From NCBI GenBank assembly GCA_030692765.1, contig JAUYUB010000008.1:1-64000 (forward strand): 64,000 nucleotides of DNA. Reading direction: 5' to 3'. A program made the translations under genes and the position numbers. Under the pieces are notes generated by a model. That model was given only the letters and a program-made list of their open reading frames with translations. It ran no database searches and had not been told where the DNA came from. Below, piece after piece: positions 1 to 64,000 of the stretch. Within the stretch, counting starts at the first letter, position 1, and each line of letters starts with the position of its first letter. Origin of the DNA: Sulfuricurvum sp. Its GTDB lineage: Bacteria; Campylobacterota; Campylobacteria; Campylobacterales; Sulfurimonadaceae.

Positions 1-3000
1 TTAGCTTTACCGTTGTACTCACAGAGCCGTCATTACCGAAGAGTATGTAACCTACCATAGGAACACGTCCAAGCTGTGATCCTAGATCACTTTTGAGTGC
101 TAGAGTACCCTGTATGGAATCTTCTTTATAGTTTACTTTTGCTTCACCCGCCATTTTCAGCTCTGGTGAGTTAAGGGTAAAGTTATCTATATTAAACACT
201 TTATTACGATAGGTGTAGTGGCTGTATACTTCTTTTAGAGGGAGTCCATTCGCGTTATAATTTGGAACTGAAAACGTTATAAGCGAAGGGATCGTATTAA
301 CGAATGATAAGATATTATTTAAAAGTTTAAATTCTATTAATGTCGTATTTTCAATGCGCATAATACCTTCAAAATCATCTATTTTACCTCCTAATTCAAA
401 AGACATCGCGCCCACTTTAAAGTCACTAAAGGCAAATAGATGTTCCATGAAAATATCATTGAAATGACTTCCTGTAACATGGTACAGTCCCTTTTTCATA
501 AGCAGATCTGCCCAGCCTGACCCATGCGTCATACGCGCTTCCAAATCATCACCTGTCAACGTGGCAGTCAATGTATCAGCCATGACTTTACGGTTCTTCA
601 TGAGGTAAAGATAGGTATTGGTGGCATTGAGATGTATTGGTACAGATGCAGAGCTCTCTTGGGATTTTTTTGTTGTAGGAATATCGAGCCATCTTGCCAG
701 TTCAGGGGCATTGATACCCATGTTATTGGCACGGATGTTAATGGATTTATCGTATTCAATCTTAAGACGGTCATTGACCCTAATGGAAGATTTCCCATTT
801 TGATAGGAACCGCTAAATCGATACGATGAGAGGCTTTGCTCATTAACCATCATCAGGCGGTACGGGTAATCGATGATTCCATTAAAAGTATATCGCCGTT
901 CTTTCGGGTAATAAAAAAGATTAGCCTGCCCGTGGGTGATCTGATATTGGTGCAACAAGGGAGAATTATCACTTAACAATGATATATCAGGGACCGTTAT
1001 TTTCCATCCTTGTGCGATCGTTGTAAAATCAATACCCAATGATTGTGAATGAAGCGTTAAATCCTCTTGCGCAGCATTGATAGTAAAATTTTGATTTTTA
1101 TGCAGATTGATATAGTTACTGATTGTATCATTCAACGGTATCATATTGGTGAGTGATATGGAGCCTTGACTGAGCTTCCATAGGTACTCTCCAGAAATGC
1201 TTCCATGAAGAAAAGTCTCTATTCTTACTTTGATATCGTCAAATATCAGCTTGTTGCCATTGGCACGTATCTTAAGTGGAGAGAATGAAAAATCCTGTCC
1301 GTTAATTTTCCAGAAAGAAGCAATATTAGAGGTTATGTTGACACCATTCTTATCACTGATGAGGGTGAGTGTATAGTTTTTAGTTGCTAATAAAGTATCT
1401 TGTGTGTTCACTTTATCAAGTCCAAGTTGAAGCCACCAAGATTTAGGTGAAATTTTTCCTGCAAAAGTCCCCTCTATTTTTTTGGGAATAGAAAAATGTA
1501 ATTTTGGAATGACTGCAGAAGCGTTTTTAAAGTCATAAGGTATGGTAAAGGCTTCAAGTTTAACCGTCTCATCAAATACTTTCCATTGTGTCGGCAATAT
1601 TTGAAGTGAGTCATGAATGGGACCAATGTTGTAAACAGCGATTGTTCTCAAAGGAAGTGGTGACAAAGATAATACCGTTGGATCACCTGTGGGAGTAAAA
1701 GAGTATGGAAGGATTTTTATACGGCCTTTTTTGGTATGGGCGTCATAATGACCCTCAACCTGTGCATGCAACCTGTTTTTATAGTTAGAATCAAATCCGC
1801 TGAAGAATACTTTATCAGTGTCAAGTGTTACGATTCCACCCATACTTTGAAAAATAAAGCTTTCCAATTGCAGTTCAGATTTGCCGGCTATAAATTTCCC
1901 TTTAGCTGTGGTATCAAAATTATTTAGATCAATTGAGAGGTTTAAATCAACATTGCATAGGCCGCTGTTTTGACGAATAGGAACAGTGATTTCATAATAA
2001 CGCAGCAAATTCAGGATGGAGTCGTTTAATTGTGCGTGATTGGTTAATATATGGGCATTAAGCAGTATGTGTTGGGGATTGAAATCAATAAAGAGATGAC
2101 TTTTCTGTGTAGGCATGGTATAAAAAGAACCATTTTGCGGATAAATTCTCAATACACCATTTTTAAAGATAAGGTCCACTTTTTTAGCAATGATAGGGGC
2201 AATTGTAGGTGCAAAGGTGTACCGAGCATCGTCTACGCTGGCACGTACATAAAGAGTGTGCAAAAGTTTCTGCGGCTGATCGTATAAAAAACTGCCATGA
2301 CACTCGTGAAGTGTCAATCGGCTAGCTTTTGCATAATGTGTTATCCAAGGACGGGTTTGAGGCGATACTTCAAAAAAATCTACCAACGTGTCCAAGGTAT
2401 TAAAAGAGCGATCTGCTTTAATGTCAATACGGAGTTTTTTCTGATCCCCTACGGCATATGCTTTGAGAATTGGTGTGTTTGGTAATGCAATGCGTCCCCA
2501 GGCATTTAGCTTTTGATCTTGCAAATAAAGGTGCAAAAGTCCGTTAATATTTGCTTCAGATCCACTTTTGGAAGCAAGTGTTATTTTAAATAAGGAAGGG
2601 GTTAGCGCAAAATAACCGTCCATGCGTATTTTTCCCAAACGAACATCAAGCGTTCCCAGAGAGTTTTTATGATAGTGCAGTGATATTTCTGTATTTTGAT
2701 AGCGGATAACTTTGATATCAATAGAAGAGACCCAACGCTGCATCCAATAAACAGTGTCGGTAACTTTAGAAAGAGGTTTAAGTGTTAGGGGTTCATTATT
2801 ACGATGGAGTTCATTTAAATCAATTAAAGAGGCTGTGATGGTGAGCCTATTATCCCATTTTAGATATAATCTTTCAAATTTTATATCCCCTAATTTGAGA
2901 TGAGAAATGGTAAAACCTTCCAATAAAGCAACAAAAGTAAAAAAGCCTGCGAGTAATAGAAAAAGAAAAAAAGCGAGTAAATTAAAATGGATTTTTGCGA

Positions 3001-3028
3001 TAATCTTATTAATTATTTTATCGTTCAT
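1..3028 (-). CDS. AsmA-like / DUF3971 envelope protein (partial, 3' end outside window)
   Basis: The minus-strand frame is open from an ATG at 3026-3028 to the left edge, at least 1009 codons, so the C-terminus is missing. The N-terminus has a short basic stretch and one hydrophobic helix (about residues 16-36). After it comes a long beta-rich, low-cysteine sequence typical of AsmA/YhdP-type proteins, which bridge inner and outer membranes and are linked to lipid transport. Near the window edge the residues 'NTIPSLITF' and 'GRVPMVGYIL' resemble the AsmA-like C-terminal repeat. An AGG lies about 9 nt before the start. The first 122 nt overlap the oppositely oriented mltG coding region. The family call rests on sequence character and on its common position beside mltG in Campylobacterota; the exact function is inferred. 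Confidence 0.75.
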   Translation of the reverse strand, partial: MNDKIINKIIAKIHFNLLAFFLFLLLAGFFTFVALLEGFTISHLKLGDIKFERLYLKWDNRLTITASLIDLNELHRNNEPLTLKPLSKVTDTVYWMQRWVSSIDIKVIRYQNTEISLHYHKNSLGTLDVRLGKIRMDGYFALTPSLFKITLASKSGSEANINGLLHLYLQDQKLNAWGRIALPNTPILKAYAVGDQKKLRIDIKADRSFNTLDTLVDFFEVSPQTRPWITHYAKASRLTLHECHGSFLYDQPQKLLHTLYVRASVDDARYTFAPTIAPIIAKKVDLIFKNGVLRIYPQNGSFYTMPTQKSHLFIDFNPQHILLNAHILTNHAQLNDSILNLLRYYEITVPIRQNSGLCNVDLNLSIDLNNFDTTAKGKFIAGKSELQLESFIFQSMGGIVTLDTDKVFFSGFDSNYKNRLHAQVEGHYDAHTKKGRIKILPYSFTPTGDPTVLSLSPLPLRTIAVYNIGPIHDSLQILPTQWKVFDETVKLEAFTIPYDFKNASAVIPKLHFSIPKKIEGTFAGKISPKSWWLQLGLDKVNTQDTLLATKNYTLTLISDKNGVNITSNIASFWKINGQDFSFSPLKIRANGNKLIFDDIKVRIETFLHGSISGEYLWKLSQGSISLTNMIPLNDTISNYINLHKNQNFTINAAQEDLTLHSQSLGIDFTTIAQGWKITVPDISLLSDNSPLLHQYQITHGQANLFYYPKERRYTFNGIIDYPYRLMMVNEQSLSSYRFSGSYQNGKSSIRVNDRLKIEYDKSINIRANNMGINAPELARWLDIPTTKKSQESSASVPIHLNATNTYLYLMKNRKVMADTLTATLTGDDLEARMTHGSGWADLLMKKGLYHVTGSHFNDIFMEHLFAFSDFKVGAMSFELGGKIDDFEGIMRIENTTLIEFKLLNNILSFVNTIPSLITFSVPNYNANGLPLKEVYSHYTYRNKVFNIDNFTLNSPELKMAGEAKVNYKEDSIQGTLALKSDLGSQLGRVPMVGYILFGNDGSVSTTVKL

Positions 3029-3902
3029 TGCGTACCTGTTAACACCAATCACATCGTCAAAAATCGTTTACATACCACAAGGTTCCGTGTTTAAAAGTAT
3101 AGCACATCTCCAAGAAGATGGGGTGAATCTTAACGCTATAGATGCTGTAATTTTACGATTAATAGGTCATCCGCAATCAGGTTGGATAGATCTTCAAAAA
3201 GATAATTTAACACGTATTGAATACCTGTATAAACTAACAACGGCAAAAGCCGCAACACATACTATTACGCTAATTCCAGGTGAAACAACGATTATTTTCC
3301 TGGAACAAATAGCCAAGCAACTCAGTCTCGATTCAAGTAAATTAAAAGAGGCCTATGAAAATGCTGCAAATACGAGTGAAGGTTTGCTCGTACCTGATAC
3401 CTACAGTATTCCAAAAAGTATCAACGAAGAGAAGCTAATTGACTATCTGCTAAAAGAGTCTTTTGAAAAACATAAAAAGTTTTCCAATAAACTTTTAGGA
3501 AGCTACGATGAATCCAAATGGTTACAATTAGTAACACTTGCTTCTGTCATTCAAAAAGAAGCTGCTTCGGTCGAGGATATGCCCATGGTAAGCTCTGTTA
3601 TTCATAATCGGTTAAAAAAGAACATGAGACTTCAAATGGATGGCACGTTAAACTATGCTAAACACTCTCACCAAAAGGTAACTGCAGCACAAATACGTAG
3701 TGATAAAACAAGCTACAACACCTATAAGCACCGTGGTTTACCAGATGCTCCGGTGTGTAATGTGAGTTATGAAGCGTTGAGCGCAGCAGTCAATCCCAAA
3801 CAGACGGATTATCTTTATTTTGTACGTGGAAAAAATGGAGAGCATGTTTATACTAGTTACTTTTCTACACACCACAAAAACATAGTAAATGCTACAAAAT
3901 GA
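2907..3902 (+). CDS. mltG: Endolytic murein transglycosylase MltG
   Basis: This 331-residue protein is of the YceG/MltG family, which cleaves nascent glycan strands at the inner membrane and so ends peptidoglycan chain growth. A basic tail is followed by one membrane helix (about residues 27-46), a LysM-like region, and the catalytic domain. The catalytic glutamate is Glu218 in 'VIQKEA'. The family signatures 'LQMDGTLNY', 'YNTY', 'GLPDAP' and 'YLYFV' follow in order. No in-frame ATG, GTG or TTG lies between 2907 and the end of the helix, so the upstream ATG is kept even though it overlaps the divergent gene by 122 nt. No strong ribosome-binding site is seen before it. Confidence 0.93.
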   Translation: MVKPSNKATKVKKPASNRKRKKASKLKWIFAIILLIILSFIAYLLTPITSSKIVYIPQGSVFKSIAHLQEDGVNLNAIDAVILRLIGHPQSGWIDLQKDNLTRIEYLYKLTTAKAATHTITLIPGETTIIFLEQIAKQLSLDSSKLKEAYENAANTSEGLLVPDTYSIPKSINEEKLIDYLLKESFEKHKKFSNKLLGSYDESKWLQLVTLASVIQKEAASVEDMPMVSSVIHNRLKKNMRLQMDGTLNYAKHSHQKVTAAQIRSDKTSYNTYKHRGLPDAPVCNVSYEALSAAVNPKQTDYLYFVRGKNGEHVYTSYFSTHHKNIVNATK

Positions 3903-4013
3903 AACATATTTGAAGCTTTTTATCCCTTTTTGGACTGATTGTGTAAACAAAGCTAAAAAATTCTCAACTAAGTGTTATTATTCGAATACAAAATTAAATC
4001 ACAGGAGTACCTG

Positions 4014-6185
4014 ATGTCAAAAATCATTTGGTCAGTAATTGATGAAGCCCCGGCCCTAGCGACTTACTCGCTTTTACCAATCGTTAATGCGTTTACAAAA
4101 GCTGCAGGCGTTGAAGTAGTTACAAGTGATATTTCACTTTCAGGTCGTGTTCTTGCTGCAATGGGTCTTGCAGAAGATGAACTTTCAAAATTAGGTGAAG
4201 TTGTATTGCAAGAAGATGGAAACATCATCAAGCTTCCTAACATTTCAGCTTCTGCTGGTCAATTGAAAGATTGTATTGCTGAGCTTCAATCTCAAGGGCA
4301 TAAAATCCCTAACTACCCTGAAAATCCAACAACAGATGAAGAGAAAGCTATTCAAGCTAAATACGCTACTTGTTTAGGTTCAGCGGTTAACCCGGTTCTT
4401 CGTGAAGGTAACTCTGATCGTCGTGCGGCAGTTGCAGTTAAGAAATTTGCTCAAAAGAACCCACACAAGCTACGTGCATTTGCTGCAGATTCTAAAGCAT
4501 ATGTATCACACATGGAAGGTAAGGGCGATTTCTTCGGAAATGAAAAATCGGTAACTCTTGATAAAGATCAAAAAGTAACCATCGCACTTAACGGTAAAGA
4601 GTTGAAAACTATTGATGGTGTTGCGAGTGAAGTACTTGACGGTACGTTCATGTCAATTGCAGCATTGAAAACTTTTTATAAAAAGACTATCGCAGATGCA
4701 AAAGCAAAAAATCTTATCTGGTCTCTTCACTTAAAAGCTACCATGATGAAGATCTCTGATCCAATCATGTTCGGTTACGCTTTTGAAGCTTTCTTCGCAG
4801 ATGTATTCGCTAAATACGCAGACACATTCAAAGAAGTTGGTGTTAATCCAAACATGGGTATGTCAGATTTGGAGAAAAAAATCAAAGGTCACGCTAAAGA
4901 AGCTGAGATTAAAGCGGCTTTCTTGGCAGTTGTTGAAGGTGATTCTCCAAAAATCGCAATGGTTGATTCTGACAAAGGAACAACAAACTTCAATGCATCT
5001 AACGATGTCATTATCGATGCTTCTATGCCGGTAGTAGTACGTGAAGGTGGTAAGCAGTGGGATAGAACAGGTGCAGCTCTTGAGACTGTTGCTGTTATTC
5101 CTGATTCTACTTACGCAATGTTTCACGCTGAGATGGTAGCTGATTGTGTTAAAAACGGTCAGTACGATGTAGCAACTATGGGTACAATGCAAAATATCGG
5201 TCTTATGGCTCAAAAAGCAGAAGAGTACGGCTCTCACCCAACTACTTTTGAACTCAAAGAAGCGGGTACTGTAACAGTAACTGGTGCAAATGGCGTTCTT
5301 ATGAGTTTTGAGTGTGAAGCGGGTGATATCTGGAGAATGTCTCGCACTAAAGATGCTGCGATCAAAGACTGGGTTCGTTTGACAGTTGAGCGTACTCGCC
5401 TTGAGGGAATCCCTGCAGTATTCTGGTTGGACGCTAAGCGTGCACACGATGCTGAGTTGATTAAAAAAGTTAACGCGTATCTTAAAGATTTTGATACAAC
5501 TGGTCTTGATATTCAATTCATGAACGTAACAGATGCAACACGTTTCACAAATACACGTATTCGTGAAGGTAAAAATACAATCGCGGTAACAGGTAACGTT
5601 CTACGTGACCACTTGACAGATATGTACCCGATCCTTGAGCTTGGAACATCTGCTAAGATGCTTTCTATCGTTCCATTGCTAGCTGGCGGTGGTTTGTATG
5701 AGACTGGTGCGGGCGGATCAGCTCCTAAGCACGTTGAGCAATTCGTAAACGAAGGTCACCTACGTTGGGATTCATTGGGCGAGTTCTTGGCATTGGCTGA
5801 GTCTTTGCGTTTCTTGGGTCAAAAACACGCTGATGCAAAACTAACTGCTTTGACTGCTGGTTTAGATACTGCAAATGCAGGTTACCTAGATAACAACAAA
5901 GAGCCAGGCCGTAAAGCGGGTCAGCCAGATAACAGAGCATCACACTTCTTCTTGGCTCAATACTGGGCTAAAGCACTTGCAGAAGGTGCTAACGCTGAGT
6001 TGGCTGCTAAATTTGCTCCAGTTGCTAAAGCATTGGTAGACAATGAAGCAAAAATCATGGAAGAGCTTCTTGCAGTTTCTGGTAAGCCACAGGATATCGG
6101 TGGTTACTTCCGTCCGGATGATGCTAAAGCTGAAAAAGCAATGCGTCCATCTGCTACATTAAACGCTATCATCGCTTCAATCTAA
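4014..6185 (+). CDS. icd: Monomeric NADP-dependent isocitrate dehydrogenase
   Basis: This 723-residue protein matches the monomeric (IDH-II, about 80 kDa) class of isocitrate dehydrogenase, unrelated in length to the 400-residue dimeric type. It interconverts isocitrate and 2-oxoglutarate with NADP; in autotrophic Campylobacterota it runs as the reductive carboxylation step of the reductive TCA cycle. The start at 4014 follows an AGGAG motif with good spacing and gives 'MSKIIWSVIDEAP', the usual family N-terminus; an in-frame ATG at 3972 only adds a spurious tail. It heads a co-directional run of TCA genes, separated from mdh by 190 bp containing two hairpins. Confidence 0.97.
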   Translation: MSKIIWSVIDEAPALATYSLLPIVNAFTKAAGVEVVTSDISLSGRVLAAMGLAEDELSKLGEVVLQEDGNIIKLPNISASAGQLKDCIAELQSQGHKIPNYPENPTTDEEKAIQAKYATCLGSAVNPVLREGNSDRRAAVAVKKFAQKNPHKLRAFAADSKAYVSHMEGKGDFFGNEKSVTLDKDQKVTIALNGKELKTIDGVASEVLDGTFMSIAALKTFYKKTIADAKAKNLIWSLHLKATMMKISDPIMFGYAFEAFFADVFAKYADTFKEVGVNPNMGMSDLEKKIKGHAKEAEIKAAFLAVVEGDSPKIAMVDSDKGTTNFNASNDVIIDASMPVVVREGGKQWDRTGAALETVAVIPDSTYAMFHAEMVADCVKNGQYDVATMGTMQNIGLMAQKAEEYGSHPTTFELKEAGTVTVTGANGVLMSFECEAGDIWRMSRTKDAAIKDWVRLTVERTRLEGIPAVFWLDAKRAHDAELIKKVNAYLKDFDTTGLDIQFMNVTDATRFTNTRIREGKNTIAVTGNVLRDHLTDMYPILELGTSAKMLSIVPLLAGGGLYETGAGGSAPKHVEQFVNEGHLRWDSLGEFLALAESLRFLGQKHADAKLTALTAGLDTANAGYLDNNKEPGRKAGQPDNRASHFFLAQYWAKALAEGANAELAAKFAPVAKALVDNEAKIMEELLAVSGKPQDIGGYFRPDDAKAEKAMRPSATLNAIIASI

Positions 6186-6195
6186 TAATGATAAT

Positions 6196-6211
6196 TCCAG
6201 GGAAACCTGGA
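6196..6211 (+). terminator. Hairpin after icd, possible weak terminator
   Basis: A perfect 6-bp stem (TCCAGG / CCTGGA) closes a GAAA tetraloop 11 nt after the icd stop codon. The following sequence, GTTTCATCTTC, is only moderately T-rich, so this may attenuate rather than stop transcription into mdh. Confidence 0.45.
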
Positions 6212-6249
6212 GTTTCATCTTCTATGTGCAGAGCTTCTCTTCAGATAAA

Positions 6250-6268
6250 AGATGATATCTTATCATCT
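6250..6268 (+). other. Second hairpin in the icd-mdh gap
   Basis: AGATGATA and TATCATCT form a perfect 8-bp stem around a 3-nt loop, about 40 nt after the first hairpin. No T-tract follows. It could be a processing or stabilising element between icd and the mdh-fumC-sucCD genes. Confidence 0.35.
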
Positions 6269-6375
6269 GTGGTTTATCTCTCTGACCGTATGCTTATGAG
6301 TGTTTTCAAAATAGATGAAAATAGCATTGAGTATAAATGAAGAGAGTAGCGCCTATTTGAGATTAGGAGTTAATA

Positions 6376-7332
6376 ATGGTTAGAGGAAAACGTGTAGGAA
6401 TCGTCGGAGCGGGTAATGTAGGGTCTACAATCGCTTATTCACTTGCGATGCAAGGTGCTTGCCATGAGATTATTTTACGTGATAACAAAATAGAAATCGC
6501 ACGTGGTAAAGCACTTGATATGTCTCAAGCTGCCGCGGCTATTCGCAGTCATACCGTTGTAAAAGTTGCTGATAAAATGTCTGATTTAACAGACTGTGAT
6601 ATTGTTGTAATTACAGCTGGAAGTCCACGATTGCCAGGCATGAGCCGTGATGATCTTTTGATGATCAATGCAAATATTACGCGTGAAGTTATAGAAGGAA
6701 TCGCAAAGTATTCACCTAATGCAATCATTATCATGGTTTCCAATCCTTTGGATGTTATGACGTATGTTGCCCTTAAAGAGAGTGGATTCGACAGAAGTCG
6801 CGTTATTGGTATGGCAGGAATCCTGGACAGTGCACGTATGGCTGCATTTATTCAAGAAAAATTAGGCTATGGCGGCGGTCAAATTCGTGCATCCGTTATG
6901 GGTGGCCACGGGGATGATATGGTACCGCTACCTCGTTATTCTACGGTTGCAGGTGTTCCTCTTTCTGATTTGATGTCACCGGAAGACATTGAGGATATTT
7001 TGAAGCGTACTCGTAGCGGGGGAGCTGAAATAGTTGCTCTTTTGCAAACAGGATCAGCGTATTATGCTCCTGCTAAATCTACTGCTATTATGATTGACGC
7101 GATTTTGAAAGACACCAAGCAAATTCATCCATGTGCTGTTTATCTTGACGGCGAATATGGTTATACGGATGTCGTGAGTGGTGTTCCGGTTATGCTAGGG
7201 GCAAATGGTGTTGAAAAAATCATTGAAATCACTCTCAATGATGCTGAAAAAGCAATGTTTGCCAAATCATGTGCATCGGTTCAATCGATGATTGATACAT
7301 TAAACGAAAAAAAATTCTTTCAAGGAGTGTAG
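6376..7332 (+). CDS. mdh: Malate dehydrogenase (NAD-dependent)
   Basis: The 318-residue protein belongs to the LDH/MDH family and interconverts oxaloacetate and malate. A Rossmann NAD site 'GAGNVGS' lies at residues 11-17. The substrate-loop motif '[10 protein letters not shown]', with the arginines expected for a malate-type enzyme, is near residue 84. The catalytic histidine is His178 in 'GGHGDD'. An AGGAG motif precedes the ATG. It is followed after 3 nt by fumC, so the two are very likely cotranscribed. In the reductive cycle it would reduce oxaloacetate to malate. Confidence 0.95.
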
Positions 7333-7335
7333 CAA

Positions 7336-8727
7336 ATGTCTTTCCGTATAGAAAAAGATACTATGGGCGAAATTAATGTTCCTCAAAATGCCTATTGGGG
7401 TGCTCAAACACAGCGTTCAATTGAAAACTTTGCGATAGGCGAAGAGACAATGCCTTATGAAGTCACTAGAGCATTTTCTTATCTAAAAAAAGCGGTTGCG
7501 ATTGTCAATAATGATCTTGGTAAACTAGATGCGAAAAAAGCAGAAGCAATAGCTGCTGCTGCTGACGATATGTTGGCAGGTAAGCTTGATGGAAACTATC
7601 CTCTTGTCGTATGGCAAACAGGTTCAGGTACTCAATCGAACATGAACAACAATGAAGTTCTTGCAAATCGTGCTACTGAAATTCTTGGCGGTGATTTCCG
7701 TAAAGAGAAGCTTGTTCATCCTAATGACGATGTAAACAAATCTCAGTCTTCAAATGACACCTATCCAACGGCATTGCATGTTGCAGCGGTTATGGCTGTT
7801 GAGACAAGACTGCTTCCTGCTATCGCAAAATTGAAAGCCACTCTTGCTAACAAATCAGCAAAATTTGAATCCGTAGTGAAAATCGGTCGTACGCATCTTC
7901 AAGACGCTACACCGATCACGCTTGGTCAAGAGATCAGCGGTTGGGTAGAGATGCTTAACAAATGTGAAAAGATGGCGATTCAATCACTAGAGCCGGTTCG
8001 TGAACTCGCTCTTGGCGGTACTGCCGTTGGTACAGGTCTTAACGCTCACCCAGAATTGGGCCAAAGAGTTGCGGCGAAGCTTACAGAACTTACTGGACAT
8101 CAGTTTGTTACTGCTCCTAATAAATTCCATGCACTTACTTCACATGATGCACTTGTATACTCTCATGGTGCTCTTAAAGCGCTTGCTGCGGATATGATGA
8201 AGATTGCCAATGATGTTCGCTGGTTGGCATCTGGACCACGTTGTGGTCTTGGTGAGATCACTATCCCTGAAAATGAGCCGGGCTCTTCTATTATGCCGGG
8301 TAAGATCAATCCTACTCAAGCAGAAGCGGTAACTATGGTTACTTGTCAGGTCTTTGGAAATGATGTTACAATTGCTATGGGTGCTTCGCAGGGTAATTTT
8401 CAACTCAATGTATTTAAGCCGGTTATTGCCCTTAACTACCTTCAATCGGTACGTTTACTAGCAGACTCTATCACATCATTTAATGACCACTGTGCTGTTG
8501 GAATTGAGCCGGTTGCTGATAAGATTGACCACTATTTACATGATTCATTGATGTTGGTAACGGCTCTTAATCCATACGTAGGTTATGATAATGCTGCTAA
8601 GATTGCAAAAACAGCACATAAGAACAATTCTACATTGAAAGCTACTGCTATTGAGTTGGGCCTTTTAACTGCAGAAGAGTTTGACAAATACGTAATCCCA
8701 GAAGACATGATCGCACCAAAAGCTTAA
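7336..8727 (+). CDS. fumC: Class II fumarate hydratase
   Basis: A 463-residue member of the aspartase/fumarase superfamily that interconverts malate and fumarate and has no iron-sulfur cluster. Three superfamily hallmarks are present: 'GSGTQSNMN' near residue 96, '[10 protein letters not shown]' with His187, and the mobile catalytic loop '[11 protein letters not shown]' at residues 316-326. A GGAG motif lies just before the ATG and inside the end of mdh. A class II enzyme is notable because many Campylobacterota carry the two-subunit class I fumarase; this type is oxygen-tolerant. Confidence 0.95.
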
Positions 8728-8746
8728 ATTAAACAAGGAGAAATTA

Positions 8747-9916
8747 ATGAATATTCATGAATATCAGGCAAAAGAGTTGTTCAAAAAATACAATGTTCCT
8801 ACGCCAAATGGGCACATTGCTTTTACACCGGAAGAAGCAGTTCGCGCTGCTAGTGATTTAGGTGGATCTGTATGGGTTGTTAAAGCACAAATCCATGCAG
8901 GTGGACGTGGTTTAGGTGGAGGAGTAAAACTTGCTCGTTCAGCAGCAGAAGTACGTGAATTAGCTAGCGAAATTCTTGGGATGACCCTTGTAACTCATCA
9001 AACTGGCCCTGAGGGTAAATTGGTACAAAAAGTTTACATTGAAGAGGGTGCCGATATTCAAAAAGAATATTATCTAGGTATTCTATTGGATCGTGCTTTG
9101 GAAATGCCGATTATGATGGCTTCTACCGAAGGCGGTATGGCAATCGAAGATGTTGCTCATAATACTCCAGAAAAAATTATAAAAGTATCCATTGACCCAG
9201 TAACAGGATTCCAAGGATTCCATGGTCGTAAATTGGCTTTTGCTCTTGGACTTCCAAAAGAAGATGTAAATCGTTTTGTTAAATTTGCTTCAGCTCTTTA
9301 CAATGTGTACATGGATAACGATGCTGAGATGATCGAGATCAACCCTTTGATTAAAACTGGTGATGGTCGTTTCTTGGCACTAGATGCTAAAATGGGCTTT
9401 GATAACAATGCTTTATACCGTCAAGAGCATGTTCATGAAATGCGTGATTTGACTGAAGAAGAACCGACAGAAGTTGAAGCTGGCAAACATGACTTGAGCT
9501 ACATTAAGCTTGATGGAAATGTTGGTTGTATGGTTAACGGTGCCGGTCTTGCAATGGGTACTATGGATACGATTAACTATGAGGGTGGTAAACCTGCAAA
9601 CTTCTTGGATGTTGGCGGCTCGGCTAGTGCTGCAACAGTTGCAAAAGGGTTTGAAATCATTCTTAAAGATCCAAATGTAAAAGCGATTTTTGTAAACATC
9701 TTTGGTGGAATCGTACGTTGTGACCGTGTTGCAAACGGTATTATTGAAGCAACAAAATTAACCAATGTAAATGTTCCGGTGATCGTACGTCTAGATGGTA
9801 CGAATGCTATTGAAGCAACAGAAATACTAAGAAATGCCGGTATCAAAAATATTATTGCAGCAACTGATCTTGCAGATGGCGCTAAAAAAGCTGTTGCAGC
9901 AGCAAAGGGAGAATAA
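8747..9916 (+). CDS. sucC: Succinyl-CoA synthetase (ADP-forming) beta subunit
   Basis: The 389-residue protein has the ATP-grasp nucleotide-binding fold and CoA-ligase domain of SucC ('[12 protein letters not shown]' start, '[16 protein letters not shown]', '[10 protein letters not shown]' near the C-terminus). With SucD it forms succinyl-CoA from succinate, ATP and CoA, feeding the 2-oxoglutarate synthase step. A good AAGGAG site precedes the ATG, 19 nt after fumC. sucD starts 3 nt after the stop. Confidence 0.97.
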
Positions 9917-9919
9917 TTT

Positions 9920-10795
9920 ATGTCAATTTTAGTTAACAAAGACACAAAAGTAATTGTACAGGGATTCACAGGTAAAGAGGGATCTTTCCATGCTGAACAA
10001 TGTCTTGCATACGGTACTAAAATCATGGGTGGTGTAACACCGGGTAAGGGTGGTCAAGAGCATTTAGGACTACCAGTTTTTAATACAGTACGTGATGCTG
10101 TTGTAGCAACAGGTGCTACTGTTTCTATGATTTTTGTTCCACCAGCATTCGTAGCTGATGCTGTTATGGAAGCTGCAGATGCAGGTATAACTATGGCTGT
10201 CATCATTACTGAAGGTGCTCCTGTAAAAGACATGATGTACGCAAAAGCATACGCAACCAAGAAAGATATGATGACTATCGGGCCAAACTGTCCTGGTATT
10301 ATTACGGCTGACGAGTGTAAAATCGGAATTATGCCTGGCTTTATTTTCAAAAAAGGAAGTATCGGTCTTATCTCTAAATCAGGGACATTGACGTATGAAT
10401 CCGCTAATCAGGTTGTTAAAGAGGGTTTTGGTATTACTACAGCCGTAGGTATTGGTGGAGATCCGATTATCGGTCTTAGTTACAAGCAACTATTACCTAT
10501 GTTTGAAGCAGATCCTGAGACAAAAGCAATCGTTATGATTGGTGAAATCGGTGGGGATCTTGAGATTCAAGCAGCAGCATACATCAAAGAACATATTACT
10601 AAGCCTGTTGTTGCATTTATCGCAGGGCAAACAGCTCCTGAGGGTAAACGTATGGGTCACGCTGGTGCAATTATTTCTGGTGGTGCAGGTACTGCAGCAG
10701 AAAAAATGGCAGCTCTTACTGCAGCTGGTGTAACCGTTGTTGTTTCACCTGCAGATATCGGTAAAGCTGTTGCAGAAGTGATGAAAAAACTTTGA
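9920..10795 (+). CDS. sucD: Succinyl-CoA synthetase alpha subunit
   Basis: The 291-residue CoA-binding subunit carries 'GFTGKEG' near the N-terminus, 'GPNCPGI' around residue 121, and the phosphorylated histidine, His247, in 'MGHAGAI'. It works as a heteromer with SucC. The stop codon TGA overlaps the TTG start of the following small HMA-domain gene, which indicates translational coupling. Confidence 0.97.
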
Positions 10796-11043
10796 TTCAG
10801 ACATTAGAACTCCACAACCTTAGCTGTGGAGGTTGTGCCGTCACAATCAGAACGGCACTTGATATTGCTGGATTTACATCGGTAAAAGTTAATATTCTCG
10901 GCTATCCTCATACAGTTTCAGCTGAAGTTGAGGATGAGAGTCGTTTAGAGCTTTTAAAATCCGTTTTAAGAGATCATGGTTACCCTCTATTAGAAGACGA
11001 AGTCCCAGAACTTCCGGATTTCGTTGAATATGACTTTTCGTAA
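10792..11043 (+). CDS. Small heavy-metal-associated (HMA) domain protein
   Basis: The 83-residue product has the ferredoxin-like HMA fold signature: a beta strand, then '[10 protein letters not shown]' with Cys12 and Cys15, then a helix and 'GY'-type turns. Such domains bind Cu(I) or other soft metals in chaperones such as CopZ. The TTG start overlaps the sucD stop (TTGA), so it is the last gene of the TCA operon. Why a metal chaperone-like protein ends a TCA operon is not clear. The acidic C-terminal tail ('[12 protein letters not shown]') is not part of the standard domain. Confidence 0.75.
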
Positions 11044-11055
11044 ATAGTAAAACTT

Positions 11056-11090
11056 TATTTCGTCAGGACAATATGTATACTGACGAAATA
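11056..11090. terminator. Bidirectional hairpin between convergent genes
   Basis: An 11-bp perfect inverted repeat (TATTTCGTCAG at 11056-11066, CTGACGAAATA at 11080-11090) with a 13-nt loop sits between the TCA operon and the convergent haemoglobin gene. A/T-rich flanks on both sides suit termination in both directions. Confidence 0.65.
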
Positions 11091-11092
11091 CA

Positions 11093-11473
11093 TTAGATCT
11101 TCAAGTAACGTATAAATTCTTCAGAAAAATAAATCCCTTTTTCCTTAAGCCTGTCAGAAACTTCAGGTACATACACATCATCAGCTGATGCGGAAAAAAG
11201 TTCTATCCACTTCGCAAAACTTTCTCTGCTTATATGGGGCACCTTAATATGCGCACCATAAATATTTCCCTTATAGGTCTTTTCACCCAAAAGTTCAGCC
11301 AGCCAAAAGTCGGCTAAAAGCTCTATATGCTCTATCCATTCATGATTTGTTATATCGTTCCCGAGCTGATGTATGAAAAAAGGGCCCAATACTTCATTGC
11401 CAATGGCTCTTGTGTAAAACAATGTCATCAAGGTTCTAAGATTTTCTCTGGTAATACTATTTTGCAGTTCCAT
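11093..11473 (-). CDS. Group III truncated haemoglobin
   Basis: This 126-residue protein aligns by eye with Campylobacter Ctb-type truncated haemoglobins. Key residues are in place: Tyr20 (B10) in 'LFY', His49 (E7) in 'EWIEH', the proximal His75 (F8) in 'YGAHIKVP', and Trp89 (G8) in 'FAKWIELF'. Group III globins bind oxygen and NO and are implicated in their detoxification or buffering in microaerophiles. It starts 8 nt after the upstream COG0523 GTPase and is probably cotranscribed with it. A second group III globin lies at 26259-26654. Confidence 0.9.
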   Translation of the reverse strand: MELQNSITRENLRTLMTLFYTRAIGNEVLGPFFIHQLGNDITNHEWIEHIELLADFWLAELLGEKTYKGNIYGAHIKVPHISRESFAKWIELFSASADDVYVPEVSDRLKEKGIYFSEEFIRYLKI

Positions 11474-11481
11474 GGTATAAG

Positions 11482-12453
11482 TTACTTCTTTACTTTAAAT
11501 AGAGGGAGATTTAAATAATCAAACTGTGCGACTAGATCGTTAACATCCTTGTCTATATTTTCACCGATAAATATCATAATGGATGGTTGTGTATACGAAT
11601 CCAATTCTTCAAATGAGACATCACCAAATGAATAATTGATCACAATTGGATTTGGAACATCCGTTGTTTTGACAACACCCTTGACCCTGTAGATGCTTTT
11701 AGGAAGAGAATTTAATATTGCATCAACATCACTAAACTCTATGTTCTCTTTGAGATAAGCGACTTTTTGTGTAATAGAAGCTCTTGTAGTATGATCATTT
11801 TGCTGATACTCATTCGCCAATCCGATGATGTCATCAACTCTGTATACCCCTTCAAAGACTTCTTTGTTAAGAAGCCCTTGCTGGGCATAATCGACTACAT
11901 ATCTGTCAAAGATCATTTTGCCGGTAAGATTGTTTTTGATATTGTATTCTTCTTTGATGGCGATAACATTTTGCTTGACAATTGCTAATTCAATATCTGT
12001 TACCAAATCGGTCTTATTTAAGACGATAATATTTGATCCGCCGATTTGATACTTAGCAGTCGAATTATCGATGTATGAATGCATATTTTTAGCATCAACG
12101 ACACAAATAACACCTTCAACAGCAATGCCAAGATTTTGTAATGATAAAAAGATAGGAAATGGTTCAGAGGCACCAGAGGTTTCAACAAATATAATTTCGG
12201 GATTATATTTATTCATAATCTCAATAACGCCACTTTCAAATTCTTGAGCTAATTGACAACAGATACATCCTTCGGATATTTCCAGTACTTCACTGTATAC
12301 ATTGCTAAGTATATTGCCATCAACACCTATATCACCAAACTCATTAACTACTATAGCGACTTTTCTATCACTAAAATATTTTTTTACCGTATTGAGGAGC
12401 ATAGTAGTTTTACCAACACCTAAAAAGCCAGTAATAACAAATGACTGTATCAT
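11482..12453 (-). CDS. COG0523 (CobW/P47K family) metal-trafficking GTPase
   Basis: The 323-residue product is a G3E-family GTPase. It shows a Walker A 'GFLGVGKTT' (residues 9-17), the metal-binding 'CICC' motif (residues 63-66), 'ETSGASEP' (about 91-98) and the guanine-specificity motif 'NKTD' (146-149). Family members deliver zinc, cobalt or iron-type metals to client proteins. It lies between the oxidoreductase cluster and a truncated haemoglobin on the same strand. A role in metallating or protecting these metal proteins is a guess from position. Confidence 0.88.
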   Translation of the reverse strand: MIQSFVITGFLGVGKTTMLLNTVKKYFSDRKVAIVVNEFGDIGVDGNILSNVYSEVLEISEGCICCQLAQEFESGVIEIMNKYNPEIIFVETSGASEPFPIFLSLQNLGIAVEGVICVVDAKNMHSYIDNSTAKYQIGGSNIIVLNKTDLVTDIELAIVKQNVIAIKEEYNIKNNLTGKMIFDRYVVDYAQQGLLNKEVFEGVYRVDDIIGLANEYQQNDHTTRASITQKVAYLKENIEFSDVDAILNSLPKSIYRVKGVVKTTDVPNPIVINYSFGDVSFEELDSYTQPSIMIFIGENIDKDVNDLVAQFDYLNLPLFKVKK

Positions 12454-12525
12454 GAATGTACCTTATTAGTTTGATTGATTTGAATGGAGTTTGTACATAA
12501 AGTGTCTTGTGCGGTATTCAGAGTT

Positions 12526-12550
12526 ACAACTGTACTTTGAGTACAGTTGT
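12526..12550 (-). terminator. Hairpin after the first oxidoreductase cluster
   Basis: ACAACTGTAC and GTACAGTTGT form a perfect 10-bp stem with a 5-nt loop, 9 nt beyond the stop of the gamma-subunit gene. No T-tract follows on the minus strand, so it may act as a 3' stabiliser or a Rho-dependent stop rather than a classical terminator. Confidence 0.5.
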
Positions 12551-12558
12551 AGTGTTAT

Positions 12559-13263
12559 CTAGTGCTTGGTTGGAGCATCTAACATTGGCTCAAGGCCAAC
12601 TTCTTTTGCCCATGCAGCTGTTAAATCATAAGCTGCAGATGCAGTGTCAAGATTTTTTTGGATAAGATCCATTTTCTTTTTAAACTTTTTCTCAATAGCT
12701 GAGTCAAGTGTAGCAGTTCCGCCTGAAGCCGTATATTTCTTAAGGAATCTATCTTTGATACCTTCTTCAATAGCTGGCTTACTGATCGTACCTAGTGCAC
12801 CAAATAATGCACCAAGCATTGCCATATTTGTAGCAAGTTCAGTTCCTGCTTCATCAATTGCAAACTTAGTAAAGTCACGAGTTAGAACTTTAACATTCAA
12901 ATCAGATAATACTTTTTTATCATGATCAGTCAAAAGATCTGTATCACTGTTAATAATAACAAGACCATTTTCTTTGATACCAGCATAAAAAGGCATTGTG
13001 TATGATTTACCCATAGTAATAACTTGTGGGTGATAAATCATAACGATATCTGGGTAAATTACTTCACCTCTGTCATAAACAGGTACCGTTCCAATTCTTG
13101 CATAACTTTCAGATGGAGCCATACGCTTTTCTGCACCAAAAAATGGATTAGAAACAGCATAATAACCTTCAGTGTCAGCTGCAGTTGCTGCGATGTGTGC
13201 AGCAGTAACTGCACCTTGCCCACCAAGAGCAGGCATTCTTATTTTGATTGAATCTTTTGACAT
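12559..13263 (-). CDS. 2-oxoacid:ferredoxin oxidoreductase gamma subunit (cluster 1)
   Basis: The 234-residue protein carries the gamma-domain signature 'PALGGQGAVTAAHI' at the N-terminus and 'NPFFGAEKRMAPSESYARI', which help form the CoA and TPP site at subunit interfaces. It is the last gene of a five-gene minus-strand cluster coding delta, E, alpha, beta and gamma. Its ATG overlaps the beta stop codon (TAATG). It is paralogous to the gene at 30118-30825. Substrate (pyruvate or 2-oxoglutarate) cannot be assigned from the gamma subunit. Confidence 0.93.
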   Translation of the reverse strand: MSKDSIKIRMPALGGQGAVTAAHIAATAADTEGYYAVSNPFFGAEKRMAPSESYARIGTVPVYDRGEVIYPDIVMIYHPQVITMGKSYTMPFYAGIKENGLVIINSDTDLLTDHDKKVLSDLNVKVLTRDFTKFAIDEAGTELATNMAMLGALFGALGTISKPAIEEGIKDRFLKKYTASGGTATLDSAIEKKFKKKMDLIQKNLDTASAAYDLTAAWAKEVGLEPMLDAPTKH

Positions 13264-14129
13264 TATAAACGCCCCTCTTCTTTCAATTTTGCTAAGAGTT
13301 CTTCTGCTTCTGGTGAAACAAACTTGAACGCTGCAAATCTTTCTTTGTCTTGTTCTTTCATCTCTCTAAGTCCCTCATTGGCATTAAGACCAATTTCAAG
13401 AATACAAGGTGTATAAATGTTAAGGAAAGTAGGTCCAAGGTATCGAGCAACAAAAATTGCTTCTCTAACTGCTTTAGCAACTGCTTTTGGTGCAGAAGCT
13501 GTCATGTTCATAGAGTAATGACAACCAGAAGTAACAGCAAGTTCCCACATTTTAACTTTTTCAAACTTTTTACCAGTAGGTGCCATTTTGAAAACTTGAC
13601 CTTTTGGAGTTGCGCCTGATTCTTGTCCACCAGTATTTGCATAAACTTCGTTATCAAAACAGATAGTCGTGATATTTTCTTGTCTAAAGAACGATTGAAG
13701 TGTATAGTCAAGACCGATATCAACAGTAGCACCGTCACCAGCTAGAACAACAACGTCTTTTTCAATGTCTGGAAATCTCCAGTCTAAAACTCTTTTAATA
13801 CCAGTTGCTACAGCATTTTGGTTACCAAAAAGTGAATGCACAGTGTGAAGTGCGATATGTGGAAACATCAATGATGTACAACCAGTTGAGTTAACGATAA
13901 CCGTATCTTCAGGTTTAGGTAGTGCAGCCAATACATATCTCAATGCAGCAGCTTCTGGACAACCAGCACACAATGAATGCTCTTCTAGCAACTCTTTTGT
14001 TTCTGGAAGTTCTTTAATACCACGTTTGTCTGTAGTGTCAGACCACGTAGCGTTTTCTTCGAGATCAATGATCTCTTTAGGCATAATGTCTCTAAATTCA
14101 GGATTGATTTTATAGATATGTGTTCCCAT
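13263..14129 (-). CDS. 2-oxoacid:ferredoxin oxidoreductase beta (TPP-binding) subunit (cluster 1)
   Basis: The 288-residue catalytic subunit contains the thiamine pyrophosphate motif beginning 'GDGATVDIG' and closing in 'FDNEVYANTGGQ'. Cysteines for a [4Fe-4S] cluster are seen in 'CAGC', 'STGC' and 'YTPC'. With alpha, gamma and delta it reductively carboxylates an acyl-CoA using reduced ferredoxin. The 'ANTGGQESGATP' loop resembles pyruvate synthases more than the classic two-subunit 2-oxoglutarate enzyme, but the five-subunit For and Por enzymes of Hydrogenobacter are both of this kind. Location near sucCD hints at 2-oxoglutarate; this is not proof. Confidence 0.92.
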   Translation of the reverse strand: MGTHIYKINPEFRDIMPKEIIDLEENATWSDTTDKRGIKELPETKELLEEHSLCAGCPEAAALRYVLAALPKPEDTVIVNSTGCTSLMFPHIALHTVHSLFGNQNAVATGIKRVLDWRFPDIEKDVVVLAGDGATVDIGLDYTLQSFFRQENITTICFDNEVYANTGGQESGATPKGQVFKMAPTGKKFEKVKMWELAVTSGCHYSMNMTASAPKAVAKAVREAIFVARYLGPTFLNIYTPCILEIGLNANEGLREMKEQDKERFAAFKFVSPEAEELLAKLKEEGRL

Positions 14130-14130
14130 A

Positions 14131-15333
14131 TTAGGCTCCTTTTCCAGAGTTTAATTTTTCCATAACTTCTCTAAGAATTGCTTCAGCTGGCATACTCATA
14201 CCACCTGCAACTCTTGGTCCACCTACGATTTCAGTATCGCATTTACCATAAAGTGCACGTTTAACATCTTTTTCTAACCAGCCAACAACGTTGAACTCAG
14301 GTACAAATGCAGTTTTAACACCTTTTAATGCTTCAAGAAGCTCTGCTTCAGGGAATGGTCTAATTGTTCTCAATTTAATAACTTTAGACTTAATACCTAA
14401 TTTAGACAATTCTCTGTTTGCTTCTTTTGCTTGATACGATGCTGTACCACAAGCGATGAATGCGATCTCTGCATCTGCATCACCAGTAACATGCACAAGA
14501 CCTTTAAGGTAATGTTTTGCATAAGGAACAGAACGCTCTACTGCTGATCTGATTTCCCACTGCCATGAAGCATGCGCAGCATAAGAGATGTAGTTCGATT
14601 TCATTACGAATGGATCACGTAGGAAACGGCCCGGAGGTGTTTCTGAGTCAATCGGAGGCAATGGTGCTTTGTATGGATCGTATGGGAAAAGTGCGATGTC
14701 ATCCTCAGGAAGCATAACTGACTCTCTCGTGTGAGATACAAAGAATCCATCAACAACAGTAATAATTGGAACGTGAACGTCAGGTTTTTCAGCTACTACG
14801 AACGCTGCAATTGACATGTCAAATAACTCTTGAACGTTTTCAGCATACCAAATCTGACAACCAGTTTCGAGCATGTATGAAACTTCCAAGTTATCCGGCT
14901 GAATAGTAAGTGGTGAATTGATACCACGAGCCATTAGGATAAGTTGACATGGAATTCTTGTACCAGACCACTGAGCAAAGTTCTCCATTGCTCTGAGTGT
15001 TCCCGGTCCTGATGTTGTGGTGATTGTTCTAGCGCCTGCCATTGCACAACCAGCAACTTCAGACATAACACCAAATTCATTTTCCCCTCTAAAGTACACA
15101 CCTACATAACCCTCAGCCCAAAGCTCACCGATAAGGTGTGCTGCTTCTGATTGTGGAGTAATAGGATACGATACAGATGCATCTACTGTACATCTTTTTA
15201 CCGCTTCTTTCAAAACTTCAGAACCAGTCATAAAGTGCTTAGTTCTAGGAGCTTCGAAAAGCATATGGTCTGCTGTAACTAGCGTTTGTCCAGACCAGTT
15301 TTTTGTTTCTGTCATATCACTACGTTTACTCAT
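14131..15333 (-). CDS. 2-oxoacid:ferredoxin oxidoreductase alpha subunit (cluster 1)
   Basis: The 400-residue protein has the pyrimidine-binding domain of the family ('YPITPQSEAAHL' near residue 57, 'GENEFGVMSEVAGCAMAGAR', 'TTTSGPG') followed by a transketolase C-terminal-like domain. It packs on the beta subunit to hold TPP and shape the 2-oxoacid pocket. It is about 45% identical by eye to the cluster 2 alpha subunit. It lies 1 nt from beta and 15 nt from E, in one tight operon. Confidence 0.93.
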   Translation of the reverse strand: MSKRSDMTETKNWSGQTLVTADHMLFEAPRTKHFMTGSEVLKEAVKRCTVDASVSYPITPQSEAAHLIGELWAEGYVGVYFRGENEFGVMSEVAGCAMAGARTITTTSGPGTLRAMENFAQWSGTRIPCQLILMARGINSPLTIQPDNLEVSYMLETGCQIWYAENVQELFDMSIAAFVVAEKPDVHVPIITVVDGFFVSHTRESVMLPEDDIALFPYDPYKAPLPPIDSETPPGRFLRDPFVMKSNYISYAAHASWQWEIRSAVERSVPYAKHYLKGLVHVTGDADAEIAFIACGTASYQAKEANRELSKLGIKSKVIKLRTIRPFPEAELLEALKGVKTAFVPEFNVVGWLEKDVKRALYGKCDTEIVGGPRVAGGMSMPAEAILREVMEKLNSGKGA

Positions 15334-15348
15334 TTTAATCTCCTATTC

Positions 15349-15918
15349 CTATAATTTCAGTTCTGATTTTACTTCTCTAGCTATTTTAATGAACTTTTCA
15401 AGCTCATGAGAGTGCATATCTCTTAATGTAGCCATCGCATCTTCATGACCAGACAAACCACACATTGCAATAGTATAACAATCTGTTTCACAACGTACAA
15501 TTTTCAATGCAACGTTGGCATAATGACAGTGAACACCGATAAAAATCGCCGCTTTGATATTGTTATGCCAAATTGTCAAGTTAGGATGATTTGGGTTGAT
15601 TTCTACTTCAGCATCAATCTTTGGATACTTAGGTCTGTAATCATACATTGGAATCATTTTAGCGTTAAGAACTTCAGACATCTCTTTGATAAGTTTTGCT
15701 TTTTTCTTTGCTTCTTCATTGTAACCATATAATACTTGAGGACCAGGGAAAATAGTTGCATTTTCACTTGTCAACATCACTCTTGCAACTTCTCTCATTG
15801 CAGTTTCTTCATCAACCACTTTTGTCAATAAAAGTGCTTTTCCTTCTGGTGGTGTGATTATACCTTCATACACAGCCGTAGGATACGGTGAATAATACGC
15901 TGGGCCTTGATTTGCCAT
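15349..15918 (-). CDS. Epsilon-type subunit of five-subunit 2-oxoacid:ferredoxin oxidoreductase (cluster 1)
   Basis: The 189-residue protein resembles the extra E subunit known from the five-subunit For and Por enzymes of Hydrogenobacter. It has no cofactor motif I can name. A conserved core shared with the cluster 2 copy includes 'TIFPGPQ', 'MYDYRPKYPKI', 'EINPNHPNLTI', 'IFIGVHCHYAN' and 'TDCYTIA'. The 'HCH' and nearby Cys residues are kept in both copies and might bind a metal. It lacks the roughly 40-residue C-terminal tail of the cluster 2 copy. An AGGAG site precedes the ATG. Confidence 0.8.
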   Translation of the reverse strand: MANQGPAYYSPYPTAVYEGIITPPEGKALLLTKVVDEETAMREVARVMLTSENATIFPGPQVLYGYNEEAKKKAKLIKEMSEVLNAKMIPMYDYRPKYPKIDAEVEINPNHPNLTIWHNNIKAAIFIGVHCHYANVALKIVRCETDCYTIAMCGLSGHEDAMATLRDMHSHELEKFIKIAREVKSELKL

Positions 15919-15975
15919 AAGATCTCCTAATGTTTTTTTTACAGTATAAGTTTGAATTAAATATAATTTATAGAC

Positions 15976-16200
15976 TTATTCTTTACCGTGAACCATTTCC
16001 ATCGTAATACAATTACGACTAAGCATATCGGTACAAACGTACACACATAGTGCACAGCCTTTACATCTATCTTCATCAACCCAAGATGTATTCCCAACTT
16101 TATCGAACATAAGCGTGTTTGCTTCTGGACAATAAAGTGTACACGTGTTGCATTTATACTCAGCACACATGTCTGCATTAACTTTTGCTACATAATACAT
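15976..16200 (-). CDS. Ferredoxin-like delta subunit of 2-oxoacid:ferredoxin oxidoreductase (cluster 1)
   Basis: The 74-residue protein has eight cysteines (12, 17, 20, 24 and 46, 49, 52, 56) arranged for two [4Fe-4S] clusters, and passes electrons between ferredoxin and the catalytic subunits. The ATG at 16200 is chosen because a GGAG motif precedes it and because the cluster 2 copy starts at the same residue; a longer in-frame start at 16245 adds an unrelated tail. The protein is identical to the product of 30841-31065, though the DNA differs at 22 synonymous sites. It is the first gene of the cluster. Confidence 0.93.
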   Translation of the reverse strand: MYYVAKVNADMCAEYKCNTCTLYCPEANTLMFDKVGNTSWVDEDRCKGCALCVYVCTDMLSRNCITMEMVHGKE

Positions 16201-16245
16201 TTCTGCTCCATATGATGACTTAAACATAGATATTTGACATGACAA

Positions 16246-16560
16246 TTGTCTATGTTTCTCAACTGGGACTTTACTAAAAAAAACCTTTTACTTTCCTTGA
16301 ATTTCAGATAGATAAATATTTTAATTAAATATTAAATTCCCATTAATAAGTGAATAATTCTTGATAGGTAGAAACTGTATATTTTTAAGACTAGATTATC
16401 ACATTAAATGTTACTTTGAGTCTTGAAGTCCAATAATACCGAGTTTAAAAGCTTTTTTTGACTATTTAAAATATATTTTAGCTTTGATATTTTCTTATTC
16501 AATACCTAAAGTAATGATAATATAAAATTTTTATCGTTTTATAGTGTTTGGTTTAATTTA
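16246..16560. other. AT-rich intergenic region, probable promoter region of cluster 1
   Basis: About 300 bp upstream of the minus-strand delta gene contain no credible coding sequence. The DNA is very AT-rich, with several TAAAATATA-like stretches. It probably carries the cluster 1 promoter, but no -10/-35 pair stands out enough to place it. Confidence 0.4.
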
Positions 16561-16589
16561 AATTGGCATATCTGCATATTTTGTTCTTG

Positions 16590-16716
16590 TGCTACTATTA
16601 GTGACAACAATGCTGTGATTGTGGGGAGATGATTTTTCATCTATCAGAAGAGCAGAGGTGATCTGAAAAGCTTTTATAAGCAATTACTCGAAGAACTTCG
16701 AGCAAGGCTTTTTTTT
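16590..16716 (+). ncRNA. Candidate small RNA (about 110 nt) with its own terminator
   Basis: An extended -10-like motif TGCTACTAT lies at 16590-16598. Downstream are a hairpin AGATGA/TCATCT (16627-16642) and a strong hairpin CTCGAAG/CTTCGAG (16687-16702), followed after 6 nt by eight Ts (16709-16716). The T-tract fits plus-strand termination only, whereas the adjacent sulP gene reads on the minus strand and ends at 16720. No ORF explains the sequence. The boundaries and existence of the transcript are inferred. Confidence 0.4.
16687..16716 (+). terminator. Rho-independent terminator on the plus strand
   Basis: A perfect 7-bp stem (CTCGAAG, AA loop, CTTCGAG) is followed by CAAGG and then CTTTTTTTT. 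On the minus strand the same hairpin lies 18 nt after the sulP stop but has no T-tract, so its main use is probably for a plus-strand transcript. Confidence 0.6.
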
Positions 16717-16719
16717 CAG

Positions 16720-18027
16720 TTAGTTGATTTGTTGGTCGTTATCTTTGAATTTTTGGAAGTATTTGCTAACAATCGTTCCAGCTGGCGTCATGTCGATTTT
16801 TGAGAAAATAAGATAATTAATGAGACCGTGGAGGGTTAGAGTAACAATAAGTCCTTCAAAGATACCCACTTTAAATACCAACCCGGCACAGACGGTTGCA
16901 AGCAATACCGCATAAGGTCCATATTCTGCAATGTGCAACAAGCCCAATAGCATTTTGACACCAACAAATAGCATAATAACTGCCAATGCAAAGAAAGGTA
17001 AATAATCTAAGTATTGAGAATTGAGTATAAAGAATGTCATGAGTACACCAATCACTAATACGGACAGTTTTGTGTAAGCACCTGCAAGGCGATTCGTTGA
17101 TGATTTTGCCAAACCATCAAGGCTTGTCATACCGCCAAAGAAACTGGCACCCATATTTGATACCCAGATGGATAATAAGGAATTGTTTGAATTAGATGGA
17201 CGCTGCAATGGATCGATTTTTTCAATTGCCGCATTACCCATCACCTGCTCAATTGCATCAACCACTCCCAACATCAATGAGAATAAGATCGCGTAGATCC
17301 ATAAAGATACAGAATCAAATTGAGGTATAGGCAATGCAAGGGTAAATTTAACATCTTCTACTTCAAGCATCTTTACATTAACAAAGAGTGAGGCCACAAT
17401 ACCAAACACGATCAAAGCAAAGTAAGGTAATGCCGGTTTTGTATCTTTAAATTTTTTAAACAAACCAAGAAAAAGAATGGCTCCAACGACAGAAAGTGAA
17501 ATGACCTGAATACGAGCATCGCTCCAAAACGCTTCATGGGCACCCATACCCACACCAACCGGTAACATCCAAAGAAACGGCAAAAACTTAAGTGCAATTT
17601 TTAAACCAATCCCCGCTAATAACCCTTCAACCAAGTACGATGGAACAGCTTTTAAAAGATAGCGTTGCCAGTTAAATTTCCATATCAATGCTTGAAAACA
17701 TGCCGTCATAAAAATAACAAAGGTCATATTCTCTATTCCGAAGCTTGCAATCCCCACCGCGATAATTGGGGCAGAACCTGCTGCAATTCCGGGAGCTCCT
17801 ATATAGTTACCCGGGCGAAAAATCGCAAATAAAAATGCGATGAAGGCAGCAAAAGCAACGGTTGCAAGTCCTATTTGAATAGGATAATCTCCCATCATGG
17901 CGATACCAACCGATAATGGGATTGCCATGGTTGCGGTAATGACACCGGCTTGGAGATCACGTCCGGCATATTTTGCAATAAATGCTGCAGAACCGTGCTC
18001 GTTTTGCTTTGTATCTGTGTTGTTCAT
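16720..18027 (-). CDS. SulP-family anion transporter without STAS domain
   Basis: The 435-residue integral membrane protein has the SulP/SLC26 transport core with about 12-14 hydrophobic segments. Early motifs are 'AGVITATMAIPLSVGIAM' and 'IGAPGIAAG'; 'NMGASFFGGM' lies in the second half. The usual cytoplasmic STAS domain is missing, so it is shorter than typical SulP proteins. Members move sulfate, bicarbonate or carboxylates. The divergent neighbour is the dab inorganic-carbon operon, so bicarbonate is a reasonable guess for substrate; sulfate cannot be excluded. Confidence 0.88.
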   Translation of the reverse strand: MNNTDTKQNEHGSAAFIAKYAGRDLQAGVITATMAIPLSVGIAMMGDYPIQIGLATVAFAAFIAFLFAIFRPGNYIGAPGIAAGSAPIIAVGIASFGIENMTFVIFMTACFQALIWKFNWQRYLLKAVPSYLVEGLLAGIGLKIALKFLPFLWMLPVGVGMGAHEAFWSDARIQVISLSVVGAILFLGLFKKFKDTKPALPYFALIVFGIVASLFVNVKMLEVEDVKFTLALPIPQFDSVSLWIYAILFSLMLGVVDAIEQVMGNAAIEKIDPLQRPSNSNNSLLSIWVSNMGASFFGGMTSLDGLAKSSTNRLAGAYTKLSVLVIGVLMTFFILNSQYLDYLPFFALAVIMLFVGVKMLLGLLHIAEYGPYAVLLATVCAGLVFKVGIFEGLIVTLTLHGLINYLIFSKIDMTPAGTIVSKYFQKFKDNDQQIN

Positions 18028-18374
18028 GTTTTACTTCACCTGTGAAATGTAATTATTGTTTAGTCAAAAAATAGGATGTAATGTATCATACATTTATTTA
18101 TAAGACATAGCTCGTGAGAAATTTTTACCCATGTTACGAGTTTTTCCCCATTCAGAATAGAAGAATTGTAACATACACTTTCCATTGCTTTCTAGAAATG
18201 CCAAATTAAGCAATGTAAAAAAGGAGGTTTGAATCTACAATAAAATAGGCAATTCATGTAACTAAAATTTAGCTTTAATTTTGTACTATGATTTGTATCT
18301 GTAGCTTAGCTTATAAAGAGAAATGTTAAAAACTCTGGCTAAAGAATGATTATTATTACAGCGGAGGGGTTTTA
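18028..18374. promoter_or_regulatory. Divergent promoter region between sulP and the dab operon
   Basis: The 347-bp gap has no credible gene. It must hold the promoters of both divergent units. A short palindrome AATGTA-TCA-TACATT (18080-18094) lies near the sulP start and could be an operator. The dab side has TACTATGATTTG-type AT-rich DNA around 18280-18300. No precise promoter is claimed. Confidence 0.4.
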
Positions 18375-19985
18375 GTGGAAAAAATCATATTGCTTATTCC
18401 AAGCATACCAATTGTGATAGCGTTTCTTCTTTTTTTCGTGAGAAAAAAAGAGCTTGTACCAAAAGTCAGTATTATGCTCTCAAGCATGCTTGCCTTATTG
18501 GCATTATCTGGAACGTATTACGTTATAACGAATGATACGCCCATTGTTGGTTTTGGCGGATTGTTAATCTATAATCAACTTTCGGCTATTTTGGTTCCCT
18601 ATGTGGCTATTTTGGGTCTAGTGATTCGTAAGTACGCCACTAAATATATGTGGGATGAAGCAGGTTACCGAAGATTTTTTATTCTTTTAAACTTTATCTT
18701 TTCATCCATATATTTATTGGTTATGAGTAATAATCTTATTGTTCTTGCTCTTGCTTGGCAGCTTTTGAGTATCAGTCTATACCTTTTGGTTTCATTCAAT
18801 GTGGGTTCCAATACAGCGGTAAGGCATGCTAAATGGGTCATGTTTATACATAAGGGTGCAGATTTAATCTTTATCTTTGCGATTGTGCTTGTCTATGACA
18901 CATTTGGAAGCTTTGATCTTGCGATTCTTAGTGAAAAATGGCTGGCTATGTCACATAATCTTGTTGAAAGTCCAATGATTTTTGCAATCGGATTACTTTT
19001 CTTGATAGCAGCGATGATGAAATCCGCGATCATGCCTTTTCATATTTGGCTGCCTTACACCTCTGAAGCTCCTACCCCTGTATCGGCTGTTATGCATGCC
19101 GGTGTTGTCAATGTTGGAGGAATTTTGCTTAATAAGCTAGCCTACTTGTTGTTATTGACACCTGCTGTGCTGAATATCGCATTTGTAGTAGGTCTTGTCA
19201 CTGCTATTGTTGCCTCCGTCATTATGCTCACTGTCTCAGATATCAAACGTTCGCTTGGGTATTCAACCGTAGGACAAATGGGTTACATGATCATGGAAGT
19301 TGGTCTGGGTGCATTTTCACTTGCAATCTATCATCTGATTGTGCACGGTATTTTCAAAGCAACGCTCTTTTTAGAGGCAGGTGGTCTTATCAGAATGGCC
19401 AGACATGAATCCAATCTTCCAAAGCGTCTTTCGTATGAACTTTTTTGGGAAGAAAAAATTAAAAGAAAGACAAAAAAAGCCTTTAACTATTTGGCTTTTT
19501 TTACCATTTTGCCAATTCTTGTTTTCGTAGGGGTCAAAGTGGTTTTAACGGACGACTTCTTTGAGTTTAATGCCTCAATTATTATCTTGGCATTTGCTTG
19601 GCTCACGGGGACTCAGCTCTTTATGTCATTTTTTAAAGTTTCTAAAGCTGACTCCTTTAAAATGATATTTGCTTTGGTGAGTTCATTTATCATTATTTTA
19701 TTCACCTATGAGTTTGTAGGATTGACAATGGAACATTTTTTATATGGCAACGATGCAATGTTGTTTTATAAAGCTGCAACCTTAAATGTCGACATAATAA
19801 TGACACTTATAATGTTGGCTGTAATTATGATTGTTGGATGGCTGTTTATGTATAGACAGCACTTTGTAGATGTTCCGAAAGTTGGAAACAGACCAGGTGC
19901 ATTTAAATGGTTATTGTACAGTTTCTTGGCAAAAGAGGGTTATTTTTTCAGTCTAATAAAATTTTTTAAAAAGGATAATGCATGA
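18375..19985 (+). CDS. dabB: DabB: NuoL/MrpA-like membrane subunit of the inorganic-carbon uptake complex
   Basis: The 536-residue membrane protein belongs to the proton-translocating antiporter-like family (NuoL/NuoN/MrpA). It has about 13-14 helices and the conserved central motif 'MKSAIMPFHIWLPYTSEAPTPVSAVMHAG', here spread over residues about 215-243. In Dab systems this subunit couples a cation gradient to DabA, which hydrates CO2 vectorially to bicarbonate. The start is GTG, preceded by GGAGGGG. The stop overlaps the ATG of the next gene (ATGA), so the three genes form one operon. Confidence 0.9.
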   Translation: MEKIILLIPSIPIVIAFLLFFVRKKELVPKVSIMLSSMLALLALSGTYYVITNDTPIVGFGGLLIYNQLSAILVPYVAILGLVIRKYATKYMWDEAGYRRFFILLNFIFSSIYLLVMSNNLIVLALAWQLLSISLYLLVSFNVGSNTAVRHAKWVMFIHKGADLIFIFAIVLVYDTFGSFDLAILSEKWLAMSHNLVESPMIFAIGLLFLIAAMMKSAIMPFHIWLPYTSEAPTPVSAVMHAGVVNVGGILLNKLAYLLLLTPAVLNIAFVVGLVTAIVASVIMLTVSDIKRSLGYSTVGQMGYMIMEVGLGAFSLAIYHLIVHGIFKATLFLEAGGLIRMARHESNLPKRLSYELFWEEKIKRKTKKAFNYLAFFTILPILVFVGVKVVLTDDFFEFNASIIILAFAWLTGTQLFMSFFKVSKADSFKMIFALVSSFIIILFTYEFVGLTMEHFLYGNDAMLFYKAATLNVDIIMTLIMLAVIMIVGWLFMYRQHFVDVPKVGNRPGAFKWLLYSFLAKEGYFFSLIKFFKKDNA

Positions 19986-20710
19986 TGATATATGTTGTAT
20001 TATTGTTCTTGGCCGGTGGCCTACCGTACTACATCCTTTTGGAAAATAACAAATATCTTAACAGCAAACAGATTTTTTTGTTGAGTGGATTTTTATTGAT
20101 ATGTGCTATTTTCCTCTCATTGTCACTTCCTGATGATCATCCTGATTTACTGGTAATGATTTCATTCGCGAGTGCAATTTTTTCCATCTATAAAGCAACA
20201 AAAACAACGAGTTTTTATAAATTAGGCTATTACCTTATATTTGTCAATGCACCGTTTTTTATCCTTTTTCAGGATCGAGGGATAATGTACAGTATATCAC
20301 TTCTTGTCTCATTGACCGGTCTGTACCTAATCGCAAAGTTTTATGAAAAAAATTATGGAAGTGCAAATTACGGTAATATCACCGGGATAACACTTGTCAC
20401 TCCATGTGTTGGCACCTATTTAGCTTTTTATTTGATTGCCTTGGCTCTTTACCCGCCATTTCCTAACTCCTTGTTTTTCTTGAGTTATATCTTTAAAAGT
20501 CAGCACGATCTTCTTTCGTATGTCGTAGTAACGACACTGTTTTTCGGAAACTTTTTTCTTGCTATGGGAGTTATGAAAAAAACATTGTTTGGCAGAGCAA
20601 ATCCAAATATACACTATGTTCATATGACTACAAAAGAAAAGATAATTCATTTTATCGTCCTGATTGTACTTATTGTATTAAGTTTTTTCGGGCTTAAGGA
20701 GACACTGTGA
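19982..20710 (+). CDS. Membrane protein of the dab operon, unknown role
   Basis: The 242-residue product has about seven or eight hydrophobic segments and few charged loops. I do not recognise a defined family. It overlaps dabB by 4 nt and dabA by 1 to 4 nt, so its translation is coupled to both. Two-gene dabB-dabA systems are the described form, so this may be an accessory membrane subunit of a three-gene variant. Two ATGs (19982 and 19985) are possible starts. Confidence 0.7.
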   Translation: MMIYVVLLFLAGGLPYYILLENNKYLNSKQIFLLSGFLLICAIFLSLSLPDDHPDLLVMISFASAIFSIYKATKTTSFYKLGYYLIFVNAPFFILFQDRGIMYSISLLVSLTGLYLIAKFYEKNYGSANYGNITGITLVTPCVGTYLAFYLIALALYPPFPNSLFFLSYIFKSQHDLLSYVVVTTLFFGNFFLAMGVMKKTLFGRANPNIHYVHMTTKEKIIHFIVLIVLIVLSFFGLKETL

Positions 20711-23583
20711 TGAGTATTATTGAAAAGTTAAATTCCGTTAAGGATACAGTGCCGCATTATTGGCCCATTGGCTCATTCATTCATCATAATCCACTCAAAG
20801 GATTTGAGGATCTTCATTTTAAAGATGGATTGGCAAAAGCCAAAAGCATCTTTGGTGGCAAAGTGTATATGGATTCATCCTATTATATGAATTTGTATAA
20901 AGAAGGCAAGATTCATGATTCAGTGTTAGAAAGTAATATAAAAAAAGTACTTTCTGAAAAAGGTTTTGATATACCATGGGAGTTTGCCAAAAAATTTCTT
21001 ATGGAAGTGAGTCCTAAGTGGAGTGGTCTGAGAATTCAACTGCTTTCCAAAAAAGAAAAAATTGACAATGCGCTTTATGCATACTTGGAAAATGACTCAA
21101 TCTATCATGATAAACAAGAGTGGCTGGATAAACTGACCAGACATATGACCCTGTATGAGATCAATGATGCACTTTTTGGCGGCGATGATAAAGAGAGCGT
21201 TGAGAAAAATATTGTTGAATTTATTTCCCGTTTTTTAGATGAAGATCAAACCACCATGCGTATGCCAAACAGAGAACTTGGCATGTTTGAAGCATTCCAA
21301 CTTTTTGAAAACTTTACCTATGAAAGAGATGCTGAAAGTTTTGTCCAGGAGTCGTTTAAAAAGCTTCATGTAAAAGATGCTGAAGCTTATCTTTTGACAC
21401 ACTTACTCAAACTTCACGGTTGGGCTGGCTTTATCAAGTATCGTTCGGAAGACAAAGACTATATTGCGCAAAGACAGCACCCATCTACGCTCATTGAATA
21501 TTTGGCCATAAGGCTCTATTATGAATTGCGTGCCGTTAAAAATCAAAAATTAAGAAATTTTGATCTTTTTCAAGAATATGCAAATATTCATCTTGACGAT
21601 GTAATATTGAAACTTCTTGCACATAAACATATGCTGTTTGGTCCGGCATTGGACGCACTTGAATCCAATGAAGAAACGAGCGTTGTTTTATCTAACCATA
21701 TTAGCGGTGAGCTAAATTTGGATGCTTTGCAAATACAACACTCTAGTGAAGTATTGCAAAGCGCTCTATCTCTAACAGAGTTGGCTGAGATCATTAAAAG
21801 ACTAAGAGAAGAGGAGGGCTATATCTGGCTTAAATCTCTTGAGGATAGCTATATACATTCCTATGTCGATAAGATCATCAATGTGGAAAATAAAGCTGAA
21901 GAACATGTAACTGCTTCTGCAACATTTTGTCTTGATGTTAGGTCTGAAGTAATCAGACGATCCATTGAAAAAACAGGTCCTTATCAGACGTATGGCGCGG
22001 GTGGATTTTTAGGTATTCCCATCGCATTTGTTGAATTTGATAAAGCGCACGAGCTTTTTTTGTCACCGGCAATTGTAAAACCTCAAAATGTTGTATTTGA
22101 GATACCTGTTGAATCGCATGATGAGTACAGTTCAAAAACAGGGATGAACAAAACGACCAAAAAAGTTTTAAGTGATTTAAAAAACAATCCCTATACTCCC
22201 TATATTATGGTTGAAGCCATTGGATGGATTTTTGGGATTAATCTTTTTGGGAAAACATTTTTGCCTCAAAAGACAAATAAACTCTTGTCTAAGCTTAAGC
22301 CATATAAGCCAAAAACAAGGTATACACTGGATAAGCTCTCTTCTAATGAGATTGAGTTTTATGTTAGAAAGCTTCATACGAAAATCATTCATTCGGTGTT
22401 AGCGTATAGTTCTACACAAGACTATTCGGATGAAGAGATAGAATCTGTTAGAAATCATCTTTTATTTGAGAATGATTTAAAAGTTTCAATACCAGATGAG
22501 ATCATAGAGAAATTGATAACGGCTCATAAAATAACACCGCAAGATTATGAGTATCAAAAAAAGAAACTGGCAATGGTTGGTTTTACACTGGAAGAAAAAG
22601 TAGCCTATCTGCAAAAATATTTAAAAATGATAGGTCAAGTCAGTGATTTTCCTGAATTTATAACGATTATTGGTCATGGTAGCTTATCCGATAACAATCC
22701 GTTTGAATCGGCTCTTGACTGTGGCGCATGCGGTGGAAATGTAAGCTTGCCAAATACACGGACACTGTGTATGATAGCCAATACGAAAGATGTTAGAGAA
22801 AAGATTAAAGAACAAGGAATTTTCATACCTGAGAGTACGAAGTTTATACCTGGTCTTCATATAACGACAACCGATGAAATCAAATTTTACGATACAGATA
22901 TTTTGACTGAAGGGCAGATGCAAAAATTTTCAAAAGTAAAAGATGATTTTAACAATGCATCCATACAATCAAGATTAGAACGGTGCAAATCTCTGCCATA
23001 CACGAATACACACAAAGATATTATGATCAAATCTATGGACTGGTCGGAAATAAGACCGGAATGGGGATTGGCAAAAAACATGGGAGTTTTTGCAGGGCCC
23101 AGAAATTCAACTAAGCATTTAGTGTTAAATAACAGATTTTTTATGCACTCCTATGATTGGAAAATTGATAATGACAATGCAGATATTCTCACGGCTATAT
23201 TTAATGGACCGTTGATCGTAGGTGAGTGGATTAACTTAGAGCATTATTTCTCTACGGTTGATAATCATATTTATGGAGCTGGTTCAAAGGTATATCATAA
23301 TATAGTTTCAAAAATAGGAGTTTTTAGCGGTAATTACGGTGACTTGAAAATAGGCCTTCCAATTCAGTCGGTCTATTTAGAGGGAGAACCGTATCATGAG
23401 CCGGTAAGACTTCTGTCGTTTGTGGAAGCACCGTTGGAGATTGTAGGTAAAGCGGTTGAAAATTCAATAGCAAAACCTTTTATCCTCAATGAATGGATTA
23501 GACCGGTAATCATTGACAGAGAGGCTAAAAAAGTCTACTCGTATGAAAACGGTGAATTCATTGTAATAAAAGAGATCGCATAG
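20710..23583 (+). CDS. dabA: DabA: DUF2309 zinc protein of the inorganic-carbon uptake complex
   Basis: The 957-residue soluble or peripheral protein matches DUF2309/DabA, which resembles a beta-carbonic anhydrase and works only with its membrane partner. The expected zinc-site residues are present: Cys and Asp in 'FCLDVRSE' (about 407 and 409), His in 'IIGHGSLSDNNP' (about 656) and Cys in 'LDCGACGG' (about 671). The N-terminal 'HYWPIGSFIHHNPLKG' is also a family hallmark. ATG at 20710 follows AAGGAGA and overlaps the previous stop (TGATG); a GTG at 20707 is the alternative. It supplies bicarbonate or CO2 for carbon fixation. Confidence 0.95.
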   Translation: MSIIEKLNSVKDTVPHYWPIGSFIHHNPLKGFEDLHFKDGLAKAKSIFGGKVYMDSSYYMNLYKEGKIHDSVLESNIKKVLSEKGFDIPWEFAKKFLMEVSPKWSGLRIQLLSKKEKIDNALYAYLENDSIYHDKQEWLDKLTRHMTLYEINDALFGGDDKESVEKNIVEFISRFLDEDQTTMRMPNRELGMFEAFQLFENFTYERDAESFVQESFKKLHVKDAEAYLLTHLLKLHGWAGFIKYRSEDKDYIAQRQHPSTLIEYLAIRLYYELRAVKNQKLRNFDLFQEYANIHLDDVILKLLAHKHMLFGPALDALESNEETSVVLSNHISGELNLDALQIQHSSEVLQSALSLTELAEIIKRLREEEGYIWLKSLEDSYIHSYVDKIINVENKAEEHVTASATFCLDVRSEVIRRSIEKTGPYQTYGAGGFLGIPIAFVEFDKAHELFLSPAIVKPQNVVFEIPVESHDEYSSKTGMNKTTKKVLSDLKNNPYTPYIMVEAIGWIFGINLFGKTFLPQKTNKLLSKLKPYKPKTRYTLDKLSSNEIEFYVRKLHTKIIHSVLAYSSTQDYSDEEIESVRNHLLFENDLKVSIPDEIIEKLITAHKITPQDYEYQKKKLAMVGFTLEEKVAYLQKYLKMIGQVSDFPEFITIIGHGSLSDNNPFESALDCGACGGNVSLPNTRTLCMIANTKDVREKIKEQGIFIPESTKFIPGLHITTTDEIKFYDTDILTEGQMQKFSKVKDDFNNASIQSRLERCKSLPYTNTHKDIMIKSMDWSEIRPEWGLAKNMGVFAGPRNSTKHLVLNNRFFMHSYDWKIDNDNADILTAIFNGPLIVGEWINLEHYFSTVDNHIYGAGSKVYHNIVSKIGVFSGNYGDLKIGLPIQSVYLEGEPYHEPVRLLSFVEAPLEIVGKAVENSIAKPFILNEWIRPVIIDREAKKVYSYENGEFIVIKEIA

Positions 23584-23602
23584 TAAATATTAAAGGATAT
23601 GA

Positions 23603-23923
23603 ATGTATACAATAGAAATTGAAAAAATGTGTAGTTGTGTTCAAAAAAGTGGCTTAGATCAAGTTATGACATTTGATGAAAGACAGGATATGATTAATAA
23701 GGCACGTGTTTTAGAGTGTCGTATGAATCAAGAGTTTTGTATGACACACTTTTTTGAAGCGGTAGATTACGGCGATAAAATTGTTATACACGCCAGTCCA
23801 AGACCTGCTGACGATGAAGATGATGACCATATCGAAGATGCCAGAGCACTTGTTCGAAGATCTGTTGTCACCATTGGTTTTGATGCCAGTGAAGCACCTC
23901 CGAAAGGCGCTGGAGGAAACTAA
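23603..23923 (+). CDS. Small Cys-containing protein of the dab operon (copy 1)
   Basis: The 106-residue product is not a family I recognise. It shares with the next gene the pattern 'MYTI' start, 'CSC' (residues 10-12), 'KSG', and 'EFCMTHFF'. The C-terminus is acidic ('DDEDDDH') then ends in 'PPKGAGGN'. An AAGGATATGA site precedes the ATG, 20 nt after dabA, so it belongs to the same transcript. The paired cysteines suggest a metal or redox role, which is inference only. Confidence 0.75.
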   Translation: MYTIEIEKMCSCVQKSGLDQVMTFDERQDMINKARVLECRMNQEFCMTHFFEAVDYGDKIVIHASPRPADDEDDDHIEDARALVRRSVVTIGFDASEAPPKGAGGN

Positions 23924-23924
23924 T

Positions 23925-24215
23925 ATGTATACAGTAAAAATGGAGCACGAATGTGCATGTTTTAAAAAAAGTGAATATAAAAGTGAAAAGTCATTTGACA
24001 ATCAGCAAGATGCGTATAATTATGCAAATATCTTAGTTGAATTCATGACGGAAGATTTTTGCACAACACACCTCTTTTTTGTGCATAAAGAAAGTGAGAA
24101 TGAATTTTTGATCAGAGTGGTCGAAAATCCGAATAAAGCAGGTTCTTGCAGTACGGGTAGTTGTGGTCCTGACGACAGTGCCAGCAGTTGTGGCACTAGC
24201 TGCGGTTGTGATTAA
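23925..24215 (+). CDS. Small Cys-rich protein of the dab operon (copy 2)
   Basis: The 96-residue protein is a tandem paralogue of the previous one: 'MYTV', 'CAC' (residues 10-12), 'KSE', and 'DFCTTHLFF'. It differs by a C-terminal tail with six Cys in Gly/Ser-rich context ('CSTGSCG', 'SSCGTSCGCD'), resembling metal-binding tails. The start at 23925 follows GGAGG closely and matches the paralogue's start; a longer frame opening at 23781 lies inside copy 1 and is not believed. Its stop overlaps the stop of the convergent gene. Confidence 0.75.
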   Translation: MYTVKMEHECACFKKSEYKSEKSFDNQQDAYNYANILVEFMTEDFCTTHLFFVHKESENEFLIRVVENPNKAGSCSTGSCGPDDSASSCGTSCGCD

Positions 24216-24538
24216 TGATTGACTTGTCGGTTTAAGACTTTTTCAACCGATTCTATTTTCGATTTTAATCTGTTTTCACAGTTTTTACGGATATCAAATT
24301 TTAGTGAAGAATAGACTCTTTCACAATCACTTAACTGCTCATAAGCCAGTTCAATGATTCCAAGTCCTTCTTTCATGCTTTTAGCTTCGAATACCGTTCC
24401 CATTGGTGTTAACTGATAAGGCACTCCTGACTTATCGATTGCATCAATAATCTTACTTACAGACTTTGAAACAGATGCTCCTTCTCTTCCATCAGCAGAA
24501 GTTGGAAACATGCTGAACTCTATTAAAACACTTAGCAT
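24212..24538 (-). CDS. MTH1187-family thiamine-binding-like protein
   Basis: The 108-residue protein resembles the MTH1187/YkoF (DUF77) family: N-terminal 'VLIEFSMFPTS', 'VSKIIDAIDKSGVPYQLTPMGTVFE' spread over residues about 27-51, and a helical C-terminus. Members bind thiamine or related pyrimidines and form tetramers. It may be relevant that the oxidoreductases on either side need thiamine pyrophosphate. It is a single gene, tail-to-tail with the dab operon with overlapping stop codons. Confidence 0.75.
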   Translation of the reverse strand: MLSVLIEFSMFPTSADGREGASVSKSVSKIIDAIDKSGVPYQLTPMGTVFEAKSMKEGLGIIELAYEQLSDCERVYSSLKFDIRKNCENRLKSKIESVEKVLNRQVNH

Positions 24539-24771
24539 ATGGCTATCCTTACAGACCTATCAAGTCAATTGATTTTAATTTCCAATATATGTATGATCCA
24601 AAAATGTGCGGCATCATTGCAAAATATTCAAACACAGCATAGTACTTATTCAATAGATGGTTTATTCATTTATTATTATTTTAGCTCTCTAATTTAAAAG
24701 AGTAATAAGACTGCACGTAAATTATGTTATTATCACCGAAAATTTATATTGTTTATAATAAGGGATAACAG

Positions 24772-25221
24772 ATGACGAATGGAAAAGTATTATCATTGTA
24801 TATGACGATGCCGGATATGATGCGTTCTGGTCATCGTATGAAGTGTGATGATTTTGATTGTGACTCTAGTGGTATTGTAGGTAGCAGAGACTATGATAAT
24901 GGAACAGATCAGTTACTTGTATTGGTTTCAAAAAAGAGTTATGACATAATCGAAGAGGCAGAACTCGTTCTTGAAAAAGGTGTCTTGATGGAAAATATTT
25001 ATGTAGATATTGACCTTTATCATCTTAAGCCGGGATCCATCATTGAGATAGGGGAAACGCTCTTCGAAGTTGTTGGACCATGTGAAGATTATCGTTACCT
25101 CTATGCATTTGCACCTGAGCTTCCTGAACTGTTACAAGGACAGCGTGGTCTTTTTGTGTCTCCTGTAGAATACGGAGGAATTGCCGTTGGAGATGATGTT
25201 AAGGTGATTGAAGAGGCTTAA
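24772..25221 (+). CDS. MOSC-like domain protein
   Basis: The 149-residue product follows the MOSC beta-barrel pattern: 'DQLLVLVSKKSYD', 'LMENIYVDIDLYHLKPGSII', 'IGETLFEVVGPCEDYRYLY', and a terminal 'VGDDVKVIEE'. MOSC domains bind molybdenum cofactor or transfer sulfur, often through one cysteine; Cys at 'GPC' is the candidate. It stands alone rather than fused to a sulfurase. An AAGGGATAACAG site precedes the ATG. It is probably cotranscribed with the next gene, which starts 1 nt after its stop. Confidence 0.65.
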   Translation: MTNGKVLSLYMTMPDMMRSGHRMKCDDFDCDSSGIVGSRDYDNGTDQLLVLVSKKSYDIIEEAELVLEKGVLMENIYVDIDLYHLKPGSIIEIGETLFEVVGPCEDYRYLYAFAPELPELLQGQRGLFVSPVEYGGIAVGDDVKVIEEA

Positions 25222-25222
25222 T

Positions 25223-25690
25223 ATGAAAAAAATAGGTATTGGCATAGATTACAGTAACATCTGTAAAGACTATAATACATCCTATCTCGATAGAGACAAT
25301 ACAGATCCGGCAACCTCGAAATGCATGAAAGCAGTCCTTGCTTGGAGCAAAGAATTTCTATCTGAACTTGCAGAAAACTTTGAATATAAAATATATAATT
25401 TTAACTCTTCTGCTTTAGCAGCAATAGACGATATTGCATCGAAAAGATTTCTTTTTTACTCTTTAGAGAAAGAGATAATATTACAAAATTATCTTATGAC
25501 AAAAGAGAAGCTGAAATATGATTCATTAGCTGTTTGGGAGTTAGAGAACGATGACAGTGTACTTATAAAAAATGATGCAGATGGGAGTGGAATTTATTTC
25601 TATTTTACTGAAAATTCCAGTGTGCATCAGTGGATAATAAATGCATTAAAGGACTTTTCTTTGGATGAAGTAGACTTCCATACAAAGTAA
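25223..25690 (+). CDS. Conserved-looking protein of unknown function
   Basis: The 155-residue product has no motif I recognise. It begins 'MKKIGIGIDYSNICKDYNT', has an alternating alpha/beta pattern and is Asp/Asn-rich in the middle ('NDDSVLIKNDADGSGIYFYF'). An AGAGG motif at the end of the upstream MOSC-like gene serves as ribosome-binding site for ATG 25223. Context suggests a functional link with that gene. Confidence 0.6.
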   Translation: MKKIGIGIDYSNICKDYNTSYLDRDNTDPATSKCMKAVLAWSKEFLSELAENFEYKIYNFNSSALAAIDDIASKRFLFYSLEKEIILQNYLMTKEKLKYDSLAVWELENDDSVLIKNDADGSGIYFYFTENSSVHQWIINALKDFSLDEVDFHTK

Positions 25691-25800
25691 AAATATTTCT
25701 TTTAAACTTTTATTTATTATTTGTTTTTTTTTGATAGAATAAGTATGAAGATGTGATAGTGATATCTAGTCTAACTGTATTTACGTTAGGAGAAATTGTC

Positions 25801-26223
25801 ATGGATAATATAATTAGAAAAAAACTGGAAGAAATCGTAGCCCTTATGAATGATCCAGAGATAACTGTTGTTGAAAAAGAGCTGAAGGAGAAGCTGGAGG
25901 GTATTCTAGCGCTTCTGAATAATCCACAAGAAATTACAATAGGAAAACAAGAAGTTAAAGAAAAACTTGAAACTGTTGTAGCGCTTGTAAGCAAAGCTAT
26001 GGTTAATCCAGATATAGATATTGAGTACTGCATACCAGAAGTGTCAACTACCTCTATAACTGATCCATACATCTTGGTGAAATATTCTGAAGATAAATAC
26101 GTAGAGCGGAAGATCCGCTTAACCGGTGTATATTTACAAAATTCAGCTGAAATGATTGCTAAACTTGTGAACTTCTCTATTGAGCAGTTTATAGAAGAGA
26201 TTGACTCAGTTCAGATGGGCTAA
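25801..26223 (+). CDS. Small protein with N-terminal internal repeats, paralogue of 32524-32829
   Basis: The 140-residue product starts at 25801 after TAGGAGA. It contains three copies of a 22-25-residue unit beginning 'KKLEEIVALMN', 'KEKLEGILALLN' and 'KEKLETVVALV'; the third leads into 'VNPDIDIEYCIPEV' and a C-terminal domain ending 'FIEEIDSVQMG'. That third copy and C-terminal domain align along their length with the gene at 32524-32829, which has one unit only. The function is unknown; the repeats look helical. Confidence 0.65.
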   Translation: MDNIIRKKLEEIVALMNDPEITVVEKELKEKLEGILALLNNPQEITIGKQEVKEKLETVVALVSKAMVNPDIDIEYCIPEVSTTSITDPYILVKYSEDKYVERKIRLTGVYLQNSAEMIAKLVNFSIEQFIEEIDSVQMG

Positions 26224-26258
26224 TCCCCATCTCTTTTAGAGGGTGGTAAAAAAAATAT

Positions 26259-26654
26259 TTAGTCGTCTTCCTCATCATCGATGCCAAGGTTATCTATAAA
26301 CTGTTCCGCCAATCTATCCGCTTTTGTATAAAACTTATCAGCAATCTCTGCTACAAAGAGCCCATCGATCGTCTCTTTAAAGAGTTTAAGCCAACGTTCA
26401 AAATGTTCACGAGAAAGCGGCCCCATGAATGCATGCGGTGGAAAAGGATCTCCTCCATAACCACGCTTACCTGTCATCATAAGATCCCAGAATTTATACA
26501 AAGTGTTTAGATGTTCATGCCATTTGCCATTATTTAAATCATCTCCTAAGGACTTGATGAAAATGGGTGCCAGGATGTCATCTTTAAGTACTGTGCCATA
26601 AAACTCACGTACCATTTGTTCTATAGTGCTTCTGTCTACTGAATCATAAAGCAT
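26259..26654 (-). CDS. Group III truncated haemoglobin (second copy)
   Basis: The 131-residue protein has the group III globin residues: Tyr19 (B10) in 'EFYG', His48 (E7) in 'KWHEH', proximal His74 (F8) in 'FPPHAFMGPL' and Trp88 (G8) in 'HFERWLKLF'. The ATG at 26654 follows TAGGAGATTCC; an earlier ATG at 26669 lacks such a site. The C-terminus is acidic ('DDEEDD'). It is divergent from the second oxidoreductase cluster, mirroring the globin that follows the first. Confidence 0.9.
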   Translation of the reverse strand: MLYDSVDRSTIEQMVREFYGTVLKDDILAPIFIKSLGDDLNNGKWHEHLNTLYKFWDLMMTGKRGYGGDPFPPHAFMGPLSREHFERWLKLFKETIDGLFVAEIADKFYTKADRLAEQFIDNLGIDDEEDD

Positions 26655-26796
26655 GGAATCTCCTACCATTAATTATGAGAGTATAGCTAAATTATTTAAA
26701 TCCTTAAGCCGCTCTATGCATAGGTTTAGTAGGAATAAAACGATACATTTATGTAAATTACATCCATTTAATATTGATTTTTCATCTGCACGTAAT

Positions 26797-26815
26797 TGTA
26801 ACTATTTTACTCATA
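26797..26815 (+). repeat. 19-bp direct repeat, copy 1
   Basis: TGTAACTATTTTACTCATA occurs here and again, identical, at 26854-26872. The start-to-start spacing of 57 bp is close to 5.4 helical turns. It may be an operator for a regulator of the divergent globin and oxidoreductase genes. Confidence 0.6.
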
Positions 26816-26853
26816 GATGATTTATCTCTTCGACCTTTAATTATATTTCATAG

Positions 26854-26872
26854 TGTAACTATTTTACTCATA
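26854..26872 (+). repeat. 19-bp direct repeat, copy 2
   Basis: Second identical copy of the repeat at 26797-26815, in the same orientation. The bases just beyond differ slightly (TATG versus GATG), so the exact unit is about 19 bp. Confidence 0.6.
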
Positions 26873-27217
26873 TATGCGATTATCGATTAGGTGATATGGT
26901 CAAATAAGCGTTTTAAGAGCTTAAAATACACTTTTTAATTATCCAGCTTGACAGATGATCTATTTGATTGATAAATTCACGTGACATTAGTCAGTAAGGG
27001 GTTTTTTTGTGTAAATAAATACTCTTATTTATAGGTTTGACACGCCCATTGAGGCAAAAAAGTATGCATTTGAAAGATATCTATCCAACAAGTGTTACAT
27101 ATTGTAAAAAAACTATCTTTTTATACTCATATCTAGCATTAGATAGATAACTTCAATATCTTTTATGCACTTTTATTGTACTTTTACGAATCTTTTTAAC
27201 ATAATAAGGAGTCAGAC

Positions 27218-27931
27218 ATGACGAAACGAGTAACGCAAGGTCCGGCAGGTTATATGCCACAGTCGGCACCGTCCATGGGAGTCGAGCTTGCACCGAAAGG
27301 TCAAGGTTTGCTTTATGGAAATGTTGTAACTGAAGAAGAAGCGATGAGAGATGCTGCAATAGCATTACTTACAATGGCTAATCCAACAATCTTCCCTGGT
27401 CCACAAATCCTTTGGGATTGGAAAGATGATGTTGCAGAAAAAGCTGCTGCTCTATTAGAACTTGCATCTGAGATTCCAAACTGTAAAATCATTCCGATGC
27501 CTGATTATCGTCCTAAATATCCAAAAATTGATGTTAAGGCTGAGATCAACCCTAACCATCCAAACCTTACAATCTTAGATAACAAAATCAAAGCTTGTAT
27601 TTTTATCGGTGTACACTGTCACTACGCAAATCTTACTCTTAGAATGATCCGTGCTGGTACTGATTGTTATACAATCGCACTATGTGCTTATATGGGACAC
27701 GAAGAAGCTATGGCTTCTATCAATGACCTACATGCTAGCGATCTTAGAAAATTCAAAGAGATCATTATTGAAGAAAGAAAGAAATTAGGAATTGAGTGGA
27801 CTACTACTGAACCACCTAGAAACCCATCTTTACCAAAAGAAGACAACAGTACGTTGTCACCAGTTGATTACGGTGAGTACAGAAGTCTCATCATGACTAA
27901 AAAAGGTGAGCACGTTACTGACGTTGAGTAA
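27218..27931 (+). CDS. Epsilon-type subunit of five-subunit 2-oxoacid:ferredoxin oxidoreductase (cluster 2)
   Basis: The 237-residue protein is the paralogue of 15349-15918, sharing 'TIFPGPQI', 'PDYRPKYPKI', 'EINPNHPNLTI' and 'IFIGVHCHYANL'. It adds a C-terminal tail of about 40 residues rich in Pro and charged residues that the other copy lacks. AAGGAGTC precedes the ATG. It is the first gene of the second cluster, in the order E, alpha, beta, gamma, delta. The biochemical role of this subunit is not settled even in Hydrogenobacter. Confidence 0.8.
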   Translation: MTKRVTQGPAGYMPQSAPSMGVELAPKGQGLLYGNVVTEEEAMRDAAIALLTMANPTIFPGPQILWDWKDDVAEKAAALLELASEIPNCKIIPMPDYRPKYPKIDVKAEINPNHPNLTILDNKIKACIFIGVHCHYANLTLRMIRAGTDCYTIALCAYMGHEEAMASINDLHASDLRKFKEIIIEERKKLGIEWTTTEPPRNPSLPKEDNSTLSPVDYGEYRSLIMTKKGEHVTDVE

Positions 27932-28014
27932 TTTTAACGTTAGAGTTAATGATAGACTAGAATTTGTAAAGACACTAGCAGACATAAGCTGCAGTTGAAT
28001 AAAGGAGATAGTAA

Positions 28015-29196
28015 ATGAGTTACGAAAGACCAAAATTAGTAAAAACATTTGTAGATATTAACTACATGTTAAAAGAGGCTCCACGTAAGCAGCACTTTAT
28101 TACAGGTGCTCAAGCGATGGCAGAAGCTGTTAAGAGAGCAAACGTTGATATGGCGATTGCTTATCCAATTACGCCACAATCAGAAGTTATGCACCTTGTT
28201 GCTGATGCTTTTCACCAAGGGCACGTTAAAGAGTATTATAGAGCTGAAGAAGAGCTTGGTACAATGTCAGCAATCGCTGGTGCTTCAAGAGCGGGTGTCC
28301 GTTTGTTTACAGCAACATCAGGACCAGGACTTCTTAGAGGTCTAGAAGCAATCGTATCTTGGTCAGGGCACCGTGTTCCAGCGGTACTTGGTATCTTGAC
28401 TCGTGTTGTTAATGCACCGTTGTCAATTCAACCGGATAATATCGAAATGGCATACATGATGCATTGTGGTGCTGTTATGTTGCATGCTGAAAATCAGCAA
28501 GATACTTTTGATATGACATTGGCTGCATTTGCTATTGCAGAAAAAGTTGATGTTTATATCCCAGTAGCTGTTGCAACAGAAGGTTTCTTCGTAACACACG
28601 CTAAAGGTTATGTTAACATGACTTCAGATGAGTTAGCATTAACTCCATTTGATGCAATCGCTGCACCGGTTCCTGCTATGGATAATGAAACTCCACCAGC
28701 AAGAATTCAAAGAGATGCGCCGGTACAAAAGTCAAACTTCATGTCTTACTTGATTCATGCTGTATGGCAACAAGAAATCTGGGATTGTAATAAGCGTGCT
28801 ATGAAGTATGTTTATGAGTATCTTGGTGGACCGATCGAAGTTCAAAACCCTGAAGCTGATGTATTCGTTGTTGCTTCTGGTTGTGCTGCTGCACAAGCTC
28901 GTGAAGCTCATAGAACATCACGAGAGTTGGGCTTGAGTGTTGGTTTGATCAAAGTTAGAGCAATTAGACCATTCCCGGTTGACGAAATTAGAGCAACCGT
29001 TAAGAATGCTAAGGCACTTATCGTACCTGAGCATAACATTATTGGTTGGTTGGCTCAAGAAGTTAAAGCAGCTATCCCTAATGGCGGTATCGTTGTAGGT
29101 GGTCCAAGAGTATACGGTGGTATGACACTTCCTGTTGAGTTGATCATGAAAGAAATCCATACTGCTCTAGGTTTAGAGTTCAATCTAAAATTATAA
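28015..29196 (+). CDS. 2-oxoacid:ferredoxin oxidoreductase alpha subunit (cluster 2)
   Basis: The 393-residue protein has 'AYPITPQSEVMHL' near residue 54, 'AEEELGTMSAIAGASRAG' and 'TATSGPG', the pyrimidine-domain features of the family, and a C-terminal transketolase-like domain. The acid pair 'AEEELG' replaces 'GENEFG' of cluster 1, near the active site; this could reflect a different 2-oxoacid. AAGGAGA precedes the ATG. It is separated from E by 83 bp, the largest gap in the operon. Confidence 0.93.
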   Translation: MSYERPKLVKTFVDINYMLKEAPRKQHFITGAQAMAEAVKRANVDMAIAYPITPQSEVMHLVADAFHQGHVKEYYRAEEELGTMSAIAGASRAGVRLFTATSGPGLLRGLEAIVSWSGHRVPAVLGILTRVVNAPLSIQPDNIEMAYMMHCGAVMLHAENQQDTFDMTLAAFAIAEKVDVYIPVAVATEGFFVTHAKGYVNMTSDELALTPFDAIAAPVPAMDNETPPARIQRDAPVQKSNFMSYLIHAVWQQEIWDCNKRAMKYVYEYLGGPIEVQNPEADVFVVASGCAAAQAREAHRTSRELGLSVGLIKVRAIRPFPVDEIRATVKNAKALIVPEHNIIGWLAQEVKAAIPNGGIVVGGPRVYGGMTLPVELIMKEIHTALGLEFNLKL

Positions 29197-29209
29197 TAAA
29201 GGGGATAAA

Positions 29210-30118
29210 ATGAGTTTAAAATATGTAACTCCGGTAGCAATGTTTAAAAAATATTTACCAAAAGATTATGTGGAATTAGTTGACTTTGGTCCATTCGGAA
29301 AGACTCAAGATGAGGCTGGCCCAGGAAACATGGGACAGTTCAAAGAGTTGATGGAAGAGCATCCAATGTGTTCTGGTTGTTGGATGGCATATTACATCAG
29401 ATTGATTTTTGCTTCACTTCCATGCCCTGAAGAGACTGTAACATTGGGTACAGCTGGATGTGGTCGTTTGGCTATTTCTCAAGCGGCTGTTCCATTTATC
29501 TATGGTAACTACGGTGACCAAAATGCTATGGCATCTGGTTTGTCTCGTGCATTCCGTTTGCGTTTCCCTGATAAACAAAAAGACGTTATCACAATCGCTG
29601 GTGATGGCGGAACTATGGATATCGGTTTCTCTATGACTATGCACTCATGGATCCGTGGTGAAAGATTCACAACGATCATGCTTGACAACGAAGTTTATGG
29701 AAATACTGGTGGTCAAGAGTCAGGTATGTCTCCTAAGGGTGCTGTATTGAAAATGGCTCCAGGTGGTAAACAGTTTAACAAAATGCCTGCAACTGACTTA
29801 GCAAAAGCTGCTGGTTGTGTGTATATCGTTAGAATGTCACCTACAAACATCAAAAAAGCTGCAAAAATTATCCGTAGAGCAATCTTTGTTGCTAGAGAAG
29901 TTGGACCAACGTTTATTCATGCTTACACTTCATGTAACATTGAGTATTCAATTCCTACTGAAGAAGTATTTGCAGATGCAAAATTGAGAGAGAAAGATCG
30001 CTTCCAATTTGAAGAGTATATGACTGATGCAGCAAAAGAAGTTATCGATCGTATCGAAGCTGAAGAAAAAGCAGCACACAGAGCTAAAAAAGGTATCGTA
30101 GAAGAGGAGGTTAACTAA
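29210..30118 (+). CDS. 2-oxoacid:ferredoxin oxidoreductase beta (TPP-binding) subunit (cluster 2)
   Basis: The 302-residue catalytic subunit has the TPP motif 'GDGGTMDIG' followed by 'LDNEVYGNTGGQ', and cysteines in 'CSGC', 'TAGC' and 'TSC' for a [4Fe-4S] cluster. Compared with cluster 1 the 'CAGCPEAAALR' segment reads 'CSGCWMAYYIR', so the two enzymes are clearly different. One cluster is probably pyruvate synthase and the other 2-oxoglutarate synthase; I cannot say which from sequence alone. Confidence 0.92.
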   Translation: MSLKYVTPVAMFKKYLPKDYVELVDFGPFGKTQDEAGPGNMGQFKELMEEHPMCSGCWMAYYIRLIFASLPCPEETVTLGTAGCGRLAISQAAVPFIYGNYGDQNAMASGLSRAFRLRFPDKQKDVITIAGDGGTMDIGFSMTMHSWIRGERFTTIMLDNEVYGNTGGQESGMSPKGAVLKMAPGGKQFNKMPATDLAKAAGCVYIVRMSPTNIKKAAKIIRRAIFVAREVGPTFIHAYTSCNIEYSIPTEEVFADAKLREKDRFQFEEYMTDAAKEVIDRIEAEEKAAHRAKKGIVEEEVN

Positions 30119-30825
30119 TGGAAGCTAGAAAAAGATATAACATTCGTATTTCTGGGCTAGGTGGGCAAGGTGTTGTTACCACCGCTCACATTCTTGGTTC
30201 GACTATGGATAATGCTGGTAAATATGCATCATTGGTACCGTTTTTCGGTTCTGAAAAGCGTATGGCACCGGTTGAAGCTTATGTAAGAGCTTCATCTGAG
30301 CCAATTTATGAAGTAGGGGAAGTTGTTTACCCTGATATTATCATGATCTATCACTCACAAGTTATTACTCATGGTAAATCATATACGATGCCATTTTATA
30401 CTGGTCTTAAACCAGACAGTCTTATCATCATCAATACAGACAGAAATGTACTTGAAGAAGATGATATTCAAGTTCTTAAAGACCTCAATGCTAAAGTTGT
30501 TCAATTCGATGCTACTGATTTGGCTGTTAAAGTTGCTGGTACTGAACTTGCGACAAACATGGCGATGATGGGTATGCTTCTTGGTCTTACTGAACTTGTA
30601 ACAACTGAAAATATTGAAAAAGCGGTTAAGGAAAGATTCTTGGGAACTTCATTCATTTCTTCTGGTGGTACAGCTGCACTTGACTCTGCTATCGAGAAGA
30701 AATTTAAGAAAAAAGAAGAATTACTTCAAAAGAATATGGATGTTATCAACAAAACTTTTGAGATGGCAAATTCTGTAGATCTTAGCGGCAGTGAATTAAT
30801 CGTTCAACTTGCACCAAATCTATAA
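30118..30825 (+). CDS. 2-oxoacid:ferredoxin oxidoreductase gamma subunit (cluster 2)
   Basis: The 235-residue gamma subunit has 'ISGLGGQGVVTTAHI' and 'VPFFGSEKRMAPVEAYVRA'. The ATG overlaps the beta stop (TAATG), exactly as in cluster 1, showing that the beta-gamma junction has been kept since the clusters duplicated. The C-terminal helical region ('AIEKKFKKKEELLQKN') is also shared. Confidence 0.93.
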   Translation: MEARKRYNIRISGLGGQGVVTTAHILGSTMDNAGKYASLVPFFGSEKRMAPVEAYVRASSEPIYEVGEVVYPDIIMIYHSQVITHGKSYTMPFYTGLKPDSLIIINTDRNVLEEDDIQVLKDLNAKVVQFDATDLAVKVAGTELATNMAMMGMLLGLTELVTTENIEKAVKERFLGTSFISSGGTAALDSAIEKKFKKKEELLQKNMDVINKTFEMANSVDLSGSELIVQLAPNL

Positions 30826-30840
30826 AGATAAAGGAATAAT

Positions 30841-31065
30841 ATGTATTATGTAGCAAAAGTAAATGCAGATATGTGTGCTGAGTACAAGTGTAATACTTGT
30901 ACTCTATATTGTCCAGAAGCTAACACGCTTATGTTCGATAAAGTTGGAAATACCTCATGGGTAGATGAAGACAGATGTAAAGGTTGTGCACTTTGTGTAT
31001 ACGTTTGTACTGACATGCTAAGCCGTAATTGTATTACGATGGAAATGGTTCACGGTAAAGAATAA
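30841..31065 (+). CDS. Ferredoxin-like delta subunit of 2-oxoacid:ferredoxin oxidoreductase (cluster 2)
   Basis: The 74-residue two-[4Fe-4S] protein is identical in all residues to the cluster 1 delta subunit, whereas alpha, beta, gamma and E differ widely. The first 61 codons carry 22 synonymous differences, while the last 16 codons and 7 nt past the stop are identical (a 49-nt run). An AAAGGAATA motif precedes the ATG. It is the last gene here but the first in cluster 1. Confidence 0.93.
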   Translation: MYYVAKVNADMCAEYKCNTCTLYCPEANTLMFDKVGNTSWVDEDRCKGCALCVYVCTDMLSRNCITMEMVHGKE

Positions 31066-31074
31066 GTCTATATC

Positions 31075-31098
31075 AGTTACCCACTCGGGTAACTTTTT
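31075..31098 (+). terminator. Rho-independent terminator of oxidoreductase cluster 2
   Basis: AGTTACCC and GGGTAACT form a perfect 8-bp stem around an ACTC loop, followed by TTTT, starting 9 nt after the delta stop codon. Confidence 0.8.
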
Positions 31099-31140
31099 GG
31101 ATGGCCACTTCTGCCACCCAATAATTTAATCAATCTATTT

Positions 31141-31614
31141 TTATACTGAGTATTTTGGATTTTTTCCTACTGCTGATCTAACATCTTCATTCTCATCTTT
31201 ACTCAATTTATCCAATGTCTCAGTAGGTGTATTTGGATTCACTGCAACGGATGCTCGAATATTAGGATCTTCATCTGTACTAAATTTGTTTAATAGCCCA
31301 GCCGGTGTATTGGGGTTTCCACCAATCCAGTAGGCCATGGATTCATCGTTGCTCAATCTAAGCAAACCCTCCAGAGAGGTATTTAGATGTTCCGCAACAA
31401 ATTCTCTAACATACATACTCTCATCTTTACTTAGCTTATCCAATATTTCAGAGGATGTATTTATATTGGCAGCAACTCTCATACGAACGAATTGGCTTTC
31501 ATCACCACTGAGTTTATCTAAAGTTTCAAGAGATGTATTTGGATTTTGTGCAAGCATGGATCGAACATTTTCATCATTACTTGCAGCTAACGCTAGTTCT
31601 TCTGTATTTGTCAT
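31141..31614 (-). CDS. Leucine-rich repeat variant (LRV) protein
   Basis: The 157-residue protein is built of nearly six copies of a 24-residue unit with consensus 'DES..VR..VA.NPNTS.E.LDKLSK'. This is the LRV pattern of alternating helices forming a right-handed solenoid, known from a nif-linked Azotobacter protein. The N-terminal iron-sulfur cysteines of that protein are absent here; there are no cysteines at all. Such solenoids usually bind proteins. It is a single gene, convergent with cluster 2. Confidence 0.8.
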   Translation of the reverse strand: MTNTEELALAASNDENVRSMLAQNPNTSLETLDKLSGDESQFVRMRVAANINTSSEILDKLSKDESMYVREFVAEHLNTSLEGLLRLSNDESMAYWIGGNPNTPAGLLNKFSTDEDPNIRASVAVNPNTPTETLDKLSKDENEDVRSAVGKNPKYSV

Positions 31615-31858
31615 TCTTATTACCTTTATATTTACAATATATGTTTTTAATGGTGTGAATTGTAGCTTTTAATCTCTTAATATTGATGCATCGGTACTGC
31701 AGTAAGAGTCAAACTTATCTTTACATTAGTTTTCAATGAGACTACTATCAACTACAGTACTTATATGCGTTAAAAGTTATATAAAATTCGTTGTCTAATT
31801 CATTATGGACAAAAATTAAATGTTAAAATACGTAAAAATATTATGAGGTATCGATAAT

Positions 31859-32476
31859 ATGGCTGATGAGAACCAAAAACTTTATATAGAAATGCAAATG
31901 GATGAACTCAAAGAATCCCTTGAATCAGAAGAAGATGCTCTTCAAGCAATTAATGAAGCAAGAATTGCACAACTAAAAGCTACAGCAGCAAAAAACAATA
32001 GAGAAAAAAACGCTGAACTTGCAAAGCTTTATGAAAATGCAGCAGAATACGAGAAAGAATTGGAAGGTTTTGAAAAAGAATTAGAGATAATTAATGCCAA
32101 TAAACTGAAAGATATTTCTAATGTATTAGCTCAAATGCTTCCTGATGATGAGAGAAATTACCCACAAGAGTTAAAAGCTGTCGTAGTAGCGGGTTGGACA
32201 GAATTTGTTGAAATGGATAAAGCACATCCCGTTGAACAATTAGAGATTATAAAAGAAACAGATTTTGAAGATATTGCAGAAAAATTAAGTGCTACTTATC
32301 CTGATTATGAGGGTGATTTTGAAACTAATGTAAAAAATATTTTATTGAAAAGATGGGATAACCTGATTGCTATTAAAAAAGAACACATCGAAGAAGAGAT
32401 TGAAGAGATTTACATCGCAGGACTAAAACCAAGTTTTGTGAAAAGAATTTATAAAGAATTCCACGGTATAACTTAA
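31859..32476 (+). CDS. Coiled-coil protein of unknown function
   Basis: The 205-residue product is highly charged. Residues about 8-85 are predicted by eye to form a long coiled coil (heptads with Leu/Ile and many Glu/Lys), followed by a helical domain with 'LPDDERNYPQELKAVV' and a C-terminal 'GLKPSFVKRIYKEFHGI'. I recognise no family. Few cysteines and no membrane segment are present, so it is cytoplasmic. Confidence 0.6.
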   Translation: MADENQKLYIEMQMDELKESLESEEDALQAINEARIAQLKATAAKNNREKNAELAKLYENAAEYEKELEGFEKELEIINANKLKDISNVLAQMLPDDERNYPQELKAVVVAGWTEFVEMDKAHPVEQLEIIKETDFEDIAEKLSATYPDYEGDFETNVKNILLKRWDNLIAIKKEHIEEEIEEIYIAGLKPSFVKRIYKEFHGIT

Positions 32477-32523
32477 TTGAACTTCTGGTTTATAGGGCTA
32501 TGTATAACCCTATAAACAGCTTT

Positions 32524-32829
32524 TTAGTCTGAACCATGTTCAAGTGAATCTATTTGTTCAATAAATCGTTCCAAGGTAAAGGTAATGAAATTTGCTAAAT
32601 CTTCAGCATCTTTTTGAAGATAGTTTTGTCTTAAAGGCATACGCTGCATCCATGGATGACCATCATCTTTCGCATAGGTGAACTGGATATAGGGACCCTC
32701 AAGCTCAATAGTTCCTTCCTTGATCGTTACTAAAACGCCAGGTATAAAATACTCAACGCTAACATCTGGATTGACTTCGGTATTGTCAATCAATTCTATG
32801 ACTGCTTGTAATTTTTCTTTTTCTAACAT
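32524..32829 (-). CDS. Small protein, single-unit paralogue of 25801-26223
   Basis: The 101-residue product begins 'MLEKEKLQAVIELIDNTEV', then 'NPDVSVEYFIPGV', 'YIQFTYAKD' and ends 'RFIEQIDSLEHGSD', matching the third repeat and C-terminal domain of 25801-26223. The ATG at 32829 follows AAGGAAAACGTT; an upstream in-frame ATG at 32901 adds an unlikely tail. The function is unknown. The pair sits on either side of oxidoreductase cluster 2. Confidence 0.65.
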   Translation of the reverse strand: MLEKEKLQAVIELIDNTEVNPDVSVEYFIPGVLVTIKEGTIELEGPYIQFTYAKDDGHPWMQRMPLRQNYLQKDAEDLANFITFTLERFIEQIDSLEHGSD

Positions 32830-33031
32830 AACGTTTTCCTTATAAATCGAGATATGACAATAGTATATCTTAATATATAAAATGCAGTTAAAACTGATCA
32901 AATAAAACCAAAAACAAATAATAAAACTATAACTTTAAGTATCATATTTAGTTGATCTAATATTAATTATTTAAAAACTTAGTTTTAGTCAATAATGCTA
33001 AAATACGCACATTGAAATTAAAAGGATTATT

Positions 33032-34288
33032 ATGAAAGTTACTGTAGAAAAAATAGATGATATAAACTTTATTATGAGTGGTTCAGTTGAGAACAGTGTA
33101 ATCGAAAGCAAAGTGGCACAATTTAGAGAGCAAGCTGCTAAAGAACCAAAAGATGATGAGTCTAAGGATGAAAAAATTGAGCAAGCTGCGGCGGCACAAG
33201 TATTTAAAGAATTTATCGATGCTGGATTAAAAGAAGCAAAAATCGAAGTAGAAAGTGTTCTCGGTCAGCCTGGACTAAAAAAGTACGAGCAACGAGATAA
33301 TAGCATCTATTTTGAAGTAGAGGTAGCGATCTCTCCGGAGATTAATGTAGATATCGATTATTCAGACATCATACCTACATACACACGACCAAAAGCGACA
33401 GCCGATGCAGTAGAAGCGAAACTTGCAGCATTTGCTCAGCAGCACGCCCCATTTACAAAGATTGAAACACCAAGAGCTATTGAAAATGGTGATGTCGCTG
33501 TTATCGATTTTACAGGTTTTATCGATGGTAAGACTTTTGAGGGGGGAAGTGCAGAAAAATTCAATCTTAAGGTCGGTTCTAACACATTTATTCCCGGTTT
33601 TGAAGAGCAGCTTATCGGTATGGAGTACAACGAAACAAAAGATGTTCATGTAAAGTTTCCTGATGATTATTCATCTGAAGATTTAGCAGGCAAGGAAACG
33701 AAGTTCGTAGTTAAACTTCACGAAATTCAAGAACAAAAAGCTGAAAAATTGGATGATGCCTTCGCGAAAAAAGTTTATGGAGATCAGACTGCAACACTTC
33801 AGAAGCTTAAAGATCAACTTTCAGAGCAGGTAACAGCTGAGGAATTGTCACAAATCTACATGAGAGAGCTTAAGCCAAAAATCGTAGAAGGGCTACTGTC
33901 TAAGTTTGACTTTACTTTGCCAAATAACATAGTCGAGCAAGAGATCGATGCAAAAGTTCGTGAAAAAACACGTTCGTTTAGTGAAGATCAGCATAAGTCA
34001 TATATGGAAGATAAGGGTAAATTCAAAGAACTAAGAGAGTCGGTTCGCCAAGAAGCAAGAGCAAGTATTAAAAAGTCCCTTATCGTTGAAGCATTAGCAA
34101 AAAAAGAAAATATTGTTGTGCATGATCAAGAAGTGATCGGTGCACTTGGCTATCAGGCTACGATGACCGGTCAAGACCCGCAACGATTGGTGCAATACTA
34201 CCAAGACAATAACCTAATGGTATCCGCAAAAATGGGATTGATGGAAGACAAGCTTTTTGGGGTGATGTTAGGATTCCATAAAGCATAA
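33032..34288 (+). CDS. Trigger factor-like chaperone / FKBP-type prolyl isomerase lacking the ribosome-docking signature
   Basis: The 418-residue protein has the three-part trigger factor layout: N-terminal domain (about 1-110), FKBP-type isomerase domain (about 145-240, 'GDVAVIDFTGFIDGKTFEGG', 'FIPGFEEQL') and a helical C-terminal chaperone domain. The ribosome-binding loop 'GFRxGKxP' that defines the family is missing: where it should lie the protein reads 'REQAAKEPKDDESKDEKIE'. The gene is not beside clpP or def, the usual place in this phylum. It may therefore be a second, ribosome-independent paralogue. AAAAGGATT precedes the ATG. Confidence 0.8.
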   Translation: MKVTVEKIDDINFIMSGSVENSVIESKVAQFREQAAKEPKDDESKDEKIEQAAAAQVFKEFIDAGLKEAKIEVESVLGQPGLKKYEQRDNSIYFEVEVAISPEINVDIDYSDIIPTYTRPKATADAVEAKLAAFAQQHAPFTKIETPRAIENGDVAVIDFTGFIDGKTFEGGSAEKFNLKVGSNTFIPGFEEQLIGMEYNETKDVHVKFPDDYSSEDLAGKETKFVVKLHEIQEQKAEKLDDAFAKKVYGDQTATLQKLKDQLSEQVTAEELSQIYMRELKPKIVEGLLSKFDFTLPNNIVEQEIDAKVREKTRSFSEDQHKSYMEDKGKFKELRESVRQEARASIKKSLIVEALAKKENIVVHDQEVIGALGYQATMTGQDPQRLVQYYQDNNLMVSAKMGLMEDKLFGVMLGFHKA

Positions 34289-34948
34289 ATGATGGATGAT
34301 AGCTACCTTGAAAAGATTTGGGATTGGGCAGATAAAAACAATGTCTCTGATCTGGAATGGATAGAGCATGACTCTTATTTAAAGGGCGGTTATCTAAGAG
34401 GATTGCCAAGAGATAAAGAGAAGATGCTTGGTTTGACTGAACTTAATCTTCTTGGTTCTCAACTCACTGAACTACCTCCAGAGATAGGCAATCTGGTTCA
34501 TTTAAAAAAGCTTTATCTGTTAGGAAATAAACTCACCCATCTGCCCTCCCAGATAGGAAAGCTGGTGAATTTAGAAGAACTCTATGCGGCAGGGAATCAG
34601 TTAAGTGCTTTGCCAAGAGAAATTGGGATGCTTAGTAATTTAAAGCTTCTGCTTCTTCAAGAAAACAAAATCACAACACTTCCCAAAGAAATAGGAGAGC
34701 TGCTAAGTTTAACGACTCTGGAGCTTGGAGGAAACCAGCTGACAGCTCTACCGGCAGAAATTGGAAAACTTAAAAATTTAACGAAATTGACCCTTTGGAA
34801 AAATAAGCTTAACTCTTTGCCAAAAGAGATAGAGAATCTTACAGGCTTATTGGAATTCGATTGCATTTACAATAAATTAGAGTTAACCCGTGAACATGTT
34901 CAATGGCTGGAAAATTTATTGGCTCACGATTGTGATGTTTGTATCTAA
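34289..34948 (+). CDS. Leucine-rich repeat protein
   Basis: The 219-residue product has about six 23-residue LRRs of the bacterial/plant-like type ('LPxEIGxLxxLxxLxLxxNxL') between residues 45 and 195, with short N- and C-terminal caps ending 'AHDCDVCI'. No signal peptide or membrane anchor is seen, so it is probably a cytoplasmic protein-binding scaffold. The ATG follows the trigger factor-like stop directly with no gap, which implies translational coupling and suggests the two proteins work together. Confidence 0.85.
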   Translation: MMDDSYLEKIWDWADKNNVSDLEWIEHDSYLKGGYLRGLPRDKEKMLGLTELNLLGSQLTELPPEIGNLVHLKKLYLLGNKLTHLPSQIGKLVNLEELYAAGNQLSALPREIGMLSNLKLLLLQENKITTLPKEIGELLSLTTLELGGNQLTALPAEIGKLKNLTKLTLWKNKLNSLPKEIENLTGLLEFDCIYNKLELTREHVQWLENLLAHDCDVCI

Positions 34949-35042
34949 TTAGTCGCTCAGTAGATTTTCTTGCTATCTGTCAGTAAGTATAAATTTTTTA
35001 CCGCTATAATATTTTTTTCAAACCTTATTTTATGGAGACAAA

Positions 35043-35444
35043 ATGCTAATTAACCCACAAGAGATACAGCAAGTAGCAAATGAAGTAATGAATATGTTAC
35101 ATGAAGAAGAGATAGAGATTTTTAATGAGTTTTATGATGCAGTTGTGGCTAAAGATATAGAAAAAATTGATGAGCTTTTTAAAGTTGTTTTATTTGATGT
35201 CGAGGATCACTTCAAAACTGAAGAAGATATGATGGAACAAAACAAATATGGCTATTTTCAAGTCCACAAAAGTGATCATGATACCATGCGCGAAAAGCTC
35301 AATAAGTTTCATAAACGCTGGGAAATATTGAAAGGCCCTACAGAGCTGCAAGGTTTTTTAGAGAAGGATTTCAAGAGTTGGCTGAAGTTACATATCTCAA
35401 AATGGGATACTGAAATGGCTTTGCATCTCAGTGGTGGCAATTAA
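35043..35444 (+). CDS. Hemerythrin-like di-iron protein (1)
   Basis: The 133-residue all-helical protein carries the hemerythrin ligand pattern 'HFKTEEDMM', 'QVHKSDHD' and 'LKLHISKWDTEM'. The first helix has 'MLHEEEIEIF', with His in a position compatible with the remaining iron ligand. Bacteriohemerythrins bind oxygen at a di-iron centre and buffer or sense it in microaerobic cells. A GGAGAC site precedes the ATG. A second hemerythrin is encoded at 36350-36754. Confidence 0.85.
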   Translation: MLINPQEIQQVANEVMNMLHEEEIEIFNEFYDAVVAKDIEKIDELFKVVLFDVEDHFKTEEDMMEQNKYGYFQVHKSDHDTMREKLNKFHKRWEILKGPTELQGFLEKDFKSWLKLHISKWDTEMALHLSGGN

Positions 35445-35449
35445 TCTTT

Positions 35450-35833
35450 TTATTCCTCTTCTTGCGCGTATGGATCAAAGTTCGCAATTTGTTCCAGCGC
35501 AAGATCAAAATCCTCAGGACTCAATTCAAAAGCATGAATCCCCAAATTAGCTATCAAGTACAGTTTATCCGTATCTTTTGATGAAACCAATGCAAATATG
35601 GATTGGTTGGGCTTCTTCTCTTTTATCTCTTTTAGGAATATCACTCCCTCCATTACCTCTACGCTGATATCACTGATGATAATATCGTATTGATTGTTAT
35701 CAATGTACTTTATCGCTTCTTCTTTTGTGGCGGCTTTGTCTACTTTATTGAACACTTGGTCAAAGACCGGCGTGCTTGAATCCATCATTGAGTTATCTTC
35801 TGCTATAAAAAGTATATTCCATTTTCTAGACAT
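35450..35833 (-). CDS. Single-domain response-regulator-like receiver protein
   Basis: The 127-residue protein follows the CheY fold: 'ILFIAEDN' with acidic residues, 'DIIISDISVEVMEG' with the likely phospho-acceptor Asp, and a later 'ALVSSKD' in place of the Thr/Lys strand motif. A DNA-binding domain is absent. AAAGGAAAAGA precedes the ATG at 35833. It is convergent with hemerythrin 1, five nt apart. A link to oxygen-related signalling is possible but not shown. Confidence 0.75.
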   Translation of the reverse strand: MSRKWNILFIAEDNSMMDSSTPVFDQVFNKVDKAATKEEAIKYIDNNQYDIIISDISVEVMEGVIFLKEIKEKKPNQSIFALVSSKDTDKLYLIANLGIHAFELSPEDFDLALEQIANFDPYAQEEE

Positions 35834-35962
35834 TCTTTTCCTTTGATTCAATCCATACAATTTTATGAATCGTGAGTTTATCAGCTTTATGCTTAGCGTT
35901 CTTTTTTTGGCTTAGACTCAACAAGAGTAGAGTATTCTTCCAAAACATAATAAGGAGATCAT

Positions 35963-36340
35963 ATGAGCGAACAAGCAAGAATACTCTCAGAGATAAACAC
36001 AATAATAATGAACATTTTAAAGACCGGATCTGCATCTGTGGAAGAAGCGGATAAGATTGAGGAGCTTGAGGTATTGTTACATCAGCAAAAGTGTTTTAAA
36101 GAGCTTGAGAACAGCGAGCATGCTAATCAAGGAGAAGAGATAGCAACGCTATTTTTCAAGGATCAGTATACGGAAGCTATCAATAAAATGTGCGAGTGTG
36201 ACATTACCCCTGATGATTTCTTTGCATTTGCGGACTATTATTATGATGATGAGCATGATGATGAAGAATTGGCGGAGATGTTTACGGGTGTATTTGCTAA
36301 AGGGGTAAGTGAGGCATATGCAGCGAAATGCAAAGCCTAG
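35963..36340 (+). CDS. Small acidic protein of unknown function
   Basis: The 125-residue product is strongly acidic, with a helical N-terminal half and 'ADYYYDDEHDDEELAEMF' near the C-terminus. No family is recognised. AAGGAGATCAT precedes the ATG. It lies between a receiver-like gene and a hemerythrin gene. Confidence 0.6.
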   Translation: MSEQARILSEINTIIMNILKTGSASVEEADKIEELEVLLHQQKCFKELENSEHANQGEEIATLFFKDQYTEAINKMCECDITPDDFFAFADYYYDDEHDDEELAEMFTGVFAKGVSEAYAAKCKA

Positions 36341-36349
36341 TAAAAGGCT

Positions 36350-36754
36350 TTAGTGTGGATTTTTTTCAGTAGCATACTTGGCCATTGCGGCATCCATGGT
36401 TTCAACATGGTGAATTCTCCATGGGGTAAGATTACCTTTACTGTAGGCATATATGGCTTTTGGCTCTCTCGTTCTTTCAAAATAGTTTACCAATGATCCG
36501 AGCTCTTGCAGGTGTCTGTCGTGCTCACTCTTGTGTGCTTGATAATCTGGATACTGTGCTTCAAGCATAATAGTTTCTTCGTTTGCGAAGTGTATGGTTG
36601 TATGTTCAAGCAGCTCACTAATCAACTTTGCGATTGTGTCTACGTCACTGTTGGCAATAGCCGTATCAAGTTTATCGATAATTATCATCTCTTCTAGATG
36701 GGTATCGTTCATGCTTGGTATTGCTACCATCGGCAGTTGCTCTTGTGTGGTCAT
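36350..36754 (-). CDS. Hemerythrin-like di-iron protein (2)
   Basis: The 134-residue protein has the full hemerythrin pattern: 'MNDTHLEEM' (first His), 'HTTIHFANEETIM' (His and Glu), 'QAHKSEHDRHL' (two His) and 'WRIHHVETMD' (His and Asp). It probably binds oxygen at a di-iron site. The gene starts 10 nt after the stop of the hybrid AAA gene on the same strand, so the two may be cotranscribed with the ClpS-like gene. Confidence 0.88.
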   Translation of the reverse strand: MTTQEQLPMVAIPSMNDTHLEEMIIIDKLDTAIANSDVDTIAKLISELLEHTTIHFANEETIMLEAQYPDYQAHKSEHDRHLQELGSLVNYFERTREPKAIYAYSKGNLTPWRIHHVETMDAAMAKYATEKNPH

Positions 36755-36763
36755 ATTTTCCCT

Positions 36764-39367
36764 TTATTTATCTAAGATTTGATCTAATTCATCAGCATAT
36801 ATAATCTCTTTGTCAAAAAGTAATTTTGAGAGTTTTTCGATGGTGCTCCAATGTTTATTCACCAAGTCTACCGTGTTGTTTTGACCTTCTGTCATCCATT
36901 TTTCAAGGGCTGAATCGATTTTTTCATGATAATGCTCTGTCTCTTTGTTGGCTTTTGCATCCGTCACACCGTTGATGTTGATGTATCCGACTTCTTTGTC
37001 CATACCGTAATGTGCTATTGCCGTGTAGGCATCACGTGTGGCTTGCTGCAGGTCATTGGACGCACCTGTATCCAAACCGTCTATATCGCCGAAGAGTTTT
37101 ATTTGTGCTGTTCTTCCTGCTAAAGAGACACATATCTTATCTTTAAAATCTTTGACGGTCATATTGTCTTGTATATCATTATAATTTTCGGAAATGAAAT
37201 GTTCGTTATTGTCTTTTGGCGTTAAACTGACATGTTCTATATGTACATGAGGCATTAAGACTTTAGAGATAACTGCGCGTCCGGCCTGATAGATCGCAGT
37301 TTCCTGGAACATCTCTTCAGGAGACAGATAGGAGTGTCGCTCACCGTATTTGATATTATTGAGCTGATCGATCAATATCTCTTGGGTAATAGCGCTTAGA
37401 CCATGACGCAAACAATAATAGGAAGCTTCTTTGCCCAGTAGTTCAAGTTGTGCACCTGTAAATCCTGCTGTGTACATCAGCAGTTTGTTCATATCAAATT
37501 CACCGCTTGTGGGTTTCTTTTCTATGATGCTGTCCAAGAAGTATTTTCGTGCGTCTTTATCAAGATTGTTAATCTCGATATGAATCTCGACCCTTCCAGG
37601 TCTGATGATCGCACTGTCAATATTTTCTTTATAGTTGGTTGCAGCAATGACGAAGATATCTTCACCTTTTCTCGCTGAAAATCCATCCATTTCGGATAAA
37701 AGTTTGTTGATCGCAATTTCTTTTCCATTTGCATTACCGCGCTTCCCGATGGTATCTATCTCATCGATAAAGATAATTGCCGGTGCGTACTCTTTTGCTT
37801 TGGCAAAGATTTGCTTTGTCTTGTCAGGCTGTAGCAGTTCAAGTCCGGTTACGGAGATAAAAGGCAACTCTGCTTCTTTGGCAAAAGCTTTTGCAAGCAT
37901 TGTTTTCCCTGTACCCGGAGGTCCATATAAGAGCATACCTTTGGGTGGTTCAATGTCAAAGCTTTCCAAACGTTTTGGTTCTTTGAAAAAGTTAATAACC
38001 TCTCTGAGTCTTTGTTTGGCTTTATGATGACCTGCAATATCATCAAATGAGACTTTGGGTATATCAAAGACAATCCCGTCTTCGCTGAAGTCTTTGATTC
38101 TGATGACTTGCATGAATTTACAACTGACGACTTTGTAGGTTATGACCCCATTTTTATCAGTGATACTGTCTTTGATATCCAGGGTAGTGTTTTTTCTAAA
38201 AAGTTCTTTGACGAGGGTTTCGTCTTCAATGAGGGGATTGATTCGCTCGTTGATAAACTTCACACACTCTTTGGATAACGATACTTGTATTTGTTTAAAA
38301 TTACTAAGCAATTTGTCCGAGTTTTGGATGTATTCGGTAATGCGGTTAAAGAAAATGGTGCTTACTTTTTCTTTGAGACGCCTTGCGTCCAGCTCTGGAG
38401 CAAAGTTAAGCATTTGCAGTTTTAAAAAGTTATCGAAATTATTGGCCATCATAAATTCAATTTTATACTGCGCATAAAAATCGTCTTTATACGTCAGGAA
38501 TACTTGCTTGGTTATTTTTTCAAAGGCTTTGTACTCAAGTTTGTTAAATAAGACAATGTTTGCTTTTGAAAATCGAGAGACGAGTTCGGGTACTATGGCT
38601 TCTTGTGTACCACCGCTTCTACTGTCTCTCTTTTTTTCACGTTTAATCGCCTCGAGGATCATCGATTCGGCTTGGATGTAGTCTTTTTTGACAAGGTCTT
38701 TGAATCGGTGGTCCAGATAGAGCTCTTTACCTAAGCTTGTGGTGATGATGAACAAGGTCTCGGTAAAGTCTACCCAGTAGGTCGCATTTTCATCGCTGTA
38801 GATGATGTCCGGGTCTTCATTACACGGTTCGTCTGTAATTTTGTCCCAACCACATGCATCACGCATTCTACCACCCTCAAAGATGGAAAGAAGGTTGTTT
38901 TGAATGACATTGTCACATTTTTCAAAGGCATCGAGAACGATGACCGCTTTTGGATGTCTATGAACAAAGCCTGTCATTTGACCGACGCCAAATCCCTTCC
39001 AGCCGGTAGGATATCCATACAGCTCTCCACCATTTTGTTGGTGATATTGAGTCATATCAAATTTCATGATTTTGTATTTTGGCAAATGTTTGGACATGAG
39101 TTCAGCAAGAAAGGTCTTGCCCGTAGCAGGAGAGCCTAGAAAGAGATAGGTGGCCTTTGGCCCTTTTTCGTCTTTGATGGTATTTTTCATACTGTTGGCT
39201 ACAGTAGTAATCGCTTGATCTTGCCCAAACAGCTCTTTGGCGAGCTCTTCTTTGAATTTTCGTGCAAATTGTATGCTGTTTTGAGCCTCAATAAGTGAAG
39301 CATCAGCTTCTTGGTTCTTTTCGTGTTTTAATATCTGTGCTTTGACTAATTCTTCAGTACTTGTCAT
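36764..39367 (-). CDS. Hybrid AAA+ protein: ClpB-like AAA module fused to FtsH-like AAA and inactive M41 domain
   Basis: The 867-residue protein has two ATPase modules. The first (about residues 45-300) is Clp/HslU-like, with Walker A 'GSPATGKT' (78-85) and Walker B 'VIVLDAFE' (142-149). The second (about 445-640) is FtsH-like: 'FDDIAGHHKAK', 'YGPPGTGKT' near 481-489, 'IIFIDEID', and the arginine-finger region 'IIRPGRVEI'. The C-terminal part follows the M41 peptidase fold, but the zinc motif HEAGH reads 'YQAGR' (693-697), so both zinc histidines and the catalytic Glu are lost. The distal Asp region 'TGASNDLQQAT' remains. There is no membrane segment, unlike FtsH. I infer a soluble unfoldase with a dead protease ring. 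The ClpS-like gene lies 2 nt upstream. Confidence 0.88.
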   Translation of the reverse strand: MTSTEELVKAQILKHEKNQEADASLIEAQNSIQFARKFKEELAKELFGQDQAITTVANSMKNTIKDEKGPKATYLFLGSPATGKTFLAELMSKHLPKYKIMKFDMTQYHQQNGGELYGYPTGWKGFGVGQMTGFVHRHPKAVIVLDAFEKCDNVIQNNLLSIFEGGRMRDACGWDKITDEPCNEDPDIIYSDENATYWVDFTETLFIITTSLGKELYLDHRFKDLVKKDYIQAESMILEAIKREKKRDSRSGGTQEAIVPELVSRFSKANIVLFNKLEYKAFEKITKQVFLTYKDDFYAQYKIEFMMANNFDNFLKLQMLNFAPELDARRLKEKVSTIFFNRITEYIQNSDKLLSNFKQIQVSLSKECVKFINERINPLIEDETLVKELFRKNTTLDIKDSITDKNGVITYKVVSCKFMQVIRIKDFSEDGIVFDIPKVSFDDIAGHHKAKQRLREVINFFKEPKRLESFDIEPPKGMLLYGPPGTGKTMLAKAFAKEAELPFISVTGLELLQPDKTKQIFAKAKEYAPAIIFIDEIDTIGKRGNANGKEIAINKLLSEMDGFSARKGEDIFVIAATNYKENIDSAIIRPGRVEIHIEINNLDKDARKYFLDSIIEKKPTSGEFDMNKLLMYTAGFTGAQLELLGKEASYYCLRHGLSAITQEILIDQLNNIKYGERHSYLSPEEMFQETAIYQAGRAVISKVLMPHVHIEHVSLTPKDNNEHFISENYNDIQDNMTVKDFKDKICVSLAGRTAQIKLFGDIDGLDTGASNDLQQATRDAYTAIAHYGMDKEVGYININGVTDAKANKETEHYHEKIDSALEKWMTEGQNNTVDLVNKHWSTIEKLSKLLFDKEIIYADELDQILDK

Positions 39368-39369
39368 AA

Positions 39370-39672
39370 TTAAACTTCCTCAATCAAAAACCACAGAGAA
39401 AGGCCTTCTTTTTTAGCTTGATCTTCGACTATCTGTGCTTTGCTCTCTGCTATTTCAAACATGTACGCACCGCAAATTCCTTCGCCATCTGTAAGTATGT
39501 CATTTGTAATAGCTTCTGCTGTTTCTCGGCTTTTATGAAAGACTTCCATGAGGATTCTAATGCTGAATTCCCAAGAAATATACTTATCATAATGCATAGA
39601 GACGAGATACAGTTTTGGTTTACCTAATTGTGGGAAAAAAGTAGTTCTATGGGTTCTGACTGTGACTGCCAT
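39370..39672 (-). CDS. ClpS-like adaptor with degenerate N-degron pocket
   Basis: The 100-residue protein aligns with ClpS along 'KLYLVSMHYDKYISWEF', 'IRILMEVFHKSRETA', 'GICGAYMFEIAESKA' and the C-terminal 'LIEE'. ClpS delivers N-end-rule substrates to ClpA. Here the pocket residues are changed: 'NDDYTPMEF' reads 'YDKYISWEF' and the conserved His before 'G.A.CG' is gone ('LTDGEGICG'), so substrate choice must differ. Its stop lies 2 nt before the start of the hybrid AAA gene, which makes it a likely dedicated adaptor for that protein. Confidence 0.78.
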   Translation of the reverse strand: MAVTVRTHRTTFFPQLGKPKLYLVSMHYDKYISWEFSIRILMEVFHKSRETAEAITNDILTDGEGICGAYMFEIAESKAQIVEDQAKKEGLSLWFLIEEV

Positions 39673-39769
39673 GATCGGTCCTGCATAATTTTATATCTTT
39701 ATAATTTTTAGATTATATTCAAAAAATTGTATAGGCTAGATAATAATATTTTCTTAGTACATTTAATAT

Positions 39770-41269
39770 ATGTTAAATTACTCTGCTAACGCTATTTGCG
39801 ATTTAGAACAACGTGTGTATCATCCTGCTATGACTCTAAAAAACCTATCATTTCAAACTCCGTATCTTACGCTGGATAGCGAATTTTACGATTTAACCCA
39901 GCCCACGCCACTGGATGAACCTTATCTGATAAGTTTTAGTCCTGATGCTGCCAAACTAATCGACCTTGACAGTAATAGCGGTGATGATCCTGATTTTGTT
40001 TCATTGCTTAATGGTACTCTCATAGCCGATGGCTCATCTACATACGCCATGTGCTATGCCGGACATCAGTTTGGTAATTATAATCATTGGCTCGGAGATG
40101 GAAGAACCCTCAATCTGGGACGCGTTAATGGCTGGAACCTGCAGTTAAAAGGTAGCGGAGAAACACTCTACTCGCGTATGGCAGATGGACGGGCGGCTGT
40201 GCGTTCCTCTATCCGTGAGTATCTGATGAGTGAATCGATGCACCATTTGGGCATACCAACAACACGAGCATTAGGCATCATCGGATCAAAGACAAAGATT
40301 GTTCGTAATCGTATGGAGCAAGCGGCTATTGTTATGCGTATGTCAACCAGCTGGGTTCGTTTTGGTACTTTTGAATACTTCTATTATTCGGGTAAACATG
40401 ATAAGCTTGAGATGCTTGCCCAATACGTCATTGGCGAATCGTATCCTCATTTGGTAGAAGATGAGGATCGCTTTTACAAAATGTTTTGCGAAGTAGTGGA
40501 GCGTACTGCACGATTGATCGCGCAATGGCAAGCAATCGGATTTAATCATGGCGTGATGAATACCGATAACATGTCCATTGAAGGGCTTACTATTGATTAT
40601 GGACCTTTTGCGATGCTGGATGATTTTAGATACGGATATGTGTGCAACCATACGGATCGGGCAGGGCGATATGCTTATTCAGAACAGCCCAATATTTCCT
40701 ACTGGAATCTTACAATGCTCTCCAAGGCACTCACCCCTCTCATTGATAAAGAACGGATGCAAAAAAAGCTTGATGACTTTGGAGCGTTTATTTATCCAGA
40801 TGCCTATGTTGATGCGATACGTAAGAAATTGGGTCTGTCAATAAAGCTGGACGATGACATTGATTTGGTAACGGATCTAGTAGTAGCACTGCACGATGTC
40901 TATGTGGATCATACTCTTTTCTTTCGAACGCTTAGCCGTTATGACGGTGACAGATCACCCATGTATGATATTGTCATGGAGCCTGTGATACTGGATGCAT
41001 GGCTTATTCGATACGATGATCGTCTATCTCATGAAACACGTACGCAAGGTGAACGCCAAGAAGCGATGCTTAAGACCAATCCAAAGTATGTTTTAAAAAA
41101 TTATATGATTCAAGAAGCGATAGAATTGGCTGAAGGCGGTGACAATTCGATGGTAGAAACATTGTTAAATATTGCGCGACATCCATACGATGAATGGCCA
41201 GAATTTGAGCGTTATGCAGGAGATACACCAGAAGAGTGTAAAAACTGCGGATTATCCTGCTCATCATAA
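39770..41269 (+). CDS. selO: SelO/YdiU-family protein adenylyltransferase
   Basis: The protein (499 residues from ATG 39770, or 479 from ATG 39830) is a pseudokinase of the SelO family, which transfers AMP from ATP to Ser/Thr/Tyr of target proteins. Family marks are 'CYAGHQFGNY', 'LGDGRTLNLG', 'QLKGSGETLYSR', 'DGRAAVRSSIREYL', 'MNTDNMSI' and 'IDYGPFAMLDDF'. The C-terminus ends 'CGLSCSS', the cysteine replacing selenocysteine of animal SelO. Neither start has a clear ribosome-binding site; the family's usual N-terminus favours 39830. Confidence 0.92.
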   Translation: MLNYSANAICDLEQRVYHPAMTLKNLSFQTPYLTLDSEFYDLTQPTPLDEPYLISFSPDAAKLIDLDSNSGDDPDFVSLLNGTLIADGSSTYAMCYAGHQFGNYNHWLGDGRTLNLGRVNGWNLQLKGSGETLYSRMADGRAAVRSSIREYLMSESMHHLGIPTTRALGIIGSKTKIVRNRMEQAAIVMRMSTSWVRFGTFEYFYYSGKHDKLEMLAQYVIGESYPHLVEDEDRFYKMFCEVVERTARLIAQWQAIGFNHGVMNTDNMSIEGLTIDYGPFAMLDDFRYGYVCNHTDRAGRYAYSEQPNISYWNLTMLSKALTPLIDKERMQKKLDDFGAFIYPDAYVDAIRKKLGLSIKLDDDIDLVTDLVVALHDVYVDHTLFFRTLSRYDGDRSPMYDIVMEPVILDAWLIRYDDRLSHETRTQGERQEAMLKTNPKYVLKNYMIQEAIELAEGGDNSMVETLLNIARHPYDEWPEFERYAGDTPEECKNCGLSCSS

Positions 41270-41287
41270 AAATAGGGGAGGGCCGGG

Positions 41288-41740
41288 ATGCTATTAACAG
41301 AAGATGTCAGTGATGTAGAGCTAAAGCAGCGATGGAGACTTTATTGGATTCATTGTATTTTCGAGTTCTCAAATGCAAAATTACAAAGAATGGCATGGAT
41401 CCAAGGCGATAAAGCCAATTGGCCAAATGAGGAAGGTTGGCCTTCTTCATATGAGGAGTGTATGTCTGCTTATTTTGATACTTTGGCACTGGATGATGCG
41501 TACCAAAAAGCGATAGAAGCCGGTAACGTTTCACAAGACGAAGCTAGCATGGCGCATGATTTTCATCTATTGGCTGTATTGTATGATGAACCCAGTGAAA
41601 ATCCTGAGATGATTTTAGAAGACCCAGAGTGGATGGAAATTGTTGAATCAGCGAAAGTTTTTTGGAACTATTTGAAAGCAACCGTGACATCACAAAGAGA
41701 AATACATTTGATGGAGAAGTTGGAGAAAGAGTACTGTTAA
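41288..41740 (+). CDS. Protein of unknown function downstream of selO
   Basis: The 150-residue product is helical and rich in Trp, Glu and Asp ('RWRLYWIHCIFEF', 'WPNEEGWPSSYEECM', 'DPEWMEIVESAKVFW'). I recognise no family. A strong GGGGAGG motif precedes the ATG and selO ends only 18 nt upstream, so they are cotranscribed; it may be a SelO target or partner. Confidence 0.65.
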   Translation: MLLTEDVSDVELKQRWRLYWIHCIFEFSNAKLQRMAWIQGDKANWPNEEGWPSSYEECMSAYFDTLALDDAYQKAIEAGNVSQDEASMAHDFHLLAVLYDEPSENPEMILEDPEWMEIVESAKVFWNYLKATVTSQREIHLMEKLEKEYC

Positions 41741-41745
41741 TCTCC

Positions 41746-41767
41746 CTATAGCTCTATGGAGCTATAG
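41746..41767. terminator. Bidirectional hairpin terminator
   Basis: CTATAGCTC and GAGCTATAG make a perfect 9-bp stem with a TATG loop, placed between the convergent selO unit and the MFS transporter gene. No long T-tract is present on either side. Confidence 0.6.
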
Positions 41768-41780
41768 AATGGAAGTTAAG

Positions 41781-43028
41781 CTAGGCGAGTGCCTGGCTTG
41801 TTTTGATTTTTTTGATGTTTGCAAGCATCAACACAGAAGTAATAAGGGCAACAAAGAAAAGAGCCACAAAGACATAAAGTGTACTGGTGTAACTGCCCGT
41901 AGTATCTTTGACATAGGCAATGATAATAGGTCCTGCAAGACCTGCTAGGGCCCAGGCGGTTAGAATATAGCCATGAATAGCACCTAGCTCTTTTGTTCCA
42001 AAAATATCACCGATGTATGCCGGGATAGAAGCAAACGCTCCGCCGTAACACGTCATGATGTAATAAAGCAGTATTTGGAAAAGCAGTATGCTTGTCACGG
42101 TTGTGAGTAAATAAAAAGCGATAATCTGTGTCACAAAGAAAAGGATAAAGACAACAGGTCTGCTGAGATAATCAGAGATGCTGGCCCAAGCAATCCTACC
42201 CGCACCATTGAAAATACCCATGAGTCCAACTGCTGAGGCTGCGGCTAGGGCAGAAATGCCGATAACTTCTTGTAACAGCGGAGAAGCCACGGAGATAATA
42301 GCGATGCCGCAGGTCACATTGATAAAAAGCATGATCCATAAACCATAGAAACGTGATGTTTTAACGGCTTCATTACGGGTAATGTTGACGAGATCTTCTT
42401 TAAGTGTCTTTTTGCCTGTTGCGATAGCCTGACTGAAACGTTCGGGCATGTATCCCACTGGCGGATTAGCAAGATATTGCGCCGCACTAAACATAACAAC
42501 AAAGTAAATACTACCCAAGATGTAAAACGTGGATGATATACCTTCTGCATCGATTAATAGTTTGATAGCAGGGCCAGAGATAGCGGAAGCAAAGCCAAAG
42601 CCCATAATGGCAAGTCCTGTTGCCATACCGCGTCTATCCGGAAACCATTTGACCAGCATAGAGACAGGAGAAATATACCCGATACCAAGACCTGTACCGC
42701 CTAAAACACCATAGGTAAGATACAGTAGAATCTTAGACTCTAACGCAATCGCCAGCCCAGAACCTACAGTCCCTAGGCCAAATAAAACAGCCGCAAGGGT
42801 AGCCGCGACTCTAGGCCCTTTTGCCTCAACAAATTTCCCCATAAGAGCCGCGGAGAGACCGAGAAAGAAAATAGCAACAGAAAAGGTAATCGTTACATCT
42901 GTGAGCGTCCAGTTCATACTCGATTGAATCGGAGTGGTGTATACACTCCATGCATAGACAGAGCCTATACACATATGAATGGCCATTGCACCTATCACCA
43001 TTAGCCAGCGGTTTTTAACGTTTGTCAT
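41781..43028 (-). CDS. MFS transporter, oxalate/formate antiporter (OFA) family
   Basis: The 415-residue membrane protein has 12 predicted helices. The OFA family start 'GSVYAWSVYTTPI' after the first helix, 'YGVLGGTGLGIGYISPVSMLVKWFPDRRGMATG' (residues about 108-140, an MFS signature) and the tail 'LANIKK' are present. OFA members exchange small carboxylates such as oxalate, formate, lactate or pyruvate. The substrate is not predictable here. A weak AAGGGATAAAAAG site precedes the ATG. Confidence 0.88.
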   Translation of the reverse strand: MTNVKNRWLMVIGAMAIHMCIGSVYAWSVYTTPIQSSMNWTLTDVTITFSVAIFFLGLSAALMGKFVEAKGPRVAATLAAVLFGLGTVGSGLAIALESKILLYLTYGVLGGTGLGIGYISPVSMLVKWFPDRRGMATGLAIMGFGFASAISGPAIKLLIDAEGISSTFYILGSIYFVVMFSAAQYLANPPVGYMPERFSQAIATGKKTLKEDLVNITRNEAVKTSRFYGLWIMLFINVTCGIAIISVASPLLQEVIGISALAAASAVGLMGIFNGAGRIAWASISDYLSRPVVFILFFVTQIIAFYLLTTVTSILLFQILLYYIMTCYGGAFASIPAYIGDIFGTKELGAIHGYILTAWALAGLAGPIIIAYVKDTTGSYTSTLYVFVALFFVALITSVLMLANIKKIKTSQALA

Positions 43029-43067
43029 CTTTTTATCCCTTTACTATAAGATTAATGGTCGGATTTT

Positions 43068-43412
43068 TTATTGTTCTTCTATTTTTATAGACGATGAAAC
43101 GATATATAATGGAGCATTATGAACATGCAGCATAGCACTGCCATTTCCTAATGCAAAACCGTATAAATCGTTTTCTTTGATGATACTAATACCAAAGGAC
43201 ATATCGAGATAGCCCAGTACATCGTTTAGTAATATTCTTGAGCTTTTGATGTCTTTAAACTCTATTCTGACCGTATGAAGATCCTCTTCACCATCATCAT
43301 CTAGAACGACTATGGTAACGGTTCTCGTATCATCGGAAAGTTGTTCAATTGTTCGGATCTGGGCATATTTAAACTTGTTATGCTTCTCTAATAGGGCATT
43401 TATTGCTTCCAT
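43068..43412 (-). CDS. Small protein of unknown function
   Basis: The 114-residue product looks alpha/beta: 'MEAINALLEKHNKFKYAQIRTI', 'RTVTIVVLDDDGEEDLHTVRIEF', 'GNGSAMLHVHNAPLYIVSSSI'. No family recognised. AAAGGAAAATC precedes the ATG. It is upstream of the OFA transporter on the same strand with a 39-bp gap and may be cotranscribed. Confidence 0.6.
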   Translation of the reverse strand: MEAINALLEKHNKFKYAQIRTIEQLSDDTRTVTIVVLDDDGEEDLHTVRIEFKDIKSSRILLNDVLGYLDMSFGISIIKENDLYGFALGNGSAMLHVHNAPLYIVSSSIKIEEQ

Positions 43413-43575
43413 GATTTTCCTTTGAAAAATTATCCTGACATATTAGCGAAAAAACTTGACCTATACCCTTCGTGTATAGCTTAATACCGCAACCAAATTT
43501 AGCGCTTATTATAAATAGCGGTGACTTCAAGGCGCATAGAAGAGGCTTTAATCAAATATCCCCTATAATACGGCA

Positions 43576-43901
43576 GGTACACAGGTGATAGCTTGGGCGT
43601 TTACGCTCAAGAGGAAAGTCCGGGCTGCTGTAGGACACGGTTCCATCTAACGGATGGCCATGGTAACATGAGGGACAGTGCAACAGAGAGTAGACCGCCT
43701 TCTATTTGTAGGAGGTGAGGGTGAAACGGCGGGGTAAGAGCCCACCAGTCTCATAGGCAACTATGAGAGCTATGTAAACCCAACCGCGCAGCAAGAAACA
43801 GATGGTTAGCGTCCTACATCGCTATTGTTTCGCTAGAGGCCTTGAGTGATCAAGGCAGTAGATTAATTATCACTAATCCAGAACCCGGCTTATTGTGTGC
43901 C
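43576..43901 (+). ncRNA. rnpB: RNase P RNA, bacterial class A
   Basis: The catalytic RNA of RNase P, which matures tRNA 5' ends. The universally conserved blocks are all present in order: GAGGAAAGTCCGGGC at 43611-43625, ACAGTGCAACAGAGAG around 43676, GGTGAAACGGCGGGGTAAGAGCCCACC near 43720-43745 (J15/16, which binds the tRNA CCA end), and ACCCGGCTTAT at the 3' end. GGTACACA (43576-43583) pairs with TGTGTGCC (43894-43901) to form helix P1, which fixes the ends. Its 3' end is imperfectly repeated at 48953-48973. Confidence 0.95.
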
Positions 43902-43906
43902 TAACT
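43886..43906 (+). repeat. rnpB 3'-end repeat, left copy (possible attachment site)
   Basis: CGGCTTATTGTGTGCCTAACT covers the end of rnpB and recurs as CGGCTTATAATATGCCTAACT at 48953-48973, 17 of 21 bases the same and in the same orientation. The segment between holds only restriction/defence-type genes. This is the pattern left by a mobile island integrated at the 3' end of an RNA gene. Confidence 0.55.
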
Positions 43907-43952
43907 CGTTCAAACCGCCTATTTTAGGGCTTTCAGAGGGCTTCTTTTTGAG

Positions 43953-43974
43953 AGTGTGCCAAAAGTGTGCCAAA
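43953..43974 (+). repeat. 11-bp tandem repeat inside the left island border
   Basis: AGTGTGCCAAA occurs twice back to back. The 12-mer AAAAGTGTGCCA, spanning the junction, recurs at 48867-48878 near the right border. These could be arm-type sites of a lost integrase. Confidence 0.5.
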
Positions 43975-44018
43975 GAGATCGAAGTTTTTTCCTAGATCGA
44001 TTGTCTTAGCATCAATCC

Positions 44019-45065
44019 TCAACTCAATTCAGTCTGTTCCAATTTTCCGATTATATCTTCACCTTTTAAGACGTCCTCAATCTCCTTACGCAGTTCCTCT
44101 TGATTGGGTAAATAGAGTTGATATTTTTGAACGAAGAGTTGGCTATTCATTCCGTATGTTGCATATTCGACCAGCAGTTCATCTTTGTCTTTGCTCAGGA
44201 TGATACCAATAGGAGGATTGTCACCCTCAATATTTTGTTCATTCGCAAAGTATCCCAAATACATATTCATCTGTCCGATATCATGGTGCTTGACTTCATT
44301 TATTTTTAGGTCGATCAAGACAAAGCATCTCAAAATCCTATGATAGAACACCAAATCTACTTTGTAGTGGGTATTGTTGAGGGTAACACGGTATTGCCGT
44401 CCGACAAACGTAAATCCTTTGCCGAGTTCCAGTAAAAAGCTTTGTAAATTATCGCACAACAAGCTTTCGAGTTGAGTTTCAGCGATATGATAAGGCTCAG
44501 GGATTTTCAAGAACTCAAAAATATAAGGGTCTTTCAAGATATCGGTAGGTTTCTCGATGATTTGACCATTTTTGGAGAGATCAAGAATCTCTTGTTTGTT
44601 TTTTCCCATACTCAAACGCAAAAACAACGCACTCTCTTTTTGTCGTTGCAGTTCTCGAACCGACCAATTTTCACTCACGGTTTGTTTCTCGTAAAACTCC
44701 CGTTCAAGCTCATTTTCAATCTTCAAAAGCTCCACGATATGTGACCAGCTTAATTGGTGCGACAGTGTCGCACATATTGGATACACGAGATAAAATTGGC
44801 GAAATCGGATAAGATTGCTACGACTAAAGCCTCTGCCGTGCTGTAATGTCAAGTCACGGCTGAGTTGTTCTAAAAGTCTCTTGCCGTAATCTGCTTTTTG
44901 CATTCCACCTTGCTCGAATTCGACGATGTATTGTCCGATTTCCCAATAGGTTTGAACCAATTCAACATTAACGGCATTGATCGCACGGACTCGTCCTAGT
45001 TCATAAGCTGAACTGATACTTCCTAATAACTGTTCATACTCTTGTGTGGTAGTAATATTGCTCAT
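44019..45065 (-). CDS. YhcG-type (DUF1016) PD-(D/E)XK nuclease
   Basis: The 348-residue protein has the DUF1016 N-terminal helical domain ('RAINAVNVELVQTYWEIGQ', 'YGKRLLEQLSRDL', 'GRGFSRSNLIRFRQFY') and a C-terminal PD-(D/E)XK nuclease domain with 'KVDLVFYHR', 'LIDLKI' and a following Gln. Such proteins are common in mobile and defence loci and are often encoded beside restriction enzymes. It begins 1 nt after the stop of the upstream unknown gene, in one minus-strand operon with the type IIG enzyme. Confidence 0.88.
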   Translation of the reverse strand: MSNITTTQEYEQLLGSISSAYELGRVRAINAVNVELVQTYWEIGQYIVEFEQGGMQKADYGKRLLEQLSRDLTLQHGRGFSRSNLIRFRQFYLVYPICATLSHQLSWSHIVELLKIENELEREFYEKQTVSENWSVRELQRQKESALFLRLSMGKNKQEILDLSKNGQIIEKPTDILKDPYIFEFLKIPEPYHIAETQLESLLCDNLQSFLLELGKGFTFVGRQYRVTLNNTHYKVDLVFYHRILRCFVLIDLKINEVKHHDIGQMNMYLGYFANEQNIEGDNPPIGIILSKDKDELLVEYATYGMNSQLFVQKYQLYLPNQEELRKEIEDVLKGEDIIGKLEQTELS

Positions 45066-45066
45066 T

Positions 45067-45657
45067 TTAATTCAGCCTGTCCTCGTGTTCTTCATTCTTA
45101 TGATGATCAAAATTTCCATTTTTTATAATTATCATTGGTGCCGCAATTGAAAAATTTCGTGTTGTGCCCAAAAATTTCAATAACATTTTGGCTTTAATAA
45201 CATATTGATTTGTAAAATTAGGTGCTAAGCTCAACAGTTGGTCATAACCGCTTGAAAAATAGACGTCATTAGTTGCTAATAGTAAATTTTTTCCACCATT
45301 AATTGGCGCGGCACTAAAAATGTATCTTGTAATATTATCTTTATTTGAACTTGCAGAAGAAACACCGAATAATCCCTCCATCCAAAATAAATCAGGCAAT
45401 TCCCGAATATTTGAATCACTTAATACTATTTCTTCAATTTTATTAAGTTGTTCGTGAAGTTGACGATACATTGCATGCGTATTAATAGGATATTCGAAAG
45501 TTTCTTTCAGTGATGCCCCTGCCTTGGCAATGAAATCAAAGCCTAATGATACATCTGTTGTTTTAGAATATTTTGTAGGCGCATCTTTAGCAAAAGTTTT
45601 TTCATAAGCCTCAACAATAAAAGCATTATCCAAATAAATCACATTACTTAATTCCAT
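45067..45657 (-). CDS. Unknown protein in the restriction operon
   Basis: The 196-residue product is not recognised. It has 'LSLGFDFIAKAGASLKETFEYP'-like beta/alpha character (residues about 36-58 and beyond) and a hydrophobic C-terminal strand 'FSIAAPMIIIKNG'. The ATG at 45657 lies inside the end of the type IIG gene (14-nt overlap), and the stop is 1 nt before the YhcG-type gene. Tight coupling implies it works with one or both, perhaps as a specificity or immunity factor; that is a guess. Confidence 0.6.
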   Translation of the reverse strand: MELSNVIYLDNAFIVEAYEKTFAKDAPTKYSKTTDVSLGFDFIAKAGASLKETFEYPINTHAMYRQLHEQLNKIEEIVLSDSNIRELPDLFWMEGLFGVSSASSNKDNITRYIFSAAPINGGKNLLLATNDVYFSSGYDQLLSLAPNFTNQYVIKAKMLLKFLGTTRNFSIAAPMIIIKNGNFDHHKNEEHEDRLN

Positions 45658-48600
45658 ATAAATCACCTACCATCTTATCTATCTCCCCATCAACTCTATC
45701 AACCTCTTTTTGCAATTCCATCATCTCATCATAGAGCTGTTTAATACTTCGAAATATCGAAATATCTTTCATATCGACTTTGAGTTTGGTGAGAGCCGAT
45801 TGAAGTTCATCAAAACTCATTTTTTCAGGTGCATCGAGCTTGGCAGGTATTTTGGCAACGCTCAATGCCGATGATAAATAATCTTTAAATTCATCTTGCA
45901 GATTTGAGAGTTTGGCAACAAGTTCGAGTTGAGCATCAACCAATTTTTCGATTTTTGTCCGTTCCTCATCTGAGATTGTCGCAGGTATAGGAATCTGTTC
46001 GAGGTATTTCCAAATGAGCTGATAGCCGTTTTGGATAGAGGTACAATAAGAAGATATTAAAAACCAACCAATTTTTGAGTTTAAAATCGCCAATAAAACT
46101 TTATCATCTTTCGGAAGCATCCACATTGCATTATTGCAATACGTTCCATTGGTATCATAAACAAAAGCAGGTTTAACTTGAAATACCTGATACATAATTT
46201 TTGGCTTTTCAAATTCTTCGTAATAGGCACACGCCCGAAGTTCCCACCAAAATTCCCCTTTGTCTGTTCGTTTTCGTCCCTTTTCTGCGAATGCCTCAAA
46301 CCATTTGGCAATAGCTGGATAGGTTTGCTTTAGCCACTCCCACGCTTCATTTTCCGCTGTAAAACCTGAACGCTGACGTGTAGAGCCTTTTGGAAATAAA
46401 ATCAGATACTTTTCCGCCTTGGGTAATTCATACCGTTTAACATCTCGTCCTGCCAAAAAGGGTTTAATGACTTCGGTACTTTTACTATCAGAACTAATAA
46501 GCTCATTTTTAGTAGCTTCATCAATCACAAATGCTTCATTTAGTCCCGTAAGAACACCTCGATATGCTTCACCACCTAAATACTCATGCAGCGTAATACT
46601 ATTTCGTTTCAGTTTTTCGAGAAGTTCACCGTTTTCACCACCCATCGAATAACTCTCTGCACTCAGTCCACTCATAGCAACCGTTTGAGCATTTTCAGTA
46701 ACAAATATCCCCAAATCTCCAAAATCAAGGCTTTTGAGTTCTAATGTTTTAAACGTCTCTTGTACTTCTCTTTTACTCATTGTAAGAATTAAAGGATATG
46801 TCGTTGCCTCTTCAAATACTGGAAGATCACCGAAGTCGATAATCTCCTCGATATTTTTATCCATCAAAAAAGTTCTTAATGGCTTGCCGTATCCTGCTCT
46901 CATCCATTTGTTTGGGAAAATATAAGAGAACTTTCCACCTTCACGAAGCAATGAATAGCCACGCTCGACGAAAAAGACGTACAAATCCGCCATGCCGTGA
47001 TAGGTAGCATAATTCGCCGCAAAATGATTTTTTGCTTCTTGTGCCAACATTTCCTGACGGACATACGGAGGGTTTCCAATAACAACATCGAAACCACCTT
47101 GTGCGAAAACTTCGGGAAATTCATCTTCCCATACAAAAGCATTTTCAGCAACGTTACAATCTGATATAAGACTATTTCCACATTTGATTTTAGCCCCTAG
47201 ATTGATAAGCTCTCGACCCTTATGAGCAGTCCTCAGCCATAAAGAGAGCCGTGCAATTTCGACCGCATCCTCATTTATATCCACACCGTAAAGATTGTGT
47301 TCAAGAATACTTTTTTCGATTTCGTATCCGATCATCAAATCTTCGTAAGGTAATAATAAATCCCGTATGAGAGTATGTTCACGGATGAGAAATTCTAACG
47401 CTTGGTTTAGAAATGCACCGCTTCCGCATGCAGGGTCAAGGATTTTGAGATGGGTGAGCCATTCTCGATAGTTTAACAATGTTTCTTTGTAGCTCTGCTC
47501 ACTCTTCGTGAGTTTGCGAGGATTGACAACCACCGTTTCAGGCTCAATTTTTAACGCTTCTTTTTTATCACTGCACAATTTACCGAGGGTGTTTTCAACG
47601 ATATAACGGGTGATATATTCAGGGGTATAAAACACCCCATCCTTTTTACGTTTGGATTTTTTCTTGTCAAATTCGGTATCGTTGATAGAAGCATTCATCT
47701 CTTCGAGGTCGGTCAAGCTCTGCTCAAAAATATGTCCTAAAATATTGACGCTGATCTCACTCTCAAAATCAAAATCTGAGAGTTTTTGCGCTTCCATATC
47801 GAGATAACTGTCATCGATTTTTAGGCTATCAAGCATCTCGTCGGTGGCGAACAATCCGCCGTTGTATTTGGGAATACCGAGTTTGTCATTTCCCGTGTTG
47901 ATAGCATTGAAATAGAGTTTGTAATAATCGTACATACTGCGATCACCGAAACCGTCCGCTGCATGGCGTGAGCGTATCTCTTTTACCGTATTGGTTTTTA
48001 ATAAACTTCGATCTTCGGCAAAGAGGATAAAGATAATACGGTCGCAGAGTTTTTGGGTGAGGCGTAACAGCAACGATCTGTCCAAATCATTGTTCTTGAT
48101 AATATTCTCAAAAAGATGTGATCTAAATTGGCTAAAGTCACGGTAAAGCTCTTTGGAAATATTTTGTTCTTTTTTAATTGAATCTTCTTTCAATTTTATA
48201 GGAAGATTATCTCGAATACTCTCAAAGCTTAGGAGTAAATGAAGGGTTTTAAAATCTTCATACGTGAGGCCAAATAGATTAAACTTTTCATACGCCGTTT
48301 TTTTGTCGATGTAAAAACGCAGTTCATTGAAGTTGGAGATAATAATGTATTTGGAATTGGAGTGAGAGGCGTGATAGTTAAAGGCTTGTGATTCTACCGC
48401 ATCAAGATTTTTGGTTTTTTGATCTTTTAACTCTACGATTCCGATAATCTCGCTGTTTACGTAAATAACCCCATCGGCTTTTTTGCTGTCGGTTTCGTTT
48501 TTCTTTTCACGTTCCAAGTTAAAATCATGAGGATTCGTACTGTCAAGCGTATAGCCTAGACAACTTTCAAAAATATCTTTTAAAAATCCATCTTGATATT

Positions 48601-48727
48601 TTTCTTCTTTAACGGTTTTAATAAAATCAATTTTGGTGAGATAGTTTTGGAAGTTAGCCCATCGAAGTGCAATAATGCTTTCGTCTTGTTTGATCGAATT
48701 TAAAACGGATTTTTGAAAAATTGACAA
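45644..48727 (-). CDS. Type IIG restriction-methylation enzyme (Eco57I-like)
   Basis: The 1027-residue protein combines endonuclease and adenine-N6 methylase in one chain. The N-terminal PD-(D/E)XK site is seen at about 82-100 ('ADGVIYVNSEIIGIVELKDQ'). The methylase has motif I 'LDPACGSGAFLNQAL' near 430 and the catalytic motif IV 'NPPY' near 553. The C-terminal part (about 700-1020) is the target-recognition region with 'NKWMRAGYGKPLR' before it and a coiled coil at the end. It cuts near its recognition site unless methylated. The gene sits inside the rnpB-linked island; there is no separate methylase gene. Confidence 0.92.
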   Translation of the reverse strand: MSIFQKSVLNSIKQDESIIALRWANFQNYLTKIDFIKTVKEEKYQDGFLKDIFESCLGYTLDSTNPHDFNLEREKKNETDSKKADGVIYVNSEIIGIVELKDQKTKNLDAVESQAFNYHASHSNSKYIIISNFNELRFYIDKKTAYEKFNLFGLTYEDFKTLHLLLSFESIRDNLPIKLKEDSIKKEQNISKELYRDFSQFRSHLFENIIKNNDLDRSLLLRLTQKLCDRIIFILFAEDRSLLKTNTVKEIRSRHAADGFGDRSMYDYYKLYFNAINTGNDKLGIPKYNGGLFATDEMLDSLKIDDSYLDMEAQKLSDFDFESEISVNILGHIFEQSLTDLEEMNASINDTEFDKKKSKRKKDGVFYTPEYITRYIVENTLGKLCSDKKEALKIEPETVVVNPRKLTKSEQSYKETLLNYREWLTHLKILDPACGSGAFLNQALEFLIREHTLIRDLLLPYEDLMIGYEIEKSILEHNLYGVDINEDAVEIARLSLWLRTAHKGRELINLGAKIKCGNSLISDCNVAENAFVWEDEFPEVFAQGGFDVVIGNPPYVRQEMLAQEAKNHFAANYATYHGMADLYVFFVERGYSLLREGGKFSYIFPNKWMRAGYGKPLRTFLMDKNIEEIIDFGDLPVFEEATTYPLILTMSKREVQETFKTLELKSLDFGDLGIFVTENAQTVAMSGLSAESYSMGGENGELLEKLKRNSITLHEYLGGEAYRGVLTGLNEAFVIDEATKNELISSDSKSTEVIKPFLAGRDVKRYELPKAEKYLILFPKGSTRQRSGFTAENEAWEWLKQTYPAIAKWFEAFAEKGRKRTDKGEFWWELRACAYYEEFEKPKIMYQVFQVKPAFVYDTNGTYCNNAMWMLPKDDKVLLAILNSKIGWFLISSYCTSIQNGYQLIWKYLEQIPIPATISDEERTKIEKLVDAQLELVAKLSNLQDEFKDYLSSALSVAKIPAKLDAPEKMSFDELQSALTKLKVDMKDISIFRSIKQLYDEMMELQKEVDRVDGEIDKMVGDLYGIK

Positions 48728-48866
48728 TTTTTATGCCTTAATGTTAAATAGAGATATTATAGCAAACAAAAAAAAGAAACATTATTTTAAAGAAGAAAGT
48801 TTGTGGCAACCGTTACCATATTGGTACGTTTTCGGAATGTCAGTATATAGTTATTTTAGATTTATA

Positions 48867-48878
48867 AAAAGTGTGCCA
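48867..48878 (+). repeat. 12-bp direct repeat near right island border
   Basis: AAAAGTGTGCCA matches 43961-43972 exactly, in the same orientation. It lies 75 nt before the right copy of the rnpB-end repeat. Confidence 0.45.
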
Positions 48879-48952
48879 TAGGAGCATAGAAAAGCATAAT
48901 ATTTCTGTCACACTATAGCGATAAACGCGGTAATTACTGGGTTTTTTGAATT

Positions 48953-48973
48953 CGGCTTATAATATGCCTAACT
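48953..48973 (+). repeat. rnpB 3'-end repeat, right copy (possible attachment site)
   Basis: CGGCTTATAATATGCCTAACT matches the end of rnpB (43886-43906) in 17 of 21 positions, with differences only in a central 4-nt block. The stop codon of the next minus-strand small ORF lies within it. Confidence 0.55.
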
Positions 48974-49174
48974 TAATTTACGTCTCCATGCAGTATAGGC
49001 TGAGTACGATGGATTTCCCTCAACCATCATGTCATAGGCGTGTTTATAGCTGCAGTTGTATTTTTCTTTATAGGTTTTTAGTACCTCTACGACCATTTCT
49101 TTGTCCGCTTTTTTGTACGTGCCCCTCAAGGATTTAACCAGATTGATCCTCTCCATGTGCATGCTCATATCCAT
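48968..49174 (-). CDS. Small basic protein of unknown function
   Basis: The 68-residue product is basic and helical ('KSLRGTYKKADKEMVVEVLKT'-like helix, then 'YKHAYDMMVEGNPSYSAYTAWRRKLS'). No family is recognised. AAAGGATATTT precedes the ATG. Its stop codon lies in the right copy of the rnpB-end repeat. Confidence 0.55.
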   Translation of the reverse strand: MDMSMHMERINLVKSLRGTYKKADKEMVVEVLKTYKEKYNCSYKHAYDMMVEGNPSYSAYTAWRRKLS

Positions 49175-49197
49175 AAATATCCTTTGTACTTTTAATG

Positions 49198-49800
49198 TTA
49201 TGCTTGGGAAACCATACGTTCGAAAAAATTCAAAACTTCTTTGATCCTATGATCTTCATTCTCTTCTGATTTTGGGCAAAAATCCAGATGAACTTTTATC
49301 CCGTTTTTTTTGCAGGCATCTGCAAAATAGGCCGTGTCATCTTCCGGATTATTTTCGTTGTCACACAGATAAAAAATAGGAAAAGAACCGGTAGGGTTTA
49401 AAAAATTGGTCAGGTCGTTTTCTGGGGAGTTTGTCTCCAGTAGTCTGATACTAGGAGTATACGCATAAACCGCATTTGCCTTGCATAAAATAGCGTGCAA
49501 AATAGCGCCATAGCCTCCCGCAGAACTTCCATACAGATAAATATGATCTTCGCATTCATACTCTTCACAAATCTCTTTTATGAGTTTTTGTAAAAGCTCT
49601 TTACTCTCATATCCAAAGCTATCCAGAGGTCGCAGTATGTTCCACATCTTGTACTCAAAGTCACTGCTATGGGATTTTTCTTCATCCTCTAAAATGACGA
49701 CCAATGGGATAAAGTTTGAAGCGACAGCGGCAGGGGTAAAATGGTAATAGAGTTTTCGATTTTGGGCATCCTCAATGTACAAAAAGTCTTTATCACACAT
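49198..49800 (-). CDS. Alpha/beta-hydrolase-like protein
   Basis: The 200-residue product has the nucleophile elbow 'YGSSAGGYGAI' (Ser93), and a late 'DFCPKSEENEDHRIKEVLNFF' whose His is a plausible catalytic base. It resembles acyl or peptidase-type serine hydrolases, but the lid and acid residue are not certain. The ATG at 49800 lies 7 nt after the stop of the upstream gene. A longer in-frame start at 49953 runs through that gene in another frame and was not used. Confidence 0.65.
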   Translation of the reverse strand: MCDKDFLYIEDAQNRKLYYHFTPAAVASNFIPLVVILEDEEKSHSSDFEYKMWNILRPLDSFGYESKELLQKLIKEICEEYECEDHIYLYGSSAGGYGAILHAILCKANAVYAYTPSIRLLETNSPENDLTNFLNPTGSFPIFYLCDNENNPEDDTAYFADACKKNGIKVHLDFCPKSEENEDHRIKEVLNFFERMVSQA

Positions 49801-49807
49801 ATACAGA

Positions 49808-50101
49808 CTAATTGGTTTCCAAAGGTATGTATAATTGGTACATTGCCCACCAATGGGCAAGTTCACGTGCTTCTTCTGATTGTGTGTTATTGACAATTTC
49901 CTCGAACGTCTCGCTATCAAAGCTTTTGAGTTCTTGAGAGAGATCTGCGACACAGTCTACTAGGCAGTCATACTCCTCAGAACCATTAGAGTCTCTGCAC
50001 TCCAATATCGATTCTGGAACCTCTTTGCCTTGTGCTTCCAGTACATAGGCGTAGAGCTTACAGGTTTTACGCAATTGCATTTCTTTGTTATAGTGGCTCA
50101 T
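49808..50101 (-). CDS. Small acidic protein of unknown function
   Basis: The 97-residue product is acidic with an early helical 'QLRKTCKLYAYVLEAQGKE' and four cysteines ('CKLY', 'ECRDS', 'DCLVDC'). No family recognised. AAGGATAATAACC precedes ATG 50101. It is directly followed by the hydrolase-like gene and probably shares its transcript. Confidence 0.6.
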   Translation of the reverse strand: MSHYNKEMQLRKTCKLYAYVLEAQGKEVPESILECRDSNGSEEYDCLVDCVADLSQELKSFDSETFEEIVNNTQSEEARELAHWWAMYQLYIPLETN

Positions 50102-50273
50102 GGTTATTATCCTTTTTAAAACCATACTATACTTTTTTATTTCTCTCAGATAATAGATACAAATAGATTATCTAAGAAGTTTTATTTTTTTGAATGCAAT
50201 AAACATTATTTTTTTTGGATAGAATGAAAAAGCGGTTAATAAGTGATGTATTAGAAGAAAATGGGGGCTTGAT

Positions 50274-51941
50274 TTGTTAGCTAAAAATTGTAATTTTGCA
50301 ATAAGAGCCTTGTTTATTTTCCTCCTATTATCCAGTTCTTATCTTTTTGCAGATCTGATGGGGCCGAAGTCATCAAAATCTTCAACCTCTATGTCGTCAT
50401 TAGTTACATCTGAAATTTGCCGTATTTTAAGTGAAAAATCTCTCTCATTTGAGCCAAACCATGAGTTGCTGAGATTTTATAAAGAGGGGCAGTGCCGTCC
50501 GGTCTGGAGTAATGAAAATATCATTGATACGCAAGCTATTTATTTGATTTATAGCATTAAAGATGCTAGAAAAGATGGTTTGGATATTTACACTCCAGAG
50601 TACCACTTTAGTAATATTTTGGAGCTTCTTAATTTCACCAAACCGGACTCATTGGCTAAAAATGATCCTGTTGTATTGGCGCAGCTTGATATCTTGCTCA
50701 CAGACGCATACCTGACGTTTGGCAAGCATCTCAGTAATGGTTTAGTACCGCAAGAAGCGATTGCGGGAGTCTGGAAAAATGCTAAACATGTTTCTATTGA
50801 TATGAAGTCCCGTCTTAGAGAAGCTCTACGTGATAAGAGGGTAAAAGAATCACTCCAGCAGCTAACTCCTTCTTCACATGCGTATGAAAAATTGAGAACA
50901 ATAATGGAAAAATATTTAAAAATAGAAGAAATGGGCGGCTGGAAAACGATAGAGTCTATCGGTACCAATGATGAAGGTGATGATCAATATTCATTCGATG
51001 ATTTAAAAGAGCGACTGAGAGTGGAGGGGGACCTTGTGGTAGATGACCATTCAAATGAAGGCTATGAAGATGCGCTAAAGAACTTCCAAAGCAGACACGG
51101 CATAGATGCTGATGGGATAGTCGGCCCAAAAACACTGTCAAAGATGAATATATCAGTGGCAGAAAAGATTACTGCAATCCGGTTAAATATGGAAAAATGG
51201 CGATGGATGCCTGAAGAAAAGGGGATGTACATTTCGGTCAATATACCCGATTTTTCTTTGAGTGTAATGGAAGATAATTATACGGTGTTAAAAATGAAGG
51301 CCATCCTTGGGAAAGAGGCACGGCAAACTCCAATTTTCAGTGCTCACATGAAGTATATCGTTGTCAATCCCTATTGGCGTGTACCGCGTACCATTTTACG
51401 TGAAGATATTATTCCAAAGGTTCAAAAAGATATTCGCTATCTTAAAAAAGAGAGAATCAGAATTTTCAAAGAAGTAAACAATACGGGAAAGCGAGAGATT
51501 AATCCGTGGAAAATTAACTGGAAAAAAGTTAATGCGAATGCATTCCCGTATCTTTTAAGACAAGATCCCGGAAGAAAAAATGTACTGGGGAGACTGAAAT
51601 TTATGTTCCCCAATACCTACGATATTTACATACACGATACACCCATAAAGAGTCTGTTTGACAAAGAAGAAAGGCTTTTTAGCTCAGGATGCATACGTAT
51701 TGAAGAGCCGCTTGTACTTTTTGGCTATCTTATGAACAACGATGGAAATAAAGGATATGAAAACATCACCGATTTGATCGCAAGTGGAGCTAATAAAACG
51801 ATTATGCTTAGATATCCCGTCAAGGTACGTATTGATTATTGGACGGTTTGGGTGGATGAAAAGGGGATGGCTCAGTTTCGTGATGATATCTATGGTCATG
51901 ATAACGATTTGAGGGAGATACTGGGATGGCAATATAAATAA
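50274..51941 (+). CDS. L,D-transpeptidase of the YcbB/LdtD type
   Basis: The 555-residue secreted or periplasmic protein has an N-terminal signal segment (about 7-26, 'ALFIFLLLSSSYLFA'), a long helical region, a peptidoglycan-binding domain ('FQSRHGIDADGIVGPKTL', near 270) and a YkuD catalytic domain. Its active Cys473 lies in 'SSGCIRIEEP' after 'YDIYIHDTP'. It forms 3-3 cross-links or attaches lipoproteins to peptidoglycan. The start is TTG at 50274, with a GGGGG motif upstream; no ATG fits. The following gene is its usual partner family. Confidence 0.9.
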   Translation: MLAKNCNFAIRALFIFLLLSSSYLFADLMGPKSSKSSTSMSSLVTSEICRILSEKSLSFEPNHELLRFYKEGQCRPVWSNENIIDTQAIYLIYSIKDARKDGLDIYTPEYHFSNILELLNFTKPDSLAKNDPVVLAQLDILLTDAYLTFGKHLSNGLVPQEAIAGVWKNAKHVSIDMKSRLREALRDKRVKESLQQLTPSSHAYEKLRTIMEKYLKIEEMGGWKTIESIGTNDEGDDQYSFDDLKERLRVEGDLVVDDHSNEGYEDALKNFQSRHGIDADGIVGPKTLSKMNISVAEKITAIRLNMEKWRWMPEEKGMYISVNIPDFSLSVMEDNYTVLKMKAILGKEARQTPIFSAHMKYIVVNPYWRVPRTILREDIIPKVQKDIRYLKKERIRIFKEVNNTGKREINPWKINWKKVNANAFPYLLRQDPGRKNVLGRLKFMFPNTYDIYIHDTPIKSLFDKEERLFSSGCIRIEEPLVLFGYLMNNDGNKGYENITDLIASGANKTIMLRYPVKVRIDYWTVWVDEKGMAQFRDDIYGHDNDLREILGWQYK

Positions 51942-52009
51942 CCGTTGATTCTTTTAAGGTATAATGTCATTGGATATTTCACGCCATAAAAAAAGAACAA
52001 AGAGTATAA

Positions 52010-52561
52010 ATGGATCAAAAAAATCTTATGGATCGCCGCAGTTTTTTGAAAATTGCCACTGTGGTATCCGCTGTATCATTTTTTCCTAGCATTATATTGG
52101 GAAAGACGGATGTGCCTTATAAAAAATCACTCTCTTTGTATAATATTCATACGGGCGAAAATATTAATGCAACCTATTGGGCAGACGGCTCTTATATTCC
52201 AGAGGCGTTATCCCAGATGAATCATCTTCTCAGAGATTACAGAACAGATGCCGCTACCGATATGGATACCGAACTCTTTGATCTGCTGTATTCCATACGA
52301 ACGAATCTTGGCACCACAAAGCCTTTTAATGTCATCTCCGGCTATCGCTCACCAAAAACAAATGCAATGCTTAACAGCCACTCTTCAGGTGTTGCGAAAA
52401 AAAGTCTTCATATGCAGGGAAAAGCTATGGATATCAGTCTGCCAGGACGGGATCTTTCTGAGCTAAAGAAGATTGCAATGAATCTCAAGCAGGGGGGAGT
52501 AGGTTACTACCCCAGTTCTGATTTCGTTCATGTCGATGTTGGCAGAGTGAGATACTGGTAG
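52010..52561 (+). CDS. YcbK-like M15/DUF882 peptidase with twin-arginine-like signal
   Basis: The 183-residue protein starts with a signal carrying 'DRRSFLKIA', close to a Tat motif, and a hydrophobic segment to about residue 32. The DUF882/M15 domain has 'SGYRSPKTN', the zinc-ligand set 'SLHMQGKAMDI' (His and Asp) and 'VHVDVGRVRYW' at the end. Family members hydrolyse peptidoglycan peptides. The L,D-transpeptidase-YcbK gene pair is a recurrent arrangement in Proteobacteria and here has a 68-bp gap. Confidence 0.85.
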   Translation: MDQKNLMDRRSFLKIATVVSAVSFFPSIILGKTDVPYKKSLSLYNIHTGENINATYWADGSYIPEALSQMNHLLRDYRTDAATDMDTELFDLLYSIRTNLGTTKPFNVISGYRSPKTNAMLNSHSSGVAKKSLHMQGKAMDISLPGRDLSELKKIAMNLKQGGVGYYPSSDFVHVDVGRVRYW

Positions 52562-52565
52562 CCCT

Positions 52566-54077
52566 TTATTTCTTCTTCTGATTCCACAGACTGTGTGGTT
52601 TGGTCCAAAAGGATTCATGCGGTTTTCCCTCATGTACATCATTGTAATATTCGGCATCGTGTCTATGGATTTCTTCACGTATTCGATTCACAAATCGTTT
52701 TTGTTCTTCGATAGGTTCTGGTAGGATACAGCATTCACCATCGGTTAGTTCACTATTAAAACGCTCTTCATCAAACGTTTTTCCTAAATACTGAACAATA
52801 TAGCGTAAATCCCGCTCAGCATTGCCCAAACAGCTTGTAGCACCGGGGGAAGGTGTCATGTTGAAGATAATGCCGTCCCCTGTATTGATGGATGCTTCCC
52901 CCAGGATAAGTTTACGCTCATTTTTATCGATGACTTGGGGACGAACGCCCCCAAATCCTGTTGCGTATTTAAACTCTGAAAGTTTTAGGGAAGGGACAAT
53001 CTTTCGGGCATCATTGAGGAAAAGTCGCTTATTGATGTAGGGGACTTCAAACAAGAAATTACGGAAAATATAGTTTCGGATATCGGAATCTTTGAGCAGT
53101 TTCCACAGAGCAGAAATAACTTTGCCATCGAGCCTGAGCGTTTTCCAAAAATCCAGATACGTACCGCTTTTATAACGTTCCAGTTTTGGTAAAACAAGGG
53201 CGGTTGGACCAAAACGTGTATTTCCCTCTGCAAGGACGTCAGGATCACCATGCAGTGCGGCAAACGGTAATTTCGGATTTTGGATCATATAGACTTTTCC
53301 GTTAAGCATTTTTTGGTTGGTGATGTAAAAACTGCCTGCCATTGGCAGGCATGCGTAATTTAAACCATGGCCCATCTGATGTGCTAAAAACAAACTGTGC
53401 GCTCCCGCATCAACAACGACAAAGTCAGCATCGTAGGATGCATCAGCCGTAGTGACGGTGTATCCTCTGCTAGAGCTTTTTTCGATTTTGAGAACTTGAG
53501 AGTTGAGAAAAAGTTCTACGCTGGTATTGGGCTCTTTCATCGCGTTTTCGATTAAGGATTTGGACATTTTTCCATAATCAACGGTGGTCCATTGCCCTTT
53601 TGCGCCAATGCCGACGATATTTTCAGGACGCTCGTTTCCATACACATCGTACACGACACGCGGCTCTACTTCTTTGAGTTTCTTTTTGTCCCACACTTCT
53701 AGATAGGGGAATAGCTGCGAAAATTCTTCATAGCGGTCCAATAAAAACTCAACCTCTTCATCTCCTACACCTAAAGCCATTTTTTGATGGGAAAAAATGA
53801 TTTCATTTTGGTATCCATGTGCTAGGCAGTATTTTTCCACCATTTTTGCGGTACGTTTGGTAATAGCGGCTTTTGGTAGGGTATAGTTGGTTTCTATATC
53901 ACCGACATGAATGGTTTGAGAGTTGCTTGTCCCTTTGGAGTTTAGGGTTGCAATACCTTCATATTTTTCGACGATGGCAATTTTTTCAATATTGGTATAG
54001 CGAGCCAACTCATACGCAAGTGCCGCACCTGAAATCCCAGCCCCAATAATCAATACATCGTAATGGTGCTTTGTCAT
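52566..54077 (-). CDS. mqo: Malate:quinone oxidoreductase-like FAD protein
   Basis: The 503-residue protein has the FAD-binding 'VLIIGAGISGAALAYEL' (residues 8-24), 'GTSNSQTIHVGDIET' and a C-terminal 'NMTPSPGATSCLGNAERD' as in Mqo proteins, which oxidise malate to oxaloacetate at the membrane and pass electrons to quinone. ATG 54077 follows AAGGGGAAAA. The window also has NAD-type Mdh at 6376. Having both lets malate oxidation and oxaloacetate reduction use different electron carriers. Some related FAD proteins oxidise other hydroxyacids, so the exact substrate is likely but not certain. Confidence 0.82.
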   Translation of the reverse strand: MTKHHYDVLIIGAGISGAALAYELARYTNIEKIAIVEKYEGIATLNSKGTSNSQTIHVGDIETNYTLPKAAITKRTAKMVEKYCLAHGYQNEIIFSHQKMALGVGDEEVEFLLDRYEEFSQLFPYLEVWDKKKLKEVEPRVVYDVYGNERPENIVGIGAKGQWTTVDYGKMSKSLIENAMKEPNTSVELFLNSQVLKIEKSSSRGYTVTTADASYDADFVVVDAGAHSLFLAHQMGHGLNYACLPMAGSFYITNQKMLNGKVYMIQNPKLPFAALHGDPDVLAEGNTRFGPTALVLPKLERYKSGTYLDFWKTLRLDGKVISALWKLLKDSDIRNYIFRNFLFEVPYINKRLFLNDARKIVPSLKLSEFKYATGFGGVRPQVIDKNERKLILGEASINTGDGIIFNMTPSPGATSCLGNAERDLRYIVQYLGKTFDEERFNSELTDGECCILPEPIEEQKRFVNRIREEIHRHDAEYYNDVHEGKPHESFWTKPHSLWNQKKK

Positions 54078-54248
54078 TTTTCCCCTTTGAACATATGAGT
54101 GACTTATTGTAAACATAAAATGATAGATTTAATGTTAAAAAACAAATATCTAGTATTTTAATTTGATTCTTTATATCGATTGCTTAAGGTAGATAATAAT
54201 AATATCTGCTTATCTTAGCATTATTTGATATTTTAGGAGATCTCCATT

Positions 54249-55517
54249 ATGAAGACAATTACGCTCACTGATAATCGCACCGGCAAAAGCTATGAGCTTC
54301 CTATTTTGAGTCCAACTCTTGGACCTGATGTCATTGACGTACGCGCTTTGTATAAAGAAACTGGTATGTTTACGTACGATCCTGGGTTTACCTCTACAGC
54401 CAGTTGCAGTTCAAGTATTACCTACATTGACGGTGACAAGGGGGAGTTACTGTATCGTGGATATGATATTTCTGATTTGGCAACTAAGAAAACGTACATA
54501 GATGTATGCCATTTACTCCTGACTGGAAAGCTTCCGTGTGAAAGAGAACGTGCTGCACTGGATATGGAACTGCGAAAGCGTGCATTTATACACGAAGGCT
54601 TGAAAGGGCTAATAAACTCATTTCCCGATCGTGCACATCCAATGGCGATGATGTCATCCGCTGTTGCGGCATTGTCAACTTTTTATTTTGAACATCTGAA
54701 TGTTAAAACGGCTGAAGAAGCGCAAGTGATGGCCAGACGTATCATCGCTAAAATACCGACACTTGCGGCTTTTACCTATAGACGCTCGCTGGGAATTCCT
54801 TATATCTATCCCGATATTGAACGTTCATTTACGGAAAACTTTTTGTATATGATGCGCGCGTATCCTGGCGAAAATCTCGAAATACGGGATGTGGAAGTCC
54901 GCGCATTGGATACGATTTTTACGCTTCATGCGGACCATGAACAAAATGCGTCTACCTCAACGGTGCGTGCCGTTGCTTCTACAGGCGCACACCCTTATGC
55001 CGCGATATCTGCAGGTATTGATGCGTTATGGGGCAGGGCTCATGGAGGTGCTAATGAATCGGTTATTGCACAACTGGAGTTCATAGGACATGTGGATAAT
55101 GTAGACGCCTTTATTCAGAGGGCGAAAGACCCCAATGATGATTTCAAACTAATGGGATTTGGCCATCGTGTTTACAAAAACTTTGATCCACGTTCAAAAA
55201 TTTTGAAAAAACTATTAGATGAACTCAAAGATGAATTGGGGATTGACAGCAACCTTCTGACAATCGCCAAGCGTGTGGAAGAGATTGCGTTGACAGATGA
55301 ATATTTTATTGGGCGAAAGCTTTACCCGAATATCGATTTTTATTCAGGGCTTATTTTGACTGCTTTGAAAATTCCAAAGTCAATGTTCACGATTATCTTT
55401 GTCATAGGACGAAGCGTTGGTTGGATCACCCAATGGATAGAGCTCAAAGATGACAGTGAGATGAAAATAGCACGTCCGCGTCAGCGTTATACGGGTGATA
55501 CAAAGAAAACATTATAA
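54249..55517 (+). CDS. gltA: Citrate synthase (type II)
   Basis: The 422-residue enzyme joins acetyl-CoA and oxaloacetate. The catalytic triad is His265 ('AHGGANES'), His306 ('GFGHRVYK') and Asp363 ('NIDFYSG'), one residue off the classic E. coli numbering. Other oxaloacetate-site residues lie in 'LHADHEQNAST'. TTAGGAGA precedes the ATG. It lies divergent from mqo, with a 171-bp gap. Its presence in an organism with reductive-cycle genes suggests oxidative or reversible use alongside an ATP-citrate lyase that is not in this window. Confidence 0.95.
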   Translation: MKTITLTDNRTGKSYELPILSPTLGPDVIDVRALYKETGMFTYDPGFTSTASCSSSITYIDGDKGELLYRGYDISDLATKKTYIDVCHLLLTGKLPCERERAALDMELRKRAFIHEGLKGLINSFPDRAHPMAMMSSAVAALSTFYFEHLNVKTAEEAQVMARRIIAKIPTLAAFTYRRSLGIPYIYPDIERSFTENFLYMMRAYPGENLEIRDVEVRALDTIFTLHADHEQNASTSTVRAVASTGAHPYAAISAGIDALWGRAHGGANESVIAQLEFIGHVDNVDAFIQRAKDPNDDFKLMGFGHRVYKNFDPRSKILKKLLDELKDELGIDSNLLTIAKRVEEIALTDEYFIGRKLYPNIDFYSGLILTALKIPKSMFTIIFVIGRSVGWITQWIELKDDSEMKIARPRQRYTGDTKKTL

Positions 55518-55595
55518 GATTTAGACCAATAGAGACGCTTCATCGCTGTGTAATTGGATATAATAGCCTATAGATAAAATATTCGGGAGAGTTCT

Positions 55596-56027
55596 ATGGA
55601 ATGCGAATTTCCGACGATTAATGCAAATAGTGAAGCGATAAAATCAATTTTGTCAGAAGTTAAAACGATTGCTGTGCTTGGTTTGTCTCCTAATGTTAGT
55701 AAAGACAGCTACCGCGTTGCACAATATTTACAAGCTGCAGGTTATAAAATAATTCCTGTTTATCCGAAAGAAGACCTTATTTTAGGGGAAAAAGTCTACC
55801 GTTCACTTGAGGAGATTCCATTTGAAGTGGATATGGTTGATATCTTTCGCAAGCCTGAGGCACTGGATAGCATCGTTGATACATGTATCAAGCGTGGTGA
55901 TGTCAAAGTATTTTGGTCACAAATTGGAATTGTTAATAATAATGCGGCTCAAAGAGCTGAAAATGCGGGTATGAAAGTAGTTCAAAGTCATTGTTCTATG
56001 GTTGAACATCGCCGAATACATGAATAA
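55596..56027 (+). CDS. CoA-binding Rossmann-fold protein (YccU-like)
   Basis: The 143-residue single-domain protein has 'IAVLGLSPNVSKDSYRVAQYL', 'IIPVYPKE' and 'VKVFWSQIGI', the CoA_binding family pattern resembling the CoA domain of succinyl-CoA synthetase alpha. The biochemical role of the stand-alone family is not established. Its stop lies 9 nt before ilvA, so it is probably cotranscribed with it. Confidence 0.85.
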   Translation: MECEFPTINANSEAIKSILSEVKTIAVLGLSPNVSKDSYRVAQYLQAAGYKIIPVYPKEDLILGEKVYRSLEEIPFEVDMVDIFRKPEALDSIVDTCIKRGDVKVFWSQIGIVNNNAAQRAENAGMKVVQSHCSMVEHRRIHE

Positions 56028-56036
56028 AGGGAACCG

Positions 56037-57248
56037 TTGATCGAATTAGAGACAATATATCAAGCAAAAGAACGCATTAAAGGTGTTGTCGTTGAGACAC
56101 CTTTTTCTTTTGCCCCGCGCTTAAGTGAAGAAACAGGGTATGAAATATATCTTAAAAAAGAGAATCTTCAAGTAACAGGCGCATTTAAAATACGTGGTGC
56201 TTACAACAAGATTGCGACCCTGGACCCCCAACAAAGAGCAATGGGCGTTATTGCGGCAAGTGCCGGTAATCATGCGCAAGGTGTGGCAATGGCTGCTAAG
56301 ATGTTTCGAATCAATGCGCTTATTGTTATGCCTGAATCGACCCCTCTGACAAAGATCAACGGTGTACGCTATTACGGTGCTCAAGTTATTTTACATGGAA
56401 GTAATTATGATGAGGCCTATGCCTATGCATCCACGTATGGAGAAGAGCATGGGATGGTATTTGTTCATCCATTTGCTGATGAAGCGGTGATCGCAGGTCA
56501 GGGCACCATTGCGCTGGAGATGTTGGAGTCGATGATAGCACTGGATGCCATTGTCATTCCAGTAGGCGGCGGCGGACTTATATCGGGTATGGCATCGGCT
56601 ATCAAGCAGCTAGCACCCAATATCGAAGTGATAGGAATCAGTGCACTTGGCGCACCTGCGATGAAAGAGTCATTTGAAGCAAAATGCGCAATCGACAGCA
56701 TCACGGTACGTACTATTGCAGATGGAATCGCTGTACGTGATACATCTCCTGTCACGCTCTCTCATATACTAGAGACAGTAGATACCATGGTGAGTGTGGA
56801 TGATGAAGAGATTGCGAATGCCATTTTGTTTTTGTTAGAGCGTCAGAAGCTGGTAGTTGAAGGGGCAGGGGCTGTTGGAGTCGCAGCGTTATTACACAAC
56901 AAACTGCCTCATCTAAAAGGTAAAAAAATCGGTGTTGTTCTCAGTGGAGGCAACATGGATGTTACGTTGTTATCCATTATTATTGAAAAAGGTCTTATTA
57001 AATCCGGAAGAAAGATGAAGCTGACCGTAACGCTTATCGACAAGCCTGGGGCATTGATGCAATTGACGCATATGCTCCAAGAACTCAATGCGAATATTGT
57101 TCATATCGAATACGATCGTACTTCTACATCATTGGCATACGGTGATGCAAATGTTACGATTCATTTGGAAACCAAAGGTGAAGAACATCAGCAAGAAATA
57201 CGTGCACTTCTTCACAAACATCGTTATATAAACAGTGAAGAGCATTAA
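56037..57248 (+). CDS. ilvA: Threonine ammonia-lyase (biosynthetic type, with ACT domain)
   Basis: The 403-residue PLP enzyme makes 2-oxobutanoate from threonine for isoleucine. PLP is bound by Lys51 in 'TGAFKIRGAYNK', with the phosphate loop 'GGGGLISGM' near 175. Residues from about 320 on form an ACT-like regulatory domain ('MKLTVTLIDKPGALMQL'), consistent with isoleucine feedback. The start is TTG at 56037, after AAAGGGAACC. The window ends in ilvB, another gene of the same pathway. Confidence 0.93.
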   Translation: MIELETIYQAKERIKGVVVETPFSFAPRLSEETGYEIYLKKENLQVTGAFKIRGAYNKIATLDPQQRAMGVIAASAGNHAQGVAMAAKMFRINALIVMPESTPLTKINGVRYYGAQVILHGSNYDEAYAYASTYGEEHGMVFVHPFADEAVIAGQGTIALEMLESMIALDAIVIPVGGGGLISGMASAIKQLAPNIEVIGISALGAPAMKESFEAKCAIDSITVRTIADGIAVRDTSPVTLSHILETVDTMVSVDDEEIANAILFLLERQKLVVEGAGAVGVAALLHNKLPHLKGKKIGVVLSGGNMDVTLLSIIIEKGLIKSGRKMKLTVTLIDKPGALMQLTHMLQELNANIVHIEYDRTSTSLAYGDANVTIHLETKGEEHQQEIRALLHKHRYINSEEH

Positions 57249-57259
57249 GAGCAGTAAAG

Positions 57260-59392
57260 ATGGATGCATTAAAATTAGTTAATATCAAATCGTCCATCAT
57301 TCGATTAAGGGCGCTTGAAAATGGCCAATTGGGTGTTGTGGATGAATCTACTACCATGCGGGTTATTGATAGCAAACACTTTCGTATATTGGATGGATTT
57401 AAAAGCAACGTTGTTCATACCAATTTCTCAGAACGACAAGCGGCTATGTCTGCGGATGGATTGTACTGTATATCCATTGTCCCCGGAAGTGACAAAGCAG
57501 CAGTTTTTGATGTAAGCCGCAAAAAACTCCTATACCGTGTGGGCCACCATAATGGAGAGCTTGAGTCTGTTGGCATTGATGCGCAAGGGCGTTATTGCGT
57601 TACGGGCGGACAGGACGGAAAAGTCTTTGTCTGGGCGTTGCAAACAGGTCTTTTGGCATTTGCAATGCCTCATCATTCCGATTTTGTGACATCCATCGCG
57701 TTTAGCCAAAATGGTCAATGGATCGCAACGGGAAGTTATGATCGTATCGTCAATGTCATGAATCTTTCGACAATGAAACAGCATGTCAAACTTTCAGGGC
57801 ACGGCAGTGTTGTCGTCAGTATGCTTTTTCTCTCCGGTTTGCGGTTGCTCAGTGCAGAACGAGACGGTGCACTTGTTATCTGGGACCTCCACCACGGAAA
57901 AATATTCAAACGCTTACCGAGAGTAGGGGATGAAATCGTTTCTATGTGCCTTAGTGTGGACAAACGTTTTGCTTTTGTTGCTACACGTCTAGGGTATGTG
58001 GCTTTATATGATCTACACAGTTATGAATTGGTTCGGCAACGTTATATAAAAATCCAAGAAACAATTACTTCCATTGCTTTTATAGGTGAAAACTTTACTT
58101 TGGCCATAGGGACAAAAGAAGGAAATATTCATTTTTATGCTCTTTTTGGAAATGAGTCAGAATATCAAGAACTGATAAAAAATAAAAATTTTCGAGTTTT
58201 TTACAGCTTGCTGGATGACAATCCAATGCTTATTTATTCTAAAGCATATGAAGAAGCTGAGGGTTATTGGATAAGGTATGTTAAGGCTGCCAAGCGTTAT
58301 TTGGATGAAGGAGAAAACCTCAAAGCAAAAGAGCTATTAGAGCCTTTCATCCGTATTCCTTCAAAAACATCTTTAATTCAGCAACTTTTTCGTGATTATG
58401 AACATTACGATCTTTTTCTTACGTACACGCAGGAAAAACGCTACTCATTGGCTTATGCGCTGGCTAAACAATATCCTTCATTTATTGATTCAGATGCCTA
58501 TCGCAAGATGGAATTGTCATGGAAGAAGTATTTTTTAAAAGCGCAAGAGATCATTATGACGCAGAATGGAGAAGAATTAGCACGTCAAATTTTAGCCCCT
58601 TTTCGAGGAATTACGGAAAAAGCGCCTTTAATACAGGCAATGTGTACTGAACGTCGTATATATGAGTATTTTAAAAAGGTGATAGCCACACATAATTTTG
58701 TAAAATTTATCGAGCTTACGAAGATGTATACCTTTCTTAAGGAGTTTTCTGAATACGATGAGGTCATGTTGTACATTGAGCAGCTTTACATCAAAACACA
58801 AAAAGAGTTTAAAAGCGGCGATTATGTGAATGCTAAAAAAGGGTGTGAAATATTGACTCTTTTTCCTGAATACAATCAAGAGACGCGAGAGATGCTTGAA
58901 ATAATAAAAATGAAAAACCTGTTTTATGAAGCACTTTTGTCGAATAATTTGATCAGTGCTTTTACTTATCTTAGCTCTTATCCTCTTTTGTATGATATGC
59001 CTGAGGCTAAAAAACTAGAATCACAATGGAATAAAGTGCTAGACAAAGCTCTCTCTTGCGTTGTAAAAGGGGATGCTCTTGAACTGCGCAGTATATTTGT
59101 GAATTATCTCTCTATAAACGCAAAATTTACAGCTATCGGAAGTGTTTTCGCGCAGTGTTATGCTGTTCAACTGGAACATAAGTTGGGATCGCATGCGCCA
59201 TCTGCTACATTGGAGAATGGAATACGCAATTATATTTCCATGTTTGGAATTGATGAGACAATCCTTGAGTTCTTTGATCTCTTCAAAGGTCAATATCCAA
59301 CAAAAACAGATCTCAAAATGTTAAAGCAAGGATCTTTGAACACTTGGACCCCGGCCATGATACTCAGTGATATAACGGTAAAAAAGTTATGA
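57260..59392 (+). CDS. WD40-repeat protein with C-terminal helical-repeat region
   Basis: The 710-residue cytoplasmic protein has WD40-type blades in its N-terminal half (about 50-310: 'GQDGKVFVWALQTG', 'IATGSYDRIVNVMNL', 'ERDGALVIWDLHHGK'). The C-terminal half (about 320-710) is all-helical, with repeated 'A..Y....' units like a TPR or coatomer-type solenoid. Blade plus solenoid gives an interaction scaffold. There is no enzymatic motif. Its stop overlaps the ppx start (ATGA), so the two proteins are translationally coupled. Confidence 0.85.
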   Translation: MDALKLVNIKSSIIRLRALENGQLGVVDESTTMRVIDSKHFRILDGFKSNVVHTNFSERQAAMSADGLYCISIVPGSDKAAVFDVSRKKLLYRVGHHNGELESVGIDAQGRYCVTGGQDGKVFVWALQTGLLAFAMPHHSDFVTSIAFSQNGQWIATGSYDRIVNVMNLSTMKQHVKLSGHGSVVVSMLFLSGLRLLSAERDGALVIWDLHHGKIFKRLPRVGDEIVSMCLSVDKRFAFVATRLGYVALYDLHSYELVRQRYIKIQETITSIAFIGENFTLAIGTKEGNIHFYALFGNESEYQELIKNKNFRVFYSLLDDNPMLIYSKAYEEAEGYWIRYVKAAKRYLDEGENLKAKELLEPFIRIPSKTSLIQQLFRDYEHYDLFLTYTQEKRYSLAYALAKQYPSFIDSDAYRKMELSWKKYFLKAQEIIMTQNGEELARQILAPFRGITEKAPLIQAMCTERRIYEYFKKVIATHNFVKFIELTKMYTFLKEFSEYDEVMLYIEQLYIKTQKEFKSGDYVNAKKGCEILTLFPEYNQETREMLEIIKMKNLFYEALLSNNLISAFTYLSSYPLLYDMPEAKKLESQWNKVLDKALSCVVKGDALELRSIFVNYLSINAKFTAIGSVFAQCYAVQLEHKLGSHAPSATLENGIRNYISMFGIDETILEFFDLFKGQYPTKTDLKMLKQGSLNTWTPAMILSDITVKKL

Positions 59393-60285
59393 TTGCCATT
59401 GATTTGGGTTCCAATACGATCCGGTTTATTGAATATGACGGTTTGGCATGGGGTAAAAGTTATGAAAAAATAGTTCGTGCCGCTGAAGGATTGCAAGCAA
59501 CGGGTATGATTGGCGAAAATGCCTTAGTCCGTATTTTAGAGGCGATCGATGAGGCAAAACAATGTCTTGATTTTTCAAATCATGAGATTGCTGCCGTGAC
59601 TACTGCAGCTTTACGTATGGCAAATAATGGAACAGATATCATTTCTAAGATACACGCGTCTACGGGTATTTTATTTACGATTATTGACGGTGCACGAGAG
59701 GCACAGTTGACCCTTCTTGCTGTTCAAAATCGCTTGAGGACACTTAACATTGATTCAGACAGTTTTGTACTATCGGATATTGGTGGTGGATCGACGGAAC
59801 TTGTTTATTGTGAGGATAAGAAAGTAACCAGTAGAAGTTTTCCTATCGGCATAGTCACCATGAGTGAACAAGCATCAGATATCACACATTTACGGTCACT
59901 ATTAGCAGATTTTGAAAATCAAGTCGCTCTTTTTTACCGTTCATTAGGGGAAAAGAAAGAGAACCCACGGCTTATCCTTACCTCGGGTACTCCAACAACG
60001 ATTGCCGCCTATCGTATGGGTATGAATTACGCAAACTATGATCCCCATAAAATCAACGGTTCAATATTGACATTGAATGATTGTGTGTTAACGTATAAAG
60101 AACTCATGGATATGGATGAATCCACGCGTGCCAGTTATGTTGGAGTAGGGAGAGAACAACTGATCGCGACAGGAATTTTGATGGTTGAGTATCTTTTTAA
60201 GGGTGCTATGATGAAAGAGGCCATTATAATCGATGATGGTCTTCGAGAAGGAGTGGCGTTGGATTATTGGAAATCAATACACTAA
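59389..60285 (+). CDS. Ppx/GppA-family phosphatase
   Basis: The 298-residue protein has the actin-fold phosphate loops 'IAIDLGSNTIRF' (residues 3-14) and 'LSDIGGGSTELVY' (about 127-139). Members are exopolyphosphatases or hydrolyse pppGpp to ppGpp. It is a short, single-core-domain form without the C-terminal HD domain of E. coli Ppx/GppA. It overlaps the WD40 gene by 4 nt. Confidence 0.88.
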   Translation: MIAIDLGSNTIRFIEYDGLAWGKSYEKIVRAAEGLQATGMIGENALVRILEAIDEAKQCLDFSNHEIAAVTTAALRMANNGTDIISKIHASTGILFTIIDGAREAQLTLLAVQNRLRTLNIDSDSFVLSDIGGGSTELVYCEDKKVTSRSFPIGIVTMSEQASDITHLRSLLADFENQVALFYRSLGEKKENPRLILTSGTPTTIAAYRMGMNYANYDPHKINGSILTLNDCVLTYKELMDMDESTRASYVGVGREQLIATGILMVEYLFKGAMMKEAIIIDDGLREGVALDYWKSIH

Positions 60286-60352
60286 AAAATAGTAACTCTT
60301 AAGTTGCTCTTGGTGTATAATCACTGCATTATTTTGTAGTCAAGGTCCCTGT

Positions 60353-61786
60353 ATGCATTCTCTCTCTTCATTATCAAAAATCCAGTATGCCAATATCATT
60401 TCACTGTGTGTTTTTACCATCGGACTCGGTGCGGAAATCTATCATTACGGTTTTGATGTTATGAGGCTTGTTAACCTTGCAAACTTTGCATTAGCTTGGT
60501 ATATGTTTATCAATATCCGTAATGTACAAAATACAATTCATAAAGTCACTACGGTTTTAACCGATGCAGATTCGGGTACTTTTTCCCATCGTTTGGATTA
60601 TAAAGAGGGTGGTGAACTGGAAAAAATGCGTCTTAGCTTTAATAGTTTTGCCAGCCAGCTTTCACAATATATGGAAGAGATTTCATCATCGATTAAAGAA
60701 GCAAGTCAAAAAAGCTCATATCGTCAAATAGACTCATCTTTGTTTAATGGTGATTTTAAAACAAATATTGAGACTACCAATCGTGCTATCGCAAATATGC
60801 AAACGGATACAAAGAGCATTGAAGTCACAAAGATAAACGATGCTATCGGCAATATTGGAAAAGGGGTTATCGGAGAACTCGAGCTTTTGCATGACGATCT
60901 CAACCGTTCTATTAATTACATTGATAAAATCGTGGACATTAGTAAATTGACCGAGTCTAATGCAGATGATAGTATTGATGTCATTGAGGAGATCACACAA
61001 AAATTACATGCTCTGATTATGAGTGCCGATACGTCCAGTCAAAGCATCACGGTTCTCAATGAAAAGACGCGAGAAATTAATTCCGTTGTCGATCTGATCA
61101 AAGAGATAGCAGAACAAACAAATCTATTGGCGTTGAATGCTGCGATTGAGGCTGCACGTGCCGGTGAGCATGGTCGTGGCTTTGCTGTTGTTGCAGACGA
61201 AGTTCGTAAATTGGCAGAACGTACCCAAAAAGCAACTAGTGAGATCGCCATCTCTATTCAGACACTCCAACAAGATGCTTCTGATTTAGAAGAGAGCTCA
61301 GAATCTACGAATGAAATCGCGAAAAAATCACTCAATACGATCGAGAAATTCACAAAGACTTTTGATGACTTTAGTGATGGTGCAAAACAAGCCTCAGCGT
61401 ACGCGAGTTCGATCGAAAATATGGTTTATGTACTATTGGCGAAAATTGATCACACGATTTATAAATCAAATGCCTATACATCGGTTATTCGACGTCAAAA
61501 ACGTTTAGAAAATATAAATCATACGCAGTGTCATTTAGGAAAGTGGTATGTTGGAACGGCAAAAGATAAGTTTTCTCAAACCAATGCATATTCAAAAGTG
61601 GATACTCCTCATTCCGAGATACATCGTCTGATAAATCTTAATCTTTCTTACGTTCATCCTACGGATAGAGTTATTGAGAATCATAAAGAGATCATAGAAA
61701 ACTTCACTAAAATAGAAGAAAACAGTCTCAAAATGTATGATTACTTAGAGGAAATGATTAAAGAATCTGAACACTCTTTTAACTAA
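60353..61786 (+). CDS. Methyl-accepting chemotaxis-type protein with CZB zinc-binding domain
   Basis: The 477-residue protein has two membrane segments (about 10-28 and 36-55) with almost no periplasmic loop, a HAMP-like linker, and the chemoreceptor signalling tip '[21 protein letters not shown]' (about 245-265) that docks CheA/CheW. The C-terminus has a chemoreceptor zinc-binding domain with His and Cys in '[10 protein letters not shown]' and later His in 'PHSEIHRL' and 'SYVHPTDR'. It must therefore sense an internal or membrane-linked signal, such as zinc or redox state, instead of an external ligand. Confidence 0.9.
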
Positions 61787-61806
61787 TCTCTCTTGGGAGA
61801 GATTAG
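61783..61806. terminator. Bidirectional hairpin terminator overlapping two stop codons
   Basis: CTAATCTCTC and GAGAGATTAG form a perfect 10-bp stem with a TTGG loop. The chemoreceptor stop and the cytochrome c stop codons both lie in or at the edge of the stem. T/A-rich flanks follow on each strand. Confidence 0.7.
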
Positions 61807-62207
61807 AAGGTTTTACCTTCATAGTAGTCATATATCCATTCCGCTACTGCTTGCTTCTGCTTTTCATTGAGTTTGCCTTTTAATGAAGGCATTACCCCGA
61901 AATGCTCTAATGCCATTGGCTCACACATACTGTATTGAATGCTTGGATTATCGATATAGTCCTTTATAAATGCGATTACAACGCGGCGTTTAACATCGAT
62001 ATCTTCATCCTTGGTCTGGATATTGTCTTTTAGTTTATTGGACACTTCTATCATGGGCGGTGCTTTTAAAGATTTAAAAGACTTAAGGGCTTCTGGTTTT
62101 GTCATCATCTGGGTATGGCATTGCATACAGTTGTTCTTATAAACTTGATAGCCATCGGCTCCCATAAGGGAGATTGCGGTTAAGGCAGCGAGTGTTATTG
62201 ATCTCAT
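61803..62207 (-). CDS. Small monohaem c-type cytochrome
   Basis: The 134-residue periplasmic protein has a signal peptide (about 1-17, ending 'LMGADG'), the haem-binding 'CMQCH' (Cys27, Cys30, His31) and a likely axial Met in 'FGVMPSLKGKLN' near residue 108, with the class I 'KQAVAEWIYDYY' C-terminal helix. It can shuttle electrons between periplasmic complexes. AAAGGAAAC precedes the ATG. It is a single gene. Confidence 0.9.
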   Translation of the reverse strand: MRSITLAALTAISLMGADGYQVYKNNCMQCHTQMMTKPEALKSFKSLKAPPMIEVSNKLKDNIQTKDEDIDVKRRVVIAFIKDYIDNPSIQYSMCEPMALEHFGVMPSLKGKLNEKQKQAVAEWIYDYYEGKTF

Positions 62208-62314
62208 AAAGTTTCCTTTTGCATAATATTCTTAACGTATTTTATAGCTTCTTTACTTTATAATGGGCAAATTTTTACAAACTATTACACTATATTTAAG
62301 ATAAAGGAGACGAC

Positions 62315-64000
62315 ATGCAAATAAGCGGTGCACAGATGGTTATCGAAGCACTTATCGCTGAAGAGGTCGAAGTAGTATTCGGTTATCCAGGCGGTGCAAT
62401 CATGAACGTCTATGATGAGATTTACAAACAAAACGGATTCCAGCATATTATGGCACGTCATGAACAAGCGGCTGTTCATGCTGCGGAGGGCTATTCCAAA
62501 GCATCGGGCAAAGTTGGTGTTGCGATGATCACTTCAGGCCCTGGATTTACCAATGCTATCACTGGTATTGCCGATGCGTATATGGATTCAATCCCTTTGG
62601 TTGTTATCAGCGGGCAAGTCCCGATGTCTTTGATCGGGACGGATGCGTTTCAAGAGATAGACGCTGTGGGTATTAGCAGACCATGTACAAAACATAACTA
62701 TCTCGTTACCGATGCTTCTGATCTTGCACGTGTATTAAAAGAAGCTTTTTATCTGGCACGCTCTGGACGTCCTGGTCCCGTTCACGTAGATATTCCAAAA
62801 GATGTTACGGCACAAATTGCTAATTTTGATTACTCAAAAGACGTAGAGTTGGAGACCTATAAACCGACTGTCAAAGGTAACGTTCGGCAGATAAAAAAAG
62901 CAATTGACGCGATAGCCGCGGCAAAACGCCCATTGCTCTATCTTGGAGGGGGTATTATCAATGCGAATGCCGCTGATTTGGTACGAGAGTTTTCTAAATT
63001 GACTCAGATACCTGCTGTAGAGACCTTTATGGCTCGTGGTACTTTGCATCATGCAGATCCGCTTTTGATCTCTATGCTGGGAATGCATGGCTCGTATGCT
63101 GCAAATATGGCGATGTCTGAGACCGATTTGGTAATCGGATTGGGTGCGCGTTTTGATGATCGTGTAACGGGGAAACTCTCTGAATTTGCAAAACACGCGC
63201 AAATCATTCATGTCGATATTGATCCTGCCAGTATTTCTAAACTCGTTAATGCCCATTTTCCAATCGTTGGCGACGTTCAAAATGTCCTAGAGACGATGAT
63301 ACCCTTGGCAAAAGAGCAAGTCGACCCAACGCGTTATGACGCATGGCACAAGACCATTGCTAATTTCAATAAATTGCATCCGCTTGGTTACAGTGAAGAG
63401 GGCGATCGTATCAAGCCACAATGGGTAGTTGAACGTATTGGACAGCTATTAGGGGATGATGCGAATATTTCAACCGATGTTGGACAGCATCAGATGTGGG
63501 CAGCACAATTCTATCCATTCAGCCGCCCTCGTCAATGGATCAGTTCGGGCGGATTAGGAACAATGGGCTTTGGTTTTCCTGCAGCCATGGGTGTTAAACG
63601 TGCCGATCCTAAGCGTGTGAGTATCAATATTACGGGTGACGGATCGATTCTGATGAATATTCAGGAATTAATGACTTCAGTAGAATACGATCTTCCGGTA
63701 ATAAACGTCATTTTGAATAACAACTTTTTAGGAATGGTGCGTCAATGGCAAACCATGTTCTATGACAAAAGACATTCTTCGACAGACCTCTCTATACAGC
63801 CTGATTTTGTCAAATTGGCTGAGAGTTTTGGCGGTATCGGTTATCGTGTTAGTACCAAAGAAGAGTTTGATGCCGCACTGAAAGATGCCGTAGAGAAAAA
63901 TGTGGTTGCAATCATCGATGTGGCGGTTAACCGATTTGAGAACGTTCTGCCAATGGTTCCTGCAGGTGGATCGCTCTTCAACATGATGTTAGAATACAAG
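62315..64000 (+). CDS. ilvB: Acetolactate synthase large subunit (partial, runs off window)
   Basis: The 562 codons in view match the TPP-dependent large subunit that makes acetolactate (or acetohydroxybutyrate) for valine, leucine and isoleucine. Marks are 'FGYPGGAIM', the catalytic Glu50 in 'RHEQAAVHAAEGY', 'GRPGPVHVDIPKDV', and the TPP motif 'GDGSILMN'. AAAGGAGA precedes the ATG. The frame is open at the edge; only a few residues should be missing judging by family length. The regulatory small subunit, if adjacent, would lie beyond the window. Confidence 0.95.
   Translation, partial: MQISGAQMVIEALIAEEVEVVFGYPGGAIMNVYDEIYKQNGFQHIMARHEQAAVHAAEGYSKASGKVGVAMITSGPGFTNAITGIADAYMDSIPLVVISGQVPMSLIGTDAFQEIDAVGISRPCTKHNYLVTDASDLARVLKEAFYLARSGRPGPVHVDIPKDVTAQIANFDYSKDVELETYKPTVKGNVRQIKKAIDAIAAAKRPLLYLGGGIINANAADLVREFSKLTQIPAVETFMARGTLHHADPLLISMLGMHGSYAANMAMSETDLVIGLGARFDDRVTGKLSEFAKHAQIIHVDIDPASISKLVNAHFPIVGDVQNVLETMIPLAKEQVDPTRYDAWHKTIANFNKLHPLGYSEEGDRIKPQWVVERIGQLLGDDANISTDVGQHQMWAAQFYPFSRPRQWISSGGLGTMGFGFPAAMGVKRADPKRVSINITGDGSILMNIQELMTSVEYDLPVINVILNNNFLGMVRQWQTMFYDKRHSSTDLSIQPDFVKLAESFGGIGYRVSTKEEFDAALKDAVEKNVVAIIDVAVNRFENVLPMVPAGGSLFNMMLEYK

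Follow-up and report, generated by a model that had tools for sequence, protein, structure and literature searches.

A three-subunit DAB-type operon lies between five-subunit operons for putative 2-oxoglutarate and pyruvate:ferredoxin oxidoreductases in a genomic island of Sulfuricurvum

The best comparisons for the operon described here come from Halothiobacillus neapolitanus. Its DAB1 system (hneap_0907-0909) is described as a three-subunit DAC (PMC13144422), and dabAB1, expressed together with an unnamed interstitial gene, complements carbonic anhydrase-free E. coli (PMC7714395). A second system, DAB2 (PDB 9rd0), consists of DabA and DabB and has no third subunit. The operon also borders on a separate literature, that of the five-subunit 2-oxoglutarate and pyruvate:ferredoxin oxidoreductases (OOR and POR) of Sulfurimonas pluma, Sulfurovum AR and Aquificales, a type for which oxygen tolerance is claimed (PMC10066037). 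The main text of that source, to the extent available, contains no occurrence of DUF2309, inorganic carbon or bicarbonate and no remark on a dab operon beside OOR. The survey of the DIC toolkit by Scott et al. 2024 (PMC10880623) briefly notes the co-location of dab with rTCA genes, and it poses as an open question the existence of a CO2-concentrating mechanism in rTCA autotrophs and the purpose it would serve. The accessible portions of the survey hold no statement on five-subunit enzymes, oorDABC replacement or a third subunit, and a link between five-subunit islands and dab was not found in the text, figures excepted, of the open-access literature. What is already known, then, is the three-part pump type; new are the O2-tolerant island, the replacement of oorDABC and a carbonic anhydrase pattern.

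The window, a 64,000-nucleotide stretch of a Sulfuricurvum sp. contig, carries the operon on its plus strand. The genes are dabB (18375-19985, GTG start; PF00361, E 6.7e-43), encoding a NuoL-like proton-conducting subunit; X (19982-20710), an overlapping frame for a third membrane subunit; dabA (20707-23583; PF10070, E 3.4e-208), for the beta-carbonic anhydrase-like vectorial carbonic anhydrase subunit; and two genes for small proteins, C1 (23603-23923) and C2 (23925-24215). Overlaps of 4 bases join dabB to X and X to dabA. A first-pass annotation had read dabB, X, dabA and two genes for small Cys proteins here, and our check of the open reading frames agrees; the C2 frame is listed from a TTG at 23781, and an ATG at 23925 is the likely start of a 96-residue protein. 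No Pfam model matched X, C1 or C2, and a tRNA scan of the window found none. Promoter-like sites numbered 39 (shuffled sequence: mean 28.4, sd 5.2) and terminator-like sites 4 (shuffled: 3.8), counts that were uninformative for the operon borders. As in DAB1, a small membrane gene stands between dabB and dabA, and Hneap_0908 can be likened to X by description. DAB1 differs in its setting, a carboxysome/CbbOQ operon that includes a PII gene, whereas the window operon has C1 and C2, lacks PII and sits among rTCA carboxylases.

Both core subunits carry the residues that mark the DAC/DAB family. DabA, a PF10070 protein, has the Cys2His zinc site and the Asp-Arg dyad, with C408, D410, R412, H657 and C672 aligning with C351, D353, R355, H524 and C539 of DabA2. 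Its invariant E503 falls near the expected place of Glu444 in the DabA transmembrane finger, in a stretch outside the pairwise alignment with DabA2. The dabB product matches DabB2 (9rd0_B) at E 3.1e-39 and has the proton-path motif H320/H324/K328; the roles of these H/H/K residues are treated in PMC13144422. By homology, the window complex is predicted to carry out CO2 hydration and DIC accumulation driven by the proton motive force. DabA would be a zinc beta-carbonic anhydrase-like enzyme that hydrates CO2 only while protons flow through DabB down the membrane potential, and this coupling, with transport in the presumed direction, would let bicarbonate accumulate in the cell. Unlike DAB2, to which these two subunits are homologous, the window operon also has X.

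X had been proposed as an extra subunit extending the known Dab system. That view does not hold, as the order dabB-X-dabA recurs in all 76 readable loci among the 80 that we compared and DAB1 is already three-subunit (PMC13144422). These 80 loci (L020-L099; 7 further mapped loci were left out) also underlie our neighbourhood counts by type A and type B. In 76 of them X lies immediately 5' of dabA; in the remaining 4 the available sequence starts at dabA or no more than 211 bases away. This conservation identifies X as a real gene rather than a chance frame. X is present in Guyparkeria (L064, L071), a relative of Halothiobacillus, and is fused to DabB at two loci (L061 and L065).

We aligned 29 chosen X sequences, a subset of the loci, and none of the 29 matched PF00361. 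The X profile nevertheless matched NuoM chains (E 7.9e-7), and an AlphaFold2 model of X (pLDDT 92.4) superimposed on residues 225-487 of E. coli NuoM with a Z of 20.0 and an rmsd of 3.0 over 238 aligned residues. Profile and predicted fold both identify X as the second half of a complex I antiporter subunit of the NuoM type; it resembles complex I/Mrp antiporter-like proteins in sequence and predicted fold, and of the two halves only the second is present. A distant alignment with Nqo13 places the His of its SHMG motif opposite Asn89 of X and the Glu of its GEF motif opposite Phe163. Comparison of X with DabB by profile (hhalign) was not significant (E 0.12), the two keeping the expected register over a short stretch only. 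X is probably a degenerate half-subunit, and most likely it packs on DabB in a scaffolding or coupling role.

The dab operon lies inside a low-GC island of about 11.0-35.9 kb (GC 36.2%, against 39.9% and 39.8%). Before the island, on the plus strand, Pfam matches identify the TCA-cycle genes icd (monomeric isocitrate dehydrogenase), mdh, fumC, sucC and sucD (3972-10795), and the order mdh-fumC-sucC-sucD is the same in the same-genus genomes L131, L133 and L135. An 83-residue heavy-metal-binding-like protein follows (10792-11043, plus strand), with 42% identity to the product of a gene between sucD and oorD in genome G136; on this likeness its gene is the last one common to relatives before the island and marks the left border. 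After sucCD, three same-genus genomes have the four-subunit oorDABC, and the window has the island at that site. The island has replaced the ordinary oorDABC at this locus.

Within the island, dab is flanked by two oxidoreductase operons, each with alpha, beta, gamma, CO_dh-like and ferredoxin subunits. The first (12559-16200, minus strand; PF01558, PF02775, PF01855, PF02552 and Fer4) encodes the gamma (12559-13263), beta (13263-14129), alpha (14131-15333), CO_dh (15349-15918) and 4Fe-4S ferredoxin (15976-16200) subunits; from gene context and PMC10066037 we assign it a putative specificity for 2-oxoglutarate over pyruvate. The second (27218-31065, plus strand; PF02552, PF01855, PF02775, PF01558 and Fer4) has the order CO_dh subunit, alpha, beta, gamma, ferredoxin, and is putatively assigned to pyruvate from context. 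They are of the same enzyme type as those discussed in PMC10066037, and the Sulfurovum AR locus (L028) is among our 80. A CobW/COG0523 GTPase, possibly a metal chaperone, lies near the left border (11482-12453, minus strand; PF02492, E 1.8e-42), and its gene is frequent in islands (26 of the 41 type-A loci). Between dab and POR are a MOSC-domain protein (24772-25221, plus), p160 (25208-25690, plus), a p102-like conserved protein (25753-26223, plus) and a bacterial globin (26259-26669, minus), all with relatives in other dab islands; beyond POR, an FKBP/trigger-factor-like chaperone and an LRR protein (33032-34948, plus) are recurrent island genes.

The association of dab with these enzymes extends well beyond the window. 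Five-subunit oxidoreductase genes occur in 31 of the 41 type-A loci, in several arrangements, and in 20 of the 22 for which at least 7 kb is available on both sides. Strong PF02552 matches (E < 1e-40) were found in exactly the 3 genomes with type-A dab among 199 genomes of the order, and in exactly the 2 among 397 of the phylum, two samples that overlap. Weaker matches, uncounted, make up 10 of the 13 matching order genomes and 23 of the 25 matching phylum genomes; all have E > 1e-4, and the frames that hold them are mostly about 500-615 codons long. In Aquificota (136 genomes), every one of the 52 dabA carriers also has PF02552 (cut at E 1e-15), which lies within 12 kb of dabA on one contig in at least 26; among the matches listed, 22 of the 52 have no PF02552 on the dab contig and in 4 the two are far apart. 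A further 24 Aquificota genomes have PF02552 without dab. These exceptions speak against a coupled pump, as do two Hydrogenobaculum loci (L055, L059) that have type-A X-dabA with neither a nearby oxidoreductase nor an adjoining dabB, and genomes G107 and G196, which retain ordinary POR/OOR. In favour of coupling, one Aquificota locus has Sbt_1 and PII genes in the same operon.

Island genomes also tend to lack beta-carbonic anhydrase. Of the 6 island-bearing Campylobacterota genomes tested, 5 had none, and each of the 7 island-free genomes had one; the search covered the beta class only, so that alpha or gamma enzymes may exist. G196, a type-A genome, has its beta-carbonic anhydrase beside a second, type-B dab; in G470 the enzyme matched at E 1.3e-23.

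We consider it likely that a three-subunit DAB1-type complex travels with O2-tolerant OOR and POR and sustains rTCA fixation at low CO2 and higher O2. DAB would supply bicarbonate otherwise made by cytoplasmic beta-carbonic anhydrase, and fixation would probably be kept up under those conditions. Against this, the substrate of POR and OOR is CO2 rather than bicarbonate (PMC10880623, table 1), so a CO2-to-bicarbonate pump is of use to them only where bicarbonate is turned back into CO2. The presumed benefit would come from CO2 that is re-formed from bicarbonate or diffuses in.

The main alternative is that the linkage is passive: a single transfer would have brought in a block of Aquificota origin, since retained with no functional coupling, and DAB would meet the ordinary anaplerotic need for bicarbonate as a substitute for a carbonic anhydrase that was lost. 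The absence of beta-carbonic anhydrase from most island genomes tested fits this account, and MpsAB in Firmicutes stands in for carbonic anhydrase without any fixation pathway (PMC8552792). Type-A Campylobacterota rows also form one clade in trees of DabA, OORA and PORA (34, 24 and 19 chosen rows, a subset of the loci). Within Campylobacterota these trees are not fully congruent, which counts against the coupled reading. Yet the order and strand of OOR and POR vary widely around dab while adjacency is kept, and adjacency is common across Aquificota too. Moreover, in CBB organisms type-B dab is found linked to local carboxylase helpers, CbbO in 17 and CbbQ in 16 of 39 loci. We regard passive linkage as unlikely, and the linkage suggests instead that pump and fixation enzymes were acquired together and work together.

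The first-pass annotation had suggested a larger carbon-uptake module of DabABX, a SulP transporter and the two small proteins. The locus does exceed the operon, but what joins dab in it is the pair of five-subunit rTCA carboxylases that flank the operon, rather than SulP. The permease itself (16720-18027, minus strand) is STAS-less and divergent from dabB, as had been claimed; of the Sulfate_transp and STAS domains expected of a BicA-like bicarbonate transporter it matches the first (PF00916, E 5.1e-21) and not the second, and no solved SulP structure in the PDB matched it at E 0.001. SulP is linked to dab in 1 of the 80 loci, the closest relative L020, where it is also divergent from dabB, and is absent from the other 79 as far as their sequence reaches; we reject it as a conserved module member because of this rarity. 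C1 and C2 are paralogues, as proposed (BLASTP E 1e-13, 41% over 51 residues), and come after dabA in 29 of 34 Campylobacterota type-A loci. At dab loci they are restricted to that clade, with none in 7 Aquificota type-A or 39 type-B loci. Because 4 further family members lie elsewhere in the same genome, beside nitrogenase-like, helicase, chemotaxis and other genes, they are not dab-specific. On these counts the SulP-containing module is highly improbable.

In C1, residues C10, C12, C46 and H49 are invariant across an alignment of 30 chosen sequences, a subset, and C2 has a Cys-rich tail. The structure model of C1 is weak (pLDDT 69.7, pTM 0.47), and a Foldseek search with it gave no match at E 0.001 or better. 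C1, C2 and CobW are candidates for handling the metal of DabA.

Taking the coupled reading further, we tentatively propose, at somewhat less than even confidence, a mobile rTCA CO2-concentrating cassette. A three-subunit vectorial carbonic anhydrase driven by the proton motive force would have been co-selected with O2-tolerant five-subunit POR and OOR. The cassette would have been exchanged between Aquificota and Campylobacterota, and in one or more lineages it would have taken the place of oorDABC after sucCD; with it would have gone the loss of the cytoplasmic beta-carbonic anhydrase, an enzyme expected to short-circuit it. If true, the cassette would correspond to the Rubisco CO2-concentrating mechanism but work without carboxysomes, and its third subunit would be a half-antiporter. 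The question of such a mechanism in rTCA autotrophs becomes testable, as the gene set separates close relatives within one genus: growth of carriers should extend to lower CO2 and higher O2, and added cytoplasmic carbonic anhydrase should harm them. The unnamed third subunit of DAB1-type complexes would also gain a concrete candidate identity.

The first-pass annotation had proposed an extended dab operon, and every gene it claimed was found by open reading frame and Pfam analysis. dabB (18375-19985, plus strand; PF00361, E 6.7e-43) is followed on the same strand by a third membrane gene, called X here (19982-20710), dabA (20707-23583; PF10070, E 3.4e-208), and genes for two small Cys proteins, C1 (23603-23923) and C2 (23925-24215). 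X, C1 and C2 have no Pfam match. Four-base overlaps at the dabB/X and X/dabA junctions indicate likely translational coupling. The window belongs to a Campylobacterota genome. The DAB core looks functional: C408, D410, R412, H657 and C672 of DabA, whose nearest named relative (96%) is from a Sulfuricurvum metagenome genome, align with C351, D353, R355, H524 and C539 of DabA2 (9rd0_A), described as zinc ligands and the Asp-Arg dyad (PMC13144422), and DabB keeps the H320/H324/K328 motif. DabA E503 is invariant and a candidate for the finger Glu444, at a position outside the coverage of the pairwise alignment to 9rd0_A.

X had been considered an extra subunit added to the known system and, together with a divergent SulP transporter (16720-18027, minus strand), possibly part of a larger carbon-uptake module. 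SulP adjoins dabB only in the window and L020 among 80 named related loci (L020-L099), so that linkage is not conserved. X lies directly 5' of dabA in 76 of the 80, and in the other four the available sequence starts at dabA or at most 211 bases from it. This arrangement is seen in Campylobacterota, Aquificota, Acidithiobacillus, Guyparkeria and others. Two Aquificaceae loci have dabB and X fused into single genes of 783 and 786 codons, in which residues 564-783 and 562-781 match the X profile. X is thus an old subunit rather than an addition, and the operon is a further member of the three-subunit DAB1 kind. Halothiobacillus DAB1 has already been treated as three-subunit (PMC13144422), CA-free E. 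coli was rescued when dabAB1 was expressed along with the interstitial gene, an mrpA-family member left without a name (PMC7714395), and the same gene order is listed in PMC4633670.

One thing that the present analysis adds is the identification of X as half of an antiporter subunit. Among PDB sequences, a profile built from 29 members of the X family matched NuoM of complex I (8e9g_M residues 292-492, E 7.9e-7; 4he8_M residues 242-446, E 2e-6) and MrpD (E 1.7e-4), and PF00361 matched none of the 29. The AlphaFold2 model (pLDDT 92.4, pTM 0.90; best Foldseek E 1.6e-5) matches over its whole length residues 225-487 of E. coli NuoM (Z 20.0, rmsd 3.0, 238 residues), the same half of NuoM to which the profile points. 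DabB2 reportedly has no bundle equivalent to NuoL TM9-13, its half-channel being completed by the DabA finger (PMC13144422). The model suggests that X has the fold of this bundle, perhaps without the proton-carrying residues; in a distant, tentative alignment, Asn89 and Phe163 stand at the second-half His and Glu of Nqo13. Given such a loss, a scaffold or coupling role is our preferred guess.

Among the 80 loci, the small Cys proteins accompany dabA in Campylobacterota only. We divided these loci into type A (DabA at least 47% identical to that of the window; 41 loci) and type B (39 loci). Of the 34 type-A loci from Campylobacterota, 29 have C1, C2 or both after dabA; of the remainder, L029 and L038 have fewer than 300 bases downstream, L077 stops inside dabA, and L027 and L043 showed neither despite enough downstream sequence. 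Neither was found in the seven Aquificota type-A or the 39 type-B loci. Four more members occupy unrelated places in the window's genome, so we rejected a dab-specific family; one C1-family gene of this genome (L100:4342-4554, contig C13), from translations read by eye, lies just 3' of nitrogenase-like genes. C10, C12, C46 and H49, invariant in 30 aligned members, form a plausible candidate metal site, and the predicted C1 model is too weak to state a fold.

The operon is flanked by two five-subunit 2-oxoacid:ferredoxin oxidoreductase (OOR/POR) operons (12559-16200, minus; 27218-31065, plus), accompanied by a CobW GTPase, a globin, a conserved p102-like protein and an FKBP-type chaperone. GC content is 36.2% in this island (11044-35900) versus 39.9% to its left and 39.8% to its right; the right border, near 35.9 kb, is read from gene content and GC, with no mapped junction. 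To the left lie icd, mdh, fumC, sucC and sucD. In three same-genus genomes without dab (L131, L133, L135), mdh-fumC-sucC-sucD precedes a small metal-binding-like gene and then the ordinary oor genes. In the window, the island comes after the counterpart of that gene (10792-11043, 42% identical), and the 64 kb contain no ordinary oor genes. Across the whole genome, each of four same-genus relatives encodes two ordinary alpha subunits. The window's genome has two of five-subunit type and two of other build (615+338 and 564+286 residues), G348 and G473 have solely the two five-subunit ones, and G107 and G196 keep ordinary enzymes as well. A KorAB-like pair (615 + 338 aa; L124:1472-4337, contig C5) gives the window's genome both five-subunit and two-subunit types, as reported for Hydrogenobacter (PMC10066037). 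Two small hemerythrin-like proteins, read by eye, lie at the island's right end (35043-35444, plus; 36350-36754, minus); with the globin (26259-26669), they could possibly buffer oxygen. The window also encodes an 867-aa protein with AAA_2, second AAA and Peptidase_M41 domains (36764-39367, minus) and an Eco57I/MmeI-like restriction-modification protein (45644-48727, minus).

Five-subunit oxidoreductase genes occur in the available sequence of 31 of 41 type-A loci (both enzymes in 19), and in eight of the ten without them one flank or both are short. Where the two flanks each reach 7 kb or more, the count is 20 of 22; the exceptions, where these genes are absent, are Hydrogenobaculum L055 and L059. 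At these two (L055:6801-10417), X and dabA stand together without adjacent dabB. The expectation under random placement is about 1.8% per genome. Order and strand vary, with eight patterns counted, some from incompletely covered loci. Type-B loci carry oxidoreductase genes in 3 of 39 cases, all Aquificaceae, and encode CbbO (17/39), CbbQ (16/39) and PII (22/39). Among 199 genomes of the order, dabA occurs in four and strong PF02552 (E < 1e-40), the mark of the five-subunit enzymes, in three, exactly the type-A carriers; among 397 of the phylum, an overlapping sample that also includes the window's genome, the numbers are four and two, again exactly the type-A carriers. All 52 dabA-bearing genomes among 136 Aquificota fall within the 76 with PF02552 (Fisher p 2.9e-19, uncorrected for shared ancestry). 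The two genes lie within 12 kb on one contig in at least 26 of the 52 and far apart on one contig in four, among the matches listed; in 22, PF02552 on the dab contig is not among the matches listed. One Aquificota operon, L130, reads POR, p102-like, CobW, glutamate-synthase-like, dabB, short X, Sbt_1, PII, dabA, OOR; the Sbt_1 bicarbonate transporter and PII stand between short X and dabA (L130:7577-13893, G569), as also in L129.

In DabA, OORA and PORA trees alike, type-A Campylobacterota form one clade (support 100/100) separate from the nearest Aquificota, which agrees with a shared history of dab and OOR/POR at phylum level, as far as these sequences go; branching inside Campylobacterota differs among the trees. 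The clades also agree with the Aquificales origin proposed for the five-subunit enzymes (PMC10066037).

Cytoplasmic carbonic anhydrase would undo bicarbonate accumulation (PMC10880623; PMC8552792). Counting the beta class only (PF00484) in 14 genomes that are not independent, we found none in type-A genomes G000, G348, G107, G472 and G473, one in the Aquificota genome G470 (E 1.3e-23), and one or two in each of seven genomes without type-A dab. The single gene of G196, which also carries type-A dab, lies directly 5' of a type-B dabB (L126:2192-4616). This pattern fits an active DAB. The general idea has a precedent, since co-location of DIC transporters with reverse Krebs cycle (rTCA) genes was briefly noted before (PMC10880623); we add the quantification of the linkage, the enzyme type and the replacement of oorDABC. 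POR/OOR use CO2, so accumulated bicarbonate would help them only if CO2 is re-formed from it. What stands out is the setting: DAB is linked to rTCA carboxylases of a type reported to be O2-tolerant (PMC10066037), within an island that takes the place of oor, and beta-carbonic anhydrase is mostly absent.

Follow-up and report, generated by a model that had tools for sequence, protein, structure and literature searches.

Inactive members of the FtsH family are known from plants, where the FtsHi proteins set a precedent for a dead FtsH that is retained for its ATPase (PMC8197885). Likewise, additional trigger factors that lack the ribosome motif have been described elsewhere, in a paper whose main text mentions neither Campylobacter nor sulfur bacteria (PMC11559001). 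As for carbon fixation in the presence of oxygen, hemerythrins of C. jejuni shield Por/Oor from O2 (PMC4257069), and a five-subunit OOR enables Hydrogenobacter to fix carbon at high oxygen (PMC10066037). The five-subunit OOR/POR, held to be O2-tolerant, have been reported in Sulfurimonas pluma; the study of this organism, which credits enzymes, respiration and hemerythrins for an oxic reverse TCA cycle, includes Sulfurimonas pluma and Sulfurovum sp. AR in its synteny figure of these enzymes, and its main text mentions neither ClpS nor chaperones (PMC10066037). Here we analyse a gene pair from Sulfuricurvum sp. that can be compared with each of these systems.

The window, by which we mean the whole stretch of 64,000 nucleotides analysed (contig JAUYUB010000008.1, positions 1 to 64,000), carries on its reverse strand one ORF of 867 aa (36764-39367) and one of 100 aa (39370-39672). 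The latter encodes a ClpS-like protein and stops just upstream of the former, which encodes a fusion, leaving a 2-nt gap (junction GAGGAAGTTTAATTATG). A sequence-only reading of this DNA had described two genes 2 nt apart with these domains, and the ORFs, Pfam and NCBIfam confirm it. The features of the pair are as follows.

36764..39367, minus strand: soluble fusion of a Clp-type AAA module, an FtsH-type AAA module and a pseudo-M41 domain, 867 aa
38147..39262, minus strand: first AAA module and lid (aa 36-407), ClpB/ClpA second-module type, from motifs and the ClpB NBD2 fold match
37328..38080, minus strand: second AAA module (aa 430-680), FtsH/PAN type, from motifs and fold match
36767..37327, minus strand: M41-like domain (aa 681-867), predicted to be catalytically dead, Pfam M41 82.8 bits
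37277..37291, minus strand: degenerate HEXXH, reading YQAGR (aa 693-697)
39370..39672, minus strand: ClpS-like paralogue, 100 aa, with an altered N-degron pocket and the Clp-N docking residues kept

Pfam places AAA_2 at residues 70-267 of the fusion (78 bits), AAA at 478-600 (142 bits) and Peptidase_M41 at 688-864 (about 83 bits), and assigns the 100-aa protein to PF02617 ClpS at 61.5 bits (cut-off 23). By NCBIfam, module 1 of the fusion resembles the second AAA module of ClpA/ClpB and module 2 resembles FtsH. In an AlphaFold2 model of the fusion (mean pLDDT 81, pTM 0.62), residues 31-407 align to ClpB NBD2 (4fd2; Z 23.4, rmsd 3.4, 297 residues), residues 430-678 to the PAN/FtsH ATPases (Z about 24), while residues 430-867 match both FtsH and the Ycf2-FtsHi motor of plants (8xku_E). 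Taken jointly, the two modules align to the double-ring remodellers, Rix7 and p97 among them, at Z about 23.8, with a large rmsd of 6-13. The fusion contains no membrane segment, its best 19-residue hydropathy being 0.89, where the FtsH of the same genome reaches 2.61, so that the earlier description of the protein as soluble holds.

The C-terminal half of the fusion shares with FtsH (TIGR01241, M41) the FtsH-type AAA, Walker A/B, the arginine fingers, the M41 domain and the Asp that serves as third ligand, but the fusion lacks the membrane anchor, the HEXXH and the FVG pore loop, carries an extra Clp-type AAA in front, and scores 305 bits for TIGR01241 against a 600-bit cut-off. Like plant FtsHi in the Ycf2-FtsHi motor, it combines an intact ATPase and a degenerate HEXXH, is retained under selection and matches in fold (8xku/8xqw), although FtsHi sit in the chloroplast envelope as membrane proteins whereas the fusion is a soluble bacterial protein with a Clp-type ring. 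Module 1 agrees with the second AAA module of ClpB/ClpA in sequence, fold and aromatic pore loop; unlike ClpB/ClpA, however, the fusion has one Clp module, no N-domain, and Ala or Ser in place of the Walker-B Glu. With p97/Cdc48, Rix7 and NVL it has in common two stacked AAA rings, the alignment spanning both modules, but its first ring is of Clp descent and its C-terminus M41-derived. It lies far under the NCBIfam cut-offs for ClpG and ClpK (68 and 64 bits against 1900), which rules out membership of the tLST. A literature search with narrow terms found no published description of such a fusion.

The HEXXH position of the fusion reads Y693-Q-A-G-R697, with the loss of both zinc-binding His and of the catalytic Glu, while the third zinc ligand, Asp772, is still present. 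Since both His and the Glu are lost, the M41 domain would be unable to bind zinc in the usual way, and from its sequence the fusion is almost certainly a dead protease, as had been claimed from the change of HEAGH to YQAGR. Module 1 has an intact Walker A (GSPATGKT) and an aromatic Clp-type pore loop (GWKG, W123), but its Walker B reads D146-A147 and not DE, the catalytic Glu being gone; it probably binds ATP without hydrolysing it. Module 2 keeps Walker A (GPPGTGKT), Walker B (FIDEID) and both arginine fingers (R589/R592), and the FVG pore loop of FtsH is missing from it (LQPDK, against MFVGVG in the genome's own FtsH). These motifs make the fusion a likely ATP-driven remodeller. Of the earlier proposal of a soluble disaggregase or unfoldase, solubility stands; it needs revision in that the first module is likely non-hydrolysing, its Walker-B Glu having been lost.

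Cooperation with another protease had also been suggested. A partnership with ClpP is somewhat disfavoured, as we found no docking loop ([IVL]G[FL]) in the fusion, although this pattern is a weak test, since in the genome's own ClpA, too, it finds nothing apart from the pore loop. Proteolysis could in principle be kept if the dead fusion entered mixed hexamers with an active subunit, or if it passed its substrate to a separate peptidase. The single-cell genome SAG-AH-194-C21 does carry a dead fusion (L077) together with an active one (L088), but there is no second fusion among the M41 matches of the window genome, where the others are the canonical membrane FtsH (658 aa) and a 555-aa membrane protein with a degenerate YQAGK, and the same missing docking loop, weak pattern as it is, speaks against a separate peptidase. 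We consider this explanation very improbable.

The architecture, which had been regarded as unexplained, is not unique to this locus. Across 399 Campylobacterales genomes the family has matches in 62, which represent 18 of the 87 genera; some of the matches cover only the FtsH-like half. Alteromonas and Neiella (Alteromonadaceae) carry the same fusion with HEAGH intact. The HEXXH is intact in most of the full-length fusions checked. When 48 sequences are placed in a maximum-likelihood tree, the 20 dead ones, from Sulfuricurvum, Sulfurimonas and Sulfurovum, form a monophyletic clade (100/100) nested among HEAGH-intact fusions of other Campylobacterota and of Alteromonadales. Every member of this clade has the first His replaced (by Y, K or R) and several of its branches have lost the second; from HEAGH, the motif series runs to KEAAH/REAAH in one branch and to YEAGH, YEAGR and YQAGR in the other. 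A local sequencing error, which the sequence-only reading had named as a way in which its claim might fail, is ruled out together with chance because the loss is shared by the whole clade. The dead fusion is under strong purifying selection: pairwise dN/dS within the dead clade, where measurable, is 0.01-0.09 both in the two AAA modules and in the dead M41 domain. The clade-wide loss and this selection also exclude a pseudogene.

Within the window's genus the fusion occurs in just 2 of 25 genomes, and the genera are mixed in the tree of the dead clade, which points to spread of the dead fusion by horizontal transfer among Sulfuricurvum, Sulfurimonas and Sulfurovum. A phage or plasmid origin was rejected, as the tblastn matches listed, which stay below 35% identity, show FtsH and ClpK as two distinct genes or else only FtsH; an IMG/VR search returned only weak matches, to module 1. 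What seems to be the reverse condition exists elsewhere in the family, in the branch of L049-L053, L064 and their kin, with HEAGH kept and the Walker motifs of both modules degraded. DUF4062/STAND or TIR-like genes adjoin the active relatives of C. concisus and further Campylobacterales; no such gene lies within the window islet, and antiphage defence was set aside as a role.

We then consider the ClpS-like protein. Its model matches the ClpS fold (3g19; rmsd 1.5 over 84 columns, 37% identity), including the chains of the ClpA-N complex 1r6o, and it shares E79/K84 with ClpS, a group that includes the A. tumefaciens ClpS2 paralogue. Unlike ClpS, ClpS2 included, the window copy has N34, M40 and H66 replaced (N34 to Y, M40 to W, H66 to L, and also D36 to K, with D35 kept) and adjoins a fusion without Clp_N. 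The usual N-degron pocket residues are thus lacking, as the earlier description had it. W40 is present and H66 lost in all seven ClpS-like copies, among which N34 is retained only in L069 and D35 is missing in L068. The genome has a second ClpS, on contig C23, which precedes ClpA and has a full N-degron pocket; since this canonical ClpS already adjoins ClpA, the window protein is not the conventional ClpS of a distant ClpA, and the pair that might have overturned the original claim consists of different genes.

It could nevertheless partner the ordinary ClpA and inhibit or redirect ClpAP, its place beside the fusion reflecting shared regulation. E79 and K84 (E. coli numbering), which we take to be the contacts of ClpS with the ClpA N-domain, are conserved in all ClpS-like copies, the model fits the ClpA-N complex as mentioned above, and the genome's ClpA carries Clp_N, the usual docking site of ClpS, while Pfam detects none in the fusion. 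Against this stand the 2-nt coupling in Sulfuricurvum and the repeated co-location with the fusion, and on balance we judge a ClpA partner unlikely. The name of private adaptor is too strong all the same: of 21 dead-fusion loci, 7 have the ClpS-like gene close to the fusion, at varying distance and strand, and more than half lack it. In the sample of 399 genomes a pocket-degenerate copy occurs only in G000 and G219, the latter without a dead fusion. An apparent order-wide co-occurrence (six genomes above 100 bits) was discarded because the copy inspected in the genus giving four of the six keeps N34/D35/H66. From gene context, the chances that the ClpS-like protein works with the fusion are evenly balanced.

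The surroundings of the pair, which the sequence-only reading had overlooked, are those of carbon fixation and oxygen in sulfur-oxidising Campylobacterota. The window is a reverse-TCA island, with sequences at 3972-10795 that by eye look like isocitrate dehydrogenase, malate dehydrogenase, fumarase and succinyl-CoA ligase, and with the following features.

12559..16245, minus strand: five-subunit 2-oxoacid:ferredoxin oxidoreductase operon 1
18375..23583, plus strand: DabB/DabA-type inorganic-carbon uptake genes (PF10070, Proton_antipo_M)
26259..26669, minus strand: truncated globin, a recurrent neighbour (PF01152, clustering)
27218..31065, plus strand: five-subunit 2-oxoacid:ferredoxin oxidoreductase operon 2 (237, 393, 302, 235 and 74 aa)
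31141..31614, minus strand: LRV (leucine-rich repeat variant) protein, a recurrent neighbour
33032..34288, plus strand: second trigger factor, Tig2, without the GFRxGKxP ribosome-binding signature
35043..35444, plus strand: second hemerythrin (PF01814)
36350..36754, minus strand: hemerythrin directly downstream of the fusion, recurrent (PF01814)

Across the 21 dead-fusion loci the neighbours include, besides the ClpS-like gene, a hemerythrin in 11, a truncated globin in 10, Tig2 in 10 and the LRV protein in 7, in an order and on strands that are shuffled between loci. The five-subunit operon is near the dead fusion in four loci and dabA in five (L069, L073, L079, L083 and L085); Tig2 comes after the operon in L069, L073 and L223, the contig of L221 has only the gamma subunit of the enzyme, and little of the islet is present in L074-L078 and L080. 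Sulfurovum sp. AR is our locus L069, where the dead fusion, the ClpS-like gene and Tig2 lie beside the five-subunit operon. GFRxGKxP is absent from every Tig2 copy examined beside the fusion and present in the genome's other trigger factor. Tig2 thus resembles the extra trigger factors described before (PMC11559001) in lacking GFRxGxxP while a canonical copy exists, but differs from them in tracking the five-subunit oxidoreductase.

This last association holds at the level of whole genomes. Among the 399 Campylobacterales genomes, the alpha subunit of the five-subunit enzyme is found in exactly five (G000, G270, G131, G219 and G395), which belong to three families and five genera. These genomes also give the five top Tig2 scores, all from copies without GFRxG, and the next hit, in G359, has GFRKGKVP; the probability of this coincidence by chance is about 1e-11 with kinship ignored, and kinship would weaken the figure. 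The same five genomes contain every dead fusion of the sample, three in all (chance about 1e-6, kinship again ignored). Gene proximity may result partly from the co-transfer of one island. Mere linkage is made less likely by G270 and G395, whose fusion and five-subunit enzyme are on separate contigs. The enzyme and Tig2 are found without a dead fusion in G131 and G219.

These data bear on whether the fusion is a general stress disaggregase which, like stand-alone ClpG/ClpK, pulls aggregated proteins free and passes them on to folding chaperones, its link with carbon fixation being due to the co-transfer of an oxic-lifestyle island. Such a role would suit the ClpB/ClpA-like module 1, the presence of Tig2 as a chaperone, and the horizontal spread across the three genera. 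However, the ClpG/ClpK scores are very low, the Clp N-domain and the catalytic Glu of module 1 are missing, and all three sampled dead-fusion genomes have the five-subunit enzyme, even with the genes apart. We regard a general disaggregase as rather doubtful.

The explanation that we prefer is that the fusion is a soluble double-ring AAA+ remodeller, an unfoldase that would release what it has unfolded, with an active Clp-FtsH fusion protease as its ancestor, and that it probably remodels or rescues proteins instead of degrading them. The first ring would hold the substrate in its ATP-bound state, the second would hydrolyse ATP and drive the cycle, and, as with the FtsHi of plants, the dead M41 ring may persist to serve as scaffold or chamber. 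For the ClpS-like protein we propose the part of a dedicated modulator or substrate adaptor which has ceased to recognise N-degrons. With Tig2, the hemerythrins and the globins, this machinery would keep oxygen-exposed reverse-TCA enzymes folded or re-usable in place of being destroyed, the likeliest clients being the five-subunit 2-oxoacid:ferredoxin oxidoreductases. Taken whole, that is with the fusion, the ClpS-like protein and Tig2 as a remodeller system for oxygen-exposed reverse-TCA enzymes, we place this explanation just short of an even chance; that the function of the fusion is tied to oxygen-tolerant carbon fixation, as gene context suggests, is put forward tentatively, at somewhat under even. 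The narrowest version, in which the pseudo-protease Clp-FtsH ATPase, the pocket-altered ClpS and the ribosome-free trigger factor form a dedicated system acting on the five-subunit oxidoreductases, seems to us fairly unlikely; if true, it would be a dedicated remodelling system comparable in role to the Rubisco activases of the Calvin cycle.

Pseudo-protease AAA+ machines themselves were already known, and what is new here is the place of this gene pair in a reverse-TCA island. The family offers a bacterial path from a protease to a pure remodeller, along which intact relatives and motifs of intermediate form can be compared directly, and the fusion stands beside two proteostasis paralogues that lack their canonical recognition features, namely the ClpS pocket and the ribosome motif of trigger factor. 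The genome-level link with the five-subunit oxidoreductase provides, in turn, a testable idea of how an oxygen-sensitive reverse TCA cycle may run in oxic water.

Outside the window, the same genome encodes a third FtsH-like protein (locus L208, contig C7, about position 120891), a 555-residue frame with membrane segments. Because YQAGK replaces HEXXH, this protein also looks protease-dead, judging from its sequence. Frames of 553-567 residues that match the FtsH-like half of the fusion, the 867-residue protein joining Clp-type AAA, FtsH-type AAA and M41-like parts, were found in genomes G010, G131, G219, G270 and G395.

The following window genes are considered here:
15976-16245 and 30841-31065, 74-residue ferredoxin subunits, one in each five-subunit 2-oxoacid:ferredoxin oxidoreductase operon
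32524-32901, small protein
39770-41269, SelO (protein adenylyltransferase), divergent to the ClpS-like gene
44022-48727, YhcG-type nuclease and Eco57I-type restriction-modification protein

The small protein, whose family gave no Pfam match, has homologues at loci L071, L073, L082-L086 and L222; the family is recurrent near the fusion, frequently as two tandem copies. At six loci (L068-L073), the gene directly upstream of a fusion that has lost HEXXH encodes a NikA-like ribbon-helix-helix protein of about 125 residues. SelO was found again at L067 and L068.

The two ferredoxin subunits are identical as proteins and share 203 of 225 nucleotides, which suggests gene conversion or very strong constraint.

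Clade B fusions (L046-L064) retain HEAGH, and in several of them Walker A and B are degraded in both AAA modules. The latter appear to show a reciprocal decay, with ATPase motifs degraded and HEAGH retained. Large DUF4062/STAND-type or TIR-like genes adjoin HEAGH-intact fusions at L043, L045, L089 and L091, a Campylobacter concisus fusion being among those with such neighbours, and a defence setting is possible for the fusions of these four loci.
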